Assembly (NCBI GenBank): GCA_026708005.1
Contig: JAPOVR010000107.1
Span: 1-64,000, forward strand
DNA length: 64,000 nt
Direction of reading: 5' to 3'
Origin: Actinomycetes bacterium
GTDB lineage: Bacteria > Actinomycetota > Thermoleophilia > Gaiellales > Gaiellaceae
Shown here: piece after piece, positions 1 to 64,000 of the stretch
Numbering within the stretch: the stretch's first letter is position 1
Layout: each line of letters opens with the position of its first letter
Position numbers and translations under genes: made by a program
The notes under the pieces: generated by a model
Told to the model about the DNA's origin: nothing
Seen by the model: the letters and a program-made list of their open reading frames with translations, nothing else
Databases searched by the model: none

Positions 1-131
1 ACCCCGAGCCCGTGCAGACCCCAACCGCCCGGCCCCAAACCGACACACACCAGCCACCCCCACCCCGGGACCCAACCAGCACCCCCGCCCCCGGATCCCA
101 CCCAAGCAGCCACCAGCCCCCTCACCGGGAC

Positions 132-150
132 CCATAAGGAAACCTTATGG
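132..150. repeat. Perfect palindrome CCATAAGG-AAA-CCTTATGG
   Basis: An 8-bp perfect inverted repeat with a 3-base centre. A second, shorter version with 6-bp arms (ATAAGG-ACC-CCTTAT) lies at 235-249, about 101 bp away, and both share the lead-in CCCATAAGGA. Paired sites like these can be operators or ends of a lost mobile element; nothing in the window decides between these. Confidence 0.5.
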
Positions 151-234
151 CCGCAGGAGACCCTCCTTTATTGAATACACCCATTAATGAATAGCCCCGT
201 TTCCGGCCGCCGCCGACCCGCACACACAGAACCC

Positions 235-249
235 ATAAGGACCCCTTAT
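235..249. repeat. Second ATAAGG/CCTTAT palindrome
   Basis: A shorter imperfect partner of the palindrome at 132-150, in the same orientation and sharing the preceding bases CCCATAAGGA. It sits just beyond the point where the cupin reading frame is truncated. Confidence 0.45.
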
Positions 250-315
250 ACCCCCCTTGCAAGGCCTCAACCAGCCACCGGCCCAGCGTTTCGCCAAACG
301 TTCCACCAAACCCTC

Positions 316-540
316 CTAGCCCGGCGGACAGACCGTGCAGATCAACATGAAATCGCCCTCCTTGATCGGCGCCCTGCCGACAAGCGGCCCGACCATGCCC
401 TTCAGAGACACGATCGGCATCACCTTCCGCGCGTAGACGAGATCCTTGGCCGCCAGCGGGGCGCTCTCGTCCTGCAAGACCGTCAAGGGCTCGAGATCGG
501 AGAAGCGGCCGATCCGCTGCTCCATCTCCTCGACAGACAT
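316..540 (-). pseudogene. Truncated cupin-domain protein (N-terminal fragment)
   Basis: From an ATG at 540 the frame encodes 74 residues containing FSDLEPLTVLQDESAPLA, DLVYARKVMPIVSL and ending ICTVCPPG. This matches the N-terminal segment of small single-domain cupins of roughly 150-180 residues, in which CPPG leads into the first metal-binding histidine motif. Here a TAG follows CPPG at once, and none of the three downstream frames continues the family pattern, so the beta-barrel with its metal ligands is missing. I read it as a broken gene, not a functional small protein. Orphan cupins have no fixed role, so no function is proposed. Confidence 0.55.
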
Positions 541-678
541 CTGAACTGTCTCCACGGCACGCCTCCCTACTGGAACAAGAACGACCGGAACAAGAACGAC
601 CGAGAAACACGCCGCGCGACCTACGCCGCGGAGCGCATCATCCACGTAGCGCCTTCATAAGCCACGCGGGCTGGCGTG

Positions 679-900
679 TCACGCGGCCGTGTCCGCGCCC
701 GCGTGCGGCATGCTCACGGGCCGCCGGTACGCGTTGCTCCTGACCATGGGGCGCGAGGCCGTAGGGAGAGGCACCGCGTAGACGACGACGTTCGAGGCGT
801 CTCGGCCCTTGGTCGCTGTCGAAGCGACCGCCACAGGTGACGAGCGTGAGAACCGGCTCGTGAGCCAGGGCGGCGCCTGGGTCTTCTTCCTCCTCGAGTG
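679..900 (-). pseudogene. Frameshifted sortase remnant (class E/F-like)
   Basis: Reading minus from about 900, the frame gives LEEEEDPGAALAHEPVLTLV then TCGGRFDS. LTLVTCGG is the sortase catalytic TLxTC motif, with the Cys codon at 835-833. After GRFDS a one-base frame change is needed to continue as NVVVYAVPLP, the usual strand after the active-site Cys in these enzymes, ending at TGA 681-679. The upstream His-containing half and any start codon are absent. Sortases anchor proteins to the cell envelope; this copy should be dead. Family assignment rests on the motif alone. Confidence 0.6.
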
Positions 901-906
901 AGACGC

Positions 907-1018
907 CTAGGCGTGACCCCTGACGCGACTCAGCGCGACCGCGGATGCGACGACCGCGAGAGCGGCCGCCGCGAGGATCGGGATGGGACCGCCCGCTCGA
1001 TCAGAGCCTGCCGTGCAA
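907..1018 (-). pseudogene. Membrane-anchor tail remnant next to the sortase
   Basis: The minus frame ending at TAG 909-907 reads AGGPIPILAAAALAVVASAV then ALSRVRGHA. This is a short polar lead, one hydrophobic helix and a basic tail, the typical C-terminus of a surface-anchored actinobacterial protein. No start codon or upstream domain is visible; the frame runs back unbroken to the glnA terminus. In actinobacteria a substrate with such a tail (often DUF4397) commonly precedes a class F sortase, so this and the sortase remnant may be relics of one two-gene unit. The pairing is inference. Confidence 0.45.
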
Positions 1019-1094
1019 CTTCTCCATCCAGCCTCTCCATCCCAGCCGCGCCGTTGGGCTGCGCGGCCGACGGGCTCTCGGCAGACCCCCGAGA

Positions 1095-1124
1095 GGGCCT
1101 CTAGAGAAGGGGGCCTCTAGAGAA
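1095..1124. repeat. Direct repeat of GGGCCTCTAGAGAA (2 copies)
   Basis: Identical 14-base copies at 1095-1108 and 1111-1124 with a 2-base gap. Each contains the palindrome CTCTAGAG. The right copy covers the second glnA stop codon (1117-1119). It may contribute to a weak terminator but lacks a clear T-tract. Confidence 0.6.
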
Positions 1125-1173
1125 CCGCCAGGTACCGCTCCAGTTCCCAGGCGTGTACCTGCACCCGATACTC
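1117..1173 (-). other. Orphaned glutamine synthetase C-terminal codons after in-frame TAG
   Basis: Directly after the TAG at 1176-1174 the same frame continues EYRVQVHAWELERYLAVL and stops at 1119-1117. This is the conserved C-terminal helix of bacterial type I glutamine synthetase, which packs into the opposite hexamer ring. The frame and sequence are intact, so a single base change (most simply GAG to TAG) or a sequencing error explains the stop. Confidence 0.85.
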
Positions 1174-2463
1174 CTACCACTCGCGCCGCTTGATTTCGAG
1201 GTAGCGCTCGAAGACGTGCTCGCCGAGCGCTCTGCGGGTAAGCCCAGAGTGGGCGAGCTCATGGATCGCAGCTCCGAAGGTCTCCGGGAGGGAGACGATA
1301 CCTCGCTCCTCGCGCTCGAGCGGCGTGAGATCGTAGAGGTTCTCCTCCATCGGCGGCGGCAGCTGGTAGCGCTTCTCGATGCCGTCAAGACCGGCCTGAA
1401 GCAGGCAGGCGAAGGTCAGATAGGGGTTGCAGGCAGGATCGGGGCACCGGATCTCCGCGCGCGTGGCGTTCTCTTTCCCCGGGTGGTACAGGGGAATGCG
1501 GATCAGCGCCGAGCGATTGCGCCTCGACCAAGCGACGTAGACGGGCGCCTCGTAGCCGGGCACAAGCCGCTTGTACGAATTGACCCACTGGGCAAACACG
1601 CCGCAGATCTCGCGCGCGTGGGCCAACTGACCAGCGATGAACGCCTTGCCGTCGGCGGAGAGATGCCACTCGTCGTCGGCGGAGTAGAACGCGTTCTTCC
1701 CGTCCCTAGACAGCGACATGTGGGTGTGCATGCCCGACCCGTTCTCGCCATACAACGGCTTCGGCATGAACGTTGCGTAGACGCCGTTCTGCTCGGCGAT
1801 CTCCTTGACGATCATCCGGTACGTGACCGTGTAGTCGGCCATCTCAAGAGCAGGCGCGTAGCGGATGTCGATCTCCTGTTGGGACGGACCGACCTCGTGG
1901 TGAGCGTACTCGACGGGAATGTCCATCGACTCGAGCGCCTCGATCGTCTCAAGCCGCCACTCGTCGGCGACGTCGAGCGTCGTCTTGTCGAAGTAGCCGC
2001 CATGGTCGAGTACCTCGGTGCTCTTGTCGCTGGCGAGGTAGAAGTACTGGAGCTCAGGCCCCACGTTGAACGCGTCGAAGCCCATGCTCTCCATGCGCTC
2101 AAGGGCCAGCTTGAGCACGTGCCTCGGGTCTCCCTCGTACGGCTCGCCGTCCGGGGTGATGATGTCGGCGATCATCCGGCCAACTCTCTTGCCGCCCGAG
2201 CCCCACGGCAGGAGCTTGAAGGTGGTCGGATCGGGTATCGCGACCATGCCCGATTCCTCGATCGGGTTGAAGCCGGTGATCGAAGACCCGTCGAGCCCCT
2301 GACCATCATCAAGCGCGGACTCGAGCTCGCCCCGGGTGAGCGTGAAGCTCTTCAGATGCTCCAGGATGCCCGTGAACCACACCAAGACGAACCCGATGCC
2401 CTCGCTGCCCGCACGGTCGAGAATCTCTAGGCGCGCAGCCGGATCACTTGTTGCTCTTCCCAT
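1174..2463 (-). CDS. glnA: Glutamine synthetase, type I, with premature stop
   Basis: Catalyses ATP-dependent ligation of ammonia to glutamate. The protein has the N-terminal beta-grasp part and the catalytic barrel with GFDAFNVGPELQYFYL, GSGMHTHMSLSRDGKN and RCPDPACNPYL. Length is about that of the type I-alpha enzymes without the 25-residue insertion. The ATG at 2463 is preferred over an upstream in-frame start at 2499 because AAGAAGAG precedes it. The frame stops at TAG 1176-1174 after RREW, while 18 further codons of conserved C-terminus lie directly beyond in the same frame. The lost segment is the helical thong that links the two hexamer rings, so the product may be unstable unless TAG is read through or is an assembly error. 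Confidence 0.93.
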   Translation of the reverse strand: MGRATSDPAARLEILDRAGSEGIGFVLVWFTGILEHLKSFTLTRGELESALDDGQGLDGSSITGFNPIEESGMVAIPDPTTFKLLPWGSGGKRVGRMIADIITPDGEPYEGDPRHVLKLALERMESMGFDAFNVGPELQYFYLASDKSTEVLDHGGYFDKTTLDVADEWRLETIEALESMDIPVEYAHHEVGPSQQEIDIRYAPALEMADYTVTYRMIVKEIAEQNGVYATFMPKPLYGENGSGMHTHMSLSRDGKNAFYSADDEWHLSADGKAFIAGQLAHAREICGVFAQWVNSYKRLVPGYEAPVYVAWSRRNRSALIRIPLYHPGKENATRAEIRCPDPACNPYLTFACLLQAGLDGIEKRYQLPPPMEENLYDLTPLEREERGIVSLPETFGAAIHELAHSGLTRRALGEHVFERYLEIKRREW

Positions 2464-2590
2464 CAGCTCTTCTTTCGCACAGGGACGCCTCCGATGCAAG
2501 AAGGCCTCAGACGCCCTGCGAGCGTCTGGGGCCTTATCGCCTTGTATAGAGAGGCCGGCGCACAGACCACGGCCTCTCGGCGCTCTGCGC

Positions 2591-3109
2591 CTACGCGGTC
2601 GCTGGCGCCAGCGGGCCGACGCCGAGATACGGGTGCCACCTCTCAGGCACGCGGGAGGCTGCGAGCGTCACGAACAGGACCGCTGAGGGTGGGCGAGGCT
2701 TCACGCGAGGGTACATCTGCGCCTCATCGGGGAGCCGGTCGCCCTTGCGGAGGTTGCAGGGCCCGCACGAGGCCACGACGTTCTCCCAGAGACTGCGCCC
2801 GCCGCGGCTGCGCGGAACAACGTGGTCGAGCGTGAGCTTGCCCGAGGCGCCGCAGTACTGGCAACGCCAACCATCGCGCGCAAAGAGCGCGCGTCGCGAG
2901 ATCTTCCGCTGTGTCATGTGCGGAACCTTGACGTGGGACAGCAGCCTGATCACGTGTGGCCACGGGAACCGCTTCGACGCCGAACGCAGCGGCCTCGCCA
3001 CCTCCTCGATCACCTCTGCCTTTCCCTTGAACAGGAGAACGTGGGCTCGGCGAACGCTGCAGACGTTGAGCGGCTCATAGCCCGCGTTCAACACGAGCAC
3101 GTGGGTCAC
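2591..3109 (-). CDS. HNH endonuclease
   Basis: A 172-residue protein of the small HNH nuclease family common in actinobacteria. It opens with THVLVLNAGYEPLNVCSVRR, typical of the family. Zinc-coordinating pairs CQYC and CGPC bracket the HNH core, LTLDHVVPRSRGG then WENVVASCGPCN. The GTG at 3109 is chosen because the family starts right at this strand; longer in-frame starts would add unrelated residues. Substrate and cellular role are unknown for this chromosomal type. It lies 127 bases upstream of glnA on the same strand. Confidence 0.85.
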   Translation of the reverse strand: MTHVLVLNAGYEPLNVCSVRRAHVLLFKGKAEVIEEVARPLRSASKRFPWPHVIRLLSHVKVPHMTQRKISRRALFARDGWRCQYCGASGKLTLDHVVPRSRGGRSLWENVVASCGPCNLRKGDRLPDEAQMYPRVKPRPPSAVLFVTLAASRVPERWHPYLGVGPLAPATA

Positions 3110-3193
3110 GAGGGCCGCCCCCAAGGCGCACGCCGCGGCCCGGCTACAGACCGCCGGCACACCGAGTTCAGTGTGAATCCAGCCCTCCTGCGC

Positions 3194-3207
3194 ATTCCGT
3201 GCGGAAT
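3194..3207. promoter_or_regulatory. Short palindrome ATTCCG-TG-CGGAAT upstream of HNH gene
   Basis: A perfect 6-bp inverted repeat with a 2-base centre, 85 bases upstream of the HNH start codon on its leader side. It could be an operator; no regulator is assigned. Confidence 0.3.
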
Positions 3208-3240
3208 CGTAACGGCCGCGTCGCGCCCGCGGGCAGCAGC

Positions 3241-3290
3241 TCCTCGAGATCGGGAGGCAGGGGTCTCCTCGAGATCGGGAGGCAGGGGAT
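3241..3290. repeat. 25-bp tandem repeat, two units
   Basis: Two adjacent near-identical units, each beginning TCCTCGAGATCGGGAGGCAG, at 3241-3265 and 3266-3290. They sit in the 283-base gap between the HNH and DUF4446 genes. They look like a recent slippage duplication. Confidence 0.85.
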
Positions 3291-3392
3291 GTCTCGCGTC
3301 GCTCCCGCGCCCGCGCGCACACCAGCGGCAGACCGCAGGCTCCCCGCCAGCACCGGCGCGCCTCAATCAGATTCGCGTAGGCCCGGTCGTGC

Positions 3393-3875
3393 TCAGGTCG
3401 CCATCGCGCGCTCGACGGCCTCCCGCTCCTCAGGTGAGAGCTCGGTTGACGTCTGCCCGTGGTGGAGATCCTTCACGTAGATCCGGGCGTAGTCCCTCCC
3501 TTGAATCGTGCTGACGACGATGCCCGTCCGGGACCCATCGAGGATCGCGAAGGCCGATGACTGATGGCCGCCGCTGTCCTCGTAGGCATCGAACCGCACG
3601 ACCGCAGTCTGGGTCAGGGCATCGTCAACGCGCCGGTCGACTCGGGCGAGCCCGGCCCCGACCTCATCGACTGCCCGAAGGAGGTCGTCGATGCGAGCTT
3701 GCAACGAGACGGCGAAGTTGACGAGATCGTCGCGTGCACCACCGAGCACCACGGACTGCGCCTTGCGCACCCGTCTCAAGCTCCACCAGTACACGAGCGC
3801 GACCAGCAGGCCGACCCCGCCGGCGGCTACAGCGGCGATCGCGATCCAGGCAACAGTCGTCGGTGAGAGGTCCAA
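3393..3875 (-). CDS. DUF4446 family membrane protein
   Basis: 160 residues. One N-terminal membrane helix (about 9-31), then a short coiled-coil-like segment (about 50-85), then the family core with VVRFDAYEDSGGHQSSAFAI, GIVVSTIQGRDYARIYVKDL and a C-terminal LSPEEREAVERAM. The VRYDAFxDxGG..S motif is diagnostic of DUF4446, whose role is unknown. The gene follows the CARDB-like gene on the minus strand by 40 bases and is probably cotranscribed with it. Confidence 0.85.
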   Translation of the reverse strand: MDLSPTTVAWIAIAAVAAGGVGLLVALVYWWSLRRVRKAQSVVLGGARDDLVNFAVSLQARIDDLLRAVDEVGAGLARVDRRVDDALTQTAVVRFDAYEDSGGHQSSAFAILDGSRTGIVVSTIQGRDYARIYVKDLHHGQTSTELSPEEREAVERAMAT

Positions 3876-3915
3876 GGATCGTCTCGAGGGGCTACTAGCC
3901 GGCCGCTTTCACAGA

Positions 3916-5133
3916 TCAGTCTCTGAGAGAGATGAAGATTGGATACTCGGCCGAGTTGTTATCGAGGTTGGCCTCGTTGGGCACGGGCGAGATCACAACC
4001 CGCAGCTTCGACGGCTCCGCGAAGTCAACCGTGTCCAGGTTGCCGAAGGAGACGATGCGCTCCTCATCTGGGCTGATGACATTGATGATCTGCTCGGGCG
4101 GGGTGATCACCTTCCCCGGCTGCTGCAAGGTGAGCTTCACCTTGACGTTCGTCTCCTGCTGATCCCCCGAGTTCCGCACGAGGACATCGAAGCGCAGATC
4201 GCTCGACCAGAGGAGATCGATCTCCTCGCCCGGGGCGAGCTGAATGTCGTCAGGCTGCACGGTGACCGAGACCAGCGCACTGCCGCGCAGGATCCCGCCC
4301 GGGGCGCCCGGAGCATTGGCCTGCCCGAAGTTCTGGACAAGGAACGTCATCGAGCTCGGGCTGTAGAACTCGAGATTCCACGCGAAGACCGACTCAGGCA
4401 CGGCAATGCCGGTCACGTTCTCCCTGGCGAGCACACGGCGGGCAGGCGCCTGGAACAGGTCTTCGTAGAGCACGTCGCTCGCGATCAGCCTGTTCGACTG
4501 CCTGGCCAACATCAGCCCCGCGGCCTGATCCGAGTCGACCTCGGGGAGCTGCTCGAACGCCTTGCTCAGACCGCCAAGGCCGCTGACCCGGAGCTGCATC
4601 GCCTCGAGGAAGCCCTCGTGCGCCTTCCCCAGCCCCTCTGGAGCCTCCACGCCAAGGGCGCGCTGCACGAGCTGAGTTTGGCGGCCGCGGAATCCGTCGA
4701 GCTTGCCTTGAAGCTCTGACGGCAGGGCGCCGCGCGCAACGAGGGCATCGTGAGTCTCAAGACCGACCGTCGTCGAGGCCGCGGCAATCGCTCCCACGCT
4801 GTCCATGTACTCACGGAACCTCGCCTCCTTCCCGCCTCCGACAGCGCGGAGGACGAGCAGGATGACGAGGACGAGGAGGACGATCGTGCCGGCAAGCAGC
4901 GCGAGGCGCATGCCCAACGACCCGCCAGTTGGCCGACGAACGCGAACGGACGGCCGCGACCGCCTCGGGGGGCGTGCCGCCTCGGACATCCGTCCAAGCC
5001 CGACAGGAGCCGACTCGCGCGTCGACGGCTCGTCGAAGAACTCGAACTCGATGTCGTCGTCGGCGCCGGTTTTCTCGTGCTCGAACACCGTGGAGGAGAC
5101 AGGGCTCTTGCAGACGTTGATCGGGCTTCGCAC
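3916..5133 (-). CDS. CARDB-like single-pass membrane protein
   Basis: 405 residues. A cytoplasmic acidic and basic N-terminus (about 1-70) is followed by one strong membrane helix (LALLAGTIVLLVLVILLVLR, about 76-97). A helical extracytoplasmic region follows, then a beta-rich C-terminal domain with FDVLVRNSGDQQETNVKVKL and VISPVPNEANLDNNSAEYP, which resembles CARDB/Ig-like adhesion modules. The start is uncertain: GTG at 5133 gives the full frame, GTG at 5088 is an alternative, and neither has a clear ribosome binding site. It is divergent from the kinase gene across 112 bases, which suggests an envelope role but does not prove one. Confidence 0.7.
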   Translation of the reverse strand: MRSPINVCKSPVSSTVFEHEKTGADDDIEFEFFDEPSTRESAPVGLGRMSEAARPPRRSRPSVRVRRPTGGSLGMRLALLAGTIVLLVLVILLVLRAVGGGKEARFREYMDSVGAIAAASTTVGLETHDALVARGALPSELQGKLDGFRGRQTQLVQRALGVEAPEGLGKAHEGFLEAMQLRVSGLGGLSKAFEQLPEVDSDQAAGLMLARQSNRLIASDVLYEDLFQAPARRVLARENVTGIAVPESVFAWNLEFYSPSSMTFLVQNFGQANAPGAPGGILRGSALVSVTVQPDDIQLAPGEEIDLLWSSDLRFDVLVRNSGDQQETNVKVKLTLQQPGKVITPPEQIINVISPDEERIVSFGNLDTVDFAEPSKLRVVISPVPNEANLDNNSAEYPIFISLRD

Positions 5134-5245
5134 CCGAGTCTAACAGCCGCTACCCCTGTCACTGAGGGGATCGGTAGGCACGGCGTCGCGTGCCAGGTGG
5201 CCAGGCGGGCAGGAGATCCGCCGGTCGCGGCTAATTCGCGAAGCG

Positions 5246-7072
5246 GTGACACAAGCCGCGCTCCCGGAACCTCAGACCGGCGATCAGCTGATCCTGGGCC
5301 GCTACCGGCCCATCGAGCCCCTGGGCACAGGCGGTTCTGGAACCGTCTGGCGCGCACGCGACGAGGAGCAGGGCCGAGACGTTGCCCTCAAGGTCGTCGA
5401 CGGCCAGGGCCGCGCCGCTCTGCGCGCGCAACGGGAGGCCGCCGCCGTCGCCCGCCTGAGCCATCCTCACTGCGCACGGGCGTATGCGATCGAGCGAGAC
5501 GAGCGGCACGTCTACCTCGTCTCCGAGTACATCCATGGCAAGACGCTCCGCGAGGCTCTGCGCACCCAGACGCTCAGCGATCGAGACATCGTCGAGGTCG
5601 CAGCCCAGCTTCTCGACGCGCTCGCCCATGCGCATCGGCATGGCGTCGTGCACCGAGACGTCAAGCCCACCAACGTCATGCTCGAGGAAGGCGACTCGAT
5701 TCGCACCCGGCTGCTCGACTTCGGTCTCGCGGTCATCGATGACGTCGACAGCCTGACCGCGACCGGCGACGTCCCGGGCACGCTAGCCTACATCCCGCCC
5801 GAGCGCCTGGACGGCCACGAGGCGAGCGGGGCGACCGACGTCTGGGGCGTTGGTCTCATCCTCTGGGAGGGCCTCAGCGGCCGGCACCCGTTCTCCACGA
5901 AGTCGCCGGTCGAGACGGCAGCGCTGATCGCCGACGGCGTCCCGCCGCTCGACCGCGAGCGCCGAGACATCCCGAAGGCCCTTGTTGCGGCCGTGGAGTC
6001 TGCCCTGGCCCTCGCCCCGGAGAAGCGCCCCGAGCCTGCTGCGCTTGCCTGGACGCTTCGTTCCAGCCTGGCTCGGCCACCTCGCCGGCGCGGGCAGCGG
6101 GTCCGCGTCGCCCGCGGCGTGCTCGCGGGCCGTCTCGTCCACGCCGGCAGTTCGGCGGTCTTCGTGGCGGCCGCCCTGACGTTCTTTCCCTTCTTCCCGC
6201 CCTCGTTCACCCTGCCGACGGCCGCCGCCGTCGCCGGTATCGCGTTTGCGCGGCCGCGGCTCGGACTCTTCTTCGCGCTCGCGATTCCGGTGTTCCCGCT
6301 GGGAGATGTCTCCAGCGGACTCGCGTGGGCATACGGAATCGGAGCTCTCGCGTATTTCGCCGTGATGGCGCGCGAGCCGTCGGGCGGCCTCGTGGCCGTG
6401 GCTGGCCCTCTGCTGGCAGCCGCGGGCGCGCTCGTGCTCGCCCCGCTGCTTGCTCTGCCTCTCCGGGGAGCCCTCAGGCGCGGGCTCGTCGCAGGTCTCG
6501 CTGTGCTGGCCGCTGTTCTCTCCACCAGCCTGTACGGTATGCCTCTGCCGTTCACGGGCGCGGCCGCTCCGCTCGGACTCGGCATCCCTGGCAGCGAGAG
6601 CCCGACGGCGGTTGCCTCTGCCCTCGCGGAGTTCCTCGTGGCCCACCCGGCGATCATCGCAGCCGCGTGCACGCTCGCCGTCGCGGCCGTGCTCGCACCG
6701 GCCGCGATCCGAGGGAGCGCGTGGCCGCTCGCGTTCGGCTGCGCGGCCGTTCTCGCCCTGCTCGTCCTCGGTCCAACCCTCGCGTTCGACGCGAGCGTCA
6801 CGACGATGCCAACCATCGCGTACACCTGGCTCGCCTTTGCGGTGCTCGTGGTGCCCGTGGTCATCAGGCTCCGCCGGCAGTCGCAGGAGGAACAGCCCCG
6901 GCCCCGCACCGCAGCGTCCTCGCACAAGGCCCCGGAGCAACCGCCGAAGACGAGCAGCCCAATCGTGTCCGATGAGCCATCGCTTGCAAACGTCTGGGCA
7001 CAGGTCGTCGAGCGCGAGACAGCGGCCGCGCAGGCACTGCGCAGCGAGGCGGCCGCTGCGTTGCGATCGTAA
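5246..7072 (+). CDS. Serine/threonine protein kinase with polytopic membrane C-terminus
   Basis: 608 residues. The N-terminal Hanks-type kinase domain has a glycine loop GTGGSGTV (27-34), catalytic Lys49, HRDVKPTN (136-143) and DFG (158-160), so it should be active. The second half (about 295-550) is a run of hydrophobic helices, followed by a charged cytoplasmic tail. There are no PASTA or other sensor domains, so any signal is probably perceived through the membrane part. It starts at GTG 5246 and heads the fha-pstP-rodA-pbpA-pknB block, where mycobacteria instead place pknA next to pknB. Its substrates are unknown; the neighbouring FHA proteins are likely partners. Confidence 0.85.
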   Translation: MTQAALPEPQTGDQLILGRYRPIEPLGTGGSGTVWRARDEEQGRDVALKVVDGQGRAALRAQREAAAVARLSHPHCARAYAIERDERHVYLVSEYIHGKTLREALRTQTLSDRDIVEVAAQLLDALAHAHRHGVVHRDVKPTNVMLEEGDSIRTRLLDFGLAVIDDVDSLTATGDVPGTLAYIPPERLDGHEASGATDVWGVGLILWEGLSGRHPFSTKSPVETAALIADGVPPLDRERRDIPKALVAAVESALALAPEKRPEPAALAWTLRSSLARPPRRRGQRVRVARGVLAGRLVHAGSSAVFVAAALTFFPFFPPSFTLPTAAAVAGIAFARPRLGLFFALAIPVFPLGDVSSGLAWAYGIGALAYFAVMAREPSGGLVAVAGPLLAAAGALVLAPLLALPLRGALRRGLVAGLAVLAAVLSTSLYGMPLPFTGAAAPLGLGIPGSESPTAVASALAEFLVAHPAIIAAACTLAVAAVLAPAAIRGSAWPLAFGCAAVLALLVLGPTLAFDASVTTMPTIAYTWLAFAVLVVPVVIRLRRQSQEEQPRPRTAASSHKAPEQPPKTSSPIVSDEPSLANVWAQVVERETAAAQALRSEAAAALRS

Positions 7073-7190
7073 CGTCTTCGACCCTGGCTCTGCGAGCCGC
7101 GAGCGTCTCCCCAGGCATGCGATACAGGGTGATCCAGCATCTACACTCGCTCGCAGGAGGTTTCCGCCGTCTCCTCAACCCGTGGGCGTA

Positions 7191-7940
7191 ATGCGCGGCA
7201 TCGAGCACAAGTTGGAGGCCCTCTTCGAGGGCGTGTTCGGGCGCGCCTTCCGCTCGCACGTCCAGCCGGTGGAGCTGGCCCGCAAGCTCACCAAGGAGAT
7301 GGACGACGGGAAGGCCGTCTCGGTCAGCCGCGTCTACGCACCGAACGAGTACCTGCTCTACCTCGCTCCGGCCGACCGGGCCCACTACCGTGAGTACGAG
7401 CAGGCGCTCCTCGGGGAGCTCGCCGGCTACCTGATCGAGCATGCGCAGAAGGAGGGGTACTCGCTCCTTTCCCGGCCGCGTATCCTCATCGAAGAGGATC
7501 CGCAGCTCTCGCTGGGCGAGTTCGGCATCGCGACGCGCATGGTCGAGCCGACGACGCGGCACAAGCCCGCGAGCCCGGCGGCACCGCCCGCGCCGGCGCC
7601 CAGCTGGACCCCGCCGCCAGCCGCGCCCGCCACGGGAGCGCCCCCGGCACAGCCAGAGAGGAGCCCAGCCGTCGCAGCCATCGAGGTCAACGGAGCTCGA
7701 CACGCGATCACCAAGATCCCGGTCGTGATCGGCCGCGGCCGCGACTGCGACATCGTCCTCGACGATCCCGGCGCAAGCCGACGGCACGCGGAGCTGCGCC
7801 GCGACGACGGTGGCTACGTGATCGTCGATCTCGGTTCGACGAACGGCCTAGAGGTCAACGGGAAGCGCATCGAGACCGCGCAGCTCGCGCCTGGCGACCT
7901 GCTTACCATCGGGCGAACGAAACTGCGGTTCGCAGGGTAG
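7191..7940 (+). CDS. fhaA: FHA-domain protein FhaA (DUF3662 + FHA)
   Basis: 249 residues. The N-terminal DUF3662 domain (about 1-115, RGIEHKLEALFEGVFGRAFR) is followed by a Pro/Ala-rich linker and a C-terminal FHA domain with GRGRDCDIVLDD, SRRHAEL and DLGSTNGLEVNGKRI, which binds phosphothreonine. In mycobacteria FhaA scaffolds kinase-controlled lipid II flipping and cell-wall synthesis. The ATG at 7191 is used; GTG at 7182 is also in frame. An AGGAGG at 7155-7160 is too far away to decide the start. The gap from the upstream kinase is 118 bases. Confidence 0.9.
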   Translation: MRGIEHKLEALFEGVFGRAFRSHVQPVELARKLTKEMDDGKAVSVSRVYAPNEYLLYLAPADRAHYREYEQALLGELAGYLIEHAQKEGYSLLSRPRILIEEDPQLSLGEFGIATRMVEPTTRHKPASPAAPPAPAPSWTPPPAAPATGAPPAQPERSPAVAAIEVNGARHAITKIPVVIGRGRDCDIVLDDPGASRRHAELRRDDGGYVIVDLGSTNGLEVNGKRIETAQLAPGDLLTIGRTKLRFAG

Positions 7941-7948
7941 GTGGCCAC

Positions 7949-8428
7949 ATGGTCGAGCAGCTCCTCCTGCTCTTCCAGGCGCTCTTCCTCGTGCTTTTGT
8001 ACGTCTTCATCTGGCGTGTCATGCGCACAGCGAGCCGCGATCTCCGCGTGCCCCAGGAGAGCTTCGTCCTCGCGGCCGGCGCAGGGATACCGCCAGCGGC
8101 GGCAGCGAGCGCGGCCGTCCCGGTGAACAGACCACCAGCCAGAATGATCGTGGTGCAGAGCCCCGCGCTCGCTGAGGGGCAGGCGTTCGAGCTCGACGGC
8201 CTCCTGACGCTCGGGCGGGCTGCCGACAACACGATCGTCCTCGCGAGCGACCAGTTCGCCTCGGCCCACCACGCACGCATTGAGGCTCCCGGCAACGAAG
8301 CCTGGATTGTCGATCTCGGGTCCCGCAACGGCACGTTCCTCAACGGGCAACGCATCGCGCAACGAAGCCCTCTGCGCCCGGAGGACGTCGTGCAAATCGG
8401 TGCCACCGACCTGCGAGTCGGCGCGTGA
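7949..8428 (+). CDS. fhaB: FHA-domain membrane protein FhaB/FipA type
   Basis: 159 residues. One N-terminal membrane helix (about 4-24, LLLLFQALFLVLLYVFIW), a linker, then an FHA domain with LGRAADNTIVL, SAHHARIE and DLGSRNGTFLNGQRI. The domain order matches mycobacterial FhaB (FipA), which links kinase signalling to the divisome. It is 8 bases after fhaA and overlaps pstP by four bases (GTGA), showing a tight operon. Confidence 0.9.
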   Translation: MVEQLLLLFQALFLVLLYVFIWRVMRTASRDLRVPQESFVLAAGAGIPPAAAASAAVPVNRPPARMIVVQSPALAEGQAFELDGLLTLGRAADNTIVLASDQFASAHHARIEAPGNEAWIVDLGSRNGTFLNGQRIAQRSPLRPEDVVQIGATDLRVGA

Positions 8429-9606
8429 AGATCGGCCAGCACGCGGGCCTCACCGATACGGGGCGCACGCGTCTGCGCAACGAGGACGCCTTCGTGCGCA
8501 GCCCGCCGCTGTTCGTCGTCGCCGACGGGATGGGAGGTGCTCAGGCGGGAGCGCTCGCGGCGCACATCTCGGTGTCCGTGTTCGAGGGGGCTGCTGGCGC
8601 AGAGGTGCCCGATGCAGCGTCGCGGCTGCAGGCGCTGGTGCAGGAGGCGAACCGGCAGATCTTCGCCCGCTCACAGGACGACCCCTCGCTGACGGGGATG
8701 GGGACGACCACAACGGCCGCCCTGGTCGAGGGCTCACAGGTCGTGATCGCGCACGTCGGCGACTCTCGTGCCTACCGGATCCGAGACGGCACGATGACGC
8801 AGCTCACCGACGATCACTCACTCGTTGCCGATCTCGTCCGGGGCGGACGACTCACCCCAAACGAGGCCGAGCTGCACCCCCAGCGGTCGGTCATCACCCG
8901 CGCGCTCGGCACCGATGAGAGCGTGACCGCCGATCTGCTCTCGGTCGAGGGGCGCCCAGGCGACATCTTCATGCTCTGCACGGACGGTCTCACCACGATG
9001 CTCTCCGATCAGACGATCACGGACACGATCGTGGAGGCTCGCGGGGCCGAGGAAGCGGCAGAGACCTTGGTCAAGGCGGCAAACCGCGGCGGCGGGGAGG
9101 ACAACATCACCGTGCTCCTCTTCGATCTCGTCGATGATGCTTGGCAGCCGGGCGAGCAGCCGCCAGCGCCTGAAGTAGATGCGGAGGCGAACACGCTCTC
9201 CGAGCTGGATGAGCTCCCGGTGCTGGATGAGCTGCTGCCAGAGGCGACACGGCCTCCGCACGCGCGGCGGAGACGACGCGTCCGCTCGTTCCGCATCAGC
9301 CGGGCGATGCTGATCGTCTCGCTGCTGGCCACCGTCGCCGCGCTGGCAATAGGAGCCGCGGTCTGGGGAATGCAGCGCGCGCACTTCGTCGGCGCAGACG
9401 CCGACGGGAGGCTCGTCGTCTACCAAGGCCTGCCCTGGAACATCACCGACGGCGTCGGGCTGTACCGGGAGATCTACGTGAGCCCGGTACAGGCGTACCA
9501 GCTCTCCAAGGACGAGCGAGCTGCGCTCTTCGACCACGCGTTGATCTCAGAGAGCGACGCCCGCGAGCGGATCGCGCCGTTCGAGCGCGAGATCCAGCTC
9601 CCGTGA
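8425..9606 (+). CDS. pstP: PP2C-type Ser/Thr phosphatase PstP
   Basis: 393 residues. The cytoplasmic PPM domain (about 1-235) contains TGRTRLRNEDAF, VADGMGGAQAG, HVGDSRAYRI, CTDGLT and GGEDNITVLLF, which supply the metal-binding aspartates. A linker, a single membrane helix (about 292-315) and a short external domain follow. It should reverse phosphorylation by the two kinases of this block. It begins with GTG in a GTGA overlap with fhaB and ends in a GTGA overlap with rodA. Confidence 0.93.
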   Translation: MKIGQHAGLTDTGRTRLRNEDAFVRSPPLFVVADGMGGAQAGALAAHISVSVFEGAAGAEVPDAASRLQALVQEANRQIFARSQDDPSLTGMGTTTTAALVEGSQVVIAHVGDSRAYRIRDGTMTQLTDDHSLVADLVRGGRLTPNEAELHPQRSVITRALGTDESVTADLLSVEGRPGDIFMLCTDGLTTMLSDQTITDTIVEARGAEEAAETLVKAANRGGGEDNITVLLFDLVDDAWQPGEQPPAPEVDAEANTLSELDELPVLDELLPEATRPPHARRRRRVRSFRISRAMLIVSLLATVAALAIGAAVWGMQRAHFVGADADGRLVVYQGLPWNITDGVGLYREIYVSPVQAYQLSKDERAALFDHALISESDARERIAPFEREIQLP

Positions 9607-10931
9607 GCCTCCGCAACCGCGAGCTCCTGAACCTGTCGGGCGCGAGCGTCCTGATCGCGCTCGGCTTCGTCAGCGTCTTCCTCGCTCGACAGGCGGCGCT
9701 CTCGCCAGCGTCGCTCTCCTACCTCGCCATCTTCGTCGGCATCTACTTCGCGGCGCACCTCGTCACGCGGATCGCGCTGCCCAACGCAGACCCGTTCTTC
9801 CTGCCGCTCGCCGCGCTGCTCACCGGCGTCGGCGTCACGATGATCTACCGGATCGACCCTGATCGAGCGCTGCGTCAGGGCATCTGGGTTGCGGTTGGCC
9901 TCGCCGTGTTCGTCGTGGTCAGCGTCTTCCTGCGCGATCACCGACAGCTCGAGCGGCTGAAATACACGCTCGGCGTCCTCGCCGTCATCCTGCTGATCCT
10001 GCCTGCGGTGCCAGGCCTCGGCCGCACGATCAACGGCGCGACGCTCTGGATCGATCTTGGCCCGTTCGTCTTCCAGCCGGGCGAGATCGCGAAGGTCCTG
10101 CTCGTCGTCTTTCTCGCAAGCTACCTCCGCGACCATCGCGAGTCGCTGCGCGGCGACGGCTCAGCTCGGCTGCCCTCGCTCAAGCACCTCGGGCCGCTGC
10201 TCGTGATCTGGGGCGGCGCGATGCTGGTCCTGCTCGTCACGAACGACCTAGGCAGCGGCCTCCTGTACTTCTCGGTCTTTGTCGCGATGCTGTACGTCGC
10301 GACGGGCCGGCTGCTCTTCGTCACAGGCGGCGCAGCCCTCTTCGTGCTCGGGGCGCTCGCCGTCTACCGCGCGACGCCCCACGTTGCCGAGCGTGTCCAG
10401 ATCTGGCTCAGCCCCTGGCAGGACCCGAGCGGCGCCGGGTACCAGCTCGTCCAGTCGCTCTACGCGATTTCCTCGGGTGGGCTGTTCGGCAGCGGGCTCG
10501 GACGCGGCGTGCTGGTGGCTCCCGACGGGTCCACCTACGTGCCGTACCTGGAGACCGACTTCATCTACTCGGCCCTCTCCCAGGAGCTGGGACTGGTCGG
10601 CGCCTCGGCCGTTGTCCTGGTGTTCCTGATCGTCGTCTACCGAGGGTTGCGAACCGCGATGCTCGCTGACGACGGGTTCACGAAGCTGCTTGCGGCAGGC
10701 CTGACCGCGACGCTCGGTTTGCAGGCCTGCTTGATCACGGGCGGCGTGACCGGGCTGATACCGCTCACCGGCATCACCCTCCCGTTCGTGTCCTACGGCG
10801 GGTCGAGCATCGTCGCCAACTTCCTGCTGCTCGCCCTCTTGCTCGCGGTCTCAGACCGCGTGAACCGTCGGTCCTTCGGCAGCTGCAACGCCGCCGCTGC
10901 GTGGCCATGGCAGCGCGAGAGGACCGCGTGA
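9603..10931 (+). CDS. rodA: SEDS glycosyltransferase, RodA/FtsW family
   Basis: 442 residues with about ten membrane helices. It polymerises lipid II into glycan strands in partnership with a class B PBP. SEDS signatures are visible: FQPGEIAKVLLVVFLA in the central part, and STYVPYLETDFIYSALSQEL containing the conserved acidic residue before the late helices. The position directly before pbpA argues for RodA over FtsW. The C-terminal tail is charged. Its stop overlaps the preferred pbpA start by four bases (GTGA, 10928-10931). Confidence 0.9.
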   Translation: MSLRNRELLNLSGASVLIALGFVSVFLARQAALSPASLSYLAIFVGIYFAAHLVTRIALPNADPFFLPLAALLTGVGVTMIYRIDPDRALRQGIWVAVGLAVFVVVSVFLRDHRQLERLKYTLGVLAVILLILPAVPGLGRTINGATLWIDLGPFVFQPGEIAKVLLVVFLASYLRDHRESLRGDGSARLPSLKHLGPLLVIWGGAMLVLLVTNDLGSGLLYFSVFVAMLYVATGRLLFVTGGAALFVLGALAVYRATPHVAERVQIWLSPWQDPSGAGYQLVQSLYAISSGGLFGSGLGRGVLVAPDGSTYVPYLETDFIYSALSQELGLVGASAVVLVFLIVVYRGLRTAMLADDGFTKLLAAGLTATLGLQACLITGGVTGLIPLTGITLPFVSYGGSSIVANFLLLALLLAVSDRVNRRSFGSCNAAAAWPWQRERTA

Positions 10932-12406
10932 ACCGCGAGCTGCGCAGGCTGTTCCTCGTGCTCGCAGGCATGCTCGGGGCCGTGATCGCGACCGGCACCT
11001 ACTGGCTCTGGCGAGCCCCCGATCTCGAGGCGCGGCAAGGCAATCCGACCCAGATCGTGCGTCAGATCACCAGCGAGCGCGGACTCGTGCTCACCAGCGA
11101 CGGCACGACCGTGCTGGCGCGCACCAGACAGCGCGACATCGAAGGCCAGCGGTGGTTCGTCCGGCGCTACCCACACGGGCCCCTCGCCGCACACGCGGTC
11201 GGGTACTCCACGCTCGAGCGAGCGCGCACCGGCCTCGAGGCGTCGATGAACGAGCTCCTCACCGGGTCGGATGCGAATCTCGCGTCGCTCGTCGATCGAG
11301 CACGGTCGCGTCTGGCCGGTAGGCCCCAGGAGGGCAACCACCTCGTGCTCACGCTGGATGCGGCCGCCCAGGAGCAGGCGGCCAGCCTGCTGAGGGGACG
11401 TTGTGGTGCAACCGTCGCACTCGAGCCGTCGACGGGCCGGGTGCTCGTGATGGCCTCCGCACCGGCCTTCGACCCGAACGACGTTGCCCGAGACTTCAGC
11501 AGAATCACGACGGCGCGTGCCGCCTGTGAGCCTGCCGCGCCGCTCGTGAACCGCGCGACCGCCGGCCTGTTCGTGCCCGGCTCGACGTTCAAGGTCGTCA
11601 CCGCGGCAGCCGCGCTCGACTCAGGCCGCTTCCGGCCCGGCTCGACGTTCATCGACGATGGGTACTGCATCCAGTACGGCCGGCGCGTCTTCAACTACGC
11701 AGACCAGGATGGGCCCGAGCGGTTCGGCCGTGTCACGCTCAGCAAAGCGATGGAGCGCTCCATCAACGCCGTCTTCTGTGATATCGGCAAGGAGCTCGAT
11801 GCCGAGACACTGATCGACTATGCCAAGCGCTTCGGGTTCTACTCGGTCCCGCCGCTCGAGACACCCGAAACGGAGCGGCTGGCCAGCGGCCTCTACGAGG
11901 ACGGACAGCTCTTCGACCCCCAGCTGCCGACCGGCGTCGACGAAGGCCGCCTTGCGTTTGGACAGGAACGGCTGCTCGCCACGCCGCTCCAGATGGCAAT
12001 GGTCGCAGCAGCGATCGCCAACGGCGGAGTCCTGATGAAGCCCTACCTCGTCGAGCGCACCCTCAAGCCCGATCGGTCGATGCTCACCGAGACAAAGCCT
12101 GAGAAGCTCTCCGATGCGATCGGCCCAGCCACAGCCGCTGCGCTTGCGCGGATGATGGAACGAGTCGTTGCGTCGGGCACCGGCCGCGGCGCGCGCATAC
12201 CGGGGCTGCCCGTTGCCGGCAAGACCGGGACAGGCGAGACCGCAGTCGATGGGGAGAACGACGCCTGGTTCATCGCGTTCGCCCCGGCCGAGGCTGCAGA
12301 GGTGGCCGTGGCCGTCGTCATCTCGCACGAGCCGGAAACCGGAGGGGCCGCCGCAGCACCCATCGCACGAACGATGATCCAAACTCTCCTCCGCAGAAGC
12401 ACGTAG
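10928..12406 (+). CDS. pbpA: Class B penicillin-binding protein PbpA
   Basis: About 492 residues. One N-terminal membrane anchor (RLFLVLAGMLGAVIATGTYW), a dimerisation domain, then a transpeptidase domain with the active-site motifs STFK (Ser about residue 219), SIN and KTG (AGKTGTGE). It crosslinks peptidoglycan on the outer face of the membrane together with RodA. The GTG at 10928 is preferred because it makes a GTGA overlap with rodA; a start at 10901 is also in frame. The pknB gene starts 9 bases after its stop. Confidence 0.9.
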   Translation: MNRELRRLFLVLAGMLGAVIATGTYWLWRAPDLEARQGNPTQIVRQITSERGLVLTSDGTTVLARTRQRDIEGQRWFVRRYPHGPLAAHAVGYSTLERARTGLEASMNELLTGSDANLASLVDRARSRLAGRPQEGNHLVLTLDAAAQEQAASLLRGRCGATVALEPSTGRVLVMASAPAFDPNDVARDFSRITTARAACEPAAPLVNRATAGLFVPGSTFKVVTAAAALDSGRFRPGSTFIDDGYCIQYGRRVFNYADQDGPERFGRVTLSKAMERSINAVFCDIGKELDAETLIDYAKRFGFYSVPPLETPETERLASGLYEDGQLFDPQLPTGVDEGRLAFGQERLLATPLQMAMVAAAIANGGVLMKPYLVERTLKPDRSMLTETKPEKLSDAIGPATAAALARMMERVVASGTGRGARIPGLPVAGKTGTGETAVDGENDAWFIAFAPAEAAEVAVAVVISHEPETGGAAAAPIARTMIQTLLRRST

Positions 12407-12415
12407 CCTAGAGAA

Positions 12416-14908
<2,493 letters not shown>

Positions 14909-14957
14909 GCCCTAAGACGCAGGGTGCAGGCCACCGCGGGCAGGGTCCAGGCCTCGG

Positions 14958-16016
14958 ATGAGCGGCCGGCGCGTCGCCGTCCTTCTCGGTGGACGCTCCA
15001 GCGAGCGCAACGTGTCGCTTGCCTCCGGTCAGTCGGTCATCAGCGGGCTGTGCAACGCGGGGCACGAGCCCGTGCCCGTCGAGATCGACGCATCGGGCCA
15101 GTGGCAGCTCTCGTCCGTCACAGCCCCCTCCGAGCTCGTGGGAGCAGCTACAGCAACCCCGCACGACGGCACGCCCGTGTCGGCCAGCGGGTGGCAGGCT
15201 CCCCCCCTCCCGCTCGGCCGTCACCCGCTCGAGGGCATCGATGTCGTGTTCCCCGTCCTCCACGGCCCCTTCGGAGAGGACGGAACGATCCAGGGCCTGC
15301 TCGAGCTGCTCGAGATCCCCTACGTCGGCTCGGGCGTTGCGGCATCGGCCATCGCCATGGACAAGGCGCTGTTCAAGGCCGTGGCCGGCGCGCAAGGCCT
15401 GCCGATCGCCCGGAGCGCAACGTTTGTCGCAGGCCGGGGCGAGGAGGTCGAGAACCCGTTCAGCCTGCCGGTCGTCGTGAAGCCGGCGAGGCTCGGCTCG
15501 AGCGTAGGCATCAGCGTCGCGCGCACGGCCGAGGACTTCATGGGCGCGGTCAAGCTGGCCCTCGCGCACGACGACAAGATCATCGTCGAGGAGTTCATCG
15601 ACGGGACAGAGGTCGAGTGCAGCGTGCTCGGCAACGACGAGCCGGCTGCGTCCGCGGTCGGCGAGATCGTCGTCGTGGGTCGGGACTGGTACTCCTACGA
15701 GGCCAAGTACACCGAGGGCGGCATGAACCTGATCGTGCCTGCTCGCATCCCTGCCGACAGCGCAGAGGCTGTCCGCTCGATTGCCGTGCGGGCGTTCCAG
15801 GCGTGTGACTGCCGGGGCATGGCGCGGGTCGACTTCTTCGTGCGGGCAGACGGGAGCGTCGTCCTCAGCGAGCTGAACACGATCCCGGGGTTCACGGCGA
15901 CGAGCGTTTATGCGAAGCTCTTCAAGGCGTCCGGACTCGACTACCCACAACTCCTCGACCGCCTCGTGGGGCTGGCGATCGAGCGGTTCGAGCAACGCCG
16001 CGCCCTGCGGTACTGA
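14958..16016 (+). CDS. ddl: D-alanine--D-alanine ligase
   Basis: 352 residues of the ATP-grasp family. It makes the D-Ala-D-Ala dipeptide for peptidoglycan precursors in the cytoplasm. Seen are VLLGGRSSERNVSL (N-terminal substrate loop), HGPFGEDGTIQGLLE, PYVGSGVAASAIAMDK, VVKPARLGSSVGIS and LSELNTIPGFTATS, all diagnostic. It follows pknB by 49 bases on the same strand, linking precursor supply with the kinase-controlled elongation genes, whereas in many actinobacteria ddl is elsewhere. Confidence 0.95.
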   Translation: MSGRRVAVLLGGRSSERNVSLASGQSVISGLCNAGHEPVPVEIDASGQWQLSSVTAPSELVGAATATPHDGTPVSASGWQAPPLPLGRHPLEGIDVVFPVLHGPFGEDGTIQGLLELLEIPYVGSGVAASAIAMDKALFKAVAGAQGLPIARSATFVAGRGEEVENPFSLPVVVKPARLGSSVGISVARTAEDFMGAVKLALAHDDKIIVEEFIDGTEVECSVLGNDEPAASAVGEIVVVGRDWYSYEAKYTEGGMNLIVPARIPADSAEAVRSIAVRAFQACDCRGMARVDFFVRADGSVVLSELNTIPGFTATSVYAKLFKASGLDYPQLLDRLVGLAIERFEQRRALRY

Positions 16017-16126
16017 CGCAAGGGCAGCTCGTGCCGCGCGGCCCGATTCGCGCTCGATCAGCCACCGAGACGGCGGGAGAAAGCTCGGTGCGCCGTTCGG
16101 CTCGACGGATCATCTAGAGTCGCTGC

Positions 16127-16729
16127 GTGGTTCTCTCCGACCGGACGATCCGGCGTCTGATCGCCGAAGGCCGCATCGGCGTCGAGCCGCTCGATGAGGG
16201 ACTGATCCAGCCGTCGAGCATCGACGTGCGAGTCGACCGCTTCTTCCGCGTCTTCCGGAACGCTCGCTACGCCTACATCGACGTCAAGGAACCGATGGAT
16301 GACCTGACCGAGCTCGTCGAGGTCGAGGGTGGCGAGGCGTTCATCCTCCACCCGGGGGAGTTCGTCCTCGGCTCGACGCTCGAGCGCGTGACCCTCCCCG
16401 ACGACCTCGTCGCCCGGCTCGAGGGCAAGAGCTCGCTGGGGCGGCTCGGGCTGCTCATCCACTCGACAGCCGGCTTTGTCGACCCTGGTTGGGACGGCCA
16501 CGTGACACTCGAGCTCTCGAACGTCGCCAACCTCCCCATCACCCTGTACGCGGGTATGAAGATCGGACAGCTCTCGTTCGTCCAGCTCACGGAGCCAGCC
16601 GAGTCACCCTATGGCAGTGCCGGCCTCCACTCGAAGTACCAGGGGCAACGTGGGCCGACACCGAGCCGCTATTGGCAGAACTTCCCGCGAGCCGAGACAC
16701 CGGTTGCTGCGCAACGGCCCGCGCCATGA
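16127..16729 (+). CDS. dcd: dCTP deaminase (probably dUMP-forming)
   Basis: 200 residues. It deaminates dCTP for thymidylate synthesis. Motifs: [10 protein letters not shown] near the N-terminus, [31 protein letters not shown] and [13 protein letters not shown] at the C-terminus. Actinobacterial and archaeal homologues of this length are bifunctional and release dUMP; that property is inferred here from taxonomy. Starts at GTG 16127. Its TGA overlaps the next gene by ATGA, so the two are cotranscribed. Confidence 0.93.
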
Positions 16730-17613
16730 TTCTCGTGACCGGCGCAACGGGATTCATCGGTCCGCGCGTCGTCCACGCGCTCCGAGCCAGGGATCTGCCG
16801 GTACGAGCGCTCGTGCGCCGAGCCGACCGCGCGACCCAGCTCGAGCGCTGGGGCTGCGAGCTCGCGCAGGGCGATCTCCGCGACCGCCAAAGCCTGGAGC
16901 GTGCGGTGGATCGGTGCAGCGTGGTCGTCCATCTCGTGTCGATCATCACCGGCAGCCCGGCCGACTTCGATCGAGTGATGAGTCAGGGCACCGCCGATCT
17001 GACCACCGCAGCACAGGAGGCCGAGGCCGGGCGTTTCGTGCTCATGAGCGCACTCGGGACGAGCGAGCAGACCCGGGAGCTCGTCCCGTACTACCGCGCC
17101 AAGTGGGCGATGGAGCAGGCCGTCAAAGGCGCAGACCTCGGGTGGGTGATCTTCCGGCCGGGCTTCGTGTTCGGAGCAGCAGGAGGCGTTCTACCCACGT
17201 TCCTGCGCCAGGTTCGCTACTCGCCGATCACGCCCGTAGTCGGCACCGGCGAGCGCCGGCTGCAGCCAATCTGGGTCGACGACGTCGCCGCTTTCTTCGC
17301 GAAGGCCGTCGATGCTCCAAGCGTGACGAACCGGACGTTCGAGCTGGGCGGGCCCGACGTCCTCACCTGGAACGAGCTCTATGCGGCCCTGGCCGCTGCG
17401 CTCGGCAAGCGACGTCCAAGCGTTCACCTCCCGGTCGGCCTCGTCCGGGCCGCAGCAGCCCTGGTCGAGCGGCTGCCGCAACCTCCGATCACGCGGGACC
17501 AGCTGACGATGCTCGAGGTTGGCGACAACGTGTGCGACCCGACCGAGGCGAACGAGACGTTCGATCTCGAGCCGATCGGCCTGGCCGAGATGGTGCAGCG
17601 GGCCACTGGGTGA
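16726..17613 (+). CDS. NAD(P)-binding epimerase/NmrA-like oxidoreductase
   Basis: 295 residues, atypical short-chain dehydrogenase. The Rossmann motif GATGFIG is at residues 6-12, followed by LVRR, a [10 protein letters not shown] segment (active-site YxxxK-like) and [11 protein letters not shown]. This resembles the complex I NDUFA9-like/NAD(P)H-binding group, whose substrates are mostly unknown. The ATG at 16726 overlaps the dcd stop. A strong hairpin follows at 17654-17685. Confidence 0.8.
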
Positions 17614-17653
17614 GACGGCTCCTCCGTCCACGAACGAGACAGCCCGCCGGAAA

Positions 17654-17685
17654 GCGAGAAACCGCCCGAGACGGCGGCTTCTCGC
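17654..17685. terminator. Bidirectional hairpin terminator candidate
   Basis: Arms GCGAGAAACCGCC (17654-17666) and GGCGGCTTCTCGC (17673-17685) pair along 13 positions with one A/C mismatch around a 6-base loop. It sits 40 bases after the epimerase gene and also at the far end of the minus-strand element at 17.8 kb. T-runs on either side are short, so efficiency is uncertain. Confidence 0.6.
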
Positions 17686-17771
17686 CGGAAAACTCGCTTG
17701 TACTTCGTACGGGTGCTTATCGCCCCCTACGCGTGGCTATGGCGGTTCCCCTCAGGTCTCAGGGACACACC

Positions 17772-17816
17772 CTACGAACGAGTACCTCCACTGCCCGTAC
17801 TACTGTCGTCACTCAA
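17772..17816 (-). CDS. Possible 14-residue leader peptide
   Basis: TTG start nine bases after the GGAGGT core of the very strong ribosome binding site at 17821-17836, encoding MSDDSSTGSGGTRS. The composition (Ser, Gly, Thr, Asp) is not that of a classic amino-acid attenuator. Whether translation matters, or only ribosome binding, cannot be told from the sequence. Confidence 0.25.
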   Translation of the reverse strand: MSDDSSTGSGGTRS

Positions 17817-17936
17817 GTCCGGACCACCTCCTTTCCGCGGTAGCAGAATCATACGCGAGGCGCGCGGGGAACTCGAGAGGAAACGTGAGCGGGGCGGCTG
17901 GGCAGCAGGACGCGGCGCGCGAGAGACGGAGCCGAG

Positions 17937-18254
17937 CTAGTCCGGAACCTCGACGACGACGAGACCATCGACGACGCTCACCCTGAATGTGGAGACGGGG
18001 AGGTAGGCCGGCAAGGTCAACGCCTCGCCGGTGCGCACATCGAACTCGGCCCCGTGCCGCGGACACACGACCACGCACTCGTCGGCCTCGAAGTCGCCCT
18101 CCGCGAGCGAGCCGTCATCGTGGCTGCAGCGATCCTCGATCGCATGCAGCTCCCCGCCGGCGTTGAAGATCCCGATCCTGACCTCGCCCGAGGCAACGGC
18201 CCTCACGCTACCGGGCGGGAGCTCCTCAAGCGGGCAGACCTCGATCTCGGGCAT
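17937..18254 (-). CDS. Rieske 2Fe-2S ferredoxin-type protein
   Basis: 105 residues, one Rieske domain. Cluster ligands are CSHDDGSL and CPRHGAEFD (Cys-X-His pairs). It resembles the small ferredoxin components of non-haem oxygenases (HcaC/NirD-like). The ATG at 18254 lies one base after the sufU stop (TGA-T-ATG), so it is the last gene of the SUF transcript. A Rieske protein at the end of suf operons recurs in Gram-positive bacteria; its partner is not established. Confidence 0.9.
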   Translation of the reverse strand: MPEIEVCPLEELPPGSVRAVASGEVRIGIFNAGGELHAIEDRCSHDDGSLAEGDFEADECVVVCPRHGAEFDVRTGEALTLPAYLPVSTFRVSVVDGLVVVEVPD

Positions 18255-18255
18255 A

Positions 18256-18675
18256 TCAGCGAAGCATAAGGTCGTCGGCCCCCGACCACTCGGCAGGCAG
18301 AGGCGTTCCCTTGGCCTTATGGAGCGCAACCTTCAGCACGCCAAGGCCCAGAATCGCACATTTGAGCCGGATGGGCGTGAGCGGAACGCCTAGCTCGTCG
18401 AGCAGCACCTGCTTGTCGAGATCCGCGATCTCGCTGACCGTTCGTCCCTTGACGAGTTCGGTCAGAATCGACGTCGCCGCCTGGCTGATCGCGCATCCTC
18501 GACCCTTGAACCGGATCGCGTCGATGACGTCCTCAGCGAAGTTGACGGTGACCTCGACGTCGTCGCCGCAGAGTGGGTTGTGCCCGTGCGCCTTCCCGTC
18601 AGCGGGGTCGAGCTCACCGTGGTTTCGGGGGCTCTTGTAGTGATCGAGGATCAGCTCGCGGTAGAGATCGTCCAT
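18256..18675 (-). CDS. sufU: SufU iron-sulfur/zinc-dependent sulfurtransferase
   Basis: 139 residues. It takes sulfur from SufS for Fe-S assembly. Family landmarks: MDDLYRELILDHYKSPRNHG at the N-terminus and three cysteines in HNPLCGDD, GRGCAISQAATS and RLKCAILG that bind Zn. It is separated from sufS by 166 bases with no other gene. Confidence 0.95.
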   Translation of the reverse strand: MDDLYRELILDHYKSPRNHGELDPADGKAHGHNPLCGDDVEVTVNFAEDVIDAIRFKGRGCAISQAATSILTELVKGRTVSEIADLDKQVLLDELGVPLTPIRLKCAILGLGVLKVALHKAKGTPLPAEWSGADDLMLR

Positions 18676-18841
18676 GCTGCGCTCCTAGCAGCGAGCTCGG
18701 CCGTGGGAACGCCGCAGGCGTGTGCGCGCGTTGTTGCTCTCGCGCCGCCAGACGCGTGCACGGCGGGTCGGGCGGGCAGGCAGGCGGCTCGACGATCGAG
18801 AGCTGATCGCACAGCGAGACCTCACGGGTTCTGACCACCCA

Positions 18842-20089
18842 CTAGGCGAACGTCTTCTTGACCCTGCCGAGGCCCTCGACCAGACGATCGATCTCCTCCT
18901 CGAGCGTGTAGAGGTAGAAGCTCGCTCGAGTCGTGGCGGTAATGCCGAACCGCTCCATGAGCGGCTGCGTGCAGTGATGACCGGCGCGGACAGCGACCCC
19001 CTCGTAGTCGAGAATCTGCGCAACGTCGTGCGGGTGGATCCCATCGACGACGAACGACACGATTCCCCCACGGCGCTCGAGGGGCGGCCCCAGGATTGTC
19101 ACACCGTCGATTGCCCCAATCCCCTCGAGCGCGTAGGCGGTCAGGTCGCGCTCATGGCAGCCGATCGCCTCGTAGCCGACCGAGGCGAGGTAGTCGATCG
19201 CAGCGCCAAACCCGACAGCCTGGGCGATCGGGGGCGTGCCCGCCTCGAACTTGTGCGGGAGCTCGTTCCAGGTCGTGCGCTCGAGCGTGACCGAGCGGAT
19301 CATCTCCCCGCCCAGGTTGAAGGGCGCCATCTGCTCGAGCAGCTCGGCGCGCCCCCAGAGCGCGCCGATCCCGGTGGGACCGAGCATCTTGTGGCCGGTG
19401 AGCGCCAGGAAGTCGCAGCCGAGCGCCTGAACGTCGAGCGAGCGATGAGGAGCAGCCTGGGCAGCGTCCAGCACGCAGATAGCGCCCTGCTGGTGAGCCC
19501 AGCGGGCGATGTCCTCGACGGGGTTGACCGTGCCGATCGAGTTGGCCACAATCCCGACGGCGACCGCCTTCACACGCCCCTGTGATGCGATCTCGTCGAG
19601 CGCATCGAGCCGGAGCTCGGCCGCTTCGTCAACAGGAATAACGGTGAAGCGCGCCCCTGTTCGCTGTGCCACGTACTGCCAGGGAACGAAGTTCGAGTGG
19701 TGCTCGAGCTCGGTCACGACGACGATGTCACCCGGGCCGAGGTTGTCGAGACCCCACGCGTACGCAACGAGGTTGAGGGCCTCGGTGGCGCCTCGCGTGA
19801 AGACAACCTCTCGGGTCGACTGGGCGTTCAGCAGCGCACGTACCTTCTCCCGTGCACCTTCGAACGCCTCGGTCGCCTCAGCCGCGAGCTCATAGACCCC
19901 GCGGTGGACGTTCGTGTAGGACGTCTCGTAGAAGCTCCGCTCGATGTCGAGAACTGCTGTCGGCTTCTGCGCTGAGGCGGCGGAGTCCAGGTAGGCGAGC
20001 GGCTTGCCGTGAACGTGCCTCCCCAGGATCGGAAAATCGGCCCGCAGCCGGCGGGCGTCCAGGGACGACAAGACTGTTACCTCACTCAC
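18842..20089 (-). CDS. sufS: Cysteine desulfurase SufS
   Basis: 415 residues, class V PLP enzyme that releases sulfur from cysteine as a persulfide. The PLP lysine is in LTGHKMLGPTGIGALWG and the persulfide cysteine in RAGHHCTQPLMERFG. N-terminal LRADFPILGRHVHGKPLAYL and SAASAQKP are typical of SufS (group II). Starts at GTG 20089, four bases after the P-type ATPase stop, so the two are surely on one transcript. Confidence 0.95.
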   Translation of the reverse strand: MSEVTVLSSLDARRLRADFPILGRHVHGKPLAYLDSAASAQKPTAVLDIERSFYETSYTNVHRGVYELAAEATEAFEGAREKVRALLNAQSTREVVFTRGATEALNLVAYAWGLDNLGPGDIVVVTELEHHSNFVPWQYVAQRTGARFTVIPVDEAAELRLDALDEIASQGRVKAVAVGIVANSIGTVNPVEDIARWAHQQGAICVLDAAQAAPHRSLDVQALGCDFLALTGHKMLGPTGIGALWGRAELLEQMAPFNLGGEMIRSVTLERTTWNELPHKFEAGTPPIAQAVGFGAAIDYLASVGYEAIGCHERDLTAYALEGIGAIDGVTILGPPLERRGGIVSFVVDGIHPHDVAQILDYEGVAVRAGHHCTQPLMERFGITATTRASFYLYTLEEEIDRLVEGLGRVKKTFA

Positions 20090-20093
20090 GTTC

Positions 20094-22550
20094 CTATCTT
20101 ATCGCGCCGCCTCCACTCCCCCTCCCATCAGCACGGAGGAGGCGCATGCCCTTGAAGATTCCAGGAACGAAGCGCTCATTGTCGGTCAGCACGAGACCGA
20201 GGATGGCGATGGCCGAGCCCGCGAGCGCCGTCAGGATGATGCTGGCGCTCGGGACCGCAAGGTCGAAGAACGATCGGAAGCCCGGCGTGGCAAGCATAAG
20301 CCCATAGAGGGCCAGCATACCTCCACACAGGCCGAGGATTGCCGCGCCGCGGCCTCGGCCGGACGCCTCGAGCACGAGGATGAAGTAGAGCCCGACAATC
20401 AGAAGGACCGTGGCGGCCACCGTCTGCGCCTCGGTCGGCTGGAGATCGATAACCGACTGCGCGAAGAGAAAGCTCGAGACGACACCCAGCCCGGCCGCAG
20501 TCCCAGCCGGGACCGCGAAGCGCGCGGTCTCTCGCAGGAAATTTGGCTGGCGCCACGGCCCCGAGCTGGGCGCGAGCGCGAGGAAGAACGCGGGGAAGCC
20601 GACGGCGAGCGTGCTCACGAGCGTCAGATGCCGCGGCAGCAGCGGAAACAGCTCGTTGCTGATCCCGACCGTCAGGATCGCAAACGCCGCGAAGACGGAC
20701 TTCGCAACGAACAGCTTCGTCACGCGCTGGAGGTTTCGGAGGATCTTTCGCCCTTCGCCCACCAACGCGGGGACCGACGAGAAGTCACCGCGAACGAGAA
20801 CGAGGTCCGCCACGCTTTTTGCCATCTGCGTGCCGCTGCCGGGCGCAATCGCCATCCGCGCAGCCTTGAGCGCCGGCACGTCGTTGACGCCGTCGCCGAC
20901 CATCGCGACGTAGCGGCCGGCGTCCCGCAGCGCCTCGACGACGCGGCGCTTGCCCTCCGGCGAGATCCGTCCGATCGCCGTAGCCTCGAGAGCGAGCCGC
21001 CGCAGCACGATCGGGTCGTCGGGCAGGTCGCTTCCGTCAACAGGGGTCTCGACGGGAATGCCGACGTCGCGGGCGATTGCCGCGACCGTCTCGGGAGCAT
21101 CGCCCGAGAGCACCTTCAGCTCCACACCCTGCTCCGTGAAGAACGCCACGGTCTTGGACGCATCGGTGCGGATTCGCTCTGCGAGGAAGACAACCCCAAG
21201 CAGGGCGAGATCGCTGGGAGGGGGCTCGTCGAGCCCAACCGGCCCGTCGAGCCGCGACGCCGTCGTGCCGAGAGCGATCACGCGCCGCCCTGCCCGCTGC
21301 TCCGCGGCGACCCGCTCGGCGAGCCCGCCAAGCGGGAAGTGCTCAGGCGCGCCGAGGACGAGGCCGAGCGCCCCGATGCGGACCCCGCTCCAGCGGCGGC
21401 GCGACGAGAACGGCACGTGGCCCGACGGCTCCTCGGGACCGGTCGGCATGCTCTCCGCAACCGCCTCGATCGTGGCGTTACGCGAGGGGGAGCTGGCCGC
21501 ATAGCGGGCGAGCGCCCGGTTGAGGAGCTGCTGGTCGACGCCCTCGTGGGGCACAATGCCAACAACACGGAGCGCGGACTCGGTGAGCGTGCCGGTCTTG
21601 TCGAGGCAGATCACCTCAGCTGAGGCGATCGACTCGATCGCGCTGAGCTGCTGCGTGAGCGCGCCGCGCCGCGTCATCCGGAGCGCCGCGACGGCATAGG
21701 TGAGGCTCGTGAGCAGGATGAGGCCCTCCGGGATCATCGTGACGACGGCGGCAACAGAGGTCGTGACGGCGTTTGAGGCGCTCGCCTCGCGCTCGAACAG
21801 CGCCGCGCCGAGCACGATCCCGAGGGGAACCATGAACACGACCAGCACGATCAGCAGCCGGTTCAGCGCCAGCTCCAGCGGCGAGCGAGGATGGCGAAAC
21901 TGGCGGGCGACGTTCGCGACCCGCTCCGCGTAGCTGTCCGGCCCAACCGCGGTCACGATGAACGAACCCGCCCCCTCGACAACGAAGGCGCCAGAGCGCA
22001 CCTCCTCGCCGATGAAACGAGCGACTGCCTCCGCCTCGCCCGTGAGGTTCGACTCGTCGAGACGAAGACCGTCGCTTGCCTCGATCCGCCCGTCAGCGAC
22101 GACCTGGTCGCCGGCCTTGACCCGCACCAGATCGCCGACGACGAGAGCGGCGACCGGCACCTCACGCGGGTTCCCGCTGCGAACGACCGTCGTCCGCGGC
22201 GCGACGAGCGCTGCCAATGAGTCGAGGGCGATCTTCGCCCGGTACTCCTGGATGATGCCAATGCCCGCGTTACCGACGAGGATGGCCAAGAAGAGCGCGT
22301 CCTCGAAGTGCCCGAAGTAGAGGGTCAACCCGCCGAAGGTGACGAGGATCAGGTTGAAAACCGTGAAGACGTTCGCACGCAGGATGCTCGCCAGCGAGCG
22401 GCTCGTTGCCGGAGGCTCAATCGGGCCGCGGCGCGCGAGGCGCTCCTGCGCCTCCTCCTCGGACAGCCCGGTCAGGTCAGCCCTGCCCAGCGGCCCGGTC
22501 TGCGTGTCAGCGAGCGGCTGGGTGTTCTCACTACGCTCGGTCTCGCTCAC
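20094..22550 (-). CDS. P-type cation ATPase, CtpE-like
   Basis: About 818 residues from GTG 22550 (a TTG at 22574 is also in frame). P-type hallmarks: LTGE actuator loop (about 169-172), MIPEGL in membrane helix 4, phosphorylation site DKTGTLTE (Asp about 317) and the hinge MVGDGVNDVPALKAA. The PEGL-LTSLTYAVAALRM segment resembles mycobacterial CtpE, a calcium transporter, more than heavy-metal ATPases, and no N-terminal metal-binding CxxC is present. The cation is not determined. It lies between sufD (148-base gap) and sufS (4-base gap) in the SUF cluster, an unusual location. Confidence 0.88.
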   Translation of the reverse strand: MSETERSENTQPLADTQTGPLGRADLTGLSEEEAQERLARRGPIEPPATSRSLASILRANVFTVFNLILVTFGGLTLYFGHFEDALFLAILVGNAGIGIIQEYRAKIALDSLAALVAPRTTVVRSGNPREVPVAALVVGDLVRVKAGDQVVADGRIEASDGLRLDESNLTGEAEAVARFIGEEVRSGAFVVEGAGSFIVTAVGPDSYAERVANVARQFRHPRSPLELALNRLLIVLVVFMVPLGIVLGAALFEREASASNAVTTSVAAVVTMIPEGLILLTSLTYAVAALRMTRRGALTQQLSAIESIASAEVICLDKTGTLTESALRVVGIVPHEGVDQQLLNRALARYAASSPSRNATIEAVAESMPTGPEEPSGHVPFSSRRRWSGVRIGALGLVLGAPEHFPLGGLAERVAAEQRAGRRVIALGTTASRLDGPVGLDEPPPSDLALLGVVFLAERIRTDASKTVAFFTEQGVELKVLSGDAPETVAAIARDVGIPVETPVDGSDLPDDPIVLRRLALEATAIGRISPEGKRRVVEALRDAGRYVAMVGDGVNDVPALKAARMAIAPGSGTQMAKSVADLVLVRGDFSSVPALVGEGRKILRNLQRVTKLFVAKSVFAAFAILTVGISNELFPLLPRHLTLVSTLAVGFPAFFLALAPSSGPWRQPNFLRETARFAVPAGTAAGLGVVSSFLFAQSVIDLQPTEAQTVAATVLLIVGLYFILVLEASGRGRGAAILGLCGGMLALYGLMLATPGFRSFFDLAVPSASIILTALAGSAIAILGLVLTDNERFVPGIFKGMRLLRADGRGSGGGAIR

Positions 22551-22698
22551 CGCTGCGAGCCTACACGCAGTCAAGGGTGCCGCAGTCGCCGACCAGGCAG
22601 ACCCAACTCACAGCGCCTCGGCGCAGCGCGCAGGATCAGCGTCGGGCGACCGCGGGGTGCGCGGGCCGCCTCTGAAGCGGAACAGCCAGGGTCGACCG

Positions 22699-23913
22699 CT
22701 AGGCCTTTGGGATTCGCGCTTCCAGAGCCTGGGCGACCGCGGCCCTGACTGGCGGAAACTCGATGCGGTCGAGGATGTCCTGGAAGAACCCGCGCACGAT
22801 GAGGCGCTCGGCCTCGCCGCGGGTTAGGCCCCTCGACATGCAATAGAAGAGCTCGTCACGATCGACCGGGCTGTTGGTGGCGCCGTGCGTGCACCGGACG
22901 TCGTTAGCCATGATCTCCAGCCCGGGAATCGAGTCCGCGCCGGCCCGCTTCGACAGGAGGAGGTTGCGGTTCTCCTGGTAGGCGTTCGTGCGCTGAGCGT
23001 CCGGCTCGACGCGGATCATCCCGCGCCAGACGGCCCGCGCCGTATCGCGGAGGGCTCCCTTGAACGCGAAGTCCGAGGTGGTGTTGCGCGCGTCGTGCCG
23101 CTGGAACGTGTCGTAGTCGAGATGCTGGCTGCCATCGGCGAAGTACGCGCCAGTGACGCGCGAGGTTGCGCCGCTGCCGACGAGGTCGTTCTGGATCCAG
23201 ACCTTGCCCTTCCTCGATCCGAAGCCGCCCGCCACCCAGTCGAGCTCGGCGTCGCGATCGACGCGTGCCCGATGTGATGCAAAGTGCCAGGTCTCGGTTG
23301 AGAGATTCTGAATCGAGACGTACTCGAGCTTCGCCGCGGCGCCGACGAACAGCTCGACGGCCGCGTTCGTGTAGCCGGCCAGAGCCGGTGAGTCGGAGGC
23401 GTACTCCTCGATGACCGTGATGCGGCTCAGCTCCTCGGCGATGACGAGCAGCCGCCAGAACAGCGCGCCACCGCTGGCGGAGTTGGACACCCGCGCGTAC
23501 AGCGGCTTGTCGAGCTCGACACCCTTCGGGACGCGAACGAGAAGGCCGTTCCGCCAGAGCGCCGCATTCTGGGCGCTCAGCTTGTCGCTGACGCCAACGA
23601 GCGAGCCGAGCAGCTCGTGATCCTGGAGCGGCTCGAACGTGACACCGTCGGGCGCGCTGACGATCTCGATGCCCCCCTCGCCGGCGAAGGCCGTTCCAGC
23701 CGTGTCGAGGTCGAGCATGGAGTCGGGCCGCGCAACCTCGGCGGCCTCGGCGACGGCGTACGCATCCGGGTCGAAGCCGGAGATGTCGGTGAAGCGCCAG
23801 TGCTCCTCACTCGGGCTCGGGAGCTCGAGGGTGTGGTACTGCGTGAGAGCTTCTTCGCGCGAGAGGCCCGCCCGGGTCTTTCCAGCGATGGTGTCCGTGG
23901 AAGCGTTAGCCAA
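22699..23913 (-). CDS. sufD: Fe-S assembly protein SufD
   Basis: 404 residues. SufD forms the SufBC2D scaffold on which clusters are built. Seen are the SufBD beta-helix core, with [16 protein letters not shown], and the C-terminal [20 protein letters not shown] and [15 protein letters not shown]. It starts with TTG at 23913 and overlaps the sufB end by eight bases. Confidence 0.95.
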
Positions 23914-25317
23914 CCGACCCTTCCATCTGGAGCTGGATCAGCCGGTTGAGCTCGACGGCGTACTCCAGCGGCAGCTCCTTCACGATGGGCTCGACGAATC
24001 CGGAGACGACCATCGCGCTCGCCTCCTCCTCCGAGAGCCCCCGGCTCATCAGATAGAAGATCTGCTCCTCGCCGATCTTCGAGACCGTCGCCTCGTGCTC
24101 GGTTGAGACGCCCTCGTTCTCGTCGACGCGAACGTACGGGTAGGTGTCTGACCGGGACTCCTCGTCGAGGAGCAGCGCGTCACAGACGACCTTCGACTTG
24201 ACACCCGTGGCTCCCTTCGCCACCTCGAGCAAGCCGCGGTAGCCACCACGGCCCCCGTCCTTGGAGATCGACTTGGACGTGATCACCGACGACGTGTTGG
24301 GCGCGACATGGACGCACTTGCCGCCCGCGTCCTGGTGCTGGCCGTTGCCGGCGAACGCGATCGACAGCACCTCCCCGTGCGCGCGCTCGCCCATGAGCCA
24401 GATCGCCGGATACTTCATCGTGAGCTTTGAGCCGAGGTTCCCGTCGACCCACTCCATCGTTGCGTCCTCGTAGGCGACGGCGCGCTTCGTGACGAGGTTG
24501 TAGACGTTGGTCGACCAGTTCTGAATCGTCGTGTAGCGGCACCGACCGCGCGGCTTGACGATGATCTCGACGACCGCCGAGTGCAACGAGTCGGTGGAGT
24601 AGATCGGCGCCGTGCAACCCTCGACGTAGTGGACGTAGGCATCCTCGTCGACGATGATCAGCGTGCGCTCGAACTGGCCCATGTTCTCGGCGTTGATCCG
24701 GAAGTAGGCCTGGAGCGGCATCTCGATCGAGACACCCGGCGGGACGTAGATAAACGACCCCCCTGACCAGACCGCGGTGTTGAGCGCCGCGAACTTGTTG
24801 TCATTCGGCGGGATGACCGTTCCGAAGTACTCGCGCACGATGTCCTCGTGCTCGCGCAGCCCGCTGTCCATGTCGAGGAAGAGCACGCCCTGGCTCTCGA
24901 GCTCGTCCTTGAGCTGGTGGTAGACGACCTCGGACTCGTACTGTGCGCCAACGCCGGCGAGGAAGTTCTTCTCGGCCTCGGGAATTCCGAGGCGGTCCCA
25001 CGTGTTCTTGATGTCCGCCGGGAGGTCCTCCCAGGAGGACGCCTGCTTCTCGGTGGGCTTGATGTAGTAGTAGATCGAGTCGAAGTCGATCTCGGCCACG
25101 TTGCCGCCCCAATCGGGAAGCGGCCGGGCCTCGAAGTACTGGAGCGCCTTCAGGCGGGTATCGCGCATCCACTCCGGCTCGTTCTTGTGCGCGGAGATCT
25201 CGCGCACGATCTCCGGCGAGAGCCCGCGCCTGGACTTGAACACGTAGTTCTCGGGATCGTGGAAACCGTACTTGTAATCGGCTCCGATCTCGGCGACGAC
25301 CTCGGTTTCAGTCGTAC

Positions 25318-25321
<4 letters not shown>
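23906..25321 (-). CDS. sufB: Fe-S assembly protein SufB
   Basis: 471 residues, the main scaffold subunit of SufBC2D. Recognisable are [20 protein letters not shown] at the N-terminus, [20 protein letters not shown] in the core, and the C-terminal [20 protein letters not shown]. Overlaps sufC by four bases (25318-25321) and sufD by eight, so expression is coupled. Confidence 0.96.
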
Positions 25322-26100
<779 letters not shown>

Positions 26101-26193
26101 GTGTTGCTCAGCCTTCCGTTCTTTTCTGAGAGAGCTATTGTTTTTATCATCTTACCGTCGGAGAGAGCACTGACGCGGCATGACCACGTACCG
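26101..26193. promoter_or_regulatory. Divergent sufC/sufR promoter region
   Basis: A 93-base gap that is AT-rich at 26135-26155, unlike the surrounding DNA, as expected for promoters. The octamer GAGAGAGC occurs twice as a direct repeat (26128-26135 and 26161-26168), 33 bases or about three helical turns apart, flanking the AT-rich core. These are candidate SufR binding sites, by position only. Confidence 0.5.
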
Positions 26194-26886
26194 ATGACCT
26201 CGCACCGACCAGATGATCGTGACGCCCTGATCCACCGCGCGCTGGCAAACTCCAGCCGGCTCCACATCCTCGACGTGCTGCGTACGCGCAGGCAATCCCT
26301 TGACGCCTCCGACCTCGCCTCGGAGGTCGGGCTGCACGCCAACACCGTCCGATCGCACGTCCGCCTGCTCGAGCAGGCTGGTCTGGTGCGGCAGCGGCCG
26401 GATGCCCGAGGCAGCCGCGGACGGCCTCACATCGTCTTCGAGCTTGTTCCCGGGCTCGCGCGGGCCGACGCATACCAACTCCTCGCGGGAATTCTCGCGA
26501 CGTCGCTGGCCAGCGGGGACGACGAGCCGGCGAGGCTGGCCGAAGAGGCAGGCCGCGCGTGGGGCCAGGAGCTGATGCGGCGCTCAGACCCGCCAGAGCC
26601 CAGACCCGAGCGCGACTCGATCGAGCAGGTCGTCGACCTGCTCGAGGACTGCGGGTTCGACCCAGCCCGCGAGCGGAGCGGAGACGGGGAGGACACGATC
26701 GTGATGAGCAGCTGCCCGTTCGGTGAGCTGGCCGACGAGTACGTCGACGTCGTCTGCCCGGTTCACCTCGGGCTGATGCGCGGCGCGCTCGACGAGCTCG
26801 GAGCACCGTTCACGGCGGGCACGCTCGAGCCGCATGCCTCGACCGGCGGCTGCGTCGCCCGGCTCGCCGAGGCCCCGAGCAGCTAG
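26194..26886 (+). CDS. sufR: SufR-type Fe-S-sensing repressor
   Basis: 230 residues. The N-terminal winged helix (about 10-80, with SRLHILDVLRTRRQSLDASDL and ANTVRSHVRLLEQAGLV) binds DNA. Cys153, Cys174, Cys188 and Cys220 are candidate ligands; the spacing of the last three recalls the cluster-binding cysteines of SufR. Members of this family repress suf when holding a cluster and derepress under iron or redox stress. The ATG at 26194 is used. It is divergent from sufC, matching the expected autoregulated arrangement. Confidence 0.85.
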   Translation: MTSHRPDDRDALIHRALANSSRLHILDVLRTRRQSLDASDLASEVGLHANTVRSHVRLLEQAGLVRQRPDARGSRGRPHIVFELVPGLARADAYQLLAGILATSLASGDDEPARLAEEAGRAWGQELMRRSDPPEPRPERDSIEQVVDLLEDCGFDPARERSGDGEDTIVMSSCPFGELADEYVDVVCPVHLGLMRGALDELGAPFTAGTLEPHASTGGCVARLAEAPSS

Positions 26887-27003
26887 CTGTGAGGACCGGG
26901 GACGTTGTCCCTGGGCTGAGGGGGTTGGGGGGTCAGTGATGTGTGTGGGCCCTCGATGTGAGGCCGTGGTCGATTGATGACTCGCGGCTGACAAGGAGGG
27001 CTG

Positions 27004-27183
27004 ATGGCATACGGTAGGAGGCACTTCTACAATCACCACCGATCCCACAGCGCGCTCGACTGGAACACACGAGCGCACACCCTGAACCAGCTACTCCAAG
27101 ACAACCTCCCCCGCAGAGCACAACTAGCTGTCAGTTTCCGGGACGGTGTTCCGCCCGGGTCTTCTCCGAGGGCGGTGGCCTGA
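27004..27183 (+). pseudogene. IS transposase C-terminal fragment (rve type)
   Basis: From ATG 27004 the frame reads MAYGRRHFYNHHRSHSALDW. FYNxxRPHSAL is the hallmark near the end of IS3/IS481-type integrase-core transposases; here Pro is replaced by Ser. The DDE core and the rest of the protein are missing, and no terminal inverted repeats were found. A relic of an insertion, directly downstream of sufR. Confidence 0.5.
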
Positions 27184-27490
27184 AGGCGGTGGCGCCCGCG
27201 CCGCGCAGACACCGGGGGGCCCAGATGACGCTGGGCAGCCGAGCGGCACGGAGCTGGTGGCGTCCGGCGGCTTCAACTGCCGCAGGTCCGGCCGGAACGG
27301 GGCGGGTTGCGCTCCTGCGGACGGGGTCGGCGAGCGGCAGGCACCGCCCAGGAAACCGGCCGAAGCTAGGCGCGTGCGCGCGGGGTGTCGGCGGCCGGGC
27401 AGCAGGTCTCGTAGCGCTCCTTCGTGCGGGCACGAGGGGATCGCAGCGGTGGACGGCGCTCACCAGGTGCCAACCGAGGGTTTCCCGCAG

Positions 27491-27643
27491 GTCGTCCTCC
27501 CCGCGCCCTGGCACGCGGTAGTGTCGACGGGTCGACCACCGACACCGTCTGGGTTGTCCTCCTCCCGCCTTGGGATACGAGGCAGCCCTCCTCGTCGTGC
27601 ACACAGCTGCCGCGTTGTCCTCCTTGCGTCCTGGGATACGAGG
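27491..27643. repeat. Three-unit 61-62 bp periodic repeat, CRISPR-like
   Basis: Units start at 27491, 27553 and 27614. Units 2 and 3 match at about 26 of 30 positions (both begin GTTGTCCTCCT and end GGGATACGAGG), while unit 1 is more diverged. Intervening sequences of about 31-32 bases are unrelated to each other. Period and repeat size equal those of type I-E CRISPR arrays, but there are no cas genes in the window and no clean boundary repeats. Called as a repeat, not as a CRISPR array. Confidence 0.5.
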
Positions 27644-27766
27644 CCTTCCTCATCGAGAGCAGCCGCAGGGGTTGCCCCGACCGCTGCTCTGCAGGTCTGC
27701 GCCTCAGCTGGGGCGATGCCATAGCCAGCCACGTCAGGGCCCCGACCGAGCGACGCGGCTCCGTCT

Positions 27767-27867
27767 GTGCAGAGTTGGCGCAGTTTCGTGACGCTTCCGT
27801 GACAGGTCACGCGCAAGCCGTGCGCCTTTTTGGGCTACCCCCCAGGGTGGTGAGTGGGTTGCCCTTT
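27767..27867 (+). repeat. Interspersed repeat, copy A
   Basis: One of eight copies of a roughly 105-bp element. Copy A has GTTGGCGCAG, then GTGAC-N6-GTGAC, the hairpin GCGCA-AGCCG-TGCGC (27811-27825), then the CTACCCCCC and GGGTGG part. Its G-tract is degraded. Homology with copy B continues for about another 100 bases to the right (to about 27965). Confidence 0.85.
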
Positions 27868-28247
27868 CAGGTGGCTTGGCGGTTGCGCGCGGCGCCGCCC
27901 TTGGCTTGACAGCCTGGCTCGCTGACCGGCTCGAAAGCCTGGCTCGGCGGTGTGGCCCGACACGACACGGGGAGCGGGTTGCAGCGCGGCCGGCCAGCTC
28001 AGCGCCACAGTCCGCCGCCACACGACCCGCGCTGGCCACCAACCGCTGCACGGCAGCACCAGAATCCCACGGGCAGAACAACCGAGACAGGTCGTGCACG
28101 TCGCTCGGGCCTCGGCCACAACAGGCGCCTCTCCGCGATGCTCGCCCGGAACGACAGGGGGCGCCAGTCTCGGTCAGGCTGCGGGTGGTTGGACGACCGC
28201 GGTCGAAGCGACTCCCTCTGCGAGCCGGACAGTGCTATCCTCAGGCA

Positions 28248-28574
28248 ATGCCACTCGCTCTCTTCCAAAGCATTGGGGTCTGGGAGATCCTGCTCCTCCT
28301 GCTTGTCCTCCTGTTGGTCTTCGGCCCGAAGCGGCTACCCGAGATGGGCCGCTCGCTCGGTCGCGGAATGCGCGAGTTCAAGGACTCGATCACCGGCCAG
28401 GATGCGGAGCAGGAAGAGGAAGCAGCCGCGTTGACGCAGCAGAGCAGCGTGCCGACCACGCCCACCCCTGAGGCCGCGCCTGCGCAGCCAGCTACGGCAG
28501 CCCCCCCACCCCGGGCGGCTGGCGCAACAGCCCCGCCACCGCAGCAGCCCGGCACCGAGCAGCCGAGCAGCTAG
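28248..28574 (+). CDS. tatA: Sec-independent translocase TatA
   Basis: 108 residues. N-terminal membrane helix (about 8-24, IGVWEILLLLLVLLLVFG), the FGPKRLPEMGRSLG hinge, then an amphipathic helix and a Pro/Ala/Gln-rich tail. It forms the pore of the twin-arginine export pathway. It precedes tatC by 12 bases. The ATG at 28248 places the helix at the expected N-terminus. Confidence 0.93.
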   Translation: MPLALFQSIGVWEILLLLLVLLLVFGPKRLPEMGRSLGRGMREFKDSITGQDAEQEEEAAALTQQSSVPTTPTPEAAPAQPATAAPPPRAAGATAPPPQQPGTEQPSS

Positions 28575-28586
28575 CCAGGCCTGCTC

Positions 28587-29429
28587 GTGCGCCTGCCCCG
28601 TCGCCTCGGCCACGGCGACGAAGTTTCGCTGTCTGACCATCTCGGTGAGCTTCGCCAGCGGATCATCATCAGCGTCGCCGCGGTCGCCGTGGCCTTCGGC
28701 GTCGCCTACGGGTTTCGCAAGGACCTCATCGGCTTCCTCATGGAGCCGCTCCCCGACTGCAGGGTCCGAGACGAGGGGGGCGAGTGCCTCGAGGCGCTGA
28801 CGGGCCTCACCCTTAGCCCTGCTGAGCCATTTCTCACCTCGCTGACGGTCGCGCTCTGGGCGGCGATGGCCGTCGCGCTGCCGATTCTCCTCTGGCAGAT
28901 CTGGAACTTCGTCGCTCCGGCGTTCGAGCGCCCCGATCAGAGGATGATCGGCCGGCTGCTGATGATGTCGACAGGCCTGTTCGCCGCCGGCATCGCCTTT
29001 GCGTACTTCGTCGTCCTGCCGGCGGCAATCCCGTTCCTGCTGGGCTACGACTCGGATATCTACGACATCCAGCTTCGCGCCCGCGACTACCTCGGCTTCG
29101 TCTGGATTACCCTGATCGCAGTCGGCCTCGTCTTCCAGATGCCGATGGTTCTGCTCGGCCTTGTGCGGCTCCGCATCCTGACGGCCGACAAGCTCCGCCG
29201 CAACCGCCGCATCGGCATCGCCGTCTCCGTGGCCGTCGCGGTGCTGCTGCCCGGCGTCGACCCGATGACCACCATCATCGAGGCGGTGCCGCTCCTCCTG
29301 CTCTTCGAGCTGTCGATTTGGATGGCGGTGTTCTTCGAGAAGCGCTGGATCCAGCAGGCGGCTGAGGCAGCCGCGGCCGAGGCCGACGACGCAGCCAGCC
29401 AGGGGCTCGCTGGCACGAGCGAGCCGTGA
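28587..29429 (+). CDS. tatC: Twin-arginine translocase subunit TatC
   Basis: 280 residues, six membrane helices. It recognises the twin-arginine signal peptide. The family N-terminal motif HLGELRQRI and the region VAPAFERPDQRMIGRLL are present. Starts at GTG 28587. A Rieske protein is a classic Tat substrate class, but the one in this window lacks a signal peptide. Confidence 0.95.
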   Translation: MRLPRRLGHGDEVSLSDHLGELRQRIIISVAAVAVAFGVAYGFRKDLIGFLMEPLPDCRVRDEGGECLEALTGLTLSPAEPFLTSLTVALWAAMAVALPILLWQIWNFVAPAFERPDQRMIGRLLMMSTGLFAAGIAFAYFVVLPAAIPFLLGYDSDIYDIQLRARDYLGFVWITLIAVGLVFQMPMVLLGLVRLRILTADKLRRNRRIGIAVSVAVAVLLPGVDPMTTIIEAVPLLLLFELSIWMAVFFEKRWIQQAAEAAAAEADDAASQGLAGTSEP

Positions 29430-29471
29430 GCGCTCCCTGCACCCCGGCTACGCCGCGCCCGCTAGCGGGTA

Positions 29472-29506
29472 CGCCCGCTCACTGGCTGTGAGCCAGTGAG
29501 CGGGCG
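29472..29506. promoter_or_regulatory. 16-bp perfect hairpin covering a start codon
   Basis: Arms CGCCCGCTCACTGGCT (29472-29487) and its exact complement (29491-29506) around a GTG loop. It lies between tatC and the amidohydrolase gene and encloses the likely GTG start at 29496. Without a T-tract it is an imperfect terminator; it may also hide the start codon in mRNA. Confidence 0.7.
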
Positions 29507-30821
29507 CGCTGCGCAGACCGCGCTCAGCGCCGACTGGCTGGTGCCGATCGACGGGCCGCCGATCGAGGGCGGCGTGGTCGCCTACGCAGGGGAGACGATC
29601 GTCGATGTCGGCGCTCCGGAGACGGTCGAGGCAGAGCACATCGAGCACTTCCCGGGCTGCGTGATCGTGCCCGGCCTCATCAACGCACACACGCACCTTG
29701 AGTACACGGCGTTCGCCGGTTTCGGCGATGGGATGCCCTTCGGTCCATGGCTTAACCTCCACATGCAGCGCAAGCGCCGCCTGGCGATCGACGATCTGCT
29801 TGCGGGGGCGAGGCTGGGTGCTGCGCAGTGCCTGGCAGGAGGCGTCACCACGGTCAGCGACGCCAGCTACGCGGGCGCTGCGGCGGCGGCATGCGCCGAG
29901 GCAGGCCTGCGTGCAATCACCCACATTGAGATCTTTGGCCGCGATCCGGAGATCGCCATGCGACAGTTCGAGGAGCGGCGCGGCCCGGCCGCACGTGCAG
30001 CGAGCGAGCGCGTCCAGATCGGAATCTCACCACACGCCCCGTACTCCGCCGCCCTCGAGCTCTACCGCGCCGCCCTCGAGCTCGGCGAGCCGGTCGCCAC
30101 GCACCTGGCTGAGTCCCCCGCAGAGCACGAGTTCATGCTCGGTGGCTCGGGACCGATCGCGAAGATTGCGGCGATCGCCAACGTCGAGTCGCCGGCCACG
30201 AGCAGCGTTCGGTACCTGTACGAGCACGGCGCGCTCAGACCGTCGATGAGCGCCGCGCACTGCGTACTCATCGACGAGACGGAGATCGAGCTCCTCGCTC
30301 AGTGCGACATCGGGGTGGTGCACTGCCCTCGCTCCAACGCCCAGCTCGGCTGTGGTATCGCGCCGCTCCGCGCTCTCCGCGAGGCCGGCATTCGAGTGGG
30401 TCTTGGCACGGACAGCCCCGCATCAGCAGCGTCGTTCGACATGTTCGAGGAGATGCGGTGCGCGATCGGCTACGCCCGAGCCCGAGAGCAGGCAGCCGAT
30501 GCGCTCAGCGCCCACGAGGCGCTCGCTCTGGCCACGCTCGGCTCAGCGGCTGCGATTGGACGGGCTGTCCAGCTCGGGTCGCTGACGCCCGGCAAGGCCG
30601 CCGACCTCACGGTGATCGACCTCAGCAACTCGAACTTCGTGCCAGTCGAGGATCCAGCAGCGGCCGTGGTCTACGGCGGCTCGCCGGAGTGCGTGTCACG
30701 TACCATCGTCGGTGGAGAGACTCGATATGAGAGACGGGGATTCCGATGGCCCGAGCTTCGGGCGGCCGTAAGAAGCGGGCGCGCAAGCATGATCGACCGA
30801 GCACGTCACGCCGCGACGTAA
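29496..30821 (+). CDS. Amidohydrolase of the nucleoside-deaminase-like group
   Basis: 441 residues, TIM-barrel metal hydrolase. Metal-binding INAHTHLEYT, later HLAESPAEHEFML, the HC of AAHCVLID, and the catalytic-type Asp in GLGTDSPAS are seen. N-terminal VPIDGPPIEGG and the barrel motifs resemble SAH/MTA/aminodeoxyfutalosine deaminases and chlorohydrolases. A futalosine-pathway role is possible but no other menaquinone gene is here. The GTG at 29496 lies inside a perfect hairpin. The 3' end overlaps the next gene by 76 bases. Confidence 0.8.
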   Translation: MSGRAAQTALSADWLVPIDGPPIEGGVVAYAGETIVDVGAPETVEAEHIEHFPGCVIVPGLINAHTHLEYTAFAGFGDGMPFGPWLNLHMQRKRRLAIDDLLAGARLGAAQCLAGGVTTVSDASYAGAAAAACAEAGLRAITHIEIFGRDPEIAMRQFEERRGPAARAASERVQIGISPHAPYSAALELYRAALELGEPVATHLAESPAEHEFMLGGSGPIAKIAAIANVESPATSSVRYLYEHGALRPSMSAAHCVLIDETEIELLAQCDIGVVHCPRSNAQLGCGIAPLRALREAGIRVGLGTDSPASAASFDMFEEMRCAIGYARAREQAADALSAHEALALATLGSAAAIGRAVQLGSLTPGKAADLTVIDLSNSNFVPVEDPAAAVVYGGSPECVSRTIVGGETRYERRGFRWPELRAAVRSGRASMIDRARHAAT

Positions 30822-31840
30822 GGTCGAAGCGAACAGCCTCTGCTCGTCAGGAGCTGCGTGAGCAGGCCGAGGCCCAGCAGCAGCCTGAGCCGCGCAGGCG
30901 CTCGGAGTCCGAGGCCGAGAGCCTCCTCTTCTTCACCAAGCTGCGCAAGCGCGCGAAGTGGATCTTCCTGTTGCTGGCGCTCGCGTTCGGTATCGGCTTC
31001 GTCGCGTTCGGCGTCGGCAGCAACCTGGGCGGCGGAGGGGTGGCCGACGTGCTGGGCAACGTCTTCGGCCGCGAGGGAGAAGCGCTCCCGAGCATCTCAG
31101 AGGCTCAGGCCAAGGTCAGCGAGAACCCGAGCGACCCCGAAGCCCACGCTGATCTGGCCCGTGTCTACCAGGCGGAAGGGCAGCTTGAGGAGGCCGCCGC
31201 CGCCTACGAGCAGGTCGTTGCCCTGGAGCCGGAGAGCACCAGCGCGCTGCGCGCGCTTGCGATCCTCTACCGGCAGAACGCAAACCAGGCGCTCGAGCGA
31301 GCAACCGCGCTCGAGGGGCGAGCCTCGGACGCTCGCCCGGTGAACCCTCTCTTCCTCAACCCGGACGCGACGCCGTTCGAGCTCGAGCTGGCGGAGGATC
31401 CGCTCGGCTCAGCGCTTGCCGAGGGGCTGATAAACAGGGCAACGGTCGTGCGCACCGACGTCGCAGAGCGCGCCGCGCGCTGGCTTGACGCTCTCAAGCG
31501 CCTTGCCGAGTTGGAACCGACCAGCCAGACCCTTCAGCTCGAGATCGGCCAAGCCGCCGCGCTCGCCGACGACAGAGACGCGGCCACACAGGCCTACCTC
31601 CGGGCTCTCGAGATCGATCCGGAAGGTCCGCGAGCGCCGATCATCCGCACGACTCTCCGCCAGCTCGGCTTCTCGGTGCCCGGCGATGCGCAGGCCGACA
31701 TACGGGCGATTCTCGAGGCACAGCAAGGGACAGGTGCAAGCGCGATCTTCGAGCAGGACGCAGAGGGCGCCGACGAGGCCGACCTCAGCCCCGAGACCTC
31801 GACTGACGAACCTGCACCGCCCGAGCCGGGCGGCAACTAG
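30746..31840 (+). CDS. Membrane-anchored tetratricopeptide protein
   Basis: 364 residues. Very basic N-terminus (about 1-55, GGRKKRARKHDRPSTSRR), one membrane helix (about 70-90, IFLLLALAFGIGFVAFGVG), then TPR units, with ENPSDPEAHADLARVYQAEG and a repeat ending RALEIDPEGPRAP. Acidic Pro-rich tail. Topology predicts the TPRs outside the membrane. The 76-base overlap with the upstream gene in another frame is long; a later start would cut the basic N-terminus, so either the overlap is real or the upstream gene ends late. Confidence 0.75.
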   Translation: MARASGGRKKRARKHDRPSTSRRDVRSKRTASARQELREQAEAQQQPEPRRRSESEAESLLFFTKLRKRAKWIFLLLALAFGIGFVAFGVGSNLGGGGVADVLGNVFGREGEALPSISEAQAKVSENPSDPEAHADLARVYQAEGQLEEAAAAYEQVVALEPESTSALRALAILYRQNANQALERATALEGRASDARPVNPLFLNPDATPFELELAEDPLGSALAEGLINRATVVRTDVAERAARWLDALKRLAELEPTSQTLQLEIGQAAALADDRDAATQAYLRALEIDPEGPRAPIIRTTLRQLGFSVPGDAQADIRAILEAQQGTGASAIFEQDAEGADEADLSPETSTDEPAPPEPGGN

Positions 31841-32493
31841 CTGTCGGCCCTTGGCGCGTCGTCAACCCCCGGTCTCCTTGGGGTCTGGCAGCGTCGAGAC
31901 TAGGCTCTACCGGAGAGCCCGGCAAGCCTCGACGGTGGCCCAGGACCAGCCGGCGTGGAGGAGCCTGGCTTCGTGCGGCGACTCGGTGCCGTTTGGGCGG
32001 GCAACGCCGCGGCTGGCGGCTTCCCAGGCGTTCAGCACTGGGGCTGACCGCGCTCCCTACGCGCGGGCGGCGTCGTCCGGTCACGGCTGCTGCTGCGACG
32101 AGGCGCCGTGCCCTATCGCCCGAGGAGAGGTGCGAGCGGGGTCTGGTCGCAGCACCACGGCCAGCTGCGCTCCTGCAGGTGTCGAGGTCAGCGCTACGGC
32201 AGATGTCACCGGCGCGGACTTTCGTGTGCTCCCAGGGCGTCGGGCAAGCGCCCGACCTACGAGATCGGGCCCGACCGTAACGCTGACGCCATGCCTTGGG
32301 CGCGCGGCTGGGCCGGGTGATTGTGGGTCGCAGCCGCGTCCGCGAGGCCATACCCTGGACGCGCGGGGACAGCCGGCGGCGGCGTGACGTCCCGGTTCGC
32401 CACGATGGCGTGCGATCTTCCCGGCGGAGACACAGCCGAGCCCAGAGCAACGGTGAGGGCCGCCTACGGCTGCGTCCCGGCCGGGCGCAAGCA

Positions 32494-32543
32494 GCTGCGC
32501 AGAGTTGGCGCAGCCTTCTAGGCAAGCCGCTACCAGGGTGGTG
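32494..32543 (+). repeat. Partial interspersed repeat (deleted copy)
   Basis: Starts GCAGAGTTGGCGCAG as in full copies, but then jumps to CTACCAGGGTGGTG, lacking the GTGAC motif and hairpin. Looks like an internally deleted copy, 130 bases before full copy B. Confidence 0.55.
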
Positions 32544-32626
32544 CCAGAGGGGCTGGCCCAGCAGCTGTGCAGAGTCGGCCGATCAGGACGACTTCGTCGC
32601 GTGGCTCCCAAGGTGACCCTACGGCG

Positions 32627-32729
32627 GTGCAAAGTTGGCGCAGTTCCGTGACGCCTCTGTGACAGGCCGCGCGCAAGGCGTGCGTCTTGCTGGACTACCC
32701 TCCCCCGGGTGGGGGGTGGGTTGCCCTTT
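32627..32729 (+). repeat. Interspersed repeat, copy B
   Basis: Same order of blocks as copy A: AGTTGGCGCAG, GTGAC-N6-GTGAC, hairpin GCGCA-AGGCG-TGCGT, CTACCCTCCCCCGGGT and a G-rich end. Similarity to copy A extends right to about 32830. It lies upstream of and in line with the cytochrome c gene. Confidence 0.9.
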
Positions 32730-32976
32730 CAAGCGGCTCGGCGACTTCGCGCGGCGCCGCCTTTGGCTCGCCGACCTGGCCTGGCAGCCTGGCTCGCCGA
32801 CCGGGCTCAGCGGCGTGGCCCGGCGGGGCCGTTCGGCGGCTTGGCCCGACCGACGGCTCAGGCGCGCCGCGAAGAACCCACACGCCCATCCAGTGCAGCT
32901 CTCGGGCTGGCTCCCAGCCCGCTCTTTCCTTGCTCACTCGCCGTGCCCGACAGCCGAGCGGGTAGATTTCGCCTCC

Positions 32977-33540
32977 GTGCGAACGGCGCTGGCGCTTATC
33001 CTCGGAACGGTCGCGTTGGCCCTCTCCGCGTGCGGCGGGAGCCCGGGAATATCGAGCGGGGATGACCTCGCGGCCGGCAAGAGGATGTTCCTGTCCACGC
33101 CGTCGCGAGGGGAGATACCCCAGCCGTCGTGCGCCGGCTGCCACGAGCTCGAGGACGCCGGCTCGCCGCAAGGGATCGGGCCGAACCTCGACGACGCGTT
33201 TCGCACGCCCCGCCGGGAGGGGTTCGGCCAGAGCACCTTCGAGCAGGTTGTCCGCGAGCAGATCGAGATCCCCGGCGTCCCGACCGAGGCAGCCACCAAG
33301 AACCCGGACGGGCCCCAACGGCTACCGATGCCCAGCCGAGACGACTACGGGCTCACCTCAGAGGAGGCCGACGACATCGCGTTCTACATCGCGACCTGCG
33401 CGGGTCTGCCGTCCCTCAGGGAGCGCTTGGAGCGGTGTCCGCAGCTTGCGCCTGCGGAAGGGGCATCCTCGCCCTTCGAGCGGGATGACAGACGCACCGA
33501 GCAGGCGCAGGCGCTTGCCGAGCTCGCGGCCGGTCCCTAG
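32977..33540 (+). CDS. Cytochrome c lipoprotein
   Basis: 187 residues. Lipoprotein signal LALILGTVALALSACGG with lipobox LSAC, so it is anchored outside the membrane. Haem-binding CAGCH in QPSCAGCHELEDAG; a later LPMPSRDDYGLTSEEADDI supplies a candidate axial Met and the typical C-terminal helix. One c-type haem. Starts at GTG 32977. Near the caa3 oxidase genes, so an electron donor role is plausible. It ends 27 bases from the convergent USP-like gene. Confidence 0.85.
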   Translation: MRTALALILGTVALALSACGGSPGISSGDDLAAGKRMFLSTPSRGEIPQPSCAGCHELEDAGSPQGIGPNLDDAFRTPRREGFGQSTFEQVVREQIEIPGVPTEAATKNPDGPQRLPMPSRDDYGLTSEEADDIAFYIATCAGLPSLRERLERCPQLAPAEGASSPFERDDRRTEQAQALAELAAGP

Positions 33541-33567
33541 AGCTGCGCTCCAAATCCCACTGAGGAG

Positions 33568-34251
33568 CTAGCCGGCGGCCATGTCGCGTGCCGGCAGCAC
33601 GGGCTCCCGCTCAAGATCGACGACCACGTGGGCGACGGGAATCGGCAGGATCTCCCGAGCCCGCTCGACGACATTCCGCTCGAGCCAGTTCGACCGCGCC
33701 TGGGGATGCGTCGAGATGACGATCTCGTCGGCCTCGAAGGTGCGCAGCGCGTCTTGGAGCGCTTGGACCGGATCGTCGTCGCCGACCTGGCCCCGCGCGG
33801 CGATTCCACTGTCCCGCAGCGCAGCGAGCGACGCCTCGAGCCGTGCGCGGGCCTCACTCAGCGCCTGGTCGGAGTCTGACGTCCAGTGGCGTAGCCGGCT
33901 GTTGAGCGCCGGTGCGACGACGAAGACGTCAGCGCCGCACTGACCAAGCCGTCGCCGAATCTCGCCGTGCAGCCTCGCGCCGACGAGCGTCTCATTCGCG
34001 ACCACGAGGAGCCGCCTGCCGCTCCTGCCTCCCCTCCTGGGCCGGGGACGCGCCCAGACGGCGGGCTCGGGCTGATCGGGCTCGAGCCGTCGGCGAGCGA
34101 GCAGGTAGACCGCGACGGCGAGCGCGAGGAACACGATAAGCGCGGCCCAGCCTCCAGCGAAGATGCCAACAAGGGCAACGGGAACCACCACGCCGATCGA
34201 GATAAGCAGGAAGCGAAACATCTCGGCCTCGGTCCGTAGGGGGTTACGCAC
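33568..34251 (-). CDS. Membrane-anchored USP-like protein
   Basis: 227 residues. N-terminal VRNPLRTEAEMFRFLL leads into two membrane helices (about 14-56), followed by a basic linker and a universal-stress-protein-like alpha/beta domain with LLVVANETLVGARL, the HWTSDSDQALSEARARLE region and ADEIVISTHPQARSNWLERN. The latter resembles nucleotide-contact loops of USP proteins. The GTG at 34251 is preferred over ATG 34221 because RNPLRxEAE is part of the family N-terminus. Function unknown. Confidence 0.75.
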   Translation of the reverse strand: MRNPLRTEAEMFRFLLISIGVVVPVALVGIFAGGWAALIVFLALAVAVYLLARRRLEPDQPEPAVWARPRPRRGGRSGRRLLVVANETLVGARLHGEIRRRLGQCGADVFVVAPALNSRLRHWTSDSDQALSEARARLEASLAALRDSGIAARGQVGDDDPVQALQDALRTFEADEIVISTHPQARSNWLERNVVERAREILPIPVAHVVVDLEREPVLPARDMAAG

Positions 34252-34735
34252 GGCCGTCTCCTCCGCGTGGACTACGGGAAAGGTACCACCGCGCGCCCGA
34301 CACGAGTCGACCCGCAACAGGGCCGAACCCCGTCGGGCGACGGTCGCCAGCCGGGCGAAGCCGTCAAGCCGCCGTAAGGGACACCCCTCCCCCACCCACA
34401 CCCGGGGGAGGGTAGTCGACAAAGGCGCACGCCTTGCGCACCATCTATCACGGAAGCATAACGAGACTGCGCCAGCTTTCAACAGCTGGGGCGAGCACGC
34501 CAGACCAAGCACAGCCGGGGGAGGCACAGCCGGAGCCGCGCCGCACAGCCGGAGCCGGGCCGGCCAAGCAGTAGCGCAGAGCGGCACCGTTCAGCCAGAG
34601 CGCAGAACTGGAGGCAGTGAAGGCAACGCCGAGAAGAGGGGCAAGCCCGTTGGCAACCCTGGGATTAGAGGCCAACCCCGCCGGCTACCTCCGCGAGGGG
34701 CGCCCCGCGGTCGGCGCGCGGCTCTGCTGAGCGCG
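34252..34735. other. Non-coding gap with copy C
   Basis: About 480 bases between the cox3-type gene and the USP-like gene, both on minus. Holds interspersed repeat copy C; to its right are short direct repeats such as CACAGCCGGAGCCG around 34520-34565. No gene seen. Confidence 0.55.
34380..34490 (-). repeat. Interspersed repeat, copy C
   Basis: Minus orientation, with GCTGGCGCAG, a mutated GTGAC motif (GTTATGCTTCCGTGAT), hairpin GCGCA-AGGCG-TGCGC, CTACCCTCCCCCGGGTGT and a G-rich end. It is upstream of ctaE on the same strand. Confidence 0.85.
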
Positions 34736-35389
34736 CTAGAGGACGTAGACCGTCACGTAGACGACGATCCACATCACATCGACGAAGTGCCAGTAGATGA
34801 TCGGCACCTCGAGGCCGTGGTGATGCGCAGGCCTGTAGTGACCGCGGATCGACCGGATCAGGGCGAACGTCAGCAGGCTGAGACCGACGAAGACGTGGAT
34901 TCCGTGCAGGCCGGTGAGCGCGTAGAACGTCGAGCCGAACGCCTCGTCGCGAGGCGAGAACCCGATGCGCATGTACTCGCGGATCTGGATCAGGAGGAAC
35001 GTCAGGCCCAGCAAGGACGTGAGCGAGAGTCCCGCGATCAGACCTGACCGGTTGTTCGCCTTGAGAGCCTGGACGGCCCAGTGCGCGGTGAAGCTCGACG
35101 TGACGAGGATGATCGTGTTGATCAGCGCGAGGAAGACGGGCAGGTGGTACTGCACCTGGATTCCCTCGGCGAGGAGCTCGGGCCGGTATGGGGGCCACAC
35201 CTCGTGGGGCACAGCGACGCGGGCGAAGAAGTAGGCCGCGAAGAACGAGCCGAAGAGCATCGCCTCCGACCCGAGGAAGAGGTAGATCCCGAGGATCGGG
35301 TGCTCGACCTTTGAGCTGTAGTGCGGCTCCGGCGGGTGCTCGCCGTCGTGGGCCGCGTGGGCGTCGTCTGCGTGCGCTGCGGTGCTCAC
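34736..35389 (-). CDS. ctaE: Cytochrome c oxidase subunit III
   Basis: 217 residues. An N-terminal His-rich stretch, then five membrane helices with LGIYLFLGSEAMLFGSFFA and LTGLHGIHVFVGLSLL, and the C-terminal YWHFVDVMWIVVYVTVYVL typical of subunit III. Stabilises the caa3 oxidase core. Ten bases downstream of ctaD on the same strand. Confidence 0.95.
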   Translation of the reverse strand: MSTAAHADDAHAAHDGEHPPEPHYSSKVEHPILGIYLFLGSEAMLFGSFFAAYFFARVAVPHEVWPPYRPELLAEGIQVQYHLPVFLALINTIILVTSSFTAHWAVQALKANNRSGLIAGLSLTSLLGLTFLLIQIREYMRIGFSPRDEAFGSTFYALTGLHGIHVFVGLSLLTFALIRSIRGHYRPAHHHGLEVPIIYWHFVDVMWIVVYVTVYVL

Positions 35390-35399
35390 CGGATAGCGG

Positions 35400-37348
<1,949 letters not shown>

Positions 37349-37352
<4 letters not shown>

Positions 37353-38347
37353 CCGCTCGATCCTCCGGCGGCGCCGAGGAGGAACCCGACGAGCGCCTCG
37401 ACCTGCTCGTCGGGGAGCTGGGAGTAACTCGGCATGAAGCCTGAGCTGAACCCTTCGGAAATCGTGGCGTCGGGGGTCATGATCGACTCACGTATCTGCT
37501 CGGCGCTCTGGCCGGGCAAGACACTATCGAGGTCGGGGCCTCCGGCGCCGGACGCACCGGCCTCGGCGAGCGCATGGCAGCCGGCGCAGCCCTGGTTGGC
37601 GAACACCCTCAGCCCCAAGTCGGTGCCGCCTGCATCAACGCCAGCGCGCTGCTCGGCCAGCCACCCCTCGAAGGCCTCCTCGGACATCACGTTGACCTGG
37701 TTTCGCATGACCGAGTGCCCGAGCCCACAGAGCTCGGTACAGACGATCGGGAAGATCCCTTCCTTCGTCGGGGTGATGCGGTAGAACGTGGTGATACCCG
37801 GCACGACATCCTGCTTCTGGCGCCACTCCGGCACCCAGAAGGCGTGGATGACGTCGGGCGAGGTCATCCGGAGCTCGACCGGCTGGTTCACCGGCAGGAA
37901 GAGTTCTCCTGTTCGGATCCCGCCCAGCTCCGGATACTCGAAGCCCCACGCAAACTGCCGGGCCTCGACGAGGATGACGCGGCTCCCTTCGGGCAGCCGG
38001 TCGTTCTGGACAACGACGATGCCGCTCCAGACGGCGATCAAGGTTACGAGAGCGGTGGGAATCGCCGTCCAGGTGATCTCGAGCCCCGTGTGCCCATGCA
38101 GCGGAGGCCCGTCCTCCTCGTCGCCGGGCTTGGCCCTGAACTTGACGACGGCGTAGACCGACGCCGCCGCGACGATGGCGAAGACCACGACACAGATGAC
38201 GACCGTCAGCCAGATGACCTGATCGATGCGCTTGCCTTGGACCGAGGCCTGCTCGGGAAGCCACTCGATCGCAAAGGCCAGCGCGAAGGCTGCGCCGGCG
38301 GACAGGATCATGATCACGAGCAGGGGAATGAGCTTCCGGCGCACCAA
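37349..38347 (-). CDS. ctaC: Cytochrome c oxidase subunit II fused to cytochrome c
   Basis: 332 residues. Two N-terminal membrane helices, a cupredoxin domain with the CuA site (VCTELCGLGHSVM), then a C-terminal cytochrome c domain with CAGCH and GFMPSYSQLPDEQVEALVGFL. This fusion defines a caa3-type oxidase. The first gene of the ctaC-ctaD-ctaE unit. It accepts electrons outside the membrane. Confidence 0.95.
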
Positions 38348-38424
38348 TAAAACCCTACTCGGCGAGGTACACCGACGGCAAAGGGGAACCGGGCTTGCGG
38401 ACGGTGGCCGGCCGGCAGCGCACC

Positions 38425-39630
38425 CTAGGCGGCTCCGGGTTGCGGCCTGGCGCTGCGACGGCCGGCCGGCTCGATTCCCATCTCATCGTTGCTCGGAATC
38501 GCCAGCAGCGCGAAGAACCAGATTGCCGCCACGATGACGAAGCCGAGTTGGCCGTCGAAGGGCAGCGAGAACGCGAGCCCAAGCAGCGGCGTCCCGACGA
38601 CGATGACGACGTTCCCGAGCATGTTCACCATGCCAACTGCGGCGCCCGGGGCGTCAGGCCAGCGGTGCACGGCTCCCTGGAAGGCTGCCGCGAAGGGGAT
38701 GCCCGACCAGAAACCGATGAGGACCGCACCGACCACCACCAGCGCTGTTGGGCGGGCAGCGGCGAGCGTCAGCGCCCCGACCGCGCAGCCTGCGATGCTG
38801 GCCACGAGCCACCGCCGCACCGAGCGCGGGTATCGACGGAAGATCCAGCCCCCGAGGGGGCGGGTTGCGATGCCAACCAGCAGGATCAGCGACCCGAGTA
38901 TGCCCGCGATCTGCTCGTCGAGCCCGCCAGCGCGGGTCAGAAGCGTGACGATCCAGTTCGCGAGCACGATCGCGAGGCCCATGCCGGCCATGTGCATCGT
39001 CGCGAGGCGGTAGAGGCTGGCATCCCTGAAAAGGGCGAGCCGCCGGGTCGCCGGGGCAACACGGGGCGCGCGGCCCGCCCGAGCCGGCCGCGGCCCTCTC
39101 GGGGCCAGCGCGAGGATCGAGCACGCTGCGCAGACGACGACAACCGCCGAGATCCAGGGGGCCTGCCAGCCGAGCCACTCCGCGATCGTCGGCATGACGG
39201 CAACGGCCAAGCCGGCGCCTCCGAGCGCGGCGCCGCCGAAGACGCCCTGGGCAACGGCGCCAGCCTCGCGCACGTACTGCGTCCCGGCGATGAACCCCGC
39301 CCCGGTCCCCAGCCCCATGAGCGCTCGAAGCGGAATCGCCAGCTCGAGGGACGGATCGATCAGGGCAACCGCATTCGCCGCAACCACGAGCGCCAGCGCG
39401 GTGAGCGCAATCCGCTTGGCGCCGAACCTGTCCACGATGCGCCCGCTGGGAACCTGGGCAAGCGCATGAGTCAGCGCAACCGCCGTCGTCATGACACCGA
39501 CCGTCGCAAGAGCGACCCCGTACTCCTCGGAGACCAGCTCAGCGATCGGCCCGATGTTCCCGAAGCTGAAGCCGAGCGCAAGCCCCATGCCCGATGCGGC
39601 GGTGACCGATCGGCGGTGCACGGACGTCAT
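38425..39630 (-). CDS. MFS transporter
   Basis: 401 residues, about twelve membrane helices with the MFS loop motif GRIVDRFGAKRIALTA between helices 2 and 3 and GWIFRRYPRSVRRW in the second half. No substrate-specific feature; NarK- or cyanate-permease-like carriers are similar in size. The ATG at 39630 gives a normal N-terminus. It lies 77 bases upstream of ctaC on the same strand. Confidence 0.8.
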   Translation of the reverse strand: MTSVHRRSVTAASGMGLALGFSFGNIGPIAELVSEEYGVALATVGVMTTAVALTHALAQVPSGRIVDRFGAKRIALTALALVVAANAVALIDPSLELAIPLRALMGLGTGAGFIAGTQYVREAGAVAQGVFGGAALGGAGLAVAVMPTIAEWLGWQAPWISAVVVVCAACSILALAPRGPRPARAGRAPRVAPATRRLALFRDASLYRLATMHMAGMGLAIVLANWIVTLLTRAGGLDEQIAGILGSLILLVGIATRPLGGWIFRRYPRSVRRWLVASIAGCAVGALTLAAARPTALVVVGAVLIGFWSGIPFAAAFQGAVHRWPDAPGAAVGMVNMLGNVVIVVGTPLLGLAFSLPFDGQLGFVIVAAIWFFALLAIPSNDEMGIEPAGRRSARPQPGAA

Positions 39631-40418
39631 GCTGGACACAGGCGAGCACCCAGCTCCGTGGCAGGCGGGCCTGGTGGGAACCCCAGGCGCCGCGCTCTGG
39701 CCGGGCCTTGGCGGAGGCCGGCCGTGTTGGGGTGACCCGGCCTCGGAGAGGATTCGGATGAGGCCGTCCGGCCAGGCCGGGGCCGCCCTGGTCTGGATGG
39801 AGCCGCAGGGATCGTTCTTCTCAGCGCTCTCGACGCACCTTCGCGCGCTAGGCGAGCCGCGCGAGCATGGACGCGGCCGTGCCCCGCCCGTGGCCCATCC
39901 TCGCGCGCGGAGCGATTCTCCGCGCTCCCTCGTCTCGCAATGCCCAGTCGCGCGTTTCCCGATCCCGGGATTCCCGGTCCCTCCCGCCAGCCAATCGGGG
40001 CGGCGGGACAGCGCGGCCCGGAGTCGGGGCCGGCCAGCGCGACCGCGCAGACTTGGCACGGTTTCGTGACGCTTCTGTGACCAGTTGCGCGAAAGCCATG
40101 CGCTTTCATCGCGTACCCTCCCCCGGGTGGTGGGTGGGGGGCGGGCCACCTCTCGTTGCGGCTCGGCGGCGCGTCACAGCGGCACGGAGGGAGGGCGCTC
40201 CTGGCAGCCACACCAAGGACGGGTTGCCGGAGACGGTCCGTGCAGCGGGCGCAGCAGCACGGCGGCTTGGCTCGGCGCCCAAGCAGGTCGCAGGCAGACG
40301 ACCTCACACGACGGCCCGCGGCCCGCCCGTCACAGCAGCTGAGCCAACCCAGCGACCAGCCGCCGCCGCGGCAGCGGCGAGAAGGACGCAGACGAGACCA
40401 CCTGGCTGGGCTCTCCAG
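39631..40418. other. Long non-coding gap with copy D
   Basis: Nearly 790 bases between MFS and MDR genes (both minus). Contains copy D. No coding signal; frames on both strands are shadows. Confidence 0.5.
40045..40150 (+). repeat. Interspersed repeat, copy D
   Basis: Plus orientation: ACTTGGCACGG, then GTGAC-N6-GTGAC, a hairpin around GCGC-GAAAGCCA-TGCGC, TACCCTCCCCCGGGT, and a G-tract (GGGTGGTGGGTGGGGGGCGG) that meets the G-quadruplex pattern. Confidence 0.88.
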
Positions 40419-41402
40419 CTAGGGAATCACGACAAGCTTCGCCCCGGCGCCGTCCGCCTGCCGCTGCCACGCGGACGGAACGTCGTCCAGCGCGACACGC
40501 TCGAGGTCGAAGCGGATGTGGCCCGCTGACGCGTGGTCGATCAGCGTCAGCAGCGCGTCGTGCATCACGTCGCGGGGCACCCCGAAGTTGGTAAAGCCGA
40601 GGATGTCGATGCACTTGCCGCGCAGAAGCCCCGAGGCCACGACGGCCTGGGGGCCCGCCGACTGGCCAAGTTGGACGATGCGGGCCTCGGGTGCGGCCGC
40701 CGTCAGCGCGGCAACGAACGGCTCACCCCACAGCGGATCGAGAACGAGGCTTGGCCCCGCCTCGCCACAGGCGTCCTGCAGTGCCTGCGCGAGCGATGCG
40801 GGAGCGTCGGTTCCATGAGCGTCGATCCGCACGACGGCGTCGGCTCCGTGCTCGCGCGCGCGCTCGAGGCCTGCTTCGCTTCGGCCCGCCGCCACGACCC
40901 GCCCCGCCCCGAGAAGCCGGGCCGCCTGAACGGCGATCAGCCCGAGCGTGCCCGTTGCGCCGAGCACGAGGACGGTCTCGCCCGCCCTGACCGGAGCCCG
41001 CCAAGCCAGCGGCAGCCAGGCGGCGAGGCCCGCGATGCCAAGCGCTCCGGCAACAGCCGAGTCGACATCGCCCGGCAGCTCGACCGAGCCCTCGTCCTCA
41101 GCCACGACGTGCTCGGCCATGCCGCCGTTGCGACGTAGCCCCATCCCCTCCATGCCGGCGTAGAGGAGCGCCCCCTCCGCGAAGCGCTCGGATGACACCA
41201 CGCGGCCGACGGCCTCCGCGCCGGGAATGTACGGGGGGTCTGGATTCCCCGCGAAGAACCGCCCCGAGCCGACGGCAATGTCAACCGGATTGATCGGCGC
41301 AGCGAGGACCTGAAGGAGTGACTGACCGGCCCCAGGGGTGGGCACGTCGGCCTCGGCAGGCTCCGGGCTCGCTCCTAGCTCACGAAGAAGTGCACACCGC
41401 AT
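40419..41402 (-). CDS. MDR-family quinone/alcohol oxidoreductase
   Basis: 327 residues. GroES-like N-terminal half (INPVDIAVGSGRF, PYIPGAEAVGRVV) and a Rossmann half with LVLGATGTLGLIAVQAARLL. No structural-zinc cysteine cluster, so quinone-reductase type. Follows the amidase gene by three bases on minus, so it shares its transcript. Confidence 0.85.
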   Translation of the reverse strand: MRCALLRELGASPEPAEADVPTPGAGQSLLQVLAAPINPVDIAVGSGRFFAGNPDPPYIPGAEAVGRVVSSERFAEGALLYAGMEGMGLRRNGGMAEHVVAEDEGSVELPGDVDSAVAGALGIAGLAAWLPLAWRAPVRAGETVLVLGATGTLGLIAVQAARLLGAGRVVAAGRSEAGLERAREHGADAVVRIDAHGTDAPASLAQALQDACGEAGPSLVLDPLWGEPFVAALTAAAPEARIVQLGQSAGPQAVVASGLLRGKCIDILGFTNFGVPRDVMHDALLTLIDHASAGHIRFDLERVALDDVPSAWQRQADGAGAKLVVIP

Positions 41403-41405
41403 CGG

Positions 41406-42806
41406 CTATTCCACCATCCCAGCGTGTTGTTCGAGTTGAGGCCGGCGGCTGTGCCAGTCAGTGACCTGCTGGAACGCGTGTCCGGCACGGAAGAGGGTCG
41501 GCTCTGCGAACCGCCAGCCGACCAAGGCGAGCCCCGCCGGCAGCCCATCGACAAAGCCGCACGGCACGCTCAGCACCGGGAGCCCGACGAGGCTCCAGGG
41601 CGAGTTGAACGGGATGATCGTGAGGCGGTAGAGGATCTCCTCGCCGTTCAGATCGACGGTGTCCTCGCCGATCCGCGGCGGCAGCGTGGGCATCGTCGGG
41701 GCCACGAGCACGTCGACCTCGCGGAACGCCTCCCTGGTCAGCTCGTAGGCCAGCAGCCGGCCGCGGTTGCCGAGCGCGTACACCGGCGACGGGATAAACA
41801 GCCCGGTGAGCAGCCGCGCCCGAACGTCGGGGTCGTAGTCTGCGAGCCGCGTCCGCAGGGTTTCCAAATGCACCTCGGTCGCTTCGCCGAACTGCATCGC
41901 CTGCTGGATCGTTCCGAAGTGCTTGAGCATCGGCACCTCGACGTCCTCGACGCGCGCGCCGAGGCCAGCCAGCTCGTCGATCGCCTCGCACACCGCCTCG
42001 CGGATCCTGCCATCGACGTTCGCACCAAGCAGCGACCGCACGACGCCGACCCGCAGCCCCTCGATGCCCTTCTCCAGCCCTTCGGTGTAGTCGGGTACCG
42101 GCACATCGACCGTCGAGGCATCAGCCGGATCGAACCCTGCAACCGCACCGAGCAGAAGCGCGCAGTCCTCGGCCGTGCGGGCAAGCGGACCAATGGCGTC
42201 GAAGCTGAAGGCCACAGAAACCACCCCGCGGTTCGAGATGCGGCCGCTGGTCGGCCGCAGACCTGTCACACCGTTGAAGCACGACGGGATGCGAACGGAG
42301 CCCGCCGTGTCGCTTCCCAGCGTGCCAGCAGCCAGCTCGGCGGCAACGCATGCACCGCTGCCGCCGCTGGAGCCGCCGACAATGCGATCGAGCGCCCACG
42401 GGTTTCGGGAGGGGCCGAACCGAGAACTCGTCGTCATGGCCCCGTAGGCAAACTCGTGCGTGTTGAGCTTGCCCAGGATGATGGCCCCGGCACGGCGAAG
42501 CCCCTCGACAACGGCGCTGTCTCGATCCGCGGGCGCGACATCGCGGCGCACGTCTGAGGCAGCAGTCGTCGGGCTGCCGGAGACGTCGATGACGTCCTTG
42601 ACGGCAACCGGCACGCCCCAGAGGCCACCGCGTGGCTGCGAGCCTTCGAGCGCGGCCGCCGCTTCCCGCGCCTCGTCCTCCATGACCGCGATGTAGGAGT
42701 TGATCGACCCATCGAGCGCGTCGATGCGGGCGAGGTAGTACTCGACGGCCTCCGTCGGCGATGTCTCGCCGTCGCGAAGCCTCTGCGCCAGGGCGACGAG
42801 CGTCAC
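41406..42806 (-). CDS. Amidase signature family enzyme
   Basis: 466 residues. The Ser-cisSer-Lys triad is in VPVAVKDVIDVS (Lys), GGSSGGSGA and GTLGSDTAGSVRIPSCFNG (Ser pair). Hydrolyses an amide; the substrate is unknown. The GTG at 42806 is chosen because it overlaps the upstream small gene as GTGA. The pairing with that gene recalls AtzE-AtzG and GatA-GatC. Confidence 0.88.
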   Translation of the reverse strand: MTLVALAQRLRDGETSPTEAVEYYLARIDALDGSINSYIAVMEDEAREAAAALEGSQPRGGLWGVPVAVKDVIDVSGSPTTAASDVRRDVAPADRDSAVVEGLRRAGAIILGKLNTHEFAYGAMTTSSRFGPSRNPWALDRIVGGSSGGSGACVAAELAAGTLGSDTAGSVRIPSCFNGVTGLRPTSGRISNRGVVSVAFSFDAIGPLARTAEDCALLLGAVAGFDPADASTVDVPVPDYTEGLEKGIEGLRVGVVRSLLGANVDGRIREAVCEAIDELAGLGARVEDVEVPMLKHFGTIQQAMQFGEATEVHLETLRTRLADYDPDVRARLLTGLFIPSPVYALGNRGRLLAYELTREAFREVDVLVAPTMPTLPPRIGEDTVDLNGEEILYRLTIIPFNSPWSLVGLPVLSVPCGFVDGLPAGLALVGWRFAEPTLFRAGHAFQQVTDWHSRRPQLEQHAGMVE

Positions 42807-42997
42807 GGTGCCTCGGTCGGGAGGAACATGGCCGCAGGGCGCATGTCGAGAGGCACGAGCTGCTCGAGCTCGGCGAACGCCGGCACAAGCACCCGCAGGA
42901 AACCCTGGACGGCCTCGAGGTCGTCGTCGCTCGGATGAATCCCCTGAGCGGCTGCCGCATCCCGCAGCTGATCGATCGATGGGAGCTCGTGCGCCAC
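42803..42997 (-). CDS. AtzG-like small partner of amidase
   Basis: 64 residues, mostly helical: IDQLRDAAAAQGIHPSDDDL and LRVLVPAFAELEQLVPLDM, then PAAMF near the end. Size, helical pattern and tight GTGA overlap with the amidase gene match the AtzG/GatC-like subunits that stabilise amidases. Starts at GTG 42997. Assignment rests mainly on context. Confidence 0.6.
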   Translation of the reverse strand: MAHELPSIDQLRDAAAAQGIHPSDDDLEAVQGFLRVLVPAFAELEQLVPLDMRPAAMFLPTEAP

Positions 42998-43139
42998 GGG
43001 CAGACTCTAGAGGCTCGCGGGCTACCGAGGCTTCCGCCCGAGGCGTTCGGGAACACCGGACGCGCCGAGGCGAGAGCACGACGAGGCACCGAGGCGGACA
43101 TGGAGTAGCACGGCAAAGCGCGAGTACACTGGGTTACAA

Positions 43140-43352
43140 ATGCCCGTTTACGAGTACCGCTGCAGTCGCTGCAACACCGAGTTTGAGGAGTATCTGGCGG
43201 AGTCCAACGCTCCGACCCCGTCGTGTCCCGACTGTAGATCTGGTTCCGCCGAGCGGCGGTACTCGACGTTCGGAACGAAGTGGCGCCCGAGCTTCATCAA
43301 CTGGCACAGGATGGGAAAGTGGGGCGCAAAACCGCCGAAGAAGGTCTTCTAG
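43140..43352 (+). CDS. FmdB-family zinc ribbon protein
   Basis: 70 residues. MPVYEYRCSRCNTEFEEYL and PSCPDCRSG give the two CxxC knuckles. Such proteins are of unknown role (putative regulators). The C-terminus is basic and aromatic. Divergent from the amidase unit. Confidence 0.88.
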   Translation: MPVYEYRCSRCNTEFEEYLAESNAPTPSCPDCRSGSAERRYSTFGTKWRPSFINWHRMGKWGAKPPKKVF

Positions 43353-43519
43353 CCTCCTCTTCTCACTCCGCTCGAGGAAGCGGCTAGCGAGATCGCGCGG
43401 GTCCGCGGCCTCAAGGCGAGCGGCCCGACCGGTAGCTCGCGACGCTCCTGGCTTGAGAGCGGCCGGCTGAGCCACGCTGCCCCGGGCCGAGCCAAGCCAG
43501 CATCTAGGGTCTCTCGAGT

Positions 43520-45109
43520 ATGTCGGACACGCGCGTCGACGAAGGCCTCCAGGACGACGAGGACGCTGGCCGCCGGGAGCCCACCGACGCGCAACTACGG
43601 CGCGGGCTCGGAGGGCTCGCGAGCGACGTGGCCTTCTACGGCACAACGAGGGTGTTCCTCAAGTCGCTCGCGTTCCTGCTCGTCCCGCTGTATGCGCACT
43701 TCCTGACGCCAGCCGAGTTCGGTGTCCTGGAGCTCGTGCTCGCGGTCGCTGCCCTCGTCGACGTCGTGATCGCAGCCAACATGGACGGCGTCTTCGCCCG
43801 CTTCTACTTCGACCAAGAGGGGAGGCTGTGGCGACGCAAGATCATCACGATTTACTTCCTCGTCGAGAGCCTCTACCCGGCCATCGTCGTCGGTGTGCTG
43901 ATCGGGCTCGCCCGCGTCCTCTCGGAGGCCGTCTTCGGCGTCGAGATCTACGCGTTGCTCTTCATCGTCGTTCTCGTCGACGTCTACCTGACGAACATCG
44001 TCGACCTGCCGATGACGCTTGCGCGCCTGCGGCGCAAACGCGCGACGTTCGCCTTCTACTCGCTGACCCGCGGACTCACCCAAATCGTCATCAGCGTCCT
44101 CCTCGTCGCCGTCTGGGAGCTAGGGGTGAAGGGCATCCTCATCGCATCGCTGGCCGCCGTCGGCGTGGCCTTCGTGATCACCGCCCGCGAGTGGGTGCGC
44201 GACCTCGTTCGCCAGATCGACTGGCGCGTCGCGAGGGAGATGATCTCGTTCGCCTGGCCGGGCATCATCGGCGGGCTCGCCTTCTACACGCTCAACCTGG
44301 TCGATCGGTTCTTCATCCAGCACTACCATGGACTTGCCGACAGCGGGCTCTACGGCATCGCGTTTCGCTACAGCCAGATCGTGATCGTGGCCGTATTCGC
44401 GTTCCGGCTGGGCTGGGCCCCCTGGCACTACCCGTGGCTCAACACCGACGGGCATCCCAGCATGGTCGCTCGCGGCGCGACCTACTACTTCTTCGTCGTC
44501 GGGTTCCTCGTGGTGCTCACCTCCACCTGGATCCGCCCCGCCTTCGAGCTGATCCTGCCTGAGGACTTCCACGAGTCCTCGCGTGCCGTCGCACCATTGG
44601 CGCTCGCAGCGATGGCCACCGGCGCGCATCGCGTCTTCAAGGTTGGCATCGCAGTCAAGAAGCGCATGCGGCTGATGGCACCCCTCGCGGTTATCGCAGC
44701 CGGCCTCGCGATCGGTCTGTACTTCCTGCTGATTCCACCCTTCAGCTTCGTGGGCGCCGCCTGGGGAACGGTCGCGGCGCTCGCGGCGTTCGCGCTGCTC
44801 GTCCTCGCCGTTAGCCAGCGCCTCTACCCTGTCCCGTGGGACTGGTACCGCATCCTCCTCGCGGCCGGCGGCGCCGCTGGTATCGCGCTGGCCGCGCTCG
44901 CCATCGACGCCTGGGTCGGCATGGCCGTCTCGATCGGCCCACGGGTCGGCCTGACGCTGGCCTTCCCGCTCGCGTTGCTTGCGCTCGGGTTCTTCCCGCC
45001 GGATGATCGAGCCAAGCTACGGGCGATCGCGCGCCGCCTCGCGAGCCGCGTTCGGGGAAAGCCGCACGACCCGGCAGGCCGCGGCCCAGGCACCGAGGCC
45101 CCTACCTGA
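43520..45109 (+). CDS. Polysaccharide flippase (MATE/Wzx-like)
   Basis: 529 residues with about 12-14 membrane helices, of the MOP superfamily. N-terminal FLLVPLYAHFLTPAEFGVLE and YGIAFRYSQIVIVAVFAFRL are typical of oligosaccharide-lipid flippases. Probably exports the lipid-linked repeat units of the polysaccharide made by this region. It ends eight bases into the convergent sulfotransferase gene. Confidence 0.85.
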   Translation: MSDTRVDEGLQDDEDAGRREPTDAQLRRGLGGLASDVAFYGTTRVFLKSLAFLLVPLYAHFLTPAEFGVLELVLAVAALVDVVIAANMDGVFARFYFDQEGRLWRRKIITIYFLVESLYPAIVVGVLIGLARVLSEAVFGVEIYALLFIVVLVDVYLTNIVDLPMTLARLRRKRATFAFYSLTRGLTQIVISVLLVAVWELGVKGILIASLAAVGVAFVITAREWVRDLVRQIDWRVAREMISFAWPGIIGGLAFYTLNLVDRFFIQHYHGLADSGLYGIAFRYSQIVIVAVFAFRLGWAPWHYPWLNTDGHPSMVARGATYYFFVVGFLVVLTSTWIRPAFELILPEDFHESSRAVAPLALAAMATGAHRVFKVGIAVKKRMRLMAPLAVIAAGLAIGLYFLLIPPFSFVGAAWGTVAALAAFALLVLAVSQRLYPVPWDWYRILLAAGGAAGIALAALAIDAWVGMAVSIGPRVGLTLAFPLALLALGFFPPDDRAKLRAIARRLASRVRGKPHDPAGRGPGTEAPT

Positions 45110-46046
45110 GCTCGTAGCCCAGCGTGCGTGCGACCGGGGCGACGATCTCGTTGATCGACGCGATCTCCTCGGGCGAGAGCCGTTCGAGGCTGCGCGCGTT
45201 GTAGTCCTGGAGCCTGGCGGTCGTGCGGTCGATCGTGTGCGACGGGAGCGGCTCGTCGAGGGCTGCGCGGTCGATCGGCTGCTCGAGCTCGAGGAACGCC
45301 TCGACGCCGGCGAGGACCCTGTGTGGCTCGGCGCAGAACTCCTCGTAGGTGACCAGGCGGAATCGGTCGAGCTCCCGCGCGTCAGCCAGCATCGTGCCGT
45401 TCCCTCGCGCCCAGTGCCGGGCGGCGTCCTCGAGGGCGAACCCCCCTCGGCGTCGCATGCCCTCGCAGACGGCGTACGGATGACGGACGATCGCGAGAAA
45501 GCGGCTGGGAGCAAAGAACGCCTGCAACCAGCGCGACCGAACGGAGTTCGGCGGGCTCTTCTCGAGCACGATGCCGGGCCGCCGATCAAGGTAGAACGCC
45601 CAGTCGTACCGCGCCCGCCGAGCGGCCTCCGGGGCGCTCTCGCCGGTCCAGTGGAAGTCGTCGAGCCGAGCCGTCCAGTTGCGGCGGACGCCGAGCTCGG
45701 CTCCGGTTGGGAGCGCACGCGTGAGCGCCTGTCCCTCGGCCGGAAGCGACCGGATCAACGGATGCGTCTCGAGGACGTGCGCCAGAATCGATGTCCCGGA
45801 GTTGTTGAGCCCGAGCACGAACAGCCAGAAGTGGTTGCCGAACGCAAGCCGCTCATCGGTCCACCGCTCCAGGGCGGCCTCCCCCCGAACGAGCCAGCGC
45901 AGCTCGTGCAGCGGCCGAGAGGCGAACGTGCGCGGCGTATACACCTTCTGCCAACGACGGAGCCGCCTGTGCACGCGATTTCGGCGGCGGCGCGGGGCCG
46001 AGCTCGCCGCAGCAGCCGGCCTCGGCTCCGGTGCCACCCGCCTCAA
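45102..46046 (-). CDS. Sulfotransferase family protein (1)
   Basis: 314 residues. PAPS 5'-phosphosulfate loop-like LFVLGLNNSGTSILAHVLET and a later SRFLAIVRHPYAVCEGMR (3'-phosphate loop) are seen, the sulfotransferase pattern. It would sulfate a carbohydrate or lipid at the membrane. Overlaps the Wzz-like gene by four bases on the same strand. Confidence 0.8.
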   Translation of the reverse strand: MRRVAPEPRPAAAASSAPRRRRNRVHRRLRRWQKVYTPRTFASRPLHELRWLVRGEAALERWTDERLAFGNHFWLFVLGLNNSGTSILAHVLETHPLIRSLPAEGQALTRALPTGAELGVRRNWTARLDDFHWTGESAPEAARRARYDWAFYLDRRPGIVLEKSPPNSVRSRWLQAFFAPSRFLAIVRHPYAVCEGMRRRGGFALEDAARHWARGNGTMLADARELDRFRLVTYEEFCAEPHRVLAGVEAFLELEQPIDRAALDEPLPSHTIDRTTARLQDYNARSLERLSPEEIASINEIVAPVARTLGYELR

Positions 46047-46948
46047 GGAGCGCCAGCCTCGTCGGGCACGCGCAGTCGCCGTCGCAGAGCAGTCCGGCCC
46101 ACGAGAGCCGCGGCGGCGACAGCGACGAACAGACCCACCACAGCCCCGATGGCGGGTCCGCGTCTGCTGGCGGGCTGCATCACGGTGACAGCCAAGGCCT
46201 GGGCGATCACCTGCGCCCGCTCGACCTCCTGGGCCAGCGTGAGCGCCGCCTGCGTCTCGGCGCGCGCCTCCTGCACCTCGTCACGCCGCACGAGACGATC
46301 GCGGGCGAAGTCGAGGTAGTGAGCACGGAGCGAGGGGCTCAGCGAGGCGTCGGCGCCAGCGAGCTCCTCGATGTGCCGCGCGAGCGACGCGAGCTCTGCA
46401 TCCTGCGTCTCCCGCAGGGTCTCTAGGCCTTCGATCTTCGTGTCGACGTACCCCGATACGCGCTCGACTGCGACGCCGGCGAGCCGGTTCGCCGCCAGGG
46501 CGATCTCCTCCTGCCATGGCCCGCGAACCCGGATCTCCACCAGCTCGCTCTGCCGTAGCTGACGGCCGAACGCACGCGACACAGGCGCCGCCGAGATCCC
46601 CTGCTGCAGCTGGCGCGCGTCGATGCCGAACTCTGAGGCAACCGCTTCGGCGGTTGCCTGGCTCCTCACGATCTGGCGAACCGTCGCGGGGTGCGTCTGC
46701 AGCCCTTGCAGCTGGTTCTGGCCGGCGGGGGCGGTTGGCCGGCCCAGGTACACGCTGACCCGCGCCTCAAACTGCTCTTCAGACCCCGCTGACACCGCGA
46801 ACCCGGCCAGGGCCCCGACGGCTGCTCCAGCGAGAGCCACGAGCACAGGCCACCAAAACCGCGGCGCACGGGCCCGCGGCCCTTCCCGCGGGCGGGCGCT
46901 CCGGGGCGCCGGCGCTTCTCTGGGCTCGAAGGTGCCCGGCTCCTCCAT
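46043..46948 (-). CDS. Wzz-like chain length determinant (1)
   Basis: 301 residues. Two membrane helices near the ends (about 29-52 and 258-277) with a coiled-coil-rich middle, the polysaccharide co-polymerase topology. No kinase domain. It shares VRGPWQ-N6-AANRLA with the protein at 48508-49389, so they are paralogues. Likely controls chain length of the surface polymer. Confidence 0.75.
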   Translation of the reverse strand: MEEPGTFEPREAPAPRSARPREGPRARAPRFWWPVLVALAGAAVGALAGFAVSAGSEEQFEARVSVYLGRPTAPAGQNQLQGLQTHPATVRQIVRSQATAEAVASEFGIDARQLQQGISAAPVSRAFGRQLRQSELVEIRVRGPWQEEIALAANRLAGVAVERVSGYVDTKIEGLETLRETQDAELASLARHIEELAGADASLSPSLRAHYLDFARDRLVRRDEVQEARAETQAALTLAQEVERAQVIAQALAVTVMQPASRRGPAIGAVVGLFVAVAAAALVGRTALRRRLRVPDEAGAP

Positions 46949-47107
46949 CGCCGGCCACTGTAGCAGCGGCTCTGGCAGTGAAACTCCAGCTCAGAAGGCG
47001 TTTCCGAACCGTCGCACACACGGCCGGCGGCCTCGCTTCGCTACCGTCTCTCATGCTGGAGCAGGCCTCCGCAACCCTCCCGTGAGCATCGAGACCGCAC
47101 GAGCCCT

Positions 47108-48511
47108 GTGAGCGCCATCTCCCCGGCCGCCGCTGGCCGCGCCCACCCTGGAGCGCGGATCTCGAGTCTTCCGCGCGTGGCGGCTGGACTCCTGCTGACG
47201 ACGGTCTTCGTCATCACCTTCGCCAAGGTGCGATGGACGGTCTCGGATGCGGACGTCAACATCTCCGACATCGCGGCGTCGCTCTTCGTCGTCGCGTTCC
47301 TCGCCACGAGAGTCGAGCAGGGTGACACACGGCTCCCCCGAGCGTCGCTCGTCCTCGGCGGGTTCTTCGCGGCGCTTGCCCTCGTCTACCTGATCGGGTT
47401 CTTCAACATCGATGCTGCGGACGGGCGAGACCAGTTCTTCAGGGGCTTCGTCAAATTCATCATCCACTTCGCGTTCCTCACGACAGCCGTCGCGCACCTC
47501 GCGCGCCGCTCCGAGGCCTTCTACTGGAAGACCCTCGGCTGGTTCATCGGAGGGATGACCGCCAACGCGCTCTACGGCGTGCACCAGCTCGGCCTGATCG
47601 AGACCTCCGGCCGCAACCTCGACCAGATCGTGCTCTCCGCGATCGGGAGCTACCAGCGCGGCGGCATCAACATCTTCGGAGCGGTCGAGGGCGCGAACGT
47701 CTATCGAACCAACGCGCTAACGGGAGACCCAAACCACCTCGCGATCATGCTGATGATCCCGCTGCTCGTGATCCTGCCCCTGTACCTGCGTCTCGAGCGG
47801 GGACACCAACTCCGCGCGCCGCTTGCCCTCCTGCTGGCCTTCCTCGCGTTCGTCGAGCTCACAACCCTGTCACGCAGCGGCCTGCTCGGGCTGGCCGCCG
47901 GTCTCCTCGTTCTCGCGTTCCCCTACCGACACCGGCTGCTCTCCACGCGCCTGCTCGCGCCGGTCGCGGCGCTGCTGGTTGCGGTGGGCGCGATCGTGGG
48001 CCAACGGACGAGCTTCTTCGAGACCGTGCTCCGATCACGCGCGACCGTCGGCGGCAGCTCGAGCCGCGTTCACCTTGAGATCTACGAGCTCCTGCCGCCG
48101 GTGCTCGACCAGCATCCGTTCTTCGGCCTCGGTCTGAACACGTTCTCGACGTTCTTCGAGTTCGTCACGGGCCGGACGAACTTCGGACCGCACTCGTACT
48201 ACATCTCGCTCCTCACGGAGACGGGGATCATTGGCACAGCGGTCTTCGGGGCGTTCATCGTCTACCTCTTTCTCCGGCTCGGCGTGCTACGCGACATCGG
48301 CCGGGCGCTCAGCGCCGCCGGCGATGGGCTGGCCGCACGCGTCTCACCCCTCGCCTGGGGTATGACAGCAGCCCTCGCTGGCACGCTGGTCGCGAACGCC
48401 TTCTACCTCACGCTCCAGTTCCACTACATCTTCGTGTTCGCGATGCTGATCGTTGCTGCCCCAATCGTCTTCTCTCGCAGCCGCTCGCCAAAGCCGGACT
48501 TCTCGTCGTGA
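47108..48511 (+). CDS. O-antigen ligase/polymerase-like protein
   Basis: 467 residues, about 11-12 membrane helices. The Wzy_C motif region includes a long external loop with SSRVHLEIYELLPPVLDQHP and FFGLGLNTF, then GPHSYYISLLTETGIIGTA, characteristic of Wzy/WaaL enzymes that polymerise or attach lipid-linked glycans. GTG start at 47108. Overlaps the second Wzz-like gene by four bases (GTGA). Confidence 0.85.
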   Translation: MSAISPAAAGRAHPGARISSLPRVAAGLLLTTVFVITFAKVRWTVSDADVNISDIAASLFVVAFLATRVEQGDTRLPRASLVLGGFFAALALVYLIGFFNIDAADGRDQFFRGFVKFIIHFAFLTTAVAHLARRSEAFYWKTLGWFIGGMTANALYGVHQLGLIETSGRNLDQIVLSAIGSYQRGGINIFGAVEGANVYRTNALTGDPNHLAIMLMIPLLVILPLYLRLERGHQLRAPLALLLAFLAFVELTTLSRSGLLGLAAGLLVLAFPYRHRLLSTRLLAPVAALLVAVGAIVGQRTSFFETVLRSRATVGGSSSRVHLEIYELLPPVLDQHPFFGLGLNTFSTFFEFVTGRTNFGPHSYYISLLTETGIIGTAVFGAFIVYLFLRLGVLRDIGRALSAAGDGLAARVSPLAWGMTAALAGTLVANAFYLTLQFHYIFVFAMLIVAAPIVFSRSRSPKPDFSS

Positions 48512-49389
48512 CGCATCGGCACGACCTGCCCCCGAACGCAGTCGACGCCGAGCGGGAGGTTGACCTTGCCCGGATCGGGCGCGCCCTGCTCGCACGGTGG
48601 TGGCTGATCGCAGGAGCGACGTTGATCGGCATGGCGGTGGGCGCGCTCATCGCTCGGGGCGGCGACCCCGTCTTCCAGGCCCAGTCGACCATCTACCTCG
48701 GCCAGCCTCTCTCGGCAGCCGGCACCCACCAGGTGCAGAACATCCAGCGCAGCTCGGCCGCGGCCGCGCGAATCATCAAGGCCCCGGCGCTGGTGGTAGA
48801 GGTCGCAGCTTACGTCGGGCTCGATGCGGACGCGCTTGGAGACAGCATCTCCACCCGGGTTATCCGCCGACCCAGCGATGCGGCCGGCGAGGGCGACCTC
48901 ATGGAGATCATCGTCCGTGGCCCGTGGCAGCAGAGGAGCGAGAAGGCCGCAAACCGGCTTGCGGAGTCCGCTGTCAGCCAGCTCTCAACCTACGCCGACT
49001 CGAAGATCGCCGACCTCGAGGGCGAGCTTCAGGTTGAGAAAGCAGAGCTCGCCGCGCTCGAAGGGCAGATCGCAGAGCTCGAATCGTCGATCGCGTCGGG
49101 GGACGACGAGGCGGAGCGGCTCCGCCTCCAGACCGTGCTGAGCCTCCGTGAGGAGCAGCGGGCTCGGCTGATCGAAGACCGCGTTGCCACGGAGCTTGGA
49201 CTTGCGGTCGCCCGCGACATCGAACGCGGTCGGGTCGTCACCGAGGCGGCATCTCGCCAGGTCGATGCCCGTAACCGCACGACCTCGATGGTTGTCGGCG
49301 CCTTCATCGGGCTCATTGTCGCCACGGTCGGCGCCTTCGGATGGAGCGCCGCGGCCCGGCACCTCCGCCGCGGCTTGCAGGGGCGCTAA
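48508..49389 (+). CDS. Wzz-like chain length determinant (2)
   Basis: 293 residues. Two membrane helices (about 33-52 and 264-283) flank a coiled coil with LEGELQVEKAELAALEGQIA. Paralogue of the 46043-46948 protein, with the VRGPWQ motif conserved. Starts with GTG overlapping the polymerase stop. The two copies lie on opposite sides and strands of the polymerase gene. Confidence 0.78.
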   Translation: MTHRHDLPPNAVDAEREVDLARIGRALLARWWLIAGATLIGMAVGALIARGGDPVFQAQSTIYLGQPLSAAGTHQVQNIQRSSAAAARIIKAPALVVEVAAYVGLDADALGDSISTRVIRRPSDAAGEGDLMEIIVRGPWQQRSEKAANRLAESAVSQLSTYADSKIADLEGELQVEKAELAALEGQIAELESSIASGDDEAERLRLQTVLSLREEQRARLIEDRVATELGLAVARDIERGRVVTEAASRQVDARNRTTSMVVGAFIGLIVATVGAFGWSAAARHLRRGLQGR

Positions 49390-49713
49390 GAGCAGCAAGG
49401 CTGGGCGGAGAGCTCAGCCGGGTTGCCCGGTCTGGGCAGTTCTCGCCCCCCCCCGTGGCGGAGTCGTGGCGGCCTCGGGCAGGTGGCCCGGGGGCGGTTT
49501 GAGCTTGAGAGGGAAAGGGCGCGCAGGCATCCCGCCGAGGCACCGCGTCGCGGAGTCAAGCCGACTGCAGTCTGTTTCACGGGCTCCGGGGTGCGGCGGG
49601 CCAAGCGGCGGCGTCGAGCTGCTCCGCAGAGCGCGCGGCCTAGCGTGCACCATCAGCGCCTACCTCGAGGGCGTGTGGCTGCCGCGCGGCGCGCGGCCCT
49701 GGCCTCCACAGAG

Positions 49714-49817
49714 GGCAGCCCGCCCCCACCACCACCCGGGGGAGGGTAGCCCACAGCGACGCAAGGCTTTCACACGATCTGTCACAACATCGTCACGAGA
49801 CTGTGCCAACTCCGCAC
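49714..49817 (-). repeat. Interspersed repeat, copy E
   Basis: Minus orientation: GAGTTGGCACAG, GTGAC-N6-GTGAC, a diverged hairpin region, CTACCCTCCCCCGGGT and a G-rich end reaching GGGCTGCCC. Lies between two convergent genes. Confidence 0.88.
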
Positions 49818-49831
49818 GGCTACTTCACCGA

Positions 49832-50039
49832 GCGGCCACTCCGCGGAGCCCTCCCACGGGGCCGTTCCGTCTGGCCCGTCGCCCCCCCTGGCTCGCCGGC
49901 CGCTGTGCTCGCCCCCTCACCGGGCGGCCGCTCTGAGGGGCGAGGCCGCTCCATCGGACGCCCGCTCCACGGGGCTCTCCCGCGAGGCCGTTCCGCCGGG
50001 CTCGTCGCCCCACCTGGCTCACCGCCCGCTGTGCCTGCC
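49832..50039. repeat. Direct repeat, two 81-bp segments
   Basis: Segments 49832-49912 and 49959-50039 are similar throughout (each includes GGCCGTTCCG and ends near GCTGTGC-TGCC-like bases), spaced 127 bases apart. A local duplication with moderate divergence. Confidence 0.65.
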
Positions 50040-50498
50040 GAGCGCGCACGCAGCCGCCCTGCCGCAGCCGCGTTGCCGGAACACGGCGAAGAGCGCTCGC
50101 AACCGACCCTCGCCTGAGCCATGAGCCGAACCGCCCCGCAATGGACCCCTGCCGCGACTATGACGAGAGCCGCCCAGCACTCAGCCGGCGCCTGAGCTGC
50201 GATCAGAGCCGCCCCGAGTGCGCGCGAAGGGTGCGCAGGGAGACAGGAAGAACGTCTCGCCACGTACTGCTCGGGTGGCCCGCGCGAAGCCGCCGCTCGC
50301 ACAGTGCGGTGGGGCGCCCCTTGTGTTGCGTCTCGAAAGCGACCTTGAGTGCACAACAGCCCGCGACGGGCGTCGGAGCCTCGGTTTGTCCGCGCCCGCC
50401 GTTCTCGCACTGCTGTCCGCTAGACGGGGGCCGCCGCCGCACTCGTTCCGCTCGATACCCCAGCCCCTCGGAAGAACGACGGAACAACGTGCTCCGCA

Positions 50499-51617
50499 TC
50501 AGGAGGAACGCTCGGCAGGTGGCCAGACGGTCCCCGCCGAGATGATCGTGCCCGAGGCCACGTCGGCCCGCAGCACGCAGCCGTTGCCGACGATCGCGCC
50601 TGCGCCGATGCGAAGACCGACAGGTGCCGTCACTCCCATACCTACCAACACTTCGCCACCCACCTCGACCTCCCCGGCCAGGATGGCACCAGGAGCAATG
50701 TGCGAGTACTCACCGATCACGCAGTCGTGCGAGACAACAGCCCCGGAGTTGATGATCACCCCGCGGCCGATGCGAGCGTCGGCGCCGATCACGACGCCCG
50801 CGAACACCTGAACGCCCGGCTCGAGGCGCGCCGAGGAGGCAACCGAGGCACCGGGATCGACGACCGTCGCTAACTCGAAGCCCTCGGCCCGGAGCACATC
50901 GAAGATCGCGGCGCGCTCGTGCATGCGCCCAATCGCACCCACAGCGTTAAGGGCGAGCCGAAGCCCGGCCGAGCGCAGCGGCGAGAGGTACTCGCGCCCA
51001 CCGAGGATCGGCACGCCGAGCAGCTCGGTGCGCTCGCCAGGCTGGTCGTCCAGCACGCAGAGCGGCTCAAGCTCGTCACCCGCGCGGAGCAGCTCGATCA
51101 GCGACTTGGCATGGCCGCCGGCGCCGAAGATGACCGCGGTCAGGTCGTGGACGGCGGCGGACAGTCCCTCATCCAGCTCGACCTCGCCCGCGGCCTCTTC
51201 GATCAGCGCCTGCACGTCGGCCTCGGTCACGAAGCGATGTGTGGGCAAGAGCGAAAGATCGACGTCGTTCTCGCGAGCGAGCCTCTCGGCCTTTCGCGTC
51301 ATCTTGAGGCCCCTCGGCGTCGCTACCGCCGGCCGAGCCGTGACCTGCGAGGCGGCTGGCGCCGACTCGTAGAGCTCGCAGATCACATCGCCCGCGGTCA
51401 CTCGCTCATCGAGGGTCACCCTCAGCCCACCGACGTACCCCTCGAGGTGCGACTCGACGACAACCGTCGCCTTGCTCGTCTCGAGTGTGCAGACAGCCGT
51501 GCCCTGCACAACGTGCGAAGAGTGCTCGACGGCGATCTCGACAACCTGCGCCTCGGGCTCGTTGGGGTTGATCAGCGGAGCAACGATCTGCCCCAGCACC
51601 TTCGGTGTGCTGCTCAT
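50499..51617 (-). CDS. Lipoyl/PSBD-fused PglD-like sugar O-acyltransferase
   Basis: 372 residues, three parts. First a biotinyl/lipoyl domain (about 5-85) with the lipoylation-type motif LETSKA; second a peripheral subunit-binding-like segment (about 98-140, TPRGLKMTRKAERLARENDV, LPTHRFVTEADV); third a PglD/NeuD-type domain (about 158-372) with VIFGAGGHAKSLIELLRAGD and left-handed beta-helix hexapeptides (VVIGADARIGRGVIINSGAV). The last family acetylates sugars. The first two belong to 2-oxoacid dehydrogenase E2 proteins, so the fusion is odd. The ATG at 51617 overlaps the sulfotransferase stop. Confidence 0.82.
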   Translation of the reverse strand: MSSTPKVLGQIVAPLINPNEPEAQVVEIAVEHSSHVVQGTAVCTLETSKATVVVESHLEGYVGGLRVTLDERVTAGDVICELYESAPAASQVTARPAVATPRGLKMTRKAERLARENDVDLSLLPTHRFVTEADVQALIEEAAGEVELDEGLSAAVHDLTAVIFGAGGHAKSLIELLRAGDELEPLCVLDDQPGERTELLGVPILGGREYLSPLRSAGLRLALNAVGAIGRMHERAAIFDVLRAEGFELATVVDPGASVASSARLEPGVQVFAGVVIGADARIGRGVIINSGAVVSHDCVIGEYSHIAPGAILAGEVEVGGEVLVGMGVTAPVGLRIGAGAIVGNGCVLRADVASGTIISAGTVWPPAERSS

Positions 51618-52636
51618 CGCTGTGCCAGGCCAGACCCCGCCTCCGAGCACGACGCGAGCGCTTCCTCGACCTGAGAGCCGAACTCGGCCCTGACGTCGTC
51701 GACGACGTGGCGCTCGAAGTGCGGCAGCGACGTCCTCCGCCACGCCGGCGTATGGCCGTGCGAAGCGAGCAGGTCGCGGGTCTGCGCCAGCACGCTCATC
51801 GGATCGGCACAAAGCTCTTCATAGCGAACTGTCGCGACCCGCTCGGGTCCAAGCCGGGCTGCGGCGTCCTCGAGGGTTCGCTCGAGCCGCAGCACCTGCA
51901 AGGCAACCTGTCGCGCGGGGGGCTCCTCCTCGAGCCACGACGGGCCGCCGGGCCGTAGCGATGCCCATCGTTCGTACGTCCCGAACATGCCCATGCGCAT
52001 GCGCAGCAACGAGAGCGCGGTCTCCGCCGGATCGCGGCGGATCCACACCATACATGTCCTCGGCATCGATCGGACGGCAGCTTCGAGATGCCACATCAGC
52101 AGCATCGGCTTGAACGCCATCGGCTTTCCCGCAACGGCTGCCATGTTGACGATGACGCGGCACAGCCCAGGCCAGTCGATGGTGGCTTCGTGCTCGGGAG
52201 GACGCTCACAGAGGTCCGGGTAGCGCAGGTGCGCATTCCAGAAGTAGCCGAACTCGTGCGGCTCGGCGATCCCAGCGGTGCGCCCGAAGGTGGAGCCAAA
52301 CGACGAGGCGGCGTTGTCCACTCCCAGCTTCTGAGCGAGCAGCAGGCCGTACACGGGCGCTCGCCAGAACGCCGCGACGAGGTTCGTGACGTAGGCAACG
52401 TCGAGGCCGTGAGCGATCGTCTGGTAGAGCAACGTCGTTCCCGACCTCGGGACGCCCACCACGTGCAGGGTCGGGAGCTCCTCGTCCACGTCTGCGTAGT
52501 CAGCATCCGCGTACGGCGCGAGCACCGAGTTCAGATGCTCCAGGAACCGTTCGGCGGCGGGGTCCTTCGAGAACGGGTCGGCAAGCGGCGGATCGCAGCG
52601 CCGCTCGCGTGCATGCTGGACAGGAGCAGAGGCCAT
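51614..52636 (-). CDS. Sulfotransferase family protein (2)
   Basis: 340 residues. Phosphosulfate loop LHVVGVPRSGTTLLYQTIAH near residue 60 and RTCMVWIRRDPAETALSLLRM for the 3'-phosphate contact. Probably modifies the same surface glycan or a lipid. Not closely similar to the first sulfotransferase by eye. Overlaps the acyltransferase fusion by four bases (ATGA). Confidence 0.82.
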   Translation of the reverse strand: MASAPVQHARERRCDPPLADPFSKDPAAERFLEHLNSVLAPYADADYADVDEELPTLHVVGVPRSGTTLLYQTIAHGLDVAYVTNLVAAFWRAPVYGLLLAQKLGVDNAASSFGSTFGRTAGIAEPHEFGYFWNAHLRYPDLCERPPEHEATIDWPGLCRVIVNMAAVAGKPMAFKPMLLMWHLEAAVRSMPRTCMVWIRRDPAETALSLLRMRMGMFGTYERWASLRPGGPSWLEEEPPARQVALQVLRLERTLEDAAARLGPERVATVRYEELCADPMSVLAQTRDLLASHGHTPAWRRTSLPHFERHVVDDVRAEFGSQVEEALASCSEAGSGLAQR

Positions 52637-53003
52637 AGCGCACGTACCAGCCTAGTCTTCGCTGGGTACGAGAGTCGACCGTGGCTTGGCGCGGTGCAAG
52701 CCGCCACAGGCCGCCACGAAAGCCACGAAGGGCAGCCCGCCCCCCACCCACCACCCGGGGAAGAGTAGCCCAGAAAAGCGCAGGGATTGCGCGCGATCTG
52801 TCACAGAAGCGTCACGAAACCGCACCCACTCTGCGCGGGCACTACAGCCGCTGGAGTGCGGGTTGGTCACTGGGTCGCGGCTGGCCGACCTCTGTCCCGC
52901 GCACCGAGGGCCACAGGATCATCCCAAGCTTGGACAGCTGCGCGGGCAGCCCAGCGCAGGAGCGCACGCTCGAACAGCGAACGGACGTAGGGAGCTCCGC
53001 GCA
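52637..53003. other. Non-coding gap with copy F
   Basis: 367 bases between divergent genes; about 108 of them are copy F. No other feature seen. Confidence 0.5.
52730..52837 (-). repeat. Interspersed repeat, copy F
   Basis: Minus orientation, close to consensus: GTGAC-N6-GTGAC, hairpin GCGCA-ATCCC-TGCGC, CTACTCTTCCCCGGGT, G-tract and GGGCTGCCC. Same strand as, and upstream of, sulfotransferase 2. Confidence 0.9.
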
Positions 53004-53210
53004 ATGCTGACCGACGGCACCCCTGATCTCGTCTTCTACGGCCTCCTAAGCCACGACACCGAGCGTGTCGTCGTGTTCTTCCCAACCGCTGAGGAAGCCG
53101 AGCGCGTGCGCTCGGAGGTGCTTCAGGACGAGCCCAGCTGGGGCTCGTCGCTGGAGGTCGTCCGCGTCGACTTCGGCGGCGGAACCGTCGTCGAGCCCGC
53201 CTGGTCGTAG
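53004..53210 (+). CDS. Small hypothetical protein
   Basis: 68 residues, MLTDGTPDLVFYGLLSHDTE then VVVFFPTAEEAERVRSEVLQ and ending VEPAWS. Regular alpha/beta pattern and plausible codon use suggest a real gene. No family is recognised. It stands alone between repeat copy F and the RraA gene. Confidence 0.55.
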   Translation: MLTDGTPDLVFYGLLSHDTERVVVFFPTAEEAERVRSEVLQDEPSWGSSLEVVRVDFGGGTVVEPAWS

Positions 53211-53495
53211 AGACACAGGCCAGCTCGAGCGAGGTCATGACATGGCCTATGAGCCGGTCGCGAGCGGGTCTGGTCGCAGCAGCCGGTGCCGTCGCAGACA
53301 GCACGGAGGCCCCGTGCGCAGTGGACGCTCGATCCCCGCAGCCCGGGTGGGGCGTTGAGGTTGGGACTCAGAGGGTACGCCGGACCAGGTGCAGCGTGGT
53401 CAATGACCCCCACACAACCCCGGTGGGGCGGAAGCGTCCCCCGCCGGCGTCGGCAAGCGCAGCATCGTGAATCGAGAACACCGATACTGCAGCCA

Positions 53496-54176
53496 GTGAC
53501 CGACCCGATCGCCCACCGCCTCGCACTCGCCGACCGCTTCCGCGCCCTGGCGACGCCGGACGTCGCGGACGGGCTCGATCGGCTGGGCCACCGCGAGCAG
53601 ACCGCGGAGGGCATCGTGCGGATGTGGGACGACTGTTCGCGGATCGCCGGACGCGTGATGCCGATCCTGCTCGGGCCAGAGTTCACCTACTCGACAACGA
53701 TCGGCACGCTTGAGGCAATCGCCGAGTGCGAGCCTGGCGATGTCCTCGTGTTCGCCAACGGCGGCCGATCAGGCCTCAACTCGTTCGGCAGCATCGCCGC
53801 GCTCTGCGCCGAGCGCGCGGGCATTGTCGGGACGGTCATCGACGGCGTGACGCGCGATCTCGACGACATGCGCGCCCAGACGTTCCCCCTTTTCGCACGG
53901 GGCGTCACCACGACCACCGTCCGCGAGCGCACGGGCTTTGGCGGATTCGGCAAGCCGATTCGATGCTCGGGCATCGACGTGGCGTCGGGAGACTGGGTTG
54001 TCGCCGACGGAAGCGGCACCATCTTCATCCCAGGGGACGACGTCGAAGAGGTGCTCGTGGGCGCCGAGAACGCCCGCAGCTACGAGCGGGCACTGCGGCA
54101 GCGCATTCTGCAGGGCGAAGACCCCGTGCAGGCACACCAAGCGATGCGCTACGACCAGTACGGCACGCCCAGCTGA
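53496..54176 (+). CDS. RraA-family protein (HMG aldolase-like)
   Basis: 226 residues. Core motifs TPDVADGLDRLG, GDVLVFANGGRSG and GIVGTVIDGVTRDLDDMR match the RraA/HMG aldolase fold, where the Arg-Asp pair binds a divalent metal with an oxoacid. Could be a 4-hydroxy-4-methyl-2-oxoglutarate aldolase or oxaloacetate decarboxylase. The GTG at 53496 trims a basic, non-conserved upstream extension. Next to hydantoinase genes, hinting at a degradative role. Confidence 0.85.
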   Translation: MTDPIAHRLALADRFRALATPDVADGLDRLGHREQTAEGIVRMWDDCSRIAGRVMPILLGPEFTYSTTIGTLEAIAECEPGDVLVFANGGRSGLNSFGSIAALCAERAGIVGTVIDGVTRDLDDMRAQTFPLFARGVTTTTVRERTGFGGFGKPIRCSGIDVASGDWVVADGSGTIFIPGDDVEEVLVGAENARSYERALRQRILQGEDPVQAHQAMRYDQYGTPS

Positions 54177-54824
54177 CAGCCTCGGCTACCTGCCGCCCGA
54201 TCTCCGGCGCAGCCCCGCAGCCACAGGACCTCAGCAACGTTCGCTGTGGCGCAGGCTGGCCCCGGCGCGGCCAGGTGCCACGTGTGCGCATTGGGATGGG
54301 CTGTTCTCGCAGAGCGCCTCGGAGGCCGGGCCAGAGAGCCTTCCAGCGCCAGGACAGGGGGCGGAAGCTGGCTGGTGATGCGCTGTCGGCCTTGCCACGC
54401 GCCCAGGCCCTCCTCCCTCTGGGCTTCGCGGCTCCTCGGCCGAGGCCTGGCCGAGCAGGGTTGGCACAGTTTCGTGACGCTTCTGTGGCAGATAGCGCGC
54501 AATCCGTGCGCTTTTCTGGGCTACTCTCCCCCGGGTGGTGGGTGGGGGCGGGCTGCCCTTTTGCGGTGTTCGTACCTGCTCGACGACTCGCAACGCCCCA
54601 GGAGCGCCGCTAAGCGGCCGCACGCCGGGCTCCACACCAAGCCGCCGAGCCGGGACATCACGTAGAGACACGTCCCGAGGCACCGCCGCCTTCGTCTTCG
54701 CCGCTGACCACGGTTCTGTGCCAAAAAGCGGATCTCTCCCAGCGGCTTCACCAGCAGCCTCGTGCAGGAAAGCGGATAGGCTCCGCCGACGCCGCAGAGC
54801 CCTCCAGCACGCTGCGCCCGCCCG
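54177..54824. other. Non-coding gap with copy G
   Basis: 648 bases between rraA-like and hyuA, holding copy G. No other gene is supported. Confidence 0.5.
54455..54561 (+). repeat. Interspersed repeat, copy G
   Basis: Plus orientation: GGTTGGCACAG, GTGAC-N6-GTGGC, hairpin GCGCA-ATCCG-TGCGC, CTACTCTCCCCCGGGT, G-tract and GGGCTGCCC. Upstream of hyuA on the same strand. Confidence 0.9.
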
Positions 54825-56945
54825 ATGAGCCCGATGAAAGATACCCCGTCCGCGCCAAGCGCTCAATCCGTGCGTTTGGGAATCGACATCGGCGGCACCT
54901 TCACAGACCTCACTCTCATCGATGACGCAACGGGCGAGCTCGCTATCAACAAGAGCCTGACCACCCCTGAGAACCCGTCGCTCGCCGTCGAGGAGGTCGC
55001 GCGAGCCGGGCTTGAAGCGGCCGGTGCGGCCGCAGAAGCCGTGCATTCCGTGATCCACGGCACGACGCTCGTCGCAAACTCCATCATCGAGCGCACGGGG
55101 GACCGCACCGCGCTGATCACTACCAAGGGCTTTCGAGACGCGCTTGAGATCGGGCGTGAGCATCGCTATGACATGTACGACCTCTTTCTCGAGAACCCAC
55201 GGCCCCTCGTGCCACGCTACCTGCGGCTCGAGGTCGATGAGCGAATCCTCTCCGACGGAAGCGTGCTCACGCCGCTCCGGCCTGAGGAGGTCGAAGCACT
55301 AGCGGCCGAGCTCATCGAGAACGAGGTGGGCGCGGTCGCGGTATCCCTGCTGCACTCCTACAAGAACGACGCCCACGAGCGGGCCGTGGCAGCTGTGCTC
55401 GCGGAGATCGCCCCGGACCTGCGGGTCTCGCTCTCCTCGGATGTCGCCGCTGAGCTGAAGGAGTTCCAGCGCACCTCGACCACGGTCTGCAACGTGTACG
55501 TCCAGGGCCTCGTCGATCGCTACCTCGGCGAGCTTGAGCGGCGGCTCAGGTCGATTGGCATCGACGCGGCTCTCCTCGTCATGCTCAGCTCGGGAGGTGT
55601 GGCAACCGTCGACACCGGGAAGCGCTATCCCGTTCGTATTCTCGAGTCGGGGCCGGCCGGAGGCGCGCTCGCCGCCGCCTCGCTAGGCCAGCGTGCCGGC
55701 CACGACGACCTCCTGTCATTCGACATGGGCGGAACGACGGCCAAGCTTTGTGTTGTCGAGGAAGGACGGCCGCTAACCACACCTGAGTTCGAGGTTGATC
55801 GAGCCTATCGCTTCAAGAAGGGCTCGGGGCTCCCAGTCCGGATTCCGGTGATCGACATGGTGGAGATCGGAGCCGGGGGCGGCTCAATTGCGCGCATCGA
55901 TCCCCTCGGGCTCCTGCGCGTGGGACCCCAGAGCGCAGGCGCCAACCCAGGCCCGGCCTGCTACGGATACGGCAGCACCGAACCAACCGTTACAGACGCC
56001 GACGTCGTCCTCGGCTACGTCGACCCCGCCTCGTTCCTCGGCGGCCGCATGCGGCTCGACATCGAGGCAGCCCGCGAGGCGATTCGCGAGCATGTGGCCG
56101 AGCCGCTCGGCCTCGACGTGACCGAGGCGGCCTGGGGCATCCACCAGATCGTCAACGAGAGCATGGCGAGCGCGGCGCGGGTGCACCTCACCGAGCGCGG
56201 CAAGGACCAGCGAGCGTTCCCGATCTTCGCCTTCGGAGGCGCGGGGCCGGTCCACGCCTACGGCGTGGGCTCGCTGCTCGACAGCCCGTCGGTGATCGTG
56301 CCGCTCGGCGCAGGAGTCGGCTCAACGCTGGGCTTCCTCGCCGCGCCGCTCGTGTTCGACTACGTCCGCACGTCGCTGGAGCGGCTCGACGAGACCGACT
56401 GGGCGCGAGCAAACAGTCTGCTGGACGAGATGAGCAGCGAGGGCATCGCCGTGCTGGAGAGCTCAGGAGTCTCGCGCGAGGAGATCTCGATCGAGCGGCG
56501 CGCCGACCTGCGCTACGTCGGCCAGGGCCACGAGGTCAGCGTGCCGCTGCCTGACGGCCGCCTCGACGAGCGTGCGCTGCCCGCCATCATCGAGGCGTTC
56601 GAGCGCGTCTACGCAGAGCTCTACGGGCGTGTTGCACCCGAGCTCGCGACCGAGGCGCTCAACTGGCGAGTGGCGCTCAGCGGCCCTCAGCCGCCGCTCG
56701 CGGGCGGGGAGACCGGCCAGGAGGGGTCGGACTCCGACGCCTCTCCGAAGAGCCGCCGCCCTGTCTACTTCAACGAGCTAGGTGGATACGAGGACACGCC
56801 CGTCTACGACCGCTATACCCTCCCGGCCGGCGCGCAGCTTGCGGGGCCGGCCATCGTCGAGGAGCGTGAGTCGACGGCCGTCATCGGTCCGCGCGCGAGC
56901 ATCGAGGTCGACAGGCTTGGCAACCTGACGTGCACCTATGACTAG
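54825..56945 (+). CDS. hyuA: Hydantoinase/oxoprolinase subunit A
   Basis: 706 residues, ASKHA fold. N-terminal LGIDIGGTFTDLTLIDDATG and VIHGTTLVANSIIERTGDRT, middle DMGGTTAKLCVVEEG, and FAFGGAGPVHAYGVG match HyuA. ATP-dependent hydrolysis of hydantoins, 5-oxoproline or acetone-type carboxylation; the exact substrate cannot be told. Overlaps hyuB by eight bases. Confidence 0.93.
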   Translation: MSPMKDTPSAPSAQSVRLGIDIGGTFTDLTLIDDATGELAINKSLTTPENPSLAVEEVARAGLEAAGAAAEAVHSVIHGTTLVANSIIERTGDRTALITTKGFRDALEIGREHRYDMYDLFLENPRPLVPRYLRLEVDERILSDGSVLTPLRPEEVEALAAELIENEVGAVAVSLLHSYKNDAHERAVAAVLAEIAPDLRVSLSSDVAAELKEFQRTSTTVCNVYVQGLVDRYLGELERRLRSIGIDAALLVMLSSGGVATVDTGKRYPVRILESGPAGGALAAASLGQRAGHDDLLSFDMGGTTAKLCVVEEGRPLTTPEFEVDRAYRFKKGSGLPVRIPVIDMVEIGAGGGSIARIDPLGLLRVGPQSAGANPGPACYGYGSTEPTVTDADVVLGYVDPASFLGGRMRLDIEAAREAIREHVAEPLGLDVTEAAWGIHQIVNESMASAARVHLTERGKDQRAFPIFAFGGAGPVHAYGVGSLLDSPSVIVPLGAGVGSTLGFLAAPLVFDYVRTSLERLDETDWARANSLLDEMSSEGIAVLESSGVSREEISIERRADLRYVGQGHEVSVPLPDGRLDERALPAIIEAFERVYAELYGRVAPELATEALNWRVALSGPQPPLAGGETGQEGSDSDASPKSRRPVYFNELGGYEDTPVYDRYTLPAGAQLAGPAIVEERESTAVIGPRASIEVDRLGNLTCTYD

Positions 56946-58692
56946 CGACCGCGGCACCACACTGGACGCGATCGGGCTCGAGGTTCTCTGGAACCGCCTG
57001 ATCTCGGTCTGCAACGAGCAGGCCGCCGCGCTGATCCGGACGTCGTTCTCGACGGTCCTGCGCGAGTCCGAAGACCTCTCGGCAGGCGTCTTCGATGCGC
57101 GCGGCAACATGATCGCCCAGTCGGTCACCGGCACGCCGGGGCACATCAACTCGATGGCCACCTCGATGCGCCACTTCCTTCGGGTGTTCCCGACCGAGGA
57201 GCTGGTGCCCGCCGATATCCTGATCACAAACGACCCGTGGTTTACGTCGGGTCAGCTGAACGACCTGACGATCGTGACGCCCGTGTTCCTGGGCGAGCGG
57301 GTCGTGGCGTTCTTCGGCAACACGTGCCATGCAGCCGACATCGGCGGGCGAGGCCTGGCCGCAGACGCGCGCGACGTGTACGAGGAAGGCCTCGCGATTC
57401 CGATCATGAAGCTCTACGAGCGCGGCGAGCCAAACCGCGACCTGTTTGCGCTCATCGAGGAGAACGTCCGCACACCAGACGTGATCCTGGGCGATATCCA
57501 CGCCCAAGTCGCGTGCAACGACGTCGGCGGGCGCCGTCTGCTCGAGTTCATGGACGACTTCGGGCTCGAGACGATCGAGGACGTGAGCGATCAGATCCTC
57601 GACCGCTCGGAGGCAGCCATGCGCGATGCGTTTCGCGCGATGCCCGACGGGATCTACGAGAACGAGACCTTCTCAGACGGCTTCCTGGAGGACGACCCGA
57701 TCAGGCTTGCTTGCGCAATCGAGGTGGCCGACGACAGCATCGTGGTCGACTTCGATGGCACCTCGCCCGAGAGCAAGCTCGGCATCAACGTCGTCCTCAA
57801 CTACACGCTGGCGTACACGACGTTCTGTTTCAAGGCGGCAGTCAATCCAGAGGTGCCCAACAACGAGGGATCGTTCCGGCCCGTCGAGGTGCGCGCCCCC
57901 CCGGGCTGCATCCTCAATGCTCAGCGCCCCGCGCCGGTCGCCGGCCGCCATATCATCGGCCACCTCGTGCCGAACCTGCTCTTCGGGGCGCTCACCAAGA
58001 TCGTGCCAGAGCAGGTGACAGCCGAGGGTGCCGCGGGTATCTGGATTAGCCAGATGCGCGGCTTTGACGAACGAGGCCAGTTCACCTTCGCCCTCTTCAG
58101 CTGCGGCGGCACGGGCGCACGCCCCAACAAGGACGGGCTCGGCAACACGGGGTTCCCGAGCGGGGTCGCCGGCATCCCTGCTGAAGTGGTCGAGACGGTC
58201 TCGCCACTCATCCTACACCGACGCGAGATCCGGCAGGATTCGGGGGGACCCGGCACGTTCCGTGGCGGCGTCGGCCAGACGATGAGGGTCGGCCTCCTCT
58301 CGGCAAGCGACTGGATCGTCTCATCCCAGGCCGACCGCGTTCGCTTCCCGCCTCGCGGCTACCTCGGCGGTGCGGATGGAGCGAAAGGCGACTTCTGGCT
58401 CTCAGACGGCAGCCACGTCGACCCGAAACTCCAGCGGCGGCTCCCGCCCGAGGCCGAGATCTTCCTTTCCCTGCCGGGTGGAGGAGGCTACTACCCGCCG
58501 CTTGAGCGCGACCCGGACGCGGTGCTCCAGGATGTCGTTGAGGGCTACGTCTCAATCGAGGCGGCCGAGCGTGACTACGGCGTGGTCATCCGTCGCCTCA
58601 AGGATGTGGAGAAGCTGATCCACCTTCCCGAGGACTACGATCTCGACCTGGCCGCCACCCAGCGACTGCGGAACGAGCGGGCATGCGCCTAG
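56938..58692 (+). CDS. hyuB: Hydantoinase/oxoprolinase subunit B
   Basis: 584 residues. Diagnostic ESEDLSAGVFDARGNMIAQS, DILITNDPWFTSGQLNDLTI, and SGGPGTFRGGVGQTMRV near the C-terminus. Works as a heteromer with HyuA. Together with the RraA gene it forms a catabolic block set inside the polysaccharide region and bounded by repeat copies F and H. Confidence 0.93.
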   Translation: MTSDRGTTLDAIGLEVLWNRLISVCNEQAAALIRTSFSTVLRESEDLSAGVFDARGNMIAQSVTGTPGHINSMATSMRHFLRVFPTEELVPADILITNDPWFTSGQLNDLTIVTPVFLGERVVAFFGNTCHAADIGGRGLAADARDVYEEGLAIPIMKLYERGEPNRDLFALIEENVRTPDVILGDIHAQVACNDVGGRRLLEFMDDFGLETIEDVSDQILDRSEAAMRDAFRAMPDGIYENETFSDGFLEDDPIRLACAIEVADDSIVVDFDGTSPESKLGINVVLNYTLAYTTFCFKAAVNPEVPNNEGSFRPVEVRAPPGCILNAQRPAPVAGRHIIGHLVPNLLFGALTKIVPEQVTAEGAAGIWISQMRGFDERGQFTFALFSCGGTGARPNKDGLGNTGFPSGVAGIPAEVVETVSPLILHRREIRQDSGGPGTFRGGVGQTMRVGLLSASDWIVSSQADRVRFPPRGYLGGADGAKGDFWLSDGSHVDPKLQRRLPPEAEIFLSLPGGGGYYPPLERDPDAVLQDVVEGYVSIEAAERDYGVVIRRLKDVEKLIHLPEDYDLDLAATQRLRNERACA

Positions 58693-59154
58693 CCTGCGCC
58701 AGCCAGCCCAGGCCCTCCCGTCACCGCGCCTGCACCACCCCGGCGCGCCCCGTGCCAGCCCCTGCCCCCGGCGCGCCCGGGCGCGAGGCGCCGCAAAGGG
58801 CACCAGCGCCAGCCGCGGCCAAGGGCAGTCCGCCCCCCACCACCACCCAGGGGAGGGTAGCCCAGAAAAGCGCACAGCATTCGTGCAACTGTCACAAGAA
58901 TGTGACAAAACTGCACCAACGCTCCGCGGCCGCACCGGCCGGCCGTGCCTCCCGGCCGTGCCGACCCAACATGTAGCACTTTCCGAGCGAGGCCTCCTCG
59001 TGCCGCCTCCGCAGCCACGCCGTCTCTGGCCGCGTCCCCAGCTACACCGCCCGCCTGTCGCGCCGGCCGGCCACACTGCCCAGCCACGCCAGCCAGCCAC
59101 ACACCCCAGCCCCCTGCGGCGGGCACGACGCAAGCGCCCACTAGACTCGCCGGC
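58693..59154. other. Non-coding gap with copy H
   Basis: 462 bases before the asparagine synthetase gene. Left part is GC-rich; copy H follows, then a CCAGCCA-rich low-complexity stretch (about 59080-59115). No gene. Confidence 0.5.
58822..58926 (-). repeat. Interspersed repeat, copy H
   Basis: Minus orientation. The 5' motif is altered to GTCAC-N6-GTGAC, and the hairpin is GCAC-GAATGCT-GTGC, so both arms changed together while pairing was kept. CTACCCTCCCCTGGGT and the G-tract follow. Confidence 0.85.
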
Positions 59155-61023
59155 GTGTGCGGGATCTGCGGGCTCTTGTCTCTCCGCGGCGGGCGGGCGG
59201 ATGAGGGCTTGCTGCAGCGCATGAACAGCAGGCTCGTCCACCGTGGCCCCGATGGCGAAGGACGCTACGTCGACGGGTCCGTCGCTCTGGCAATGCGGCG
59301 ATTGGCGATCATCGACATCGACGGCGGCGATCAGCCGATTGGCAACGAAGACCAGACCGTCCAGGTCATCCAGAACGGCGAGATCTACAACTACCGCGAG
59401 CTCCGCGCCGGCCTGGAGCAGCGCGGCCACACCTTCACGACGCACAGCGACACGGAGGTGCTCGTCCACCTGTATGAAGAGCGAGGTCCGGAGTTCCTCT
59501 CGCTGCTGCGCGGCATGTTCGCGATCGCGCTCTGGGATGCTCGCCGCCGGCAGCTACTGCTTGCCCGCGACCGGTTCGGCATCAAGCCTCTCTACTACCG
59601 GCTCGGAGCGGGAGAGCTCATGTTCGCCTCCGAGCTCAAGGCCGTGCCGCCCGGAGAGATCGATCTCGACGCGCTCGAGGCCTTCCTCGCGTTCAACGCG
59701 GTTCCCGCGCCCTACACGATCGATCGCGGCGTCCGCAAGCTACCGGCGGGCCACAGACTGCTTGCGGGAGCAGATGGCTCGCTCGAGCTGGAGCGGTTTG
59801 CGCGCGCGGGGGCCGACCCCGCTGTTTGCCCCCGCACCGACAGTTGGACGACGCTCGCGGAGGAGCTCCGCGCCCGCCTGCGAGACTCGGTTCGTGCCCA
59901 CCTCGTCAGCGACGTCCCGGTCGGGGTGCTGCTCTCGGGCGGCATCGACTCCTCCGCGCTCGCCGCGCTCGCCTCACAGGAGGGGGAGGGAACGCTCAGC
60001 TCGTTCTCGATCGGCTTCGAGGAGCGGAGCTTCGACGAGCTCGAGTTGGCTCGGCTCGCCGCGAGGCGCTATCGCACGGAGCACCACGAGCTGGTGCTGC
60101 GGCCGGACGCAGCAGCGCTGCTGCCAGAGATTGTCGAAGCCTTCGACGAGCCGTTCGCGGATTCTGCCGTCCTGCCCACCTACCTCGTCGCACGGCTTGC
60201 CGCCGACCACGTCAAGGTCGTCCTCTCAGGCGAGGGCGGCGACGAGCTCTTCGGCGGCTACTACACCTACGTCGCCGACGAGCTCGCGCCCCGCCTGGAG
60301 TGGCTTTCGCCGGCGCTCCTCGGCATCGCCGAGCGGCTCCCGAGCTCGTCGCGGCGGGTGAGCTTCGACTACAAGGCGAAGCGGTTCGCGCGCGGCCTCG
60401 GCCTGCCAGCGCTCGAGCGCCATCACGCGTGGAAAGAGATCTTCTCGAGCGAGGCTCGGGCGGAGCTCGTCAACCCGGATCGGCGCAGCTGGCTTGACCC
60501 GGTAGACCTCTTGCGTGCGCGCTACGCCGAGACCGAGGGCGCCGACGAGCTCGCCCGCTTGCAAGACGTCGATGTCGGCGTGCTCATGGCTGATGATCTC
60601 CTGGTCCGAACAGACCGGGCAAGCATGGCCCACTCGCTCGAGGTACGGGTCCCGTTCCTCGATACGCTCGTCGCCGACTTCGCCTTCGCGCTGCCGCGGT
60701 CCCACAAGGTACGGGGGTTTGCGAAGAAGCGGCTGCTGCGGAGCGCGCTCGCTCCCCTGCTCCCGCCGGGGATCGTCGCCGGGCCGAAGCGGGGCTTCTC
60801 GATTCCTGCCGCGGCGTGGCTGCGGGGCGAGCTCGCCCCCTTCGCCCGCGAGGTGTTGGCGGCGGAGACGATCCGCAGCCACGGATTCTTCGAGCCGCGC
60901 GCGGTGACACGCCTGCTCGACCGCCACATCGCCCGTGAGGAGGACCTCAGCCGCCAGCTCTGGGGTCTGCTCTCGTTCACTCTGTGGTGGGAGCAGCGCT
61001 CGCGACAAGCGGCGCTCGTGTAG
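59155..61023 (+). CDS. asnB: Asparagine synthetase (glutamine-hydrolysing)
   Basis: 622 residues. The GTG at 59155 places the catalytic Cys at position 2 (MCGICGLLSLRGG), as required for class II glutaminase. RLVHRGPDGEG, LAIIDIDGG and NGEIYNYRELR follow; the synthetase half has VLLSGGIDSSALAAL (PP-loop) and the acceptor-site GEGGDELFGGYYTY. Within glycan loci such enzymes often amidate sugars or peptides instead of making asparagine. Stop and next start overlap by one base. Confidence 0.93.
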   Translation: MCGICGLLSLRGGRADEGLLQRMNSRLVHRGPDGEGRYVDGSVALAMRRLAIIDIDGGDQPIGNEDQTVQVIQNGEIYNYRELRAGLEQRGHTFTTHSDTEVLVHLYEERGPEFLSLLRGMFAIALWDARRRQLLLARDRFGIKPLYYRLGAGELMFASELKAVPPGEIDLDALEAFLAFNAVPAPYTIDRGVRKLPAGHRLLAGADGSLELERFARAGADPAVCPRTDSWTTLAEELRARLRDSVRAHLVSDVPVGVLLSGGIDSSALAALASQEGEGTLSSFSIGFEERSFDELELARLAARRYRTEHHELVLRPDAAALLPEIVEAFDEPFADSAVLPTYLVARLAADHVKVVLSGEGGDELFGGYYTYVADELAPRLEWLSPALLGIAERLPSSSRRVSFDYKAKRFARGLGLPALERHHAWKEIFSSEARAELVNPDRRSWLDPVDLLRARYAETEGADELARLQDVDVGVLMADDLLVRTDRASMAHSLEVRVPFLDTLVADFAFALPRSHKVRGFAKKRLLRSALAPLLPPGIVAGPKRGFSIPAAAWLRGELAPFAREVLAAETIRSHGFFEPRAVTRLLDRHIAREEDLSRQLWGLLSFTLWWEQRSRQAALV

Positions 61024-62051
61024 TGCGCGTCTGGATCGACATCACCGCTCCGGCCCACGTGCTCGTGTTTCGACCGCTCATCGCGCTGCTGCGCCAGCGG
61101 GGCGCGGAGATCGAGGTCACGACACGCGCCTATGCGCAGACGCTCGAGCTGCTCGAGCTGCACGGCATCGAGGCCCAGCGCCTGGGCCGGCACGGCGGGC
61201 GCTCCCGCGCGGGCAAGTTCCGTGCGCTGGCCTCCCGCCTGCCAACGCTGGCGCGGTGGGCTCGCGGACGCCGGTTCGACCTCGCGCTGGCGCACGGATC
61301 GCACGAGCTGACCATCACAGCCCGTCGCAGAGGCATCCCGAGCGCCACGACCTTCGACTACGAGTATGCCGTCCTGCAGCACCAGCTCGGCTGTCGGGCC
61401 GCAACGCGCGTCGTCGTGCCCGCCGCGATCCCGGTCGATCGGCTCGCGCGCTACGGCGTCAGGCCACCGAAGCTCCTCCAGTACGAAGGGCTGAAGGAGG
61501 AATACTACCTCGCGGACTTCGAGCCAGACCCGGCAGTGCTCGACGAGCTCGGCGTCGATCTCGAGCGCCTCCTCGTCGTCGTCCGAACTCCGCCCGACGT
61601 GTCGCTTTACCACCGGCGCTCGAACCGCCTATTTCCACAGCTCATCGACCACCTCGCAGCACAGGCCGGCGTTGCGACCGTCGTGCTCCCCCGCACCGAC
61701 GGGCAGCGGGCGTTTCTCCAGACGATCGCCTCGACGGGCCTCATCGTGCCCGATCGAGCCGTCGACGCCCAGAGCCTGATCGGGCTCTCAGACCTCGTGG
61801 TCTCAGCCGGAGGCACGATGAACCGTGAGGCCGCTGCACTCGGTGTGCCCGTGTACACCACGTACGGCGGGCGCCTCGGCGGCGTCGACGAGATGCTGAT
61901 ACGCGACGGGCGCCTCCGTCCCCTCTCCGATCCACACGCGCTCGAGCTCGTGCGGCGACACGAGAGCAGACCTAGAGCGCGCCGCGACCCGGAGGTGATG
62001 CTCGAGCTCCTCCTCGCAGCCGGCGTCGTCTCGACGGAGAAGCGCGGCTAG
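61023..62051 (+). CDS. DUF354 family glycosyltransferase-like protein
   Basis: 342 residues. Two Rossmann-type halves: VRVWIDITAPAHVLVFRPLI at the N-terminus and a C-terminal part with AQSLIGLSDLVVSAGGTMNREAAALGVPVYTT cut by loops, which resembles the donor-binding end of GT-B transferases. DUF354 proteins are found in archaeal and bacterial glycan clusters. GTG start at 61023 shares one base with the asnB stop (TAGTG). Convergent with the dehydratase gene, overlapping four bases. Confidence 0.82.
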   Translation: MRVWIDITAPAHVLVFRPLIALLRQRGAEIEVTTRAYAQTLELLELHGIEAQRLGRHGGRSRAGKFRALASRLPTLARWARGRRFDLALAHGSHELTITARRRGIPSATTFDYEYAVLQHQLGCRAATRVVVPAAIPVDRLARYGVRPPKLLQYEGLKEEYYLADFEPDPAVLDELGVDLERLLVVVRTPPDVSLYHRRSNRLFPQLIDHLAAQAGVATVVLPRTDGQRAFLQTIASTGLIVPDRAVDAQSLIGLSDLVVSAGGTMNREAAALGVPVYTTYGGRLGGVDEMLIRDGRLRPLSDPHALELVRRHESRPRARRDPEVMLELLLAAGVVSTEKRG

Positions 62052-63931
62052 CGGTGCTCCGAGAGGGTCTCGCGCGCCTCGGCGGTCGGCCCGCGCGGCG
62101 CTGACAAGAGCCCGCCAAGATGGGCGACCACCTCGACGGTCTCCCCGGCCTCGACCAGCCGCTCGAGATCAACGAGCTCCTGCGCAAGCCACGCCGGCTC
62201 GACCGGCGCCGCCAAGCAGCGGAAGATCTTGGGGTGCGTCGTCGGCGCCGGTGTCTCTCCTTCACCCCAGAGGTTCTCTTCCAGCTTCTCGCCGGGCCTC
62301 GGGCCGATGAACTCGATCGCAACATCGGTCTCGGGCTCGAGGCCCGACAGCCGGATCATGTTGTGCGCCAAATCGACGATCTTCATCGGAGCGCCCATGT
62401 CGAGCACGAACACGTCGCCCCCGGAGCCGATCGCTCCCGCCTGGATGATCAGCTGTGCCGCCTCAGGGATTGTCATGAAGTACCGGGCCATCTCCGGGTG
62501 GGTCACGGTCACCGGGCCACCCCTCGCTATCTGGCGCCGAAACAGCGGGATGACGCTGCCCGAGGACGCCAGCACGTTCCCGAAGCGAACCGAGAGAAAC
62601 CGGGTCGTGCTGTTGCCGTCGGCGGCCGCGGAGACGAGCCACTCGCACAGGGCCTTCGACTGGCCCAGGACGTTTCGTGCGTCGACAGCCTTGTCGGTGG
62701 ACACGAGCACGAACGCCTTCACGCCGTGCGCCTCCGTCACCTCGACCATGCGCTTCGTCGCCACGACGTTGTTGCGAACCGCCTCCAGCGGGTTGGCCTC
62801 GATCAGCGGCACGTGTTTGTAGGCGGCCGCATGGAAGACGACAGCAGGGCGGTAGTCGGCGAAGATCTCCTGCAGCTTTGCCCGGTTCTTGACGTCAGCG
62901 AGCACCGGGACGACCGCCGCAAAGCGGCGTTCCTCCACGAGCTCGCGGTCGATCTCGAAGAGGTTGTTCTCTGCGTGGTCAACGAGAATGACGCGCTCTG
63001 GCTGAAGAGAGGCGATCTGACGACACAGCTCAGAGCCGATCGAGCCACCGGCGCCGGTAACCAGCACCGTCTCTCCTCCGATGTAGGAGGCAATCGACGG
63101 CAGATCGAGCCGTACCGGCTCGCGGCCCAGGACGTCCTCGACCTGAACCTCGCGCAGCTGTCGCGCCAGCTCGAGGTCGCCGGAGATCAGCTCGTTGACG
63201 GTCGGCAGCGTCTTGACCGGCACGCCCGAGTCCCGGCAGGCATTGACGATGCGTTGGCGCGTATCCCCGGCGGCGGACGGTATCGCGATGATCACCTCCG
63301 CGGGCCGCACGCTCTCGAGGATGCTGCCAAGCTCGTCGGTTGTGCCGAGAACGCGAACCCCGTGAAGCCGCAGGTTCTGCTTGCGCGGATCGTCGTCGAC
63401 GAGCCCCACCGGCCGGTAGCGCAGGCTCCTGTTGCGCTGCATCTCCTTGATGATCAGGGCGCCGGCATCGCCGGCTCCGACGATCAGCACGCGCGTTCCT
63501 GCCGCTCTGCCGAGCCTGCCCGAAAGCGGCCGCTCGACCAGCGTTCGTGCGAGAACACGCGCGCCACCGACGAGGGCAATCGCCAGGATTCCATCGATCA
63601 GGAACACGCCGCGCGGAAGTCGAACGACGTACGGGTCCCAGAGGAGAATGACGAGCGCCGCAACGAGCGCTCCGAAGGCGCATGCGCGCACGACAGCCCA
63701 GATGTCGCGCAGCGATACGTACCGCCACCAGTGATTGTACAGGCCGAAGGCCACGAGCACCGCCAGCTTGATGCCGACGACGGTCGCAAAGATCTCGAGC
63801 TCGAGGTACCCCTGGTAGAAGCGCGGAATCATCTGCTCGAAGCGCAGCTGGAACGCGGCCCACCAGGCAAGGGTGATCAGCCCAGCATCAACCGCGGCCT
63901 GCCAGATCCGGTAACGGTTCATCAGTTTCAT
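62048..63931 (-). CDS. CapD/PglF-like nucleotide-sugar dehydratase
   Basis: 627 residues. Four N-terminal membrane helices, a first Rossmann domain with VLIVGAGDAGALIIKEM, and a catalytic SDR domain with VLVTGAGGSIGSELCRQIAS and FHAAAYKHVPLIE. The active region is STDKAVDARNVLGQSKALCE where PglF-type enzymes usually have AVNPTNxMGATK; Lys is kept, the Met is Leu. Predicted to make UDP-4-keto-6-deoxy sugars at the membrane. Its start overlaps the next gene by ATGA. Confidence 0.9.
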   Translation of the reverse strand: MKLMNRYRIWQAAVDAGLITLAWWAAFQLRFEQMIPRFYQGYLELEIFATVVGIKLAVLVAFGLYNHWWRYVSLRDIWAVVRACAFGALVAALVILLWDPYVVRLPRGVFLIDGILAIALVGGARVLARTLVERPLSGRLGRAAGTRVLIVGAGDAGALIIKEMQRNRSLRYRPVGLVDDDPRKQNLRLHGVRVLGTTDELGSILESVRPAEVIIAIPSAAGDTRQRIVNACRDSGVPVKTLPTVNELISGDLELARQLREVQVEDVLGREPVRLDLPSIASYIGGETVLVTGAGGSIGSELCRQIASLQPERVILVDHAENNLFEIDRELVEERRFAAVVPVLADVKNRAKLQEIFADYRPAVVFHAAAYKHVPLIEANPLEAVRNNVVATKRMVEVTEAHGVKAFVLVSTDKAVDARNVLGQSKALCEWLVSAAADGNSTTRFLSVRFGNVLASSGSVIPLFRRQIARGGPVTVTHPEMARYFMTIPEAAQLIIQAGAIGSGGDVFVLDMGAPMKIVDLAHNMIRLSGLEPETDVAIEFIGPRPGEKLEENLWGEGETPAPTTHPKIFRCLAAPVEPAWLAQELVDLERLVEAGETVEVVAHLGGLLSAPRGPTAEARETLSEHR

Positions 63932-64000
63932 GGGCTCGCTTCGACCACAACTGCCGCCCGTCCTGCGGCGGCAACCTTCTCCTGGTCGGCGCGGCCGATC
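63928..64000 (-). CDS. Partial gene, C-terminal end
   Basis: Only the last 23 codons are in the window: IGRADQEKVAAAGRAAVVVE then ASP and a TGA at 63930-63928 that overlaps the dehydratase ATG (ATGA). The overlap shows it is the upstream gene of the same operon. The sequence is too short to assign, though such an Ala-rich end is common in glycosyltransferases. Confidence 0.55.
   Translation of the reverse strand, partial: IGRADQEKVAAAGRAAVVVEASP

Follow-up and report, generated by a model that had tools for sequence, protein, structure and literature searches.

A lipoyl-bearing left-handed beta-helix acyltransferase with a dedicated E1 partner suggests acylation of sugars from keto acids without CoA

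The 2-oxo acid dehydrogenase complexes known to us build their E2 on the CAT fold and release the acyl group to CoA, the transfer being the work of the CAT core (PF00198). Sugar N-acyltransferases of the left-handed beta-helix family, to our knowledge, take the acyl group from acyl-CoA or acyl-ACP; known members of the NeuD/PglB/VioB family occur stand-alone or fused to a glycosyltransferase, as in Neisseria PglB, with acetyl-CoA as the donor. Both helix acyltransferases and E2 cores assemble as trimers. Here we describe a gene in a 64,000-nucleotide stretch of actinobacterial DNA (the window, meaning the whole stretch analysed) whose predicted product combines features of both kinds of enzyme. 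Like the E2 of pyruvate and related dehydrogenase complexes, it has the order lipoyl domain, linker, PSBD and acyltransferase core, an invariant lipoyl lysine and a partner E1 alpha/beta pair with an intact ThDP site, but it lacks the CAT core and has a sugar N-acyltransferase fold instead. Like PerB (Caulobacter), PglD (Campylobacter) and VioB, it has a Rossmann-like N-terminal domain, a left-handed helix and a His/Asn pair, whereas the solved members of that group that were found lack the lipoyl domain and PSBD that the fusion carries. Judged by its sequence, the protein is E2-like up to the PSBD; with the CAT core as the criterion it is no E2, and its catalytic part belongs to the NeuD/PglD family. 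No paper on such a fusion was found in the open-access literature, which is weak evidence of novelty since subscription journals lay mostly outside that search.

The gene occupies the minus strand at the coordinates given in the earlier note, running from an ATG at 51617-51615 to a stop at 50499, and it shares its first four bases (ATGA) with the end of the sulfotransferase gene upstream. The lipoyl, PSBD and PglD-type domain order first proposed for it is backed, domain by domain, by sequence profiles and AlphaFold models, as follows.

50499-51617, minus strand: fusion coding sequence ('type A', 372 amino acids), lipoyl domain, linker, PSBD and PglD/NeuD-type left-handed beta-helix acyltransferase
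51369-51599, minus strand: lipoyl domain, residues 7-83 (Pfam, profile of relatives, beta strands in the model)
51471-51473, minus strand: Lys49 in ETSKA, predicted lipoyl attachment site (invariant in 21 of 21 sequences; secondary structure of the model)
51192-51305, minus strand: PSBD-like domain, residues 105-142, predicted docking site of E1 and/or E3 (profile and segment model)
50877-51146, minus strand: PglD_N domain, residues 158-247 (Pfam PglD_N, 4.6e-8)
50511-50870, minus strand: left-handed beta-helix acyltransferase domain, residues 250-369 (Hexapep, 1.4e-14; superposition on PerB, 4ea7)
50727-50729, minus strand: His297, predicted general base (invariant in 21 of 21 sequences; aligned with the PerB His, in the region aligned with PerB and PglD)

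Pfam Biotin_lipoyl matches residues 11-82 of the fusion (E 1.1e-9), and a profile of 14 relatives finds the lipoyl domains of E. coli PDH E2 as its best match (3e-27). The AlphaFold model of the full fusion (5 sequences, mean pLDDT 83.6) contains a lipoyl-type barrel whose Lys49 occupies the turn that joins strands 41-46 and 51-55, and in a structure search this part of the model resembles E2 lipoyl domains. The earlier note had named an N-terminus without a lipoyl fold, along with an unmodified lysine, as what would refute its proposal; model and profile both return a lipoyl fold, and the idea of a lipoyl arm as carrier of the acyl donor was not refuted. A linker around residues 90-99, predicted poorly in the model, precedes the PSBD segment, which is modelled as two short helices (108-116 and 132-142). 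A Pfam E3_binding scan of the fusion protein did not reach E 1, whereas a profile of 16 relatives matched the Thermus E2 PSBD 2eq8_C best (E 0.0046), and Foldseek with a model of residues 98-150 alone returned PSBD-bearing E2 or E3BP structures in its first 15 rows, including 2coo, 1w4i, E1-bound 1w85_I and E3-bound 2eq9_C. The Foldseek E-values are weak (best 0.053, prob 0.99) because the domain is tiny; each sequence score for the PSBD is likewise weak by itself, and profile and fold matches agree. Two NCBIfam E2 models also reach past the lipoyl domain into the part that follows (PDHac_trf_long over residues 20-115, sucB over 21-133). The catalytic part passes the curated cut-off of NeuD_NnaD (NCBIfam, TIGR03570) with 172.7 bits against 160.8 (7e-51), and superposition of the full model on PerB (4ea7) covers 207 residues, with an rmsd of 1.8 and a Z of 30.8. 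PF00198 gave no match in the fusion or its relatives.

The fusion sits in a polysaccharide locus with sulfotransferases, as the earlier note described it; the contig carries a flippase, Wzy, Wzz, two sulfotransferases, a PglF-like dehydratase and a DegT aminotransferase, the last two about 11 kb from the fusion.

43520-45109, plus strand: polysaccharide flippase (Wzx-like)
45102-46046, minus strand: second sulfotransferase of the locus
47108-48511, plus strand: Wzy_C O-antigen ligase/polymerase
48508-49389, plus strand: Wzz chain-length determinant
51614-52636, minus strand: sulfotransferase with the four-base overlap with the fusion (Sulfotransfer_3, 7.7e-15)
62048-63931, minus strand: PglF/CapD-like NDP-sugar 4,6-dehydratase (Polysacc_synt_2, 2.5e-114)
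63928-64000, minus strand: DegT/DnrJ/EryC1 aminotransferase, 3' end, continuing past the window (contig C43, 63928-65013; L017, 928-2013)

The dehydratase may supply a keto sugar and the aminotransferase an amino sugar. A DegT aminotransferase gene also lies directly downstream of the fusion in one related locus (L004). Most relatives of the fusion are found outside polysaccharide loci, several of the cassettes lying beside ribosomal or unrelated genes, and the constant neighbours of the cassettes are sulfotransferases (in Actinomycetota) or a sulfatase; each of the other 11 actinobacterial loci has a sulfotransferase beside the fusion as well. Elsewhere in the window, at 14413-14868, stands a tandem pair of 225-base repeats that are 87% identical.

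The same domain order, which the earlier note had suggested looking for in other genomes, was found in 21 full-length loci. Our survey covered one actinobacterial class, a wider sample of the phylum and Chloroflexota; most of the genomes compared are drafts or metagenome-assembled, and gene calls in the neighbourhoods come from simple ORF rules. Relatives aligning over the whole fusion occur in Actinomycetes and in Chloroflexota MAGs. Type A was found in 12 of the 399 genomes surveyed in the same class, counting the window's own, and in 7 of the 400 that make up the Chloroflexota sample; the order of domains is kept without exception. Lys49, Asn290 and His297 are invariant in all 21 sequences, and so is the NxNE signature ahead of the lipoyl lysine. 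With 21 full-length sequences in separate genomes, a chimera or assembly artefact was ruled out. Among plasmid records none covers 80% of the fusion protein, and viral contigs yielded one helix-only relative.

The neighbourhoods of these loci contain genes for the two subunits of a ThDP-dependent E1, namely an E1_dh alpha and a Transket_pyr/Transketolase_C beta subunit. The pair lies no more than 2 kb from the fusion in 18 of the 21 loci, with E1beta alone where the contig ends (in L003 and L028 the contig end falls inside the E1 genes). In 9 of 9 Chloroflexota loci E1alpha, E1beta and the fusion follow each other in that order along a single strand, about 20-100 bases apart; in nine actinobacterial loci a sulfotransferase-fusion pair stands near the E1 pair, mostly convergent with it and 30-1,900 bases away. 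The three loci without an adjacent pair have one elsewhere in the genome: L044 sits at a contig end and its E1 is at the end of another contig (L096), G175, a genome in one contig, has the pair some 585 kb from the fusion, and the window's own genome has it on contig C7. Within the window, no E1 was found among the ORFs read or the places of E1_dh and Transket_pyr matches in the genome. Across the class, the cassette E1beta occurs in 20 of 399 genomes, and all 12 type A genomes fall within those 20, an overlap whose probability under random placement, kinship ignored, is 4e-18. At 19 of the 20 E1 loci a fusion of type A or type B adjoins the E1 genes or is found within 2 kb; in the twentieth (G382) the contig runs out directly after E1beta.

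Three relatives without a usable lipoyl arm form a natural control, as no E1 is found near them. Two are helix-only (L064 and L066) and the third, L065, has an N-terminal domain without the lysine and no PSBD; a cassette-like E1 is absent within about 9 kb of each. The L065 protein (9001-10113, Chloroflexota) has a lipoyl-like barrel in which GTEEH replaces ETTKA, and from its sequence it looks like a decayed lipoyl-arm fusion. DegT genes like the one beside the fusion in L004, 60-64% identical, lie near L065 and L066.

On contig C7 (L016) the E1 pair belongs to a second version of the fusion, type B, in an operon within 2477-7924 that recurs in further genomes of the class and converges with a PIG-L deacetylase gene. 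The order is sulfatase, E1alpha (3790-4671), E1beta (4677-5696) and type B (5703-7277). The type B protein, of about 520 amino acids, comprises a lipoyl domain, a PSBD-like segment, another left-handed helix and a further C-terminal part, and type B with the same E1 pair was found in nine further loci (L087-L095) and in L003. The sulfatase before it shows a weak match to the C-terminal domain of N-sulfoglucosamine sulfohydrolase (SGSH_C). Since the window's genome encodes its E1 on another contig beside type B, that E1 is tied to the window's protein through homology, and here it would have to work in trans.

The E1alphas of the cassettes group in a single clade (support 100/99, stem 1.62) separate from the genome's other E1alphas. 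The cassette E1 subunits are homologous to human PDHA1/PDHB and the P. aerophilum E1beta (E 2.7e-41 and 2.6e-54) and retain the catalytic residues, but they differ in forming a separate, long-stemmed clade with a GRGYGPTHSQ-type E1beta loop. The ThDP motif GDG..N, E1alpha His236, and E1beta Glu59 and His128 are conserved in alignment with human and archaeal E1, except in the draft genome L095, where one E1beta frame is broken, and by their residues the cassette E1s look active. The cassette E1beta (for example at L016 4677-5696) carries a conserved loop, RGYGPTHSQ, ahead of its catalytic His, and DPYGG close to the N-terminus, unlike the housekeeping E1betas of the genome, and these features are possibly tied to an unusual 2-oxo acid substrate. 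In contrast to pyruvate dehydrogenase E1, the cassette E1 is linked to a helix-type rather than a CAT-type E2: the housekeeping E1s on contigs C128, C12 and C35 have a canonical CAT-type E2 on the same contig, whereas contig C7 has no CAT domain and none of the E1-fusion loci showed a CAT-type E2 gene. Those E1s are therefore without an evident route to acyl-CoA. The genome also encodes LipA, LipB and Lpd.

We consider it probable (roughly 0.7) that the fusion is a hybrid E2, belonging to a small and dedicated 2-oxo acid dehydrogenase system in which a PglD/PerB-type amino-sugar N-acyltransferase has replaced the CAT core. In such a system LipB and LipA would lipoylate Lys49, and the dedicated ThDP-dependent E1, docked on the PSBD, would decarboxylate a 2-oxo acid and reductively acylate the lipoyl arm. 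The arm would then swing on the linker to the helix trimer and enter the active site in place of acyl-CoA, where a nucleotide sugar, its 4-amino group activated by His297, would take over the acyl group from dihydrolipoyl, after which Lpd (E3) would reoxidise the arm. The general background on both families supports the reach of the arm to the helix site and the formation of a trimer. The presumptive acceptor, an NDP-4-amino sugar, is suggested by the PerB/PglD family and the nearby genes. E1 gene linkage across two phyla suggests, at the level of gene order and sequence, that keto acids directly provide the acyl groups put on sugars, with no part played by CoA. We also lean, with somewhat more reserve, towards a general class of CoA-independent glycan acylation in which the 2-oxo acid is decarboxylated and a left-handed beta-helix enzyme passes the acyl group directly from lipoyl arm to amino sugar; it would belong to the dehydrogenase complexes, with an acceptor other than CoA, an E2 core of another fold and at least two versions, type A (PglD-like) and type B. 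The earlier note had raised the idea of a self-carried acyl donor for glycan acylation, and this is supported in part: the donor role gains strong independent support from the dedicated, intact E1, from LipA, LipB and Lpd and from armless relatives without E1, with the placement of E1 on another contig in this genome counting against it; the glycan target fits the PglD/PerB family and the nearby genes and sits less well with the many relatives outside polysaccharide loci.

It is conceivable, though in our view unlikely, that CoA is still the acyl donor and that lipoyl domain and PSBD merely tether the helix acyltransferase to an E1/E3 assembly, for instance near a source of acyl-CoA. The helix domain scores above the NeuD/PglD/VioB cut-off and aligns in structure with CoA-bound PerB and PglD, the characterised members of its family use acetyl-CoA, and the sequence comparison turned up no residue change, at the donor site or elsewhere, that is specific to the fusions. 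Loss of a CoA-binding motif was tried as proof of a new donor and rejected, since the C-terminal AGxxW is common to helix-only relatives and so uninformative on the donor. Against tethering, mere attachment would not require Lys49, which is invariant, and a CAT-type E2 was not seen at the E1-fusion loci.

Acceptance of the acyl group by something other than an amino sugar (a hydroxyl of a sulfated glycan, a lipid or a carrier protein), the PglD-like domain having changed substrate, appears improbable to us. With sulfotransferases as the steady neighbours in Actinomycetota, the acceptor might be something other than a sugar nucleotide, and the sulfatase with its weak SGSH_C-like tail before type B and the cassettes beside ribosomal or unrelated genes point the same way; yet His297 and Asn290 are retained, the nearest structures are amino-sugar N-acetyltransferases, and in L004 a DegT aminotransferase gene follows the fusion directly. 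Far less credible is a biotinylated domain that serves in carboxyl transfer or as a structural element. Biotinyl domains have the same fold as lipoyl domains, and BCCP structures are among the weaker matches, but the biotinylation motif (A/V)MKM is not present, ET[ST]K stands in its place in 21 of 21 sequences, the top profile matches are PDH E2 lipoyl domains, and the linked genes are E1 rather than biotin carboxylase or carboxyltransferase; a biotin carrier was rejected on motif and partner genes.

If the hybrid E2 reading is true, the lipoyl arm would be a third kind of acyl donor for sugars, there would be evidence that the E2 core is an exchangeable trimer, and acyl groups without a cellular CoA form could reach glycans directly from keto acids. 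The gene and domain order E1alpha-E1beta-lipoyl-PSBD-helix offers a clear genomic signature for finding further systems.

That contig C7 is contamination of the bin is unlikely, as an interspersed repeat of about 110 bases, 72-84% identical, is common to the window and C7, and contamination is also disfavoured by relatives with the same genes adjacent (L003 and L094). Counting all sites, this repeat spans about 100-120 bases, is 72-89% identical, and occurs in both orientations at eight places in the window and on C7:

Window 27759-27959, 32619-32822, 34350-34485 and 40043-40159: first sites of the interspersed repeat
Window 49706-49827, 52722-52846, 54437-54560 and 58821-58941: other sites in the window
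L016 9840-9996: site on contig C7
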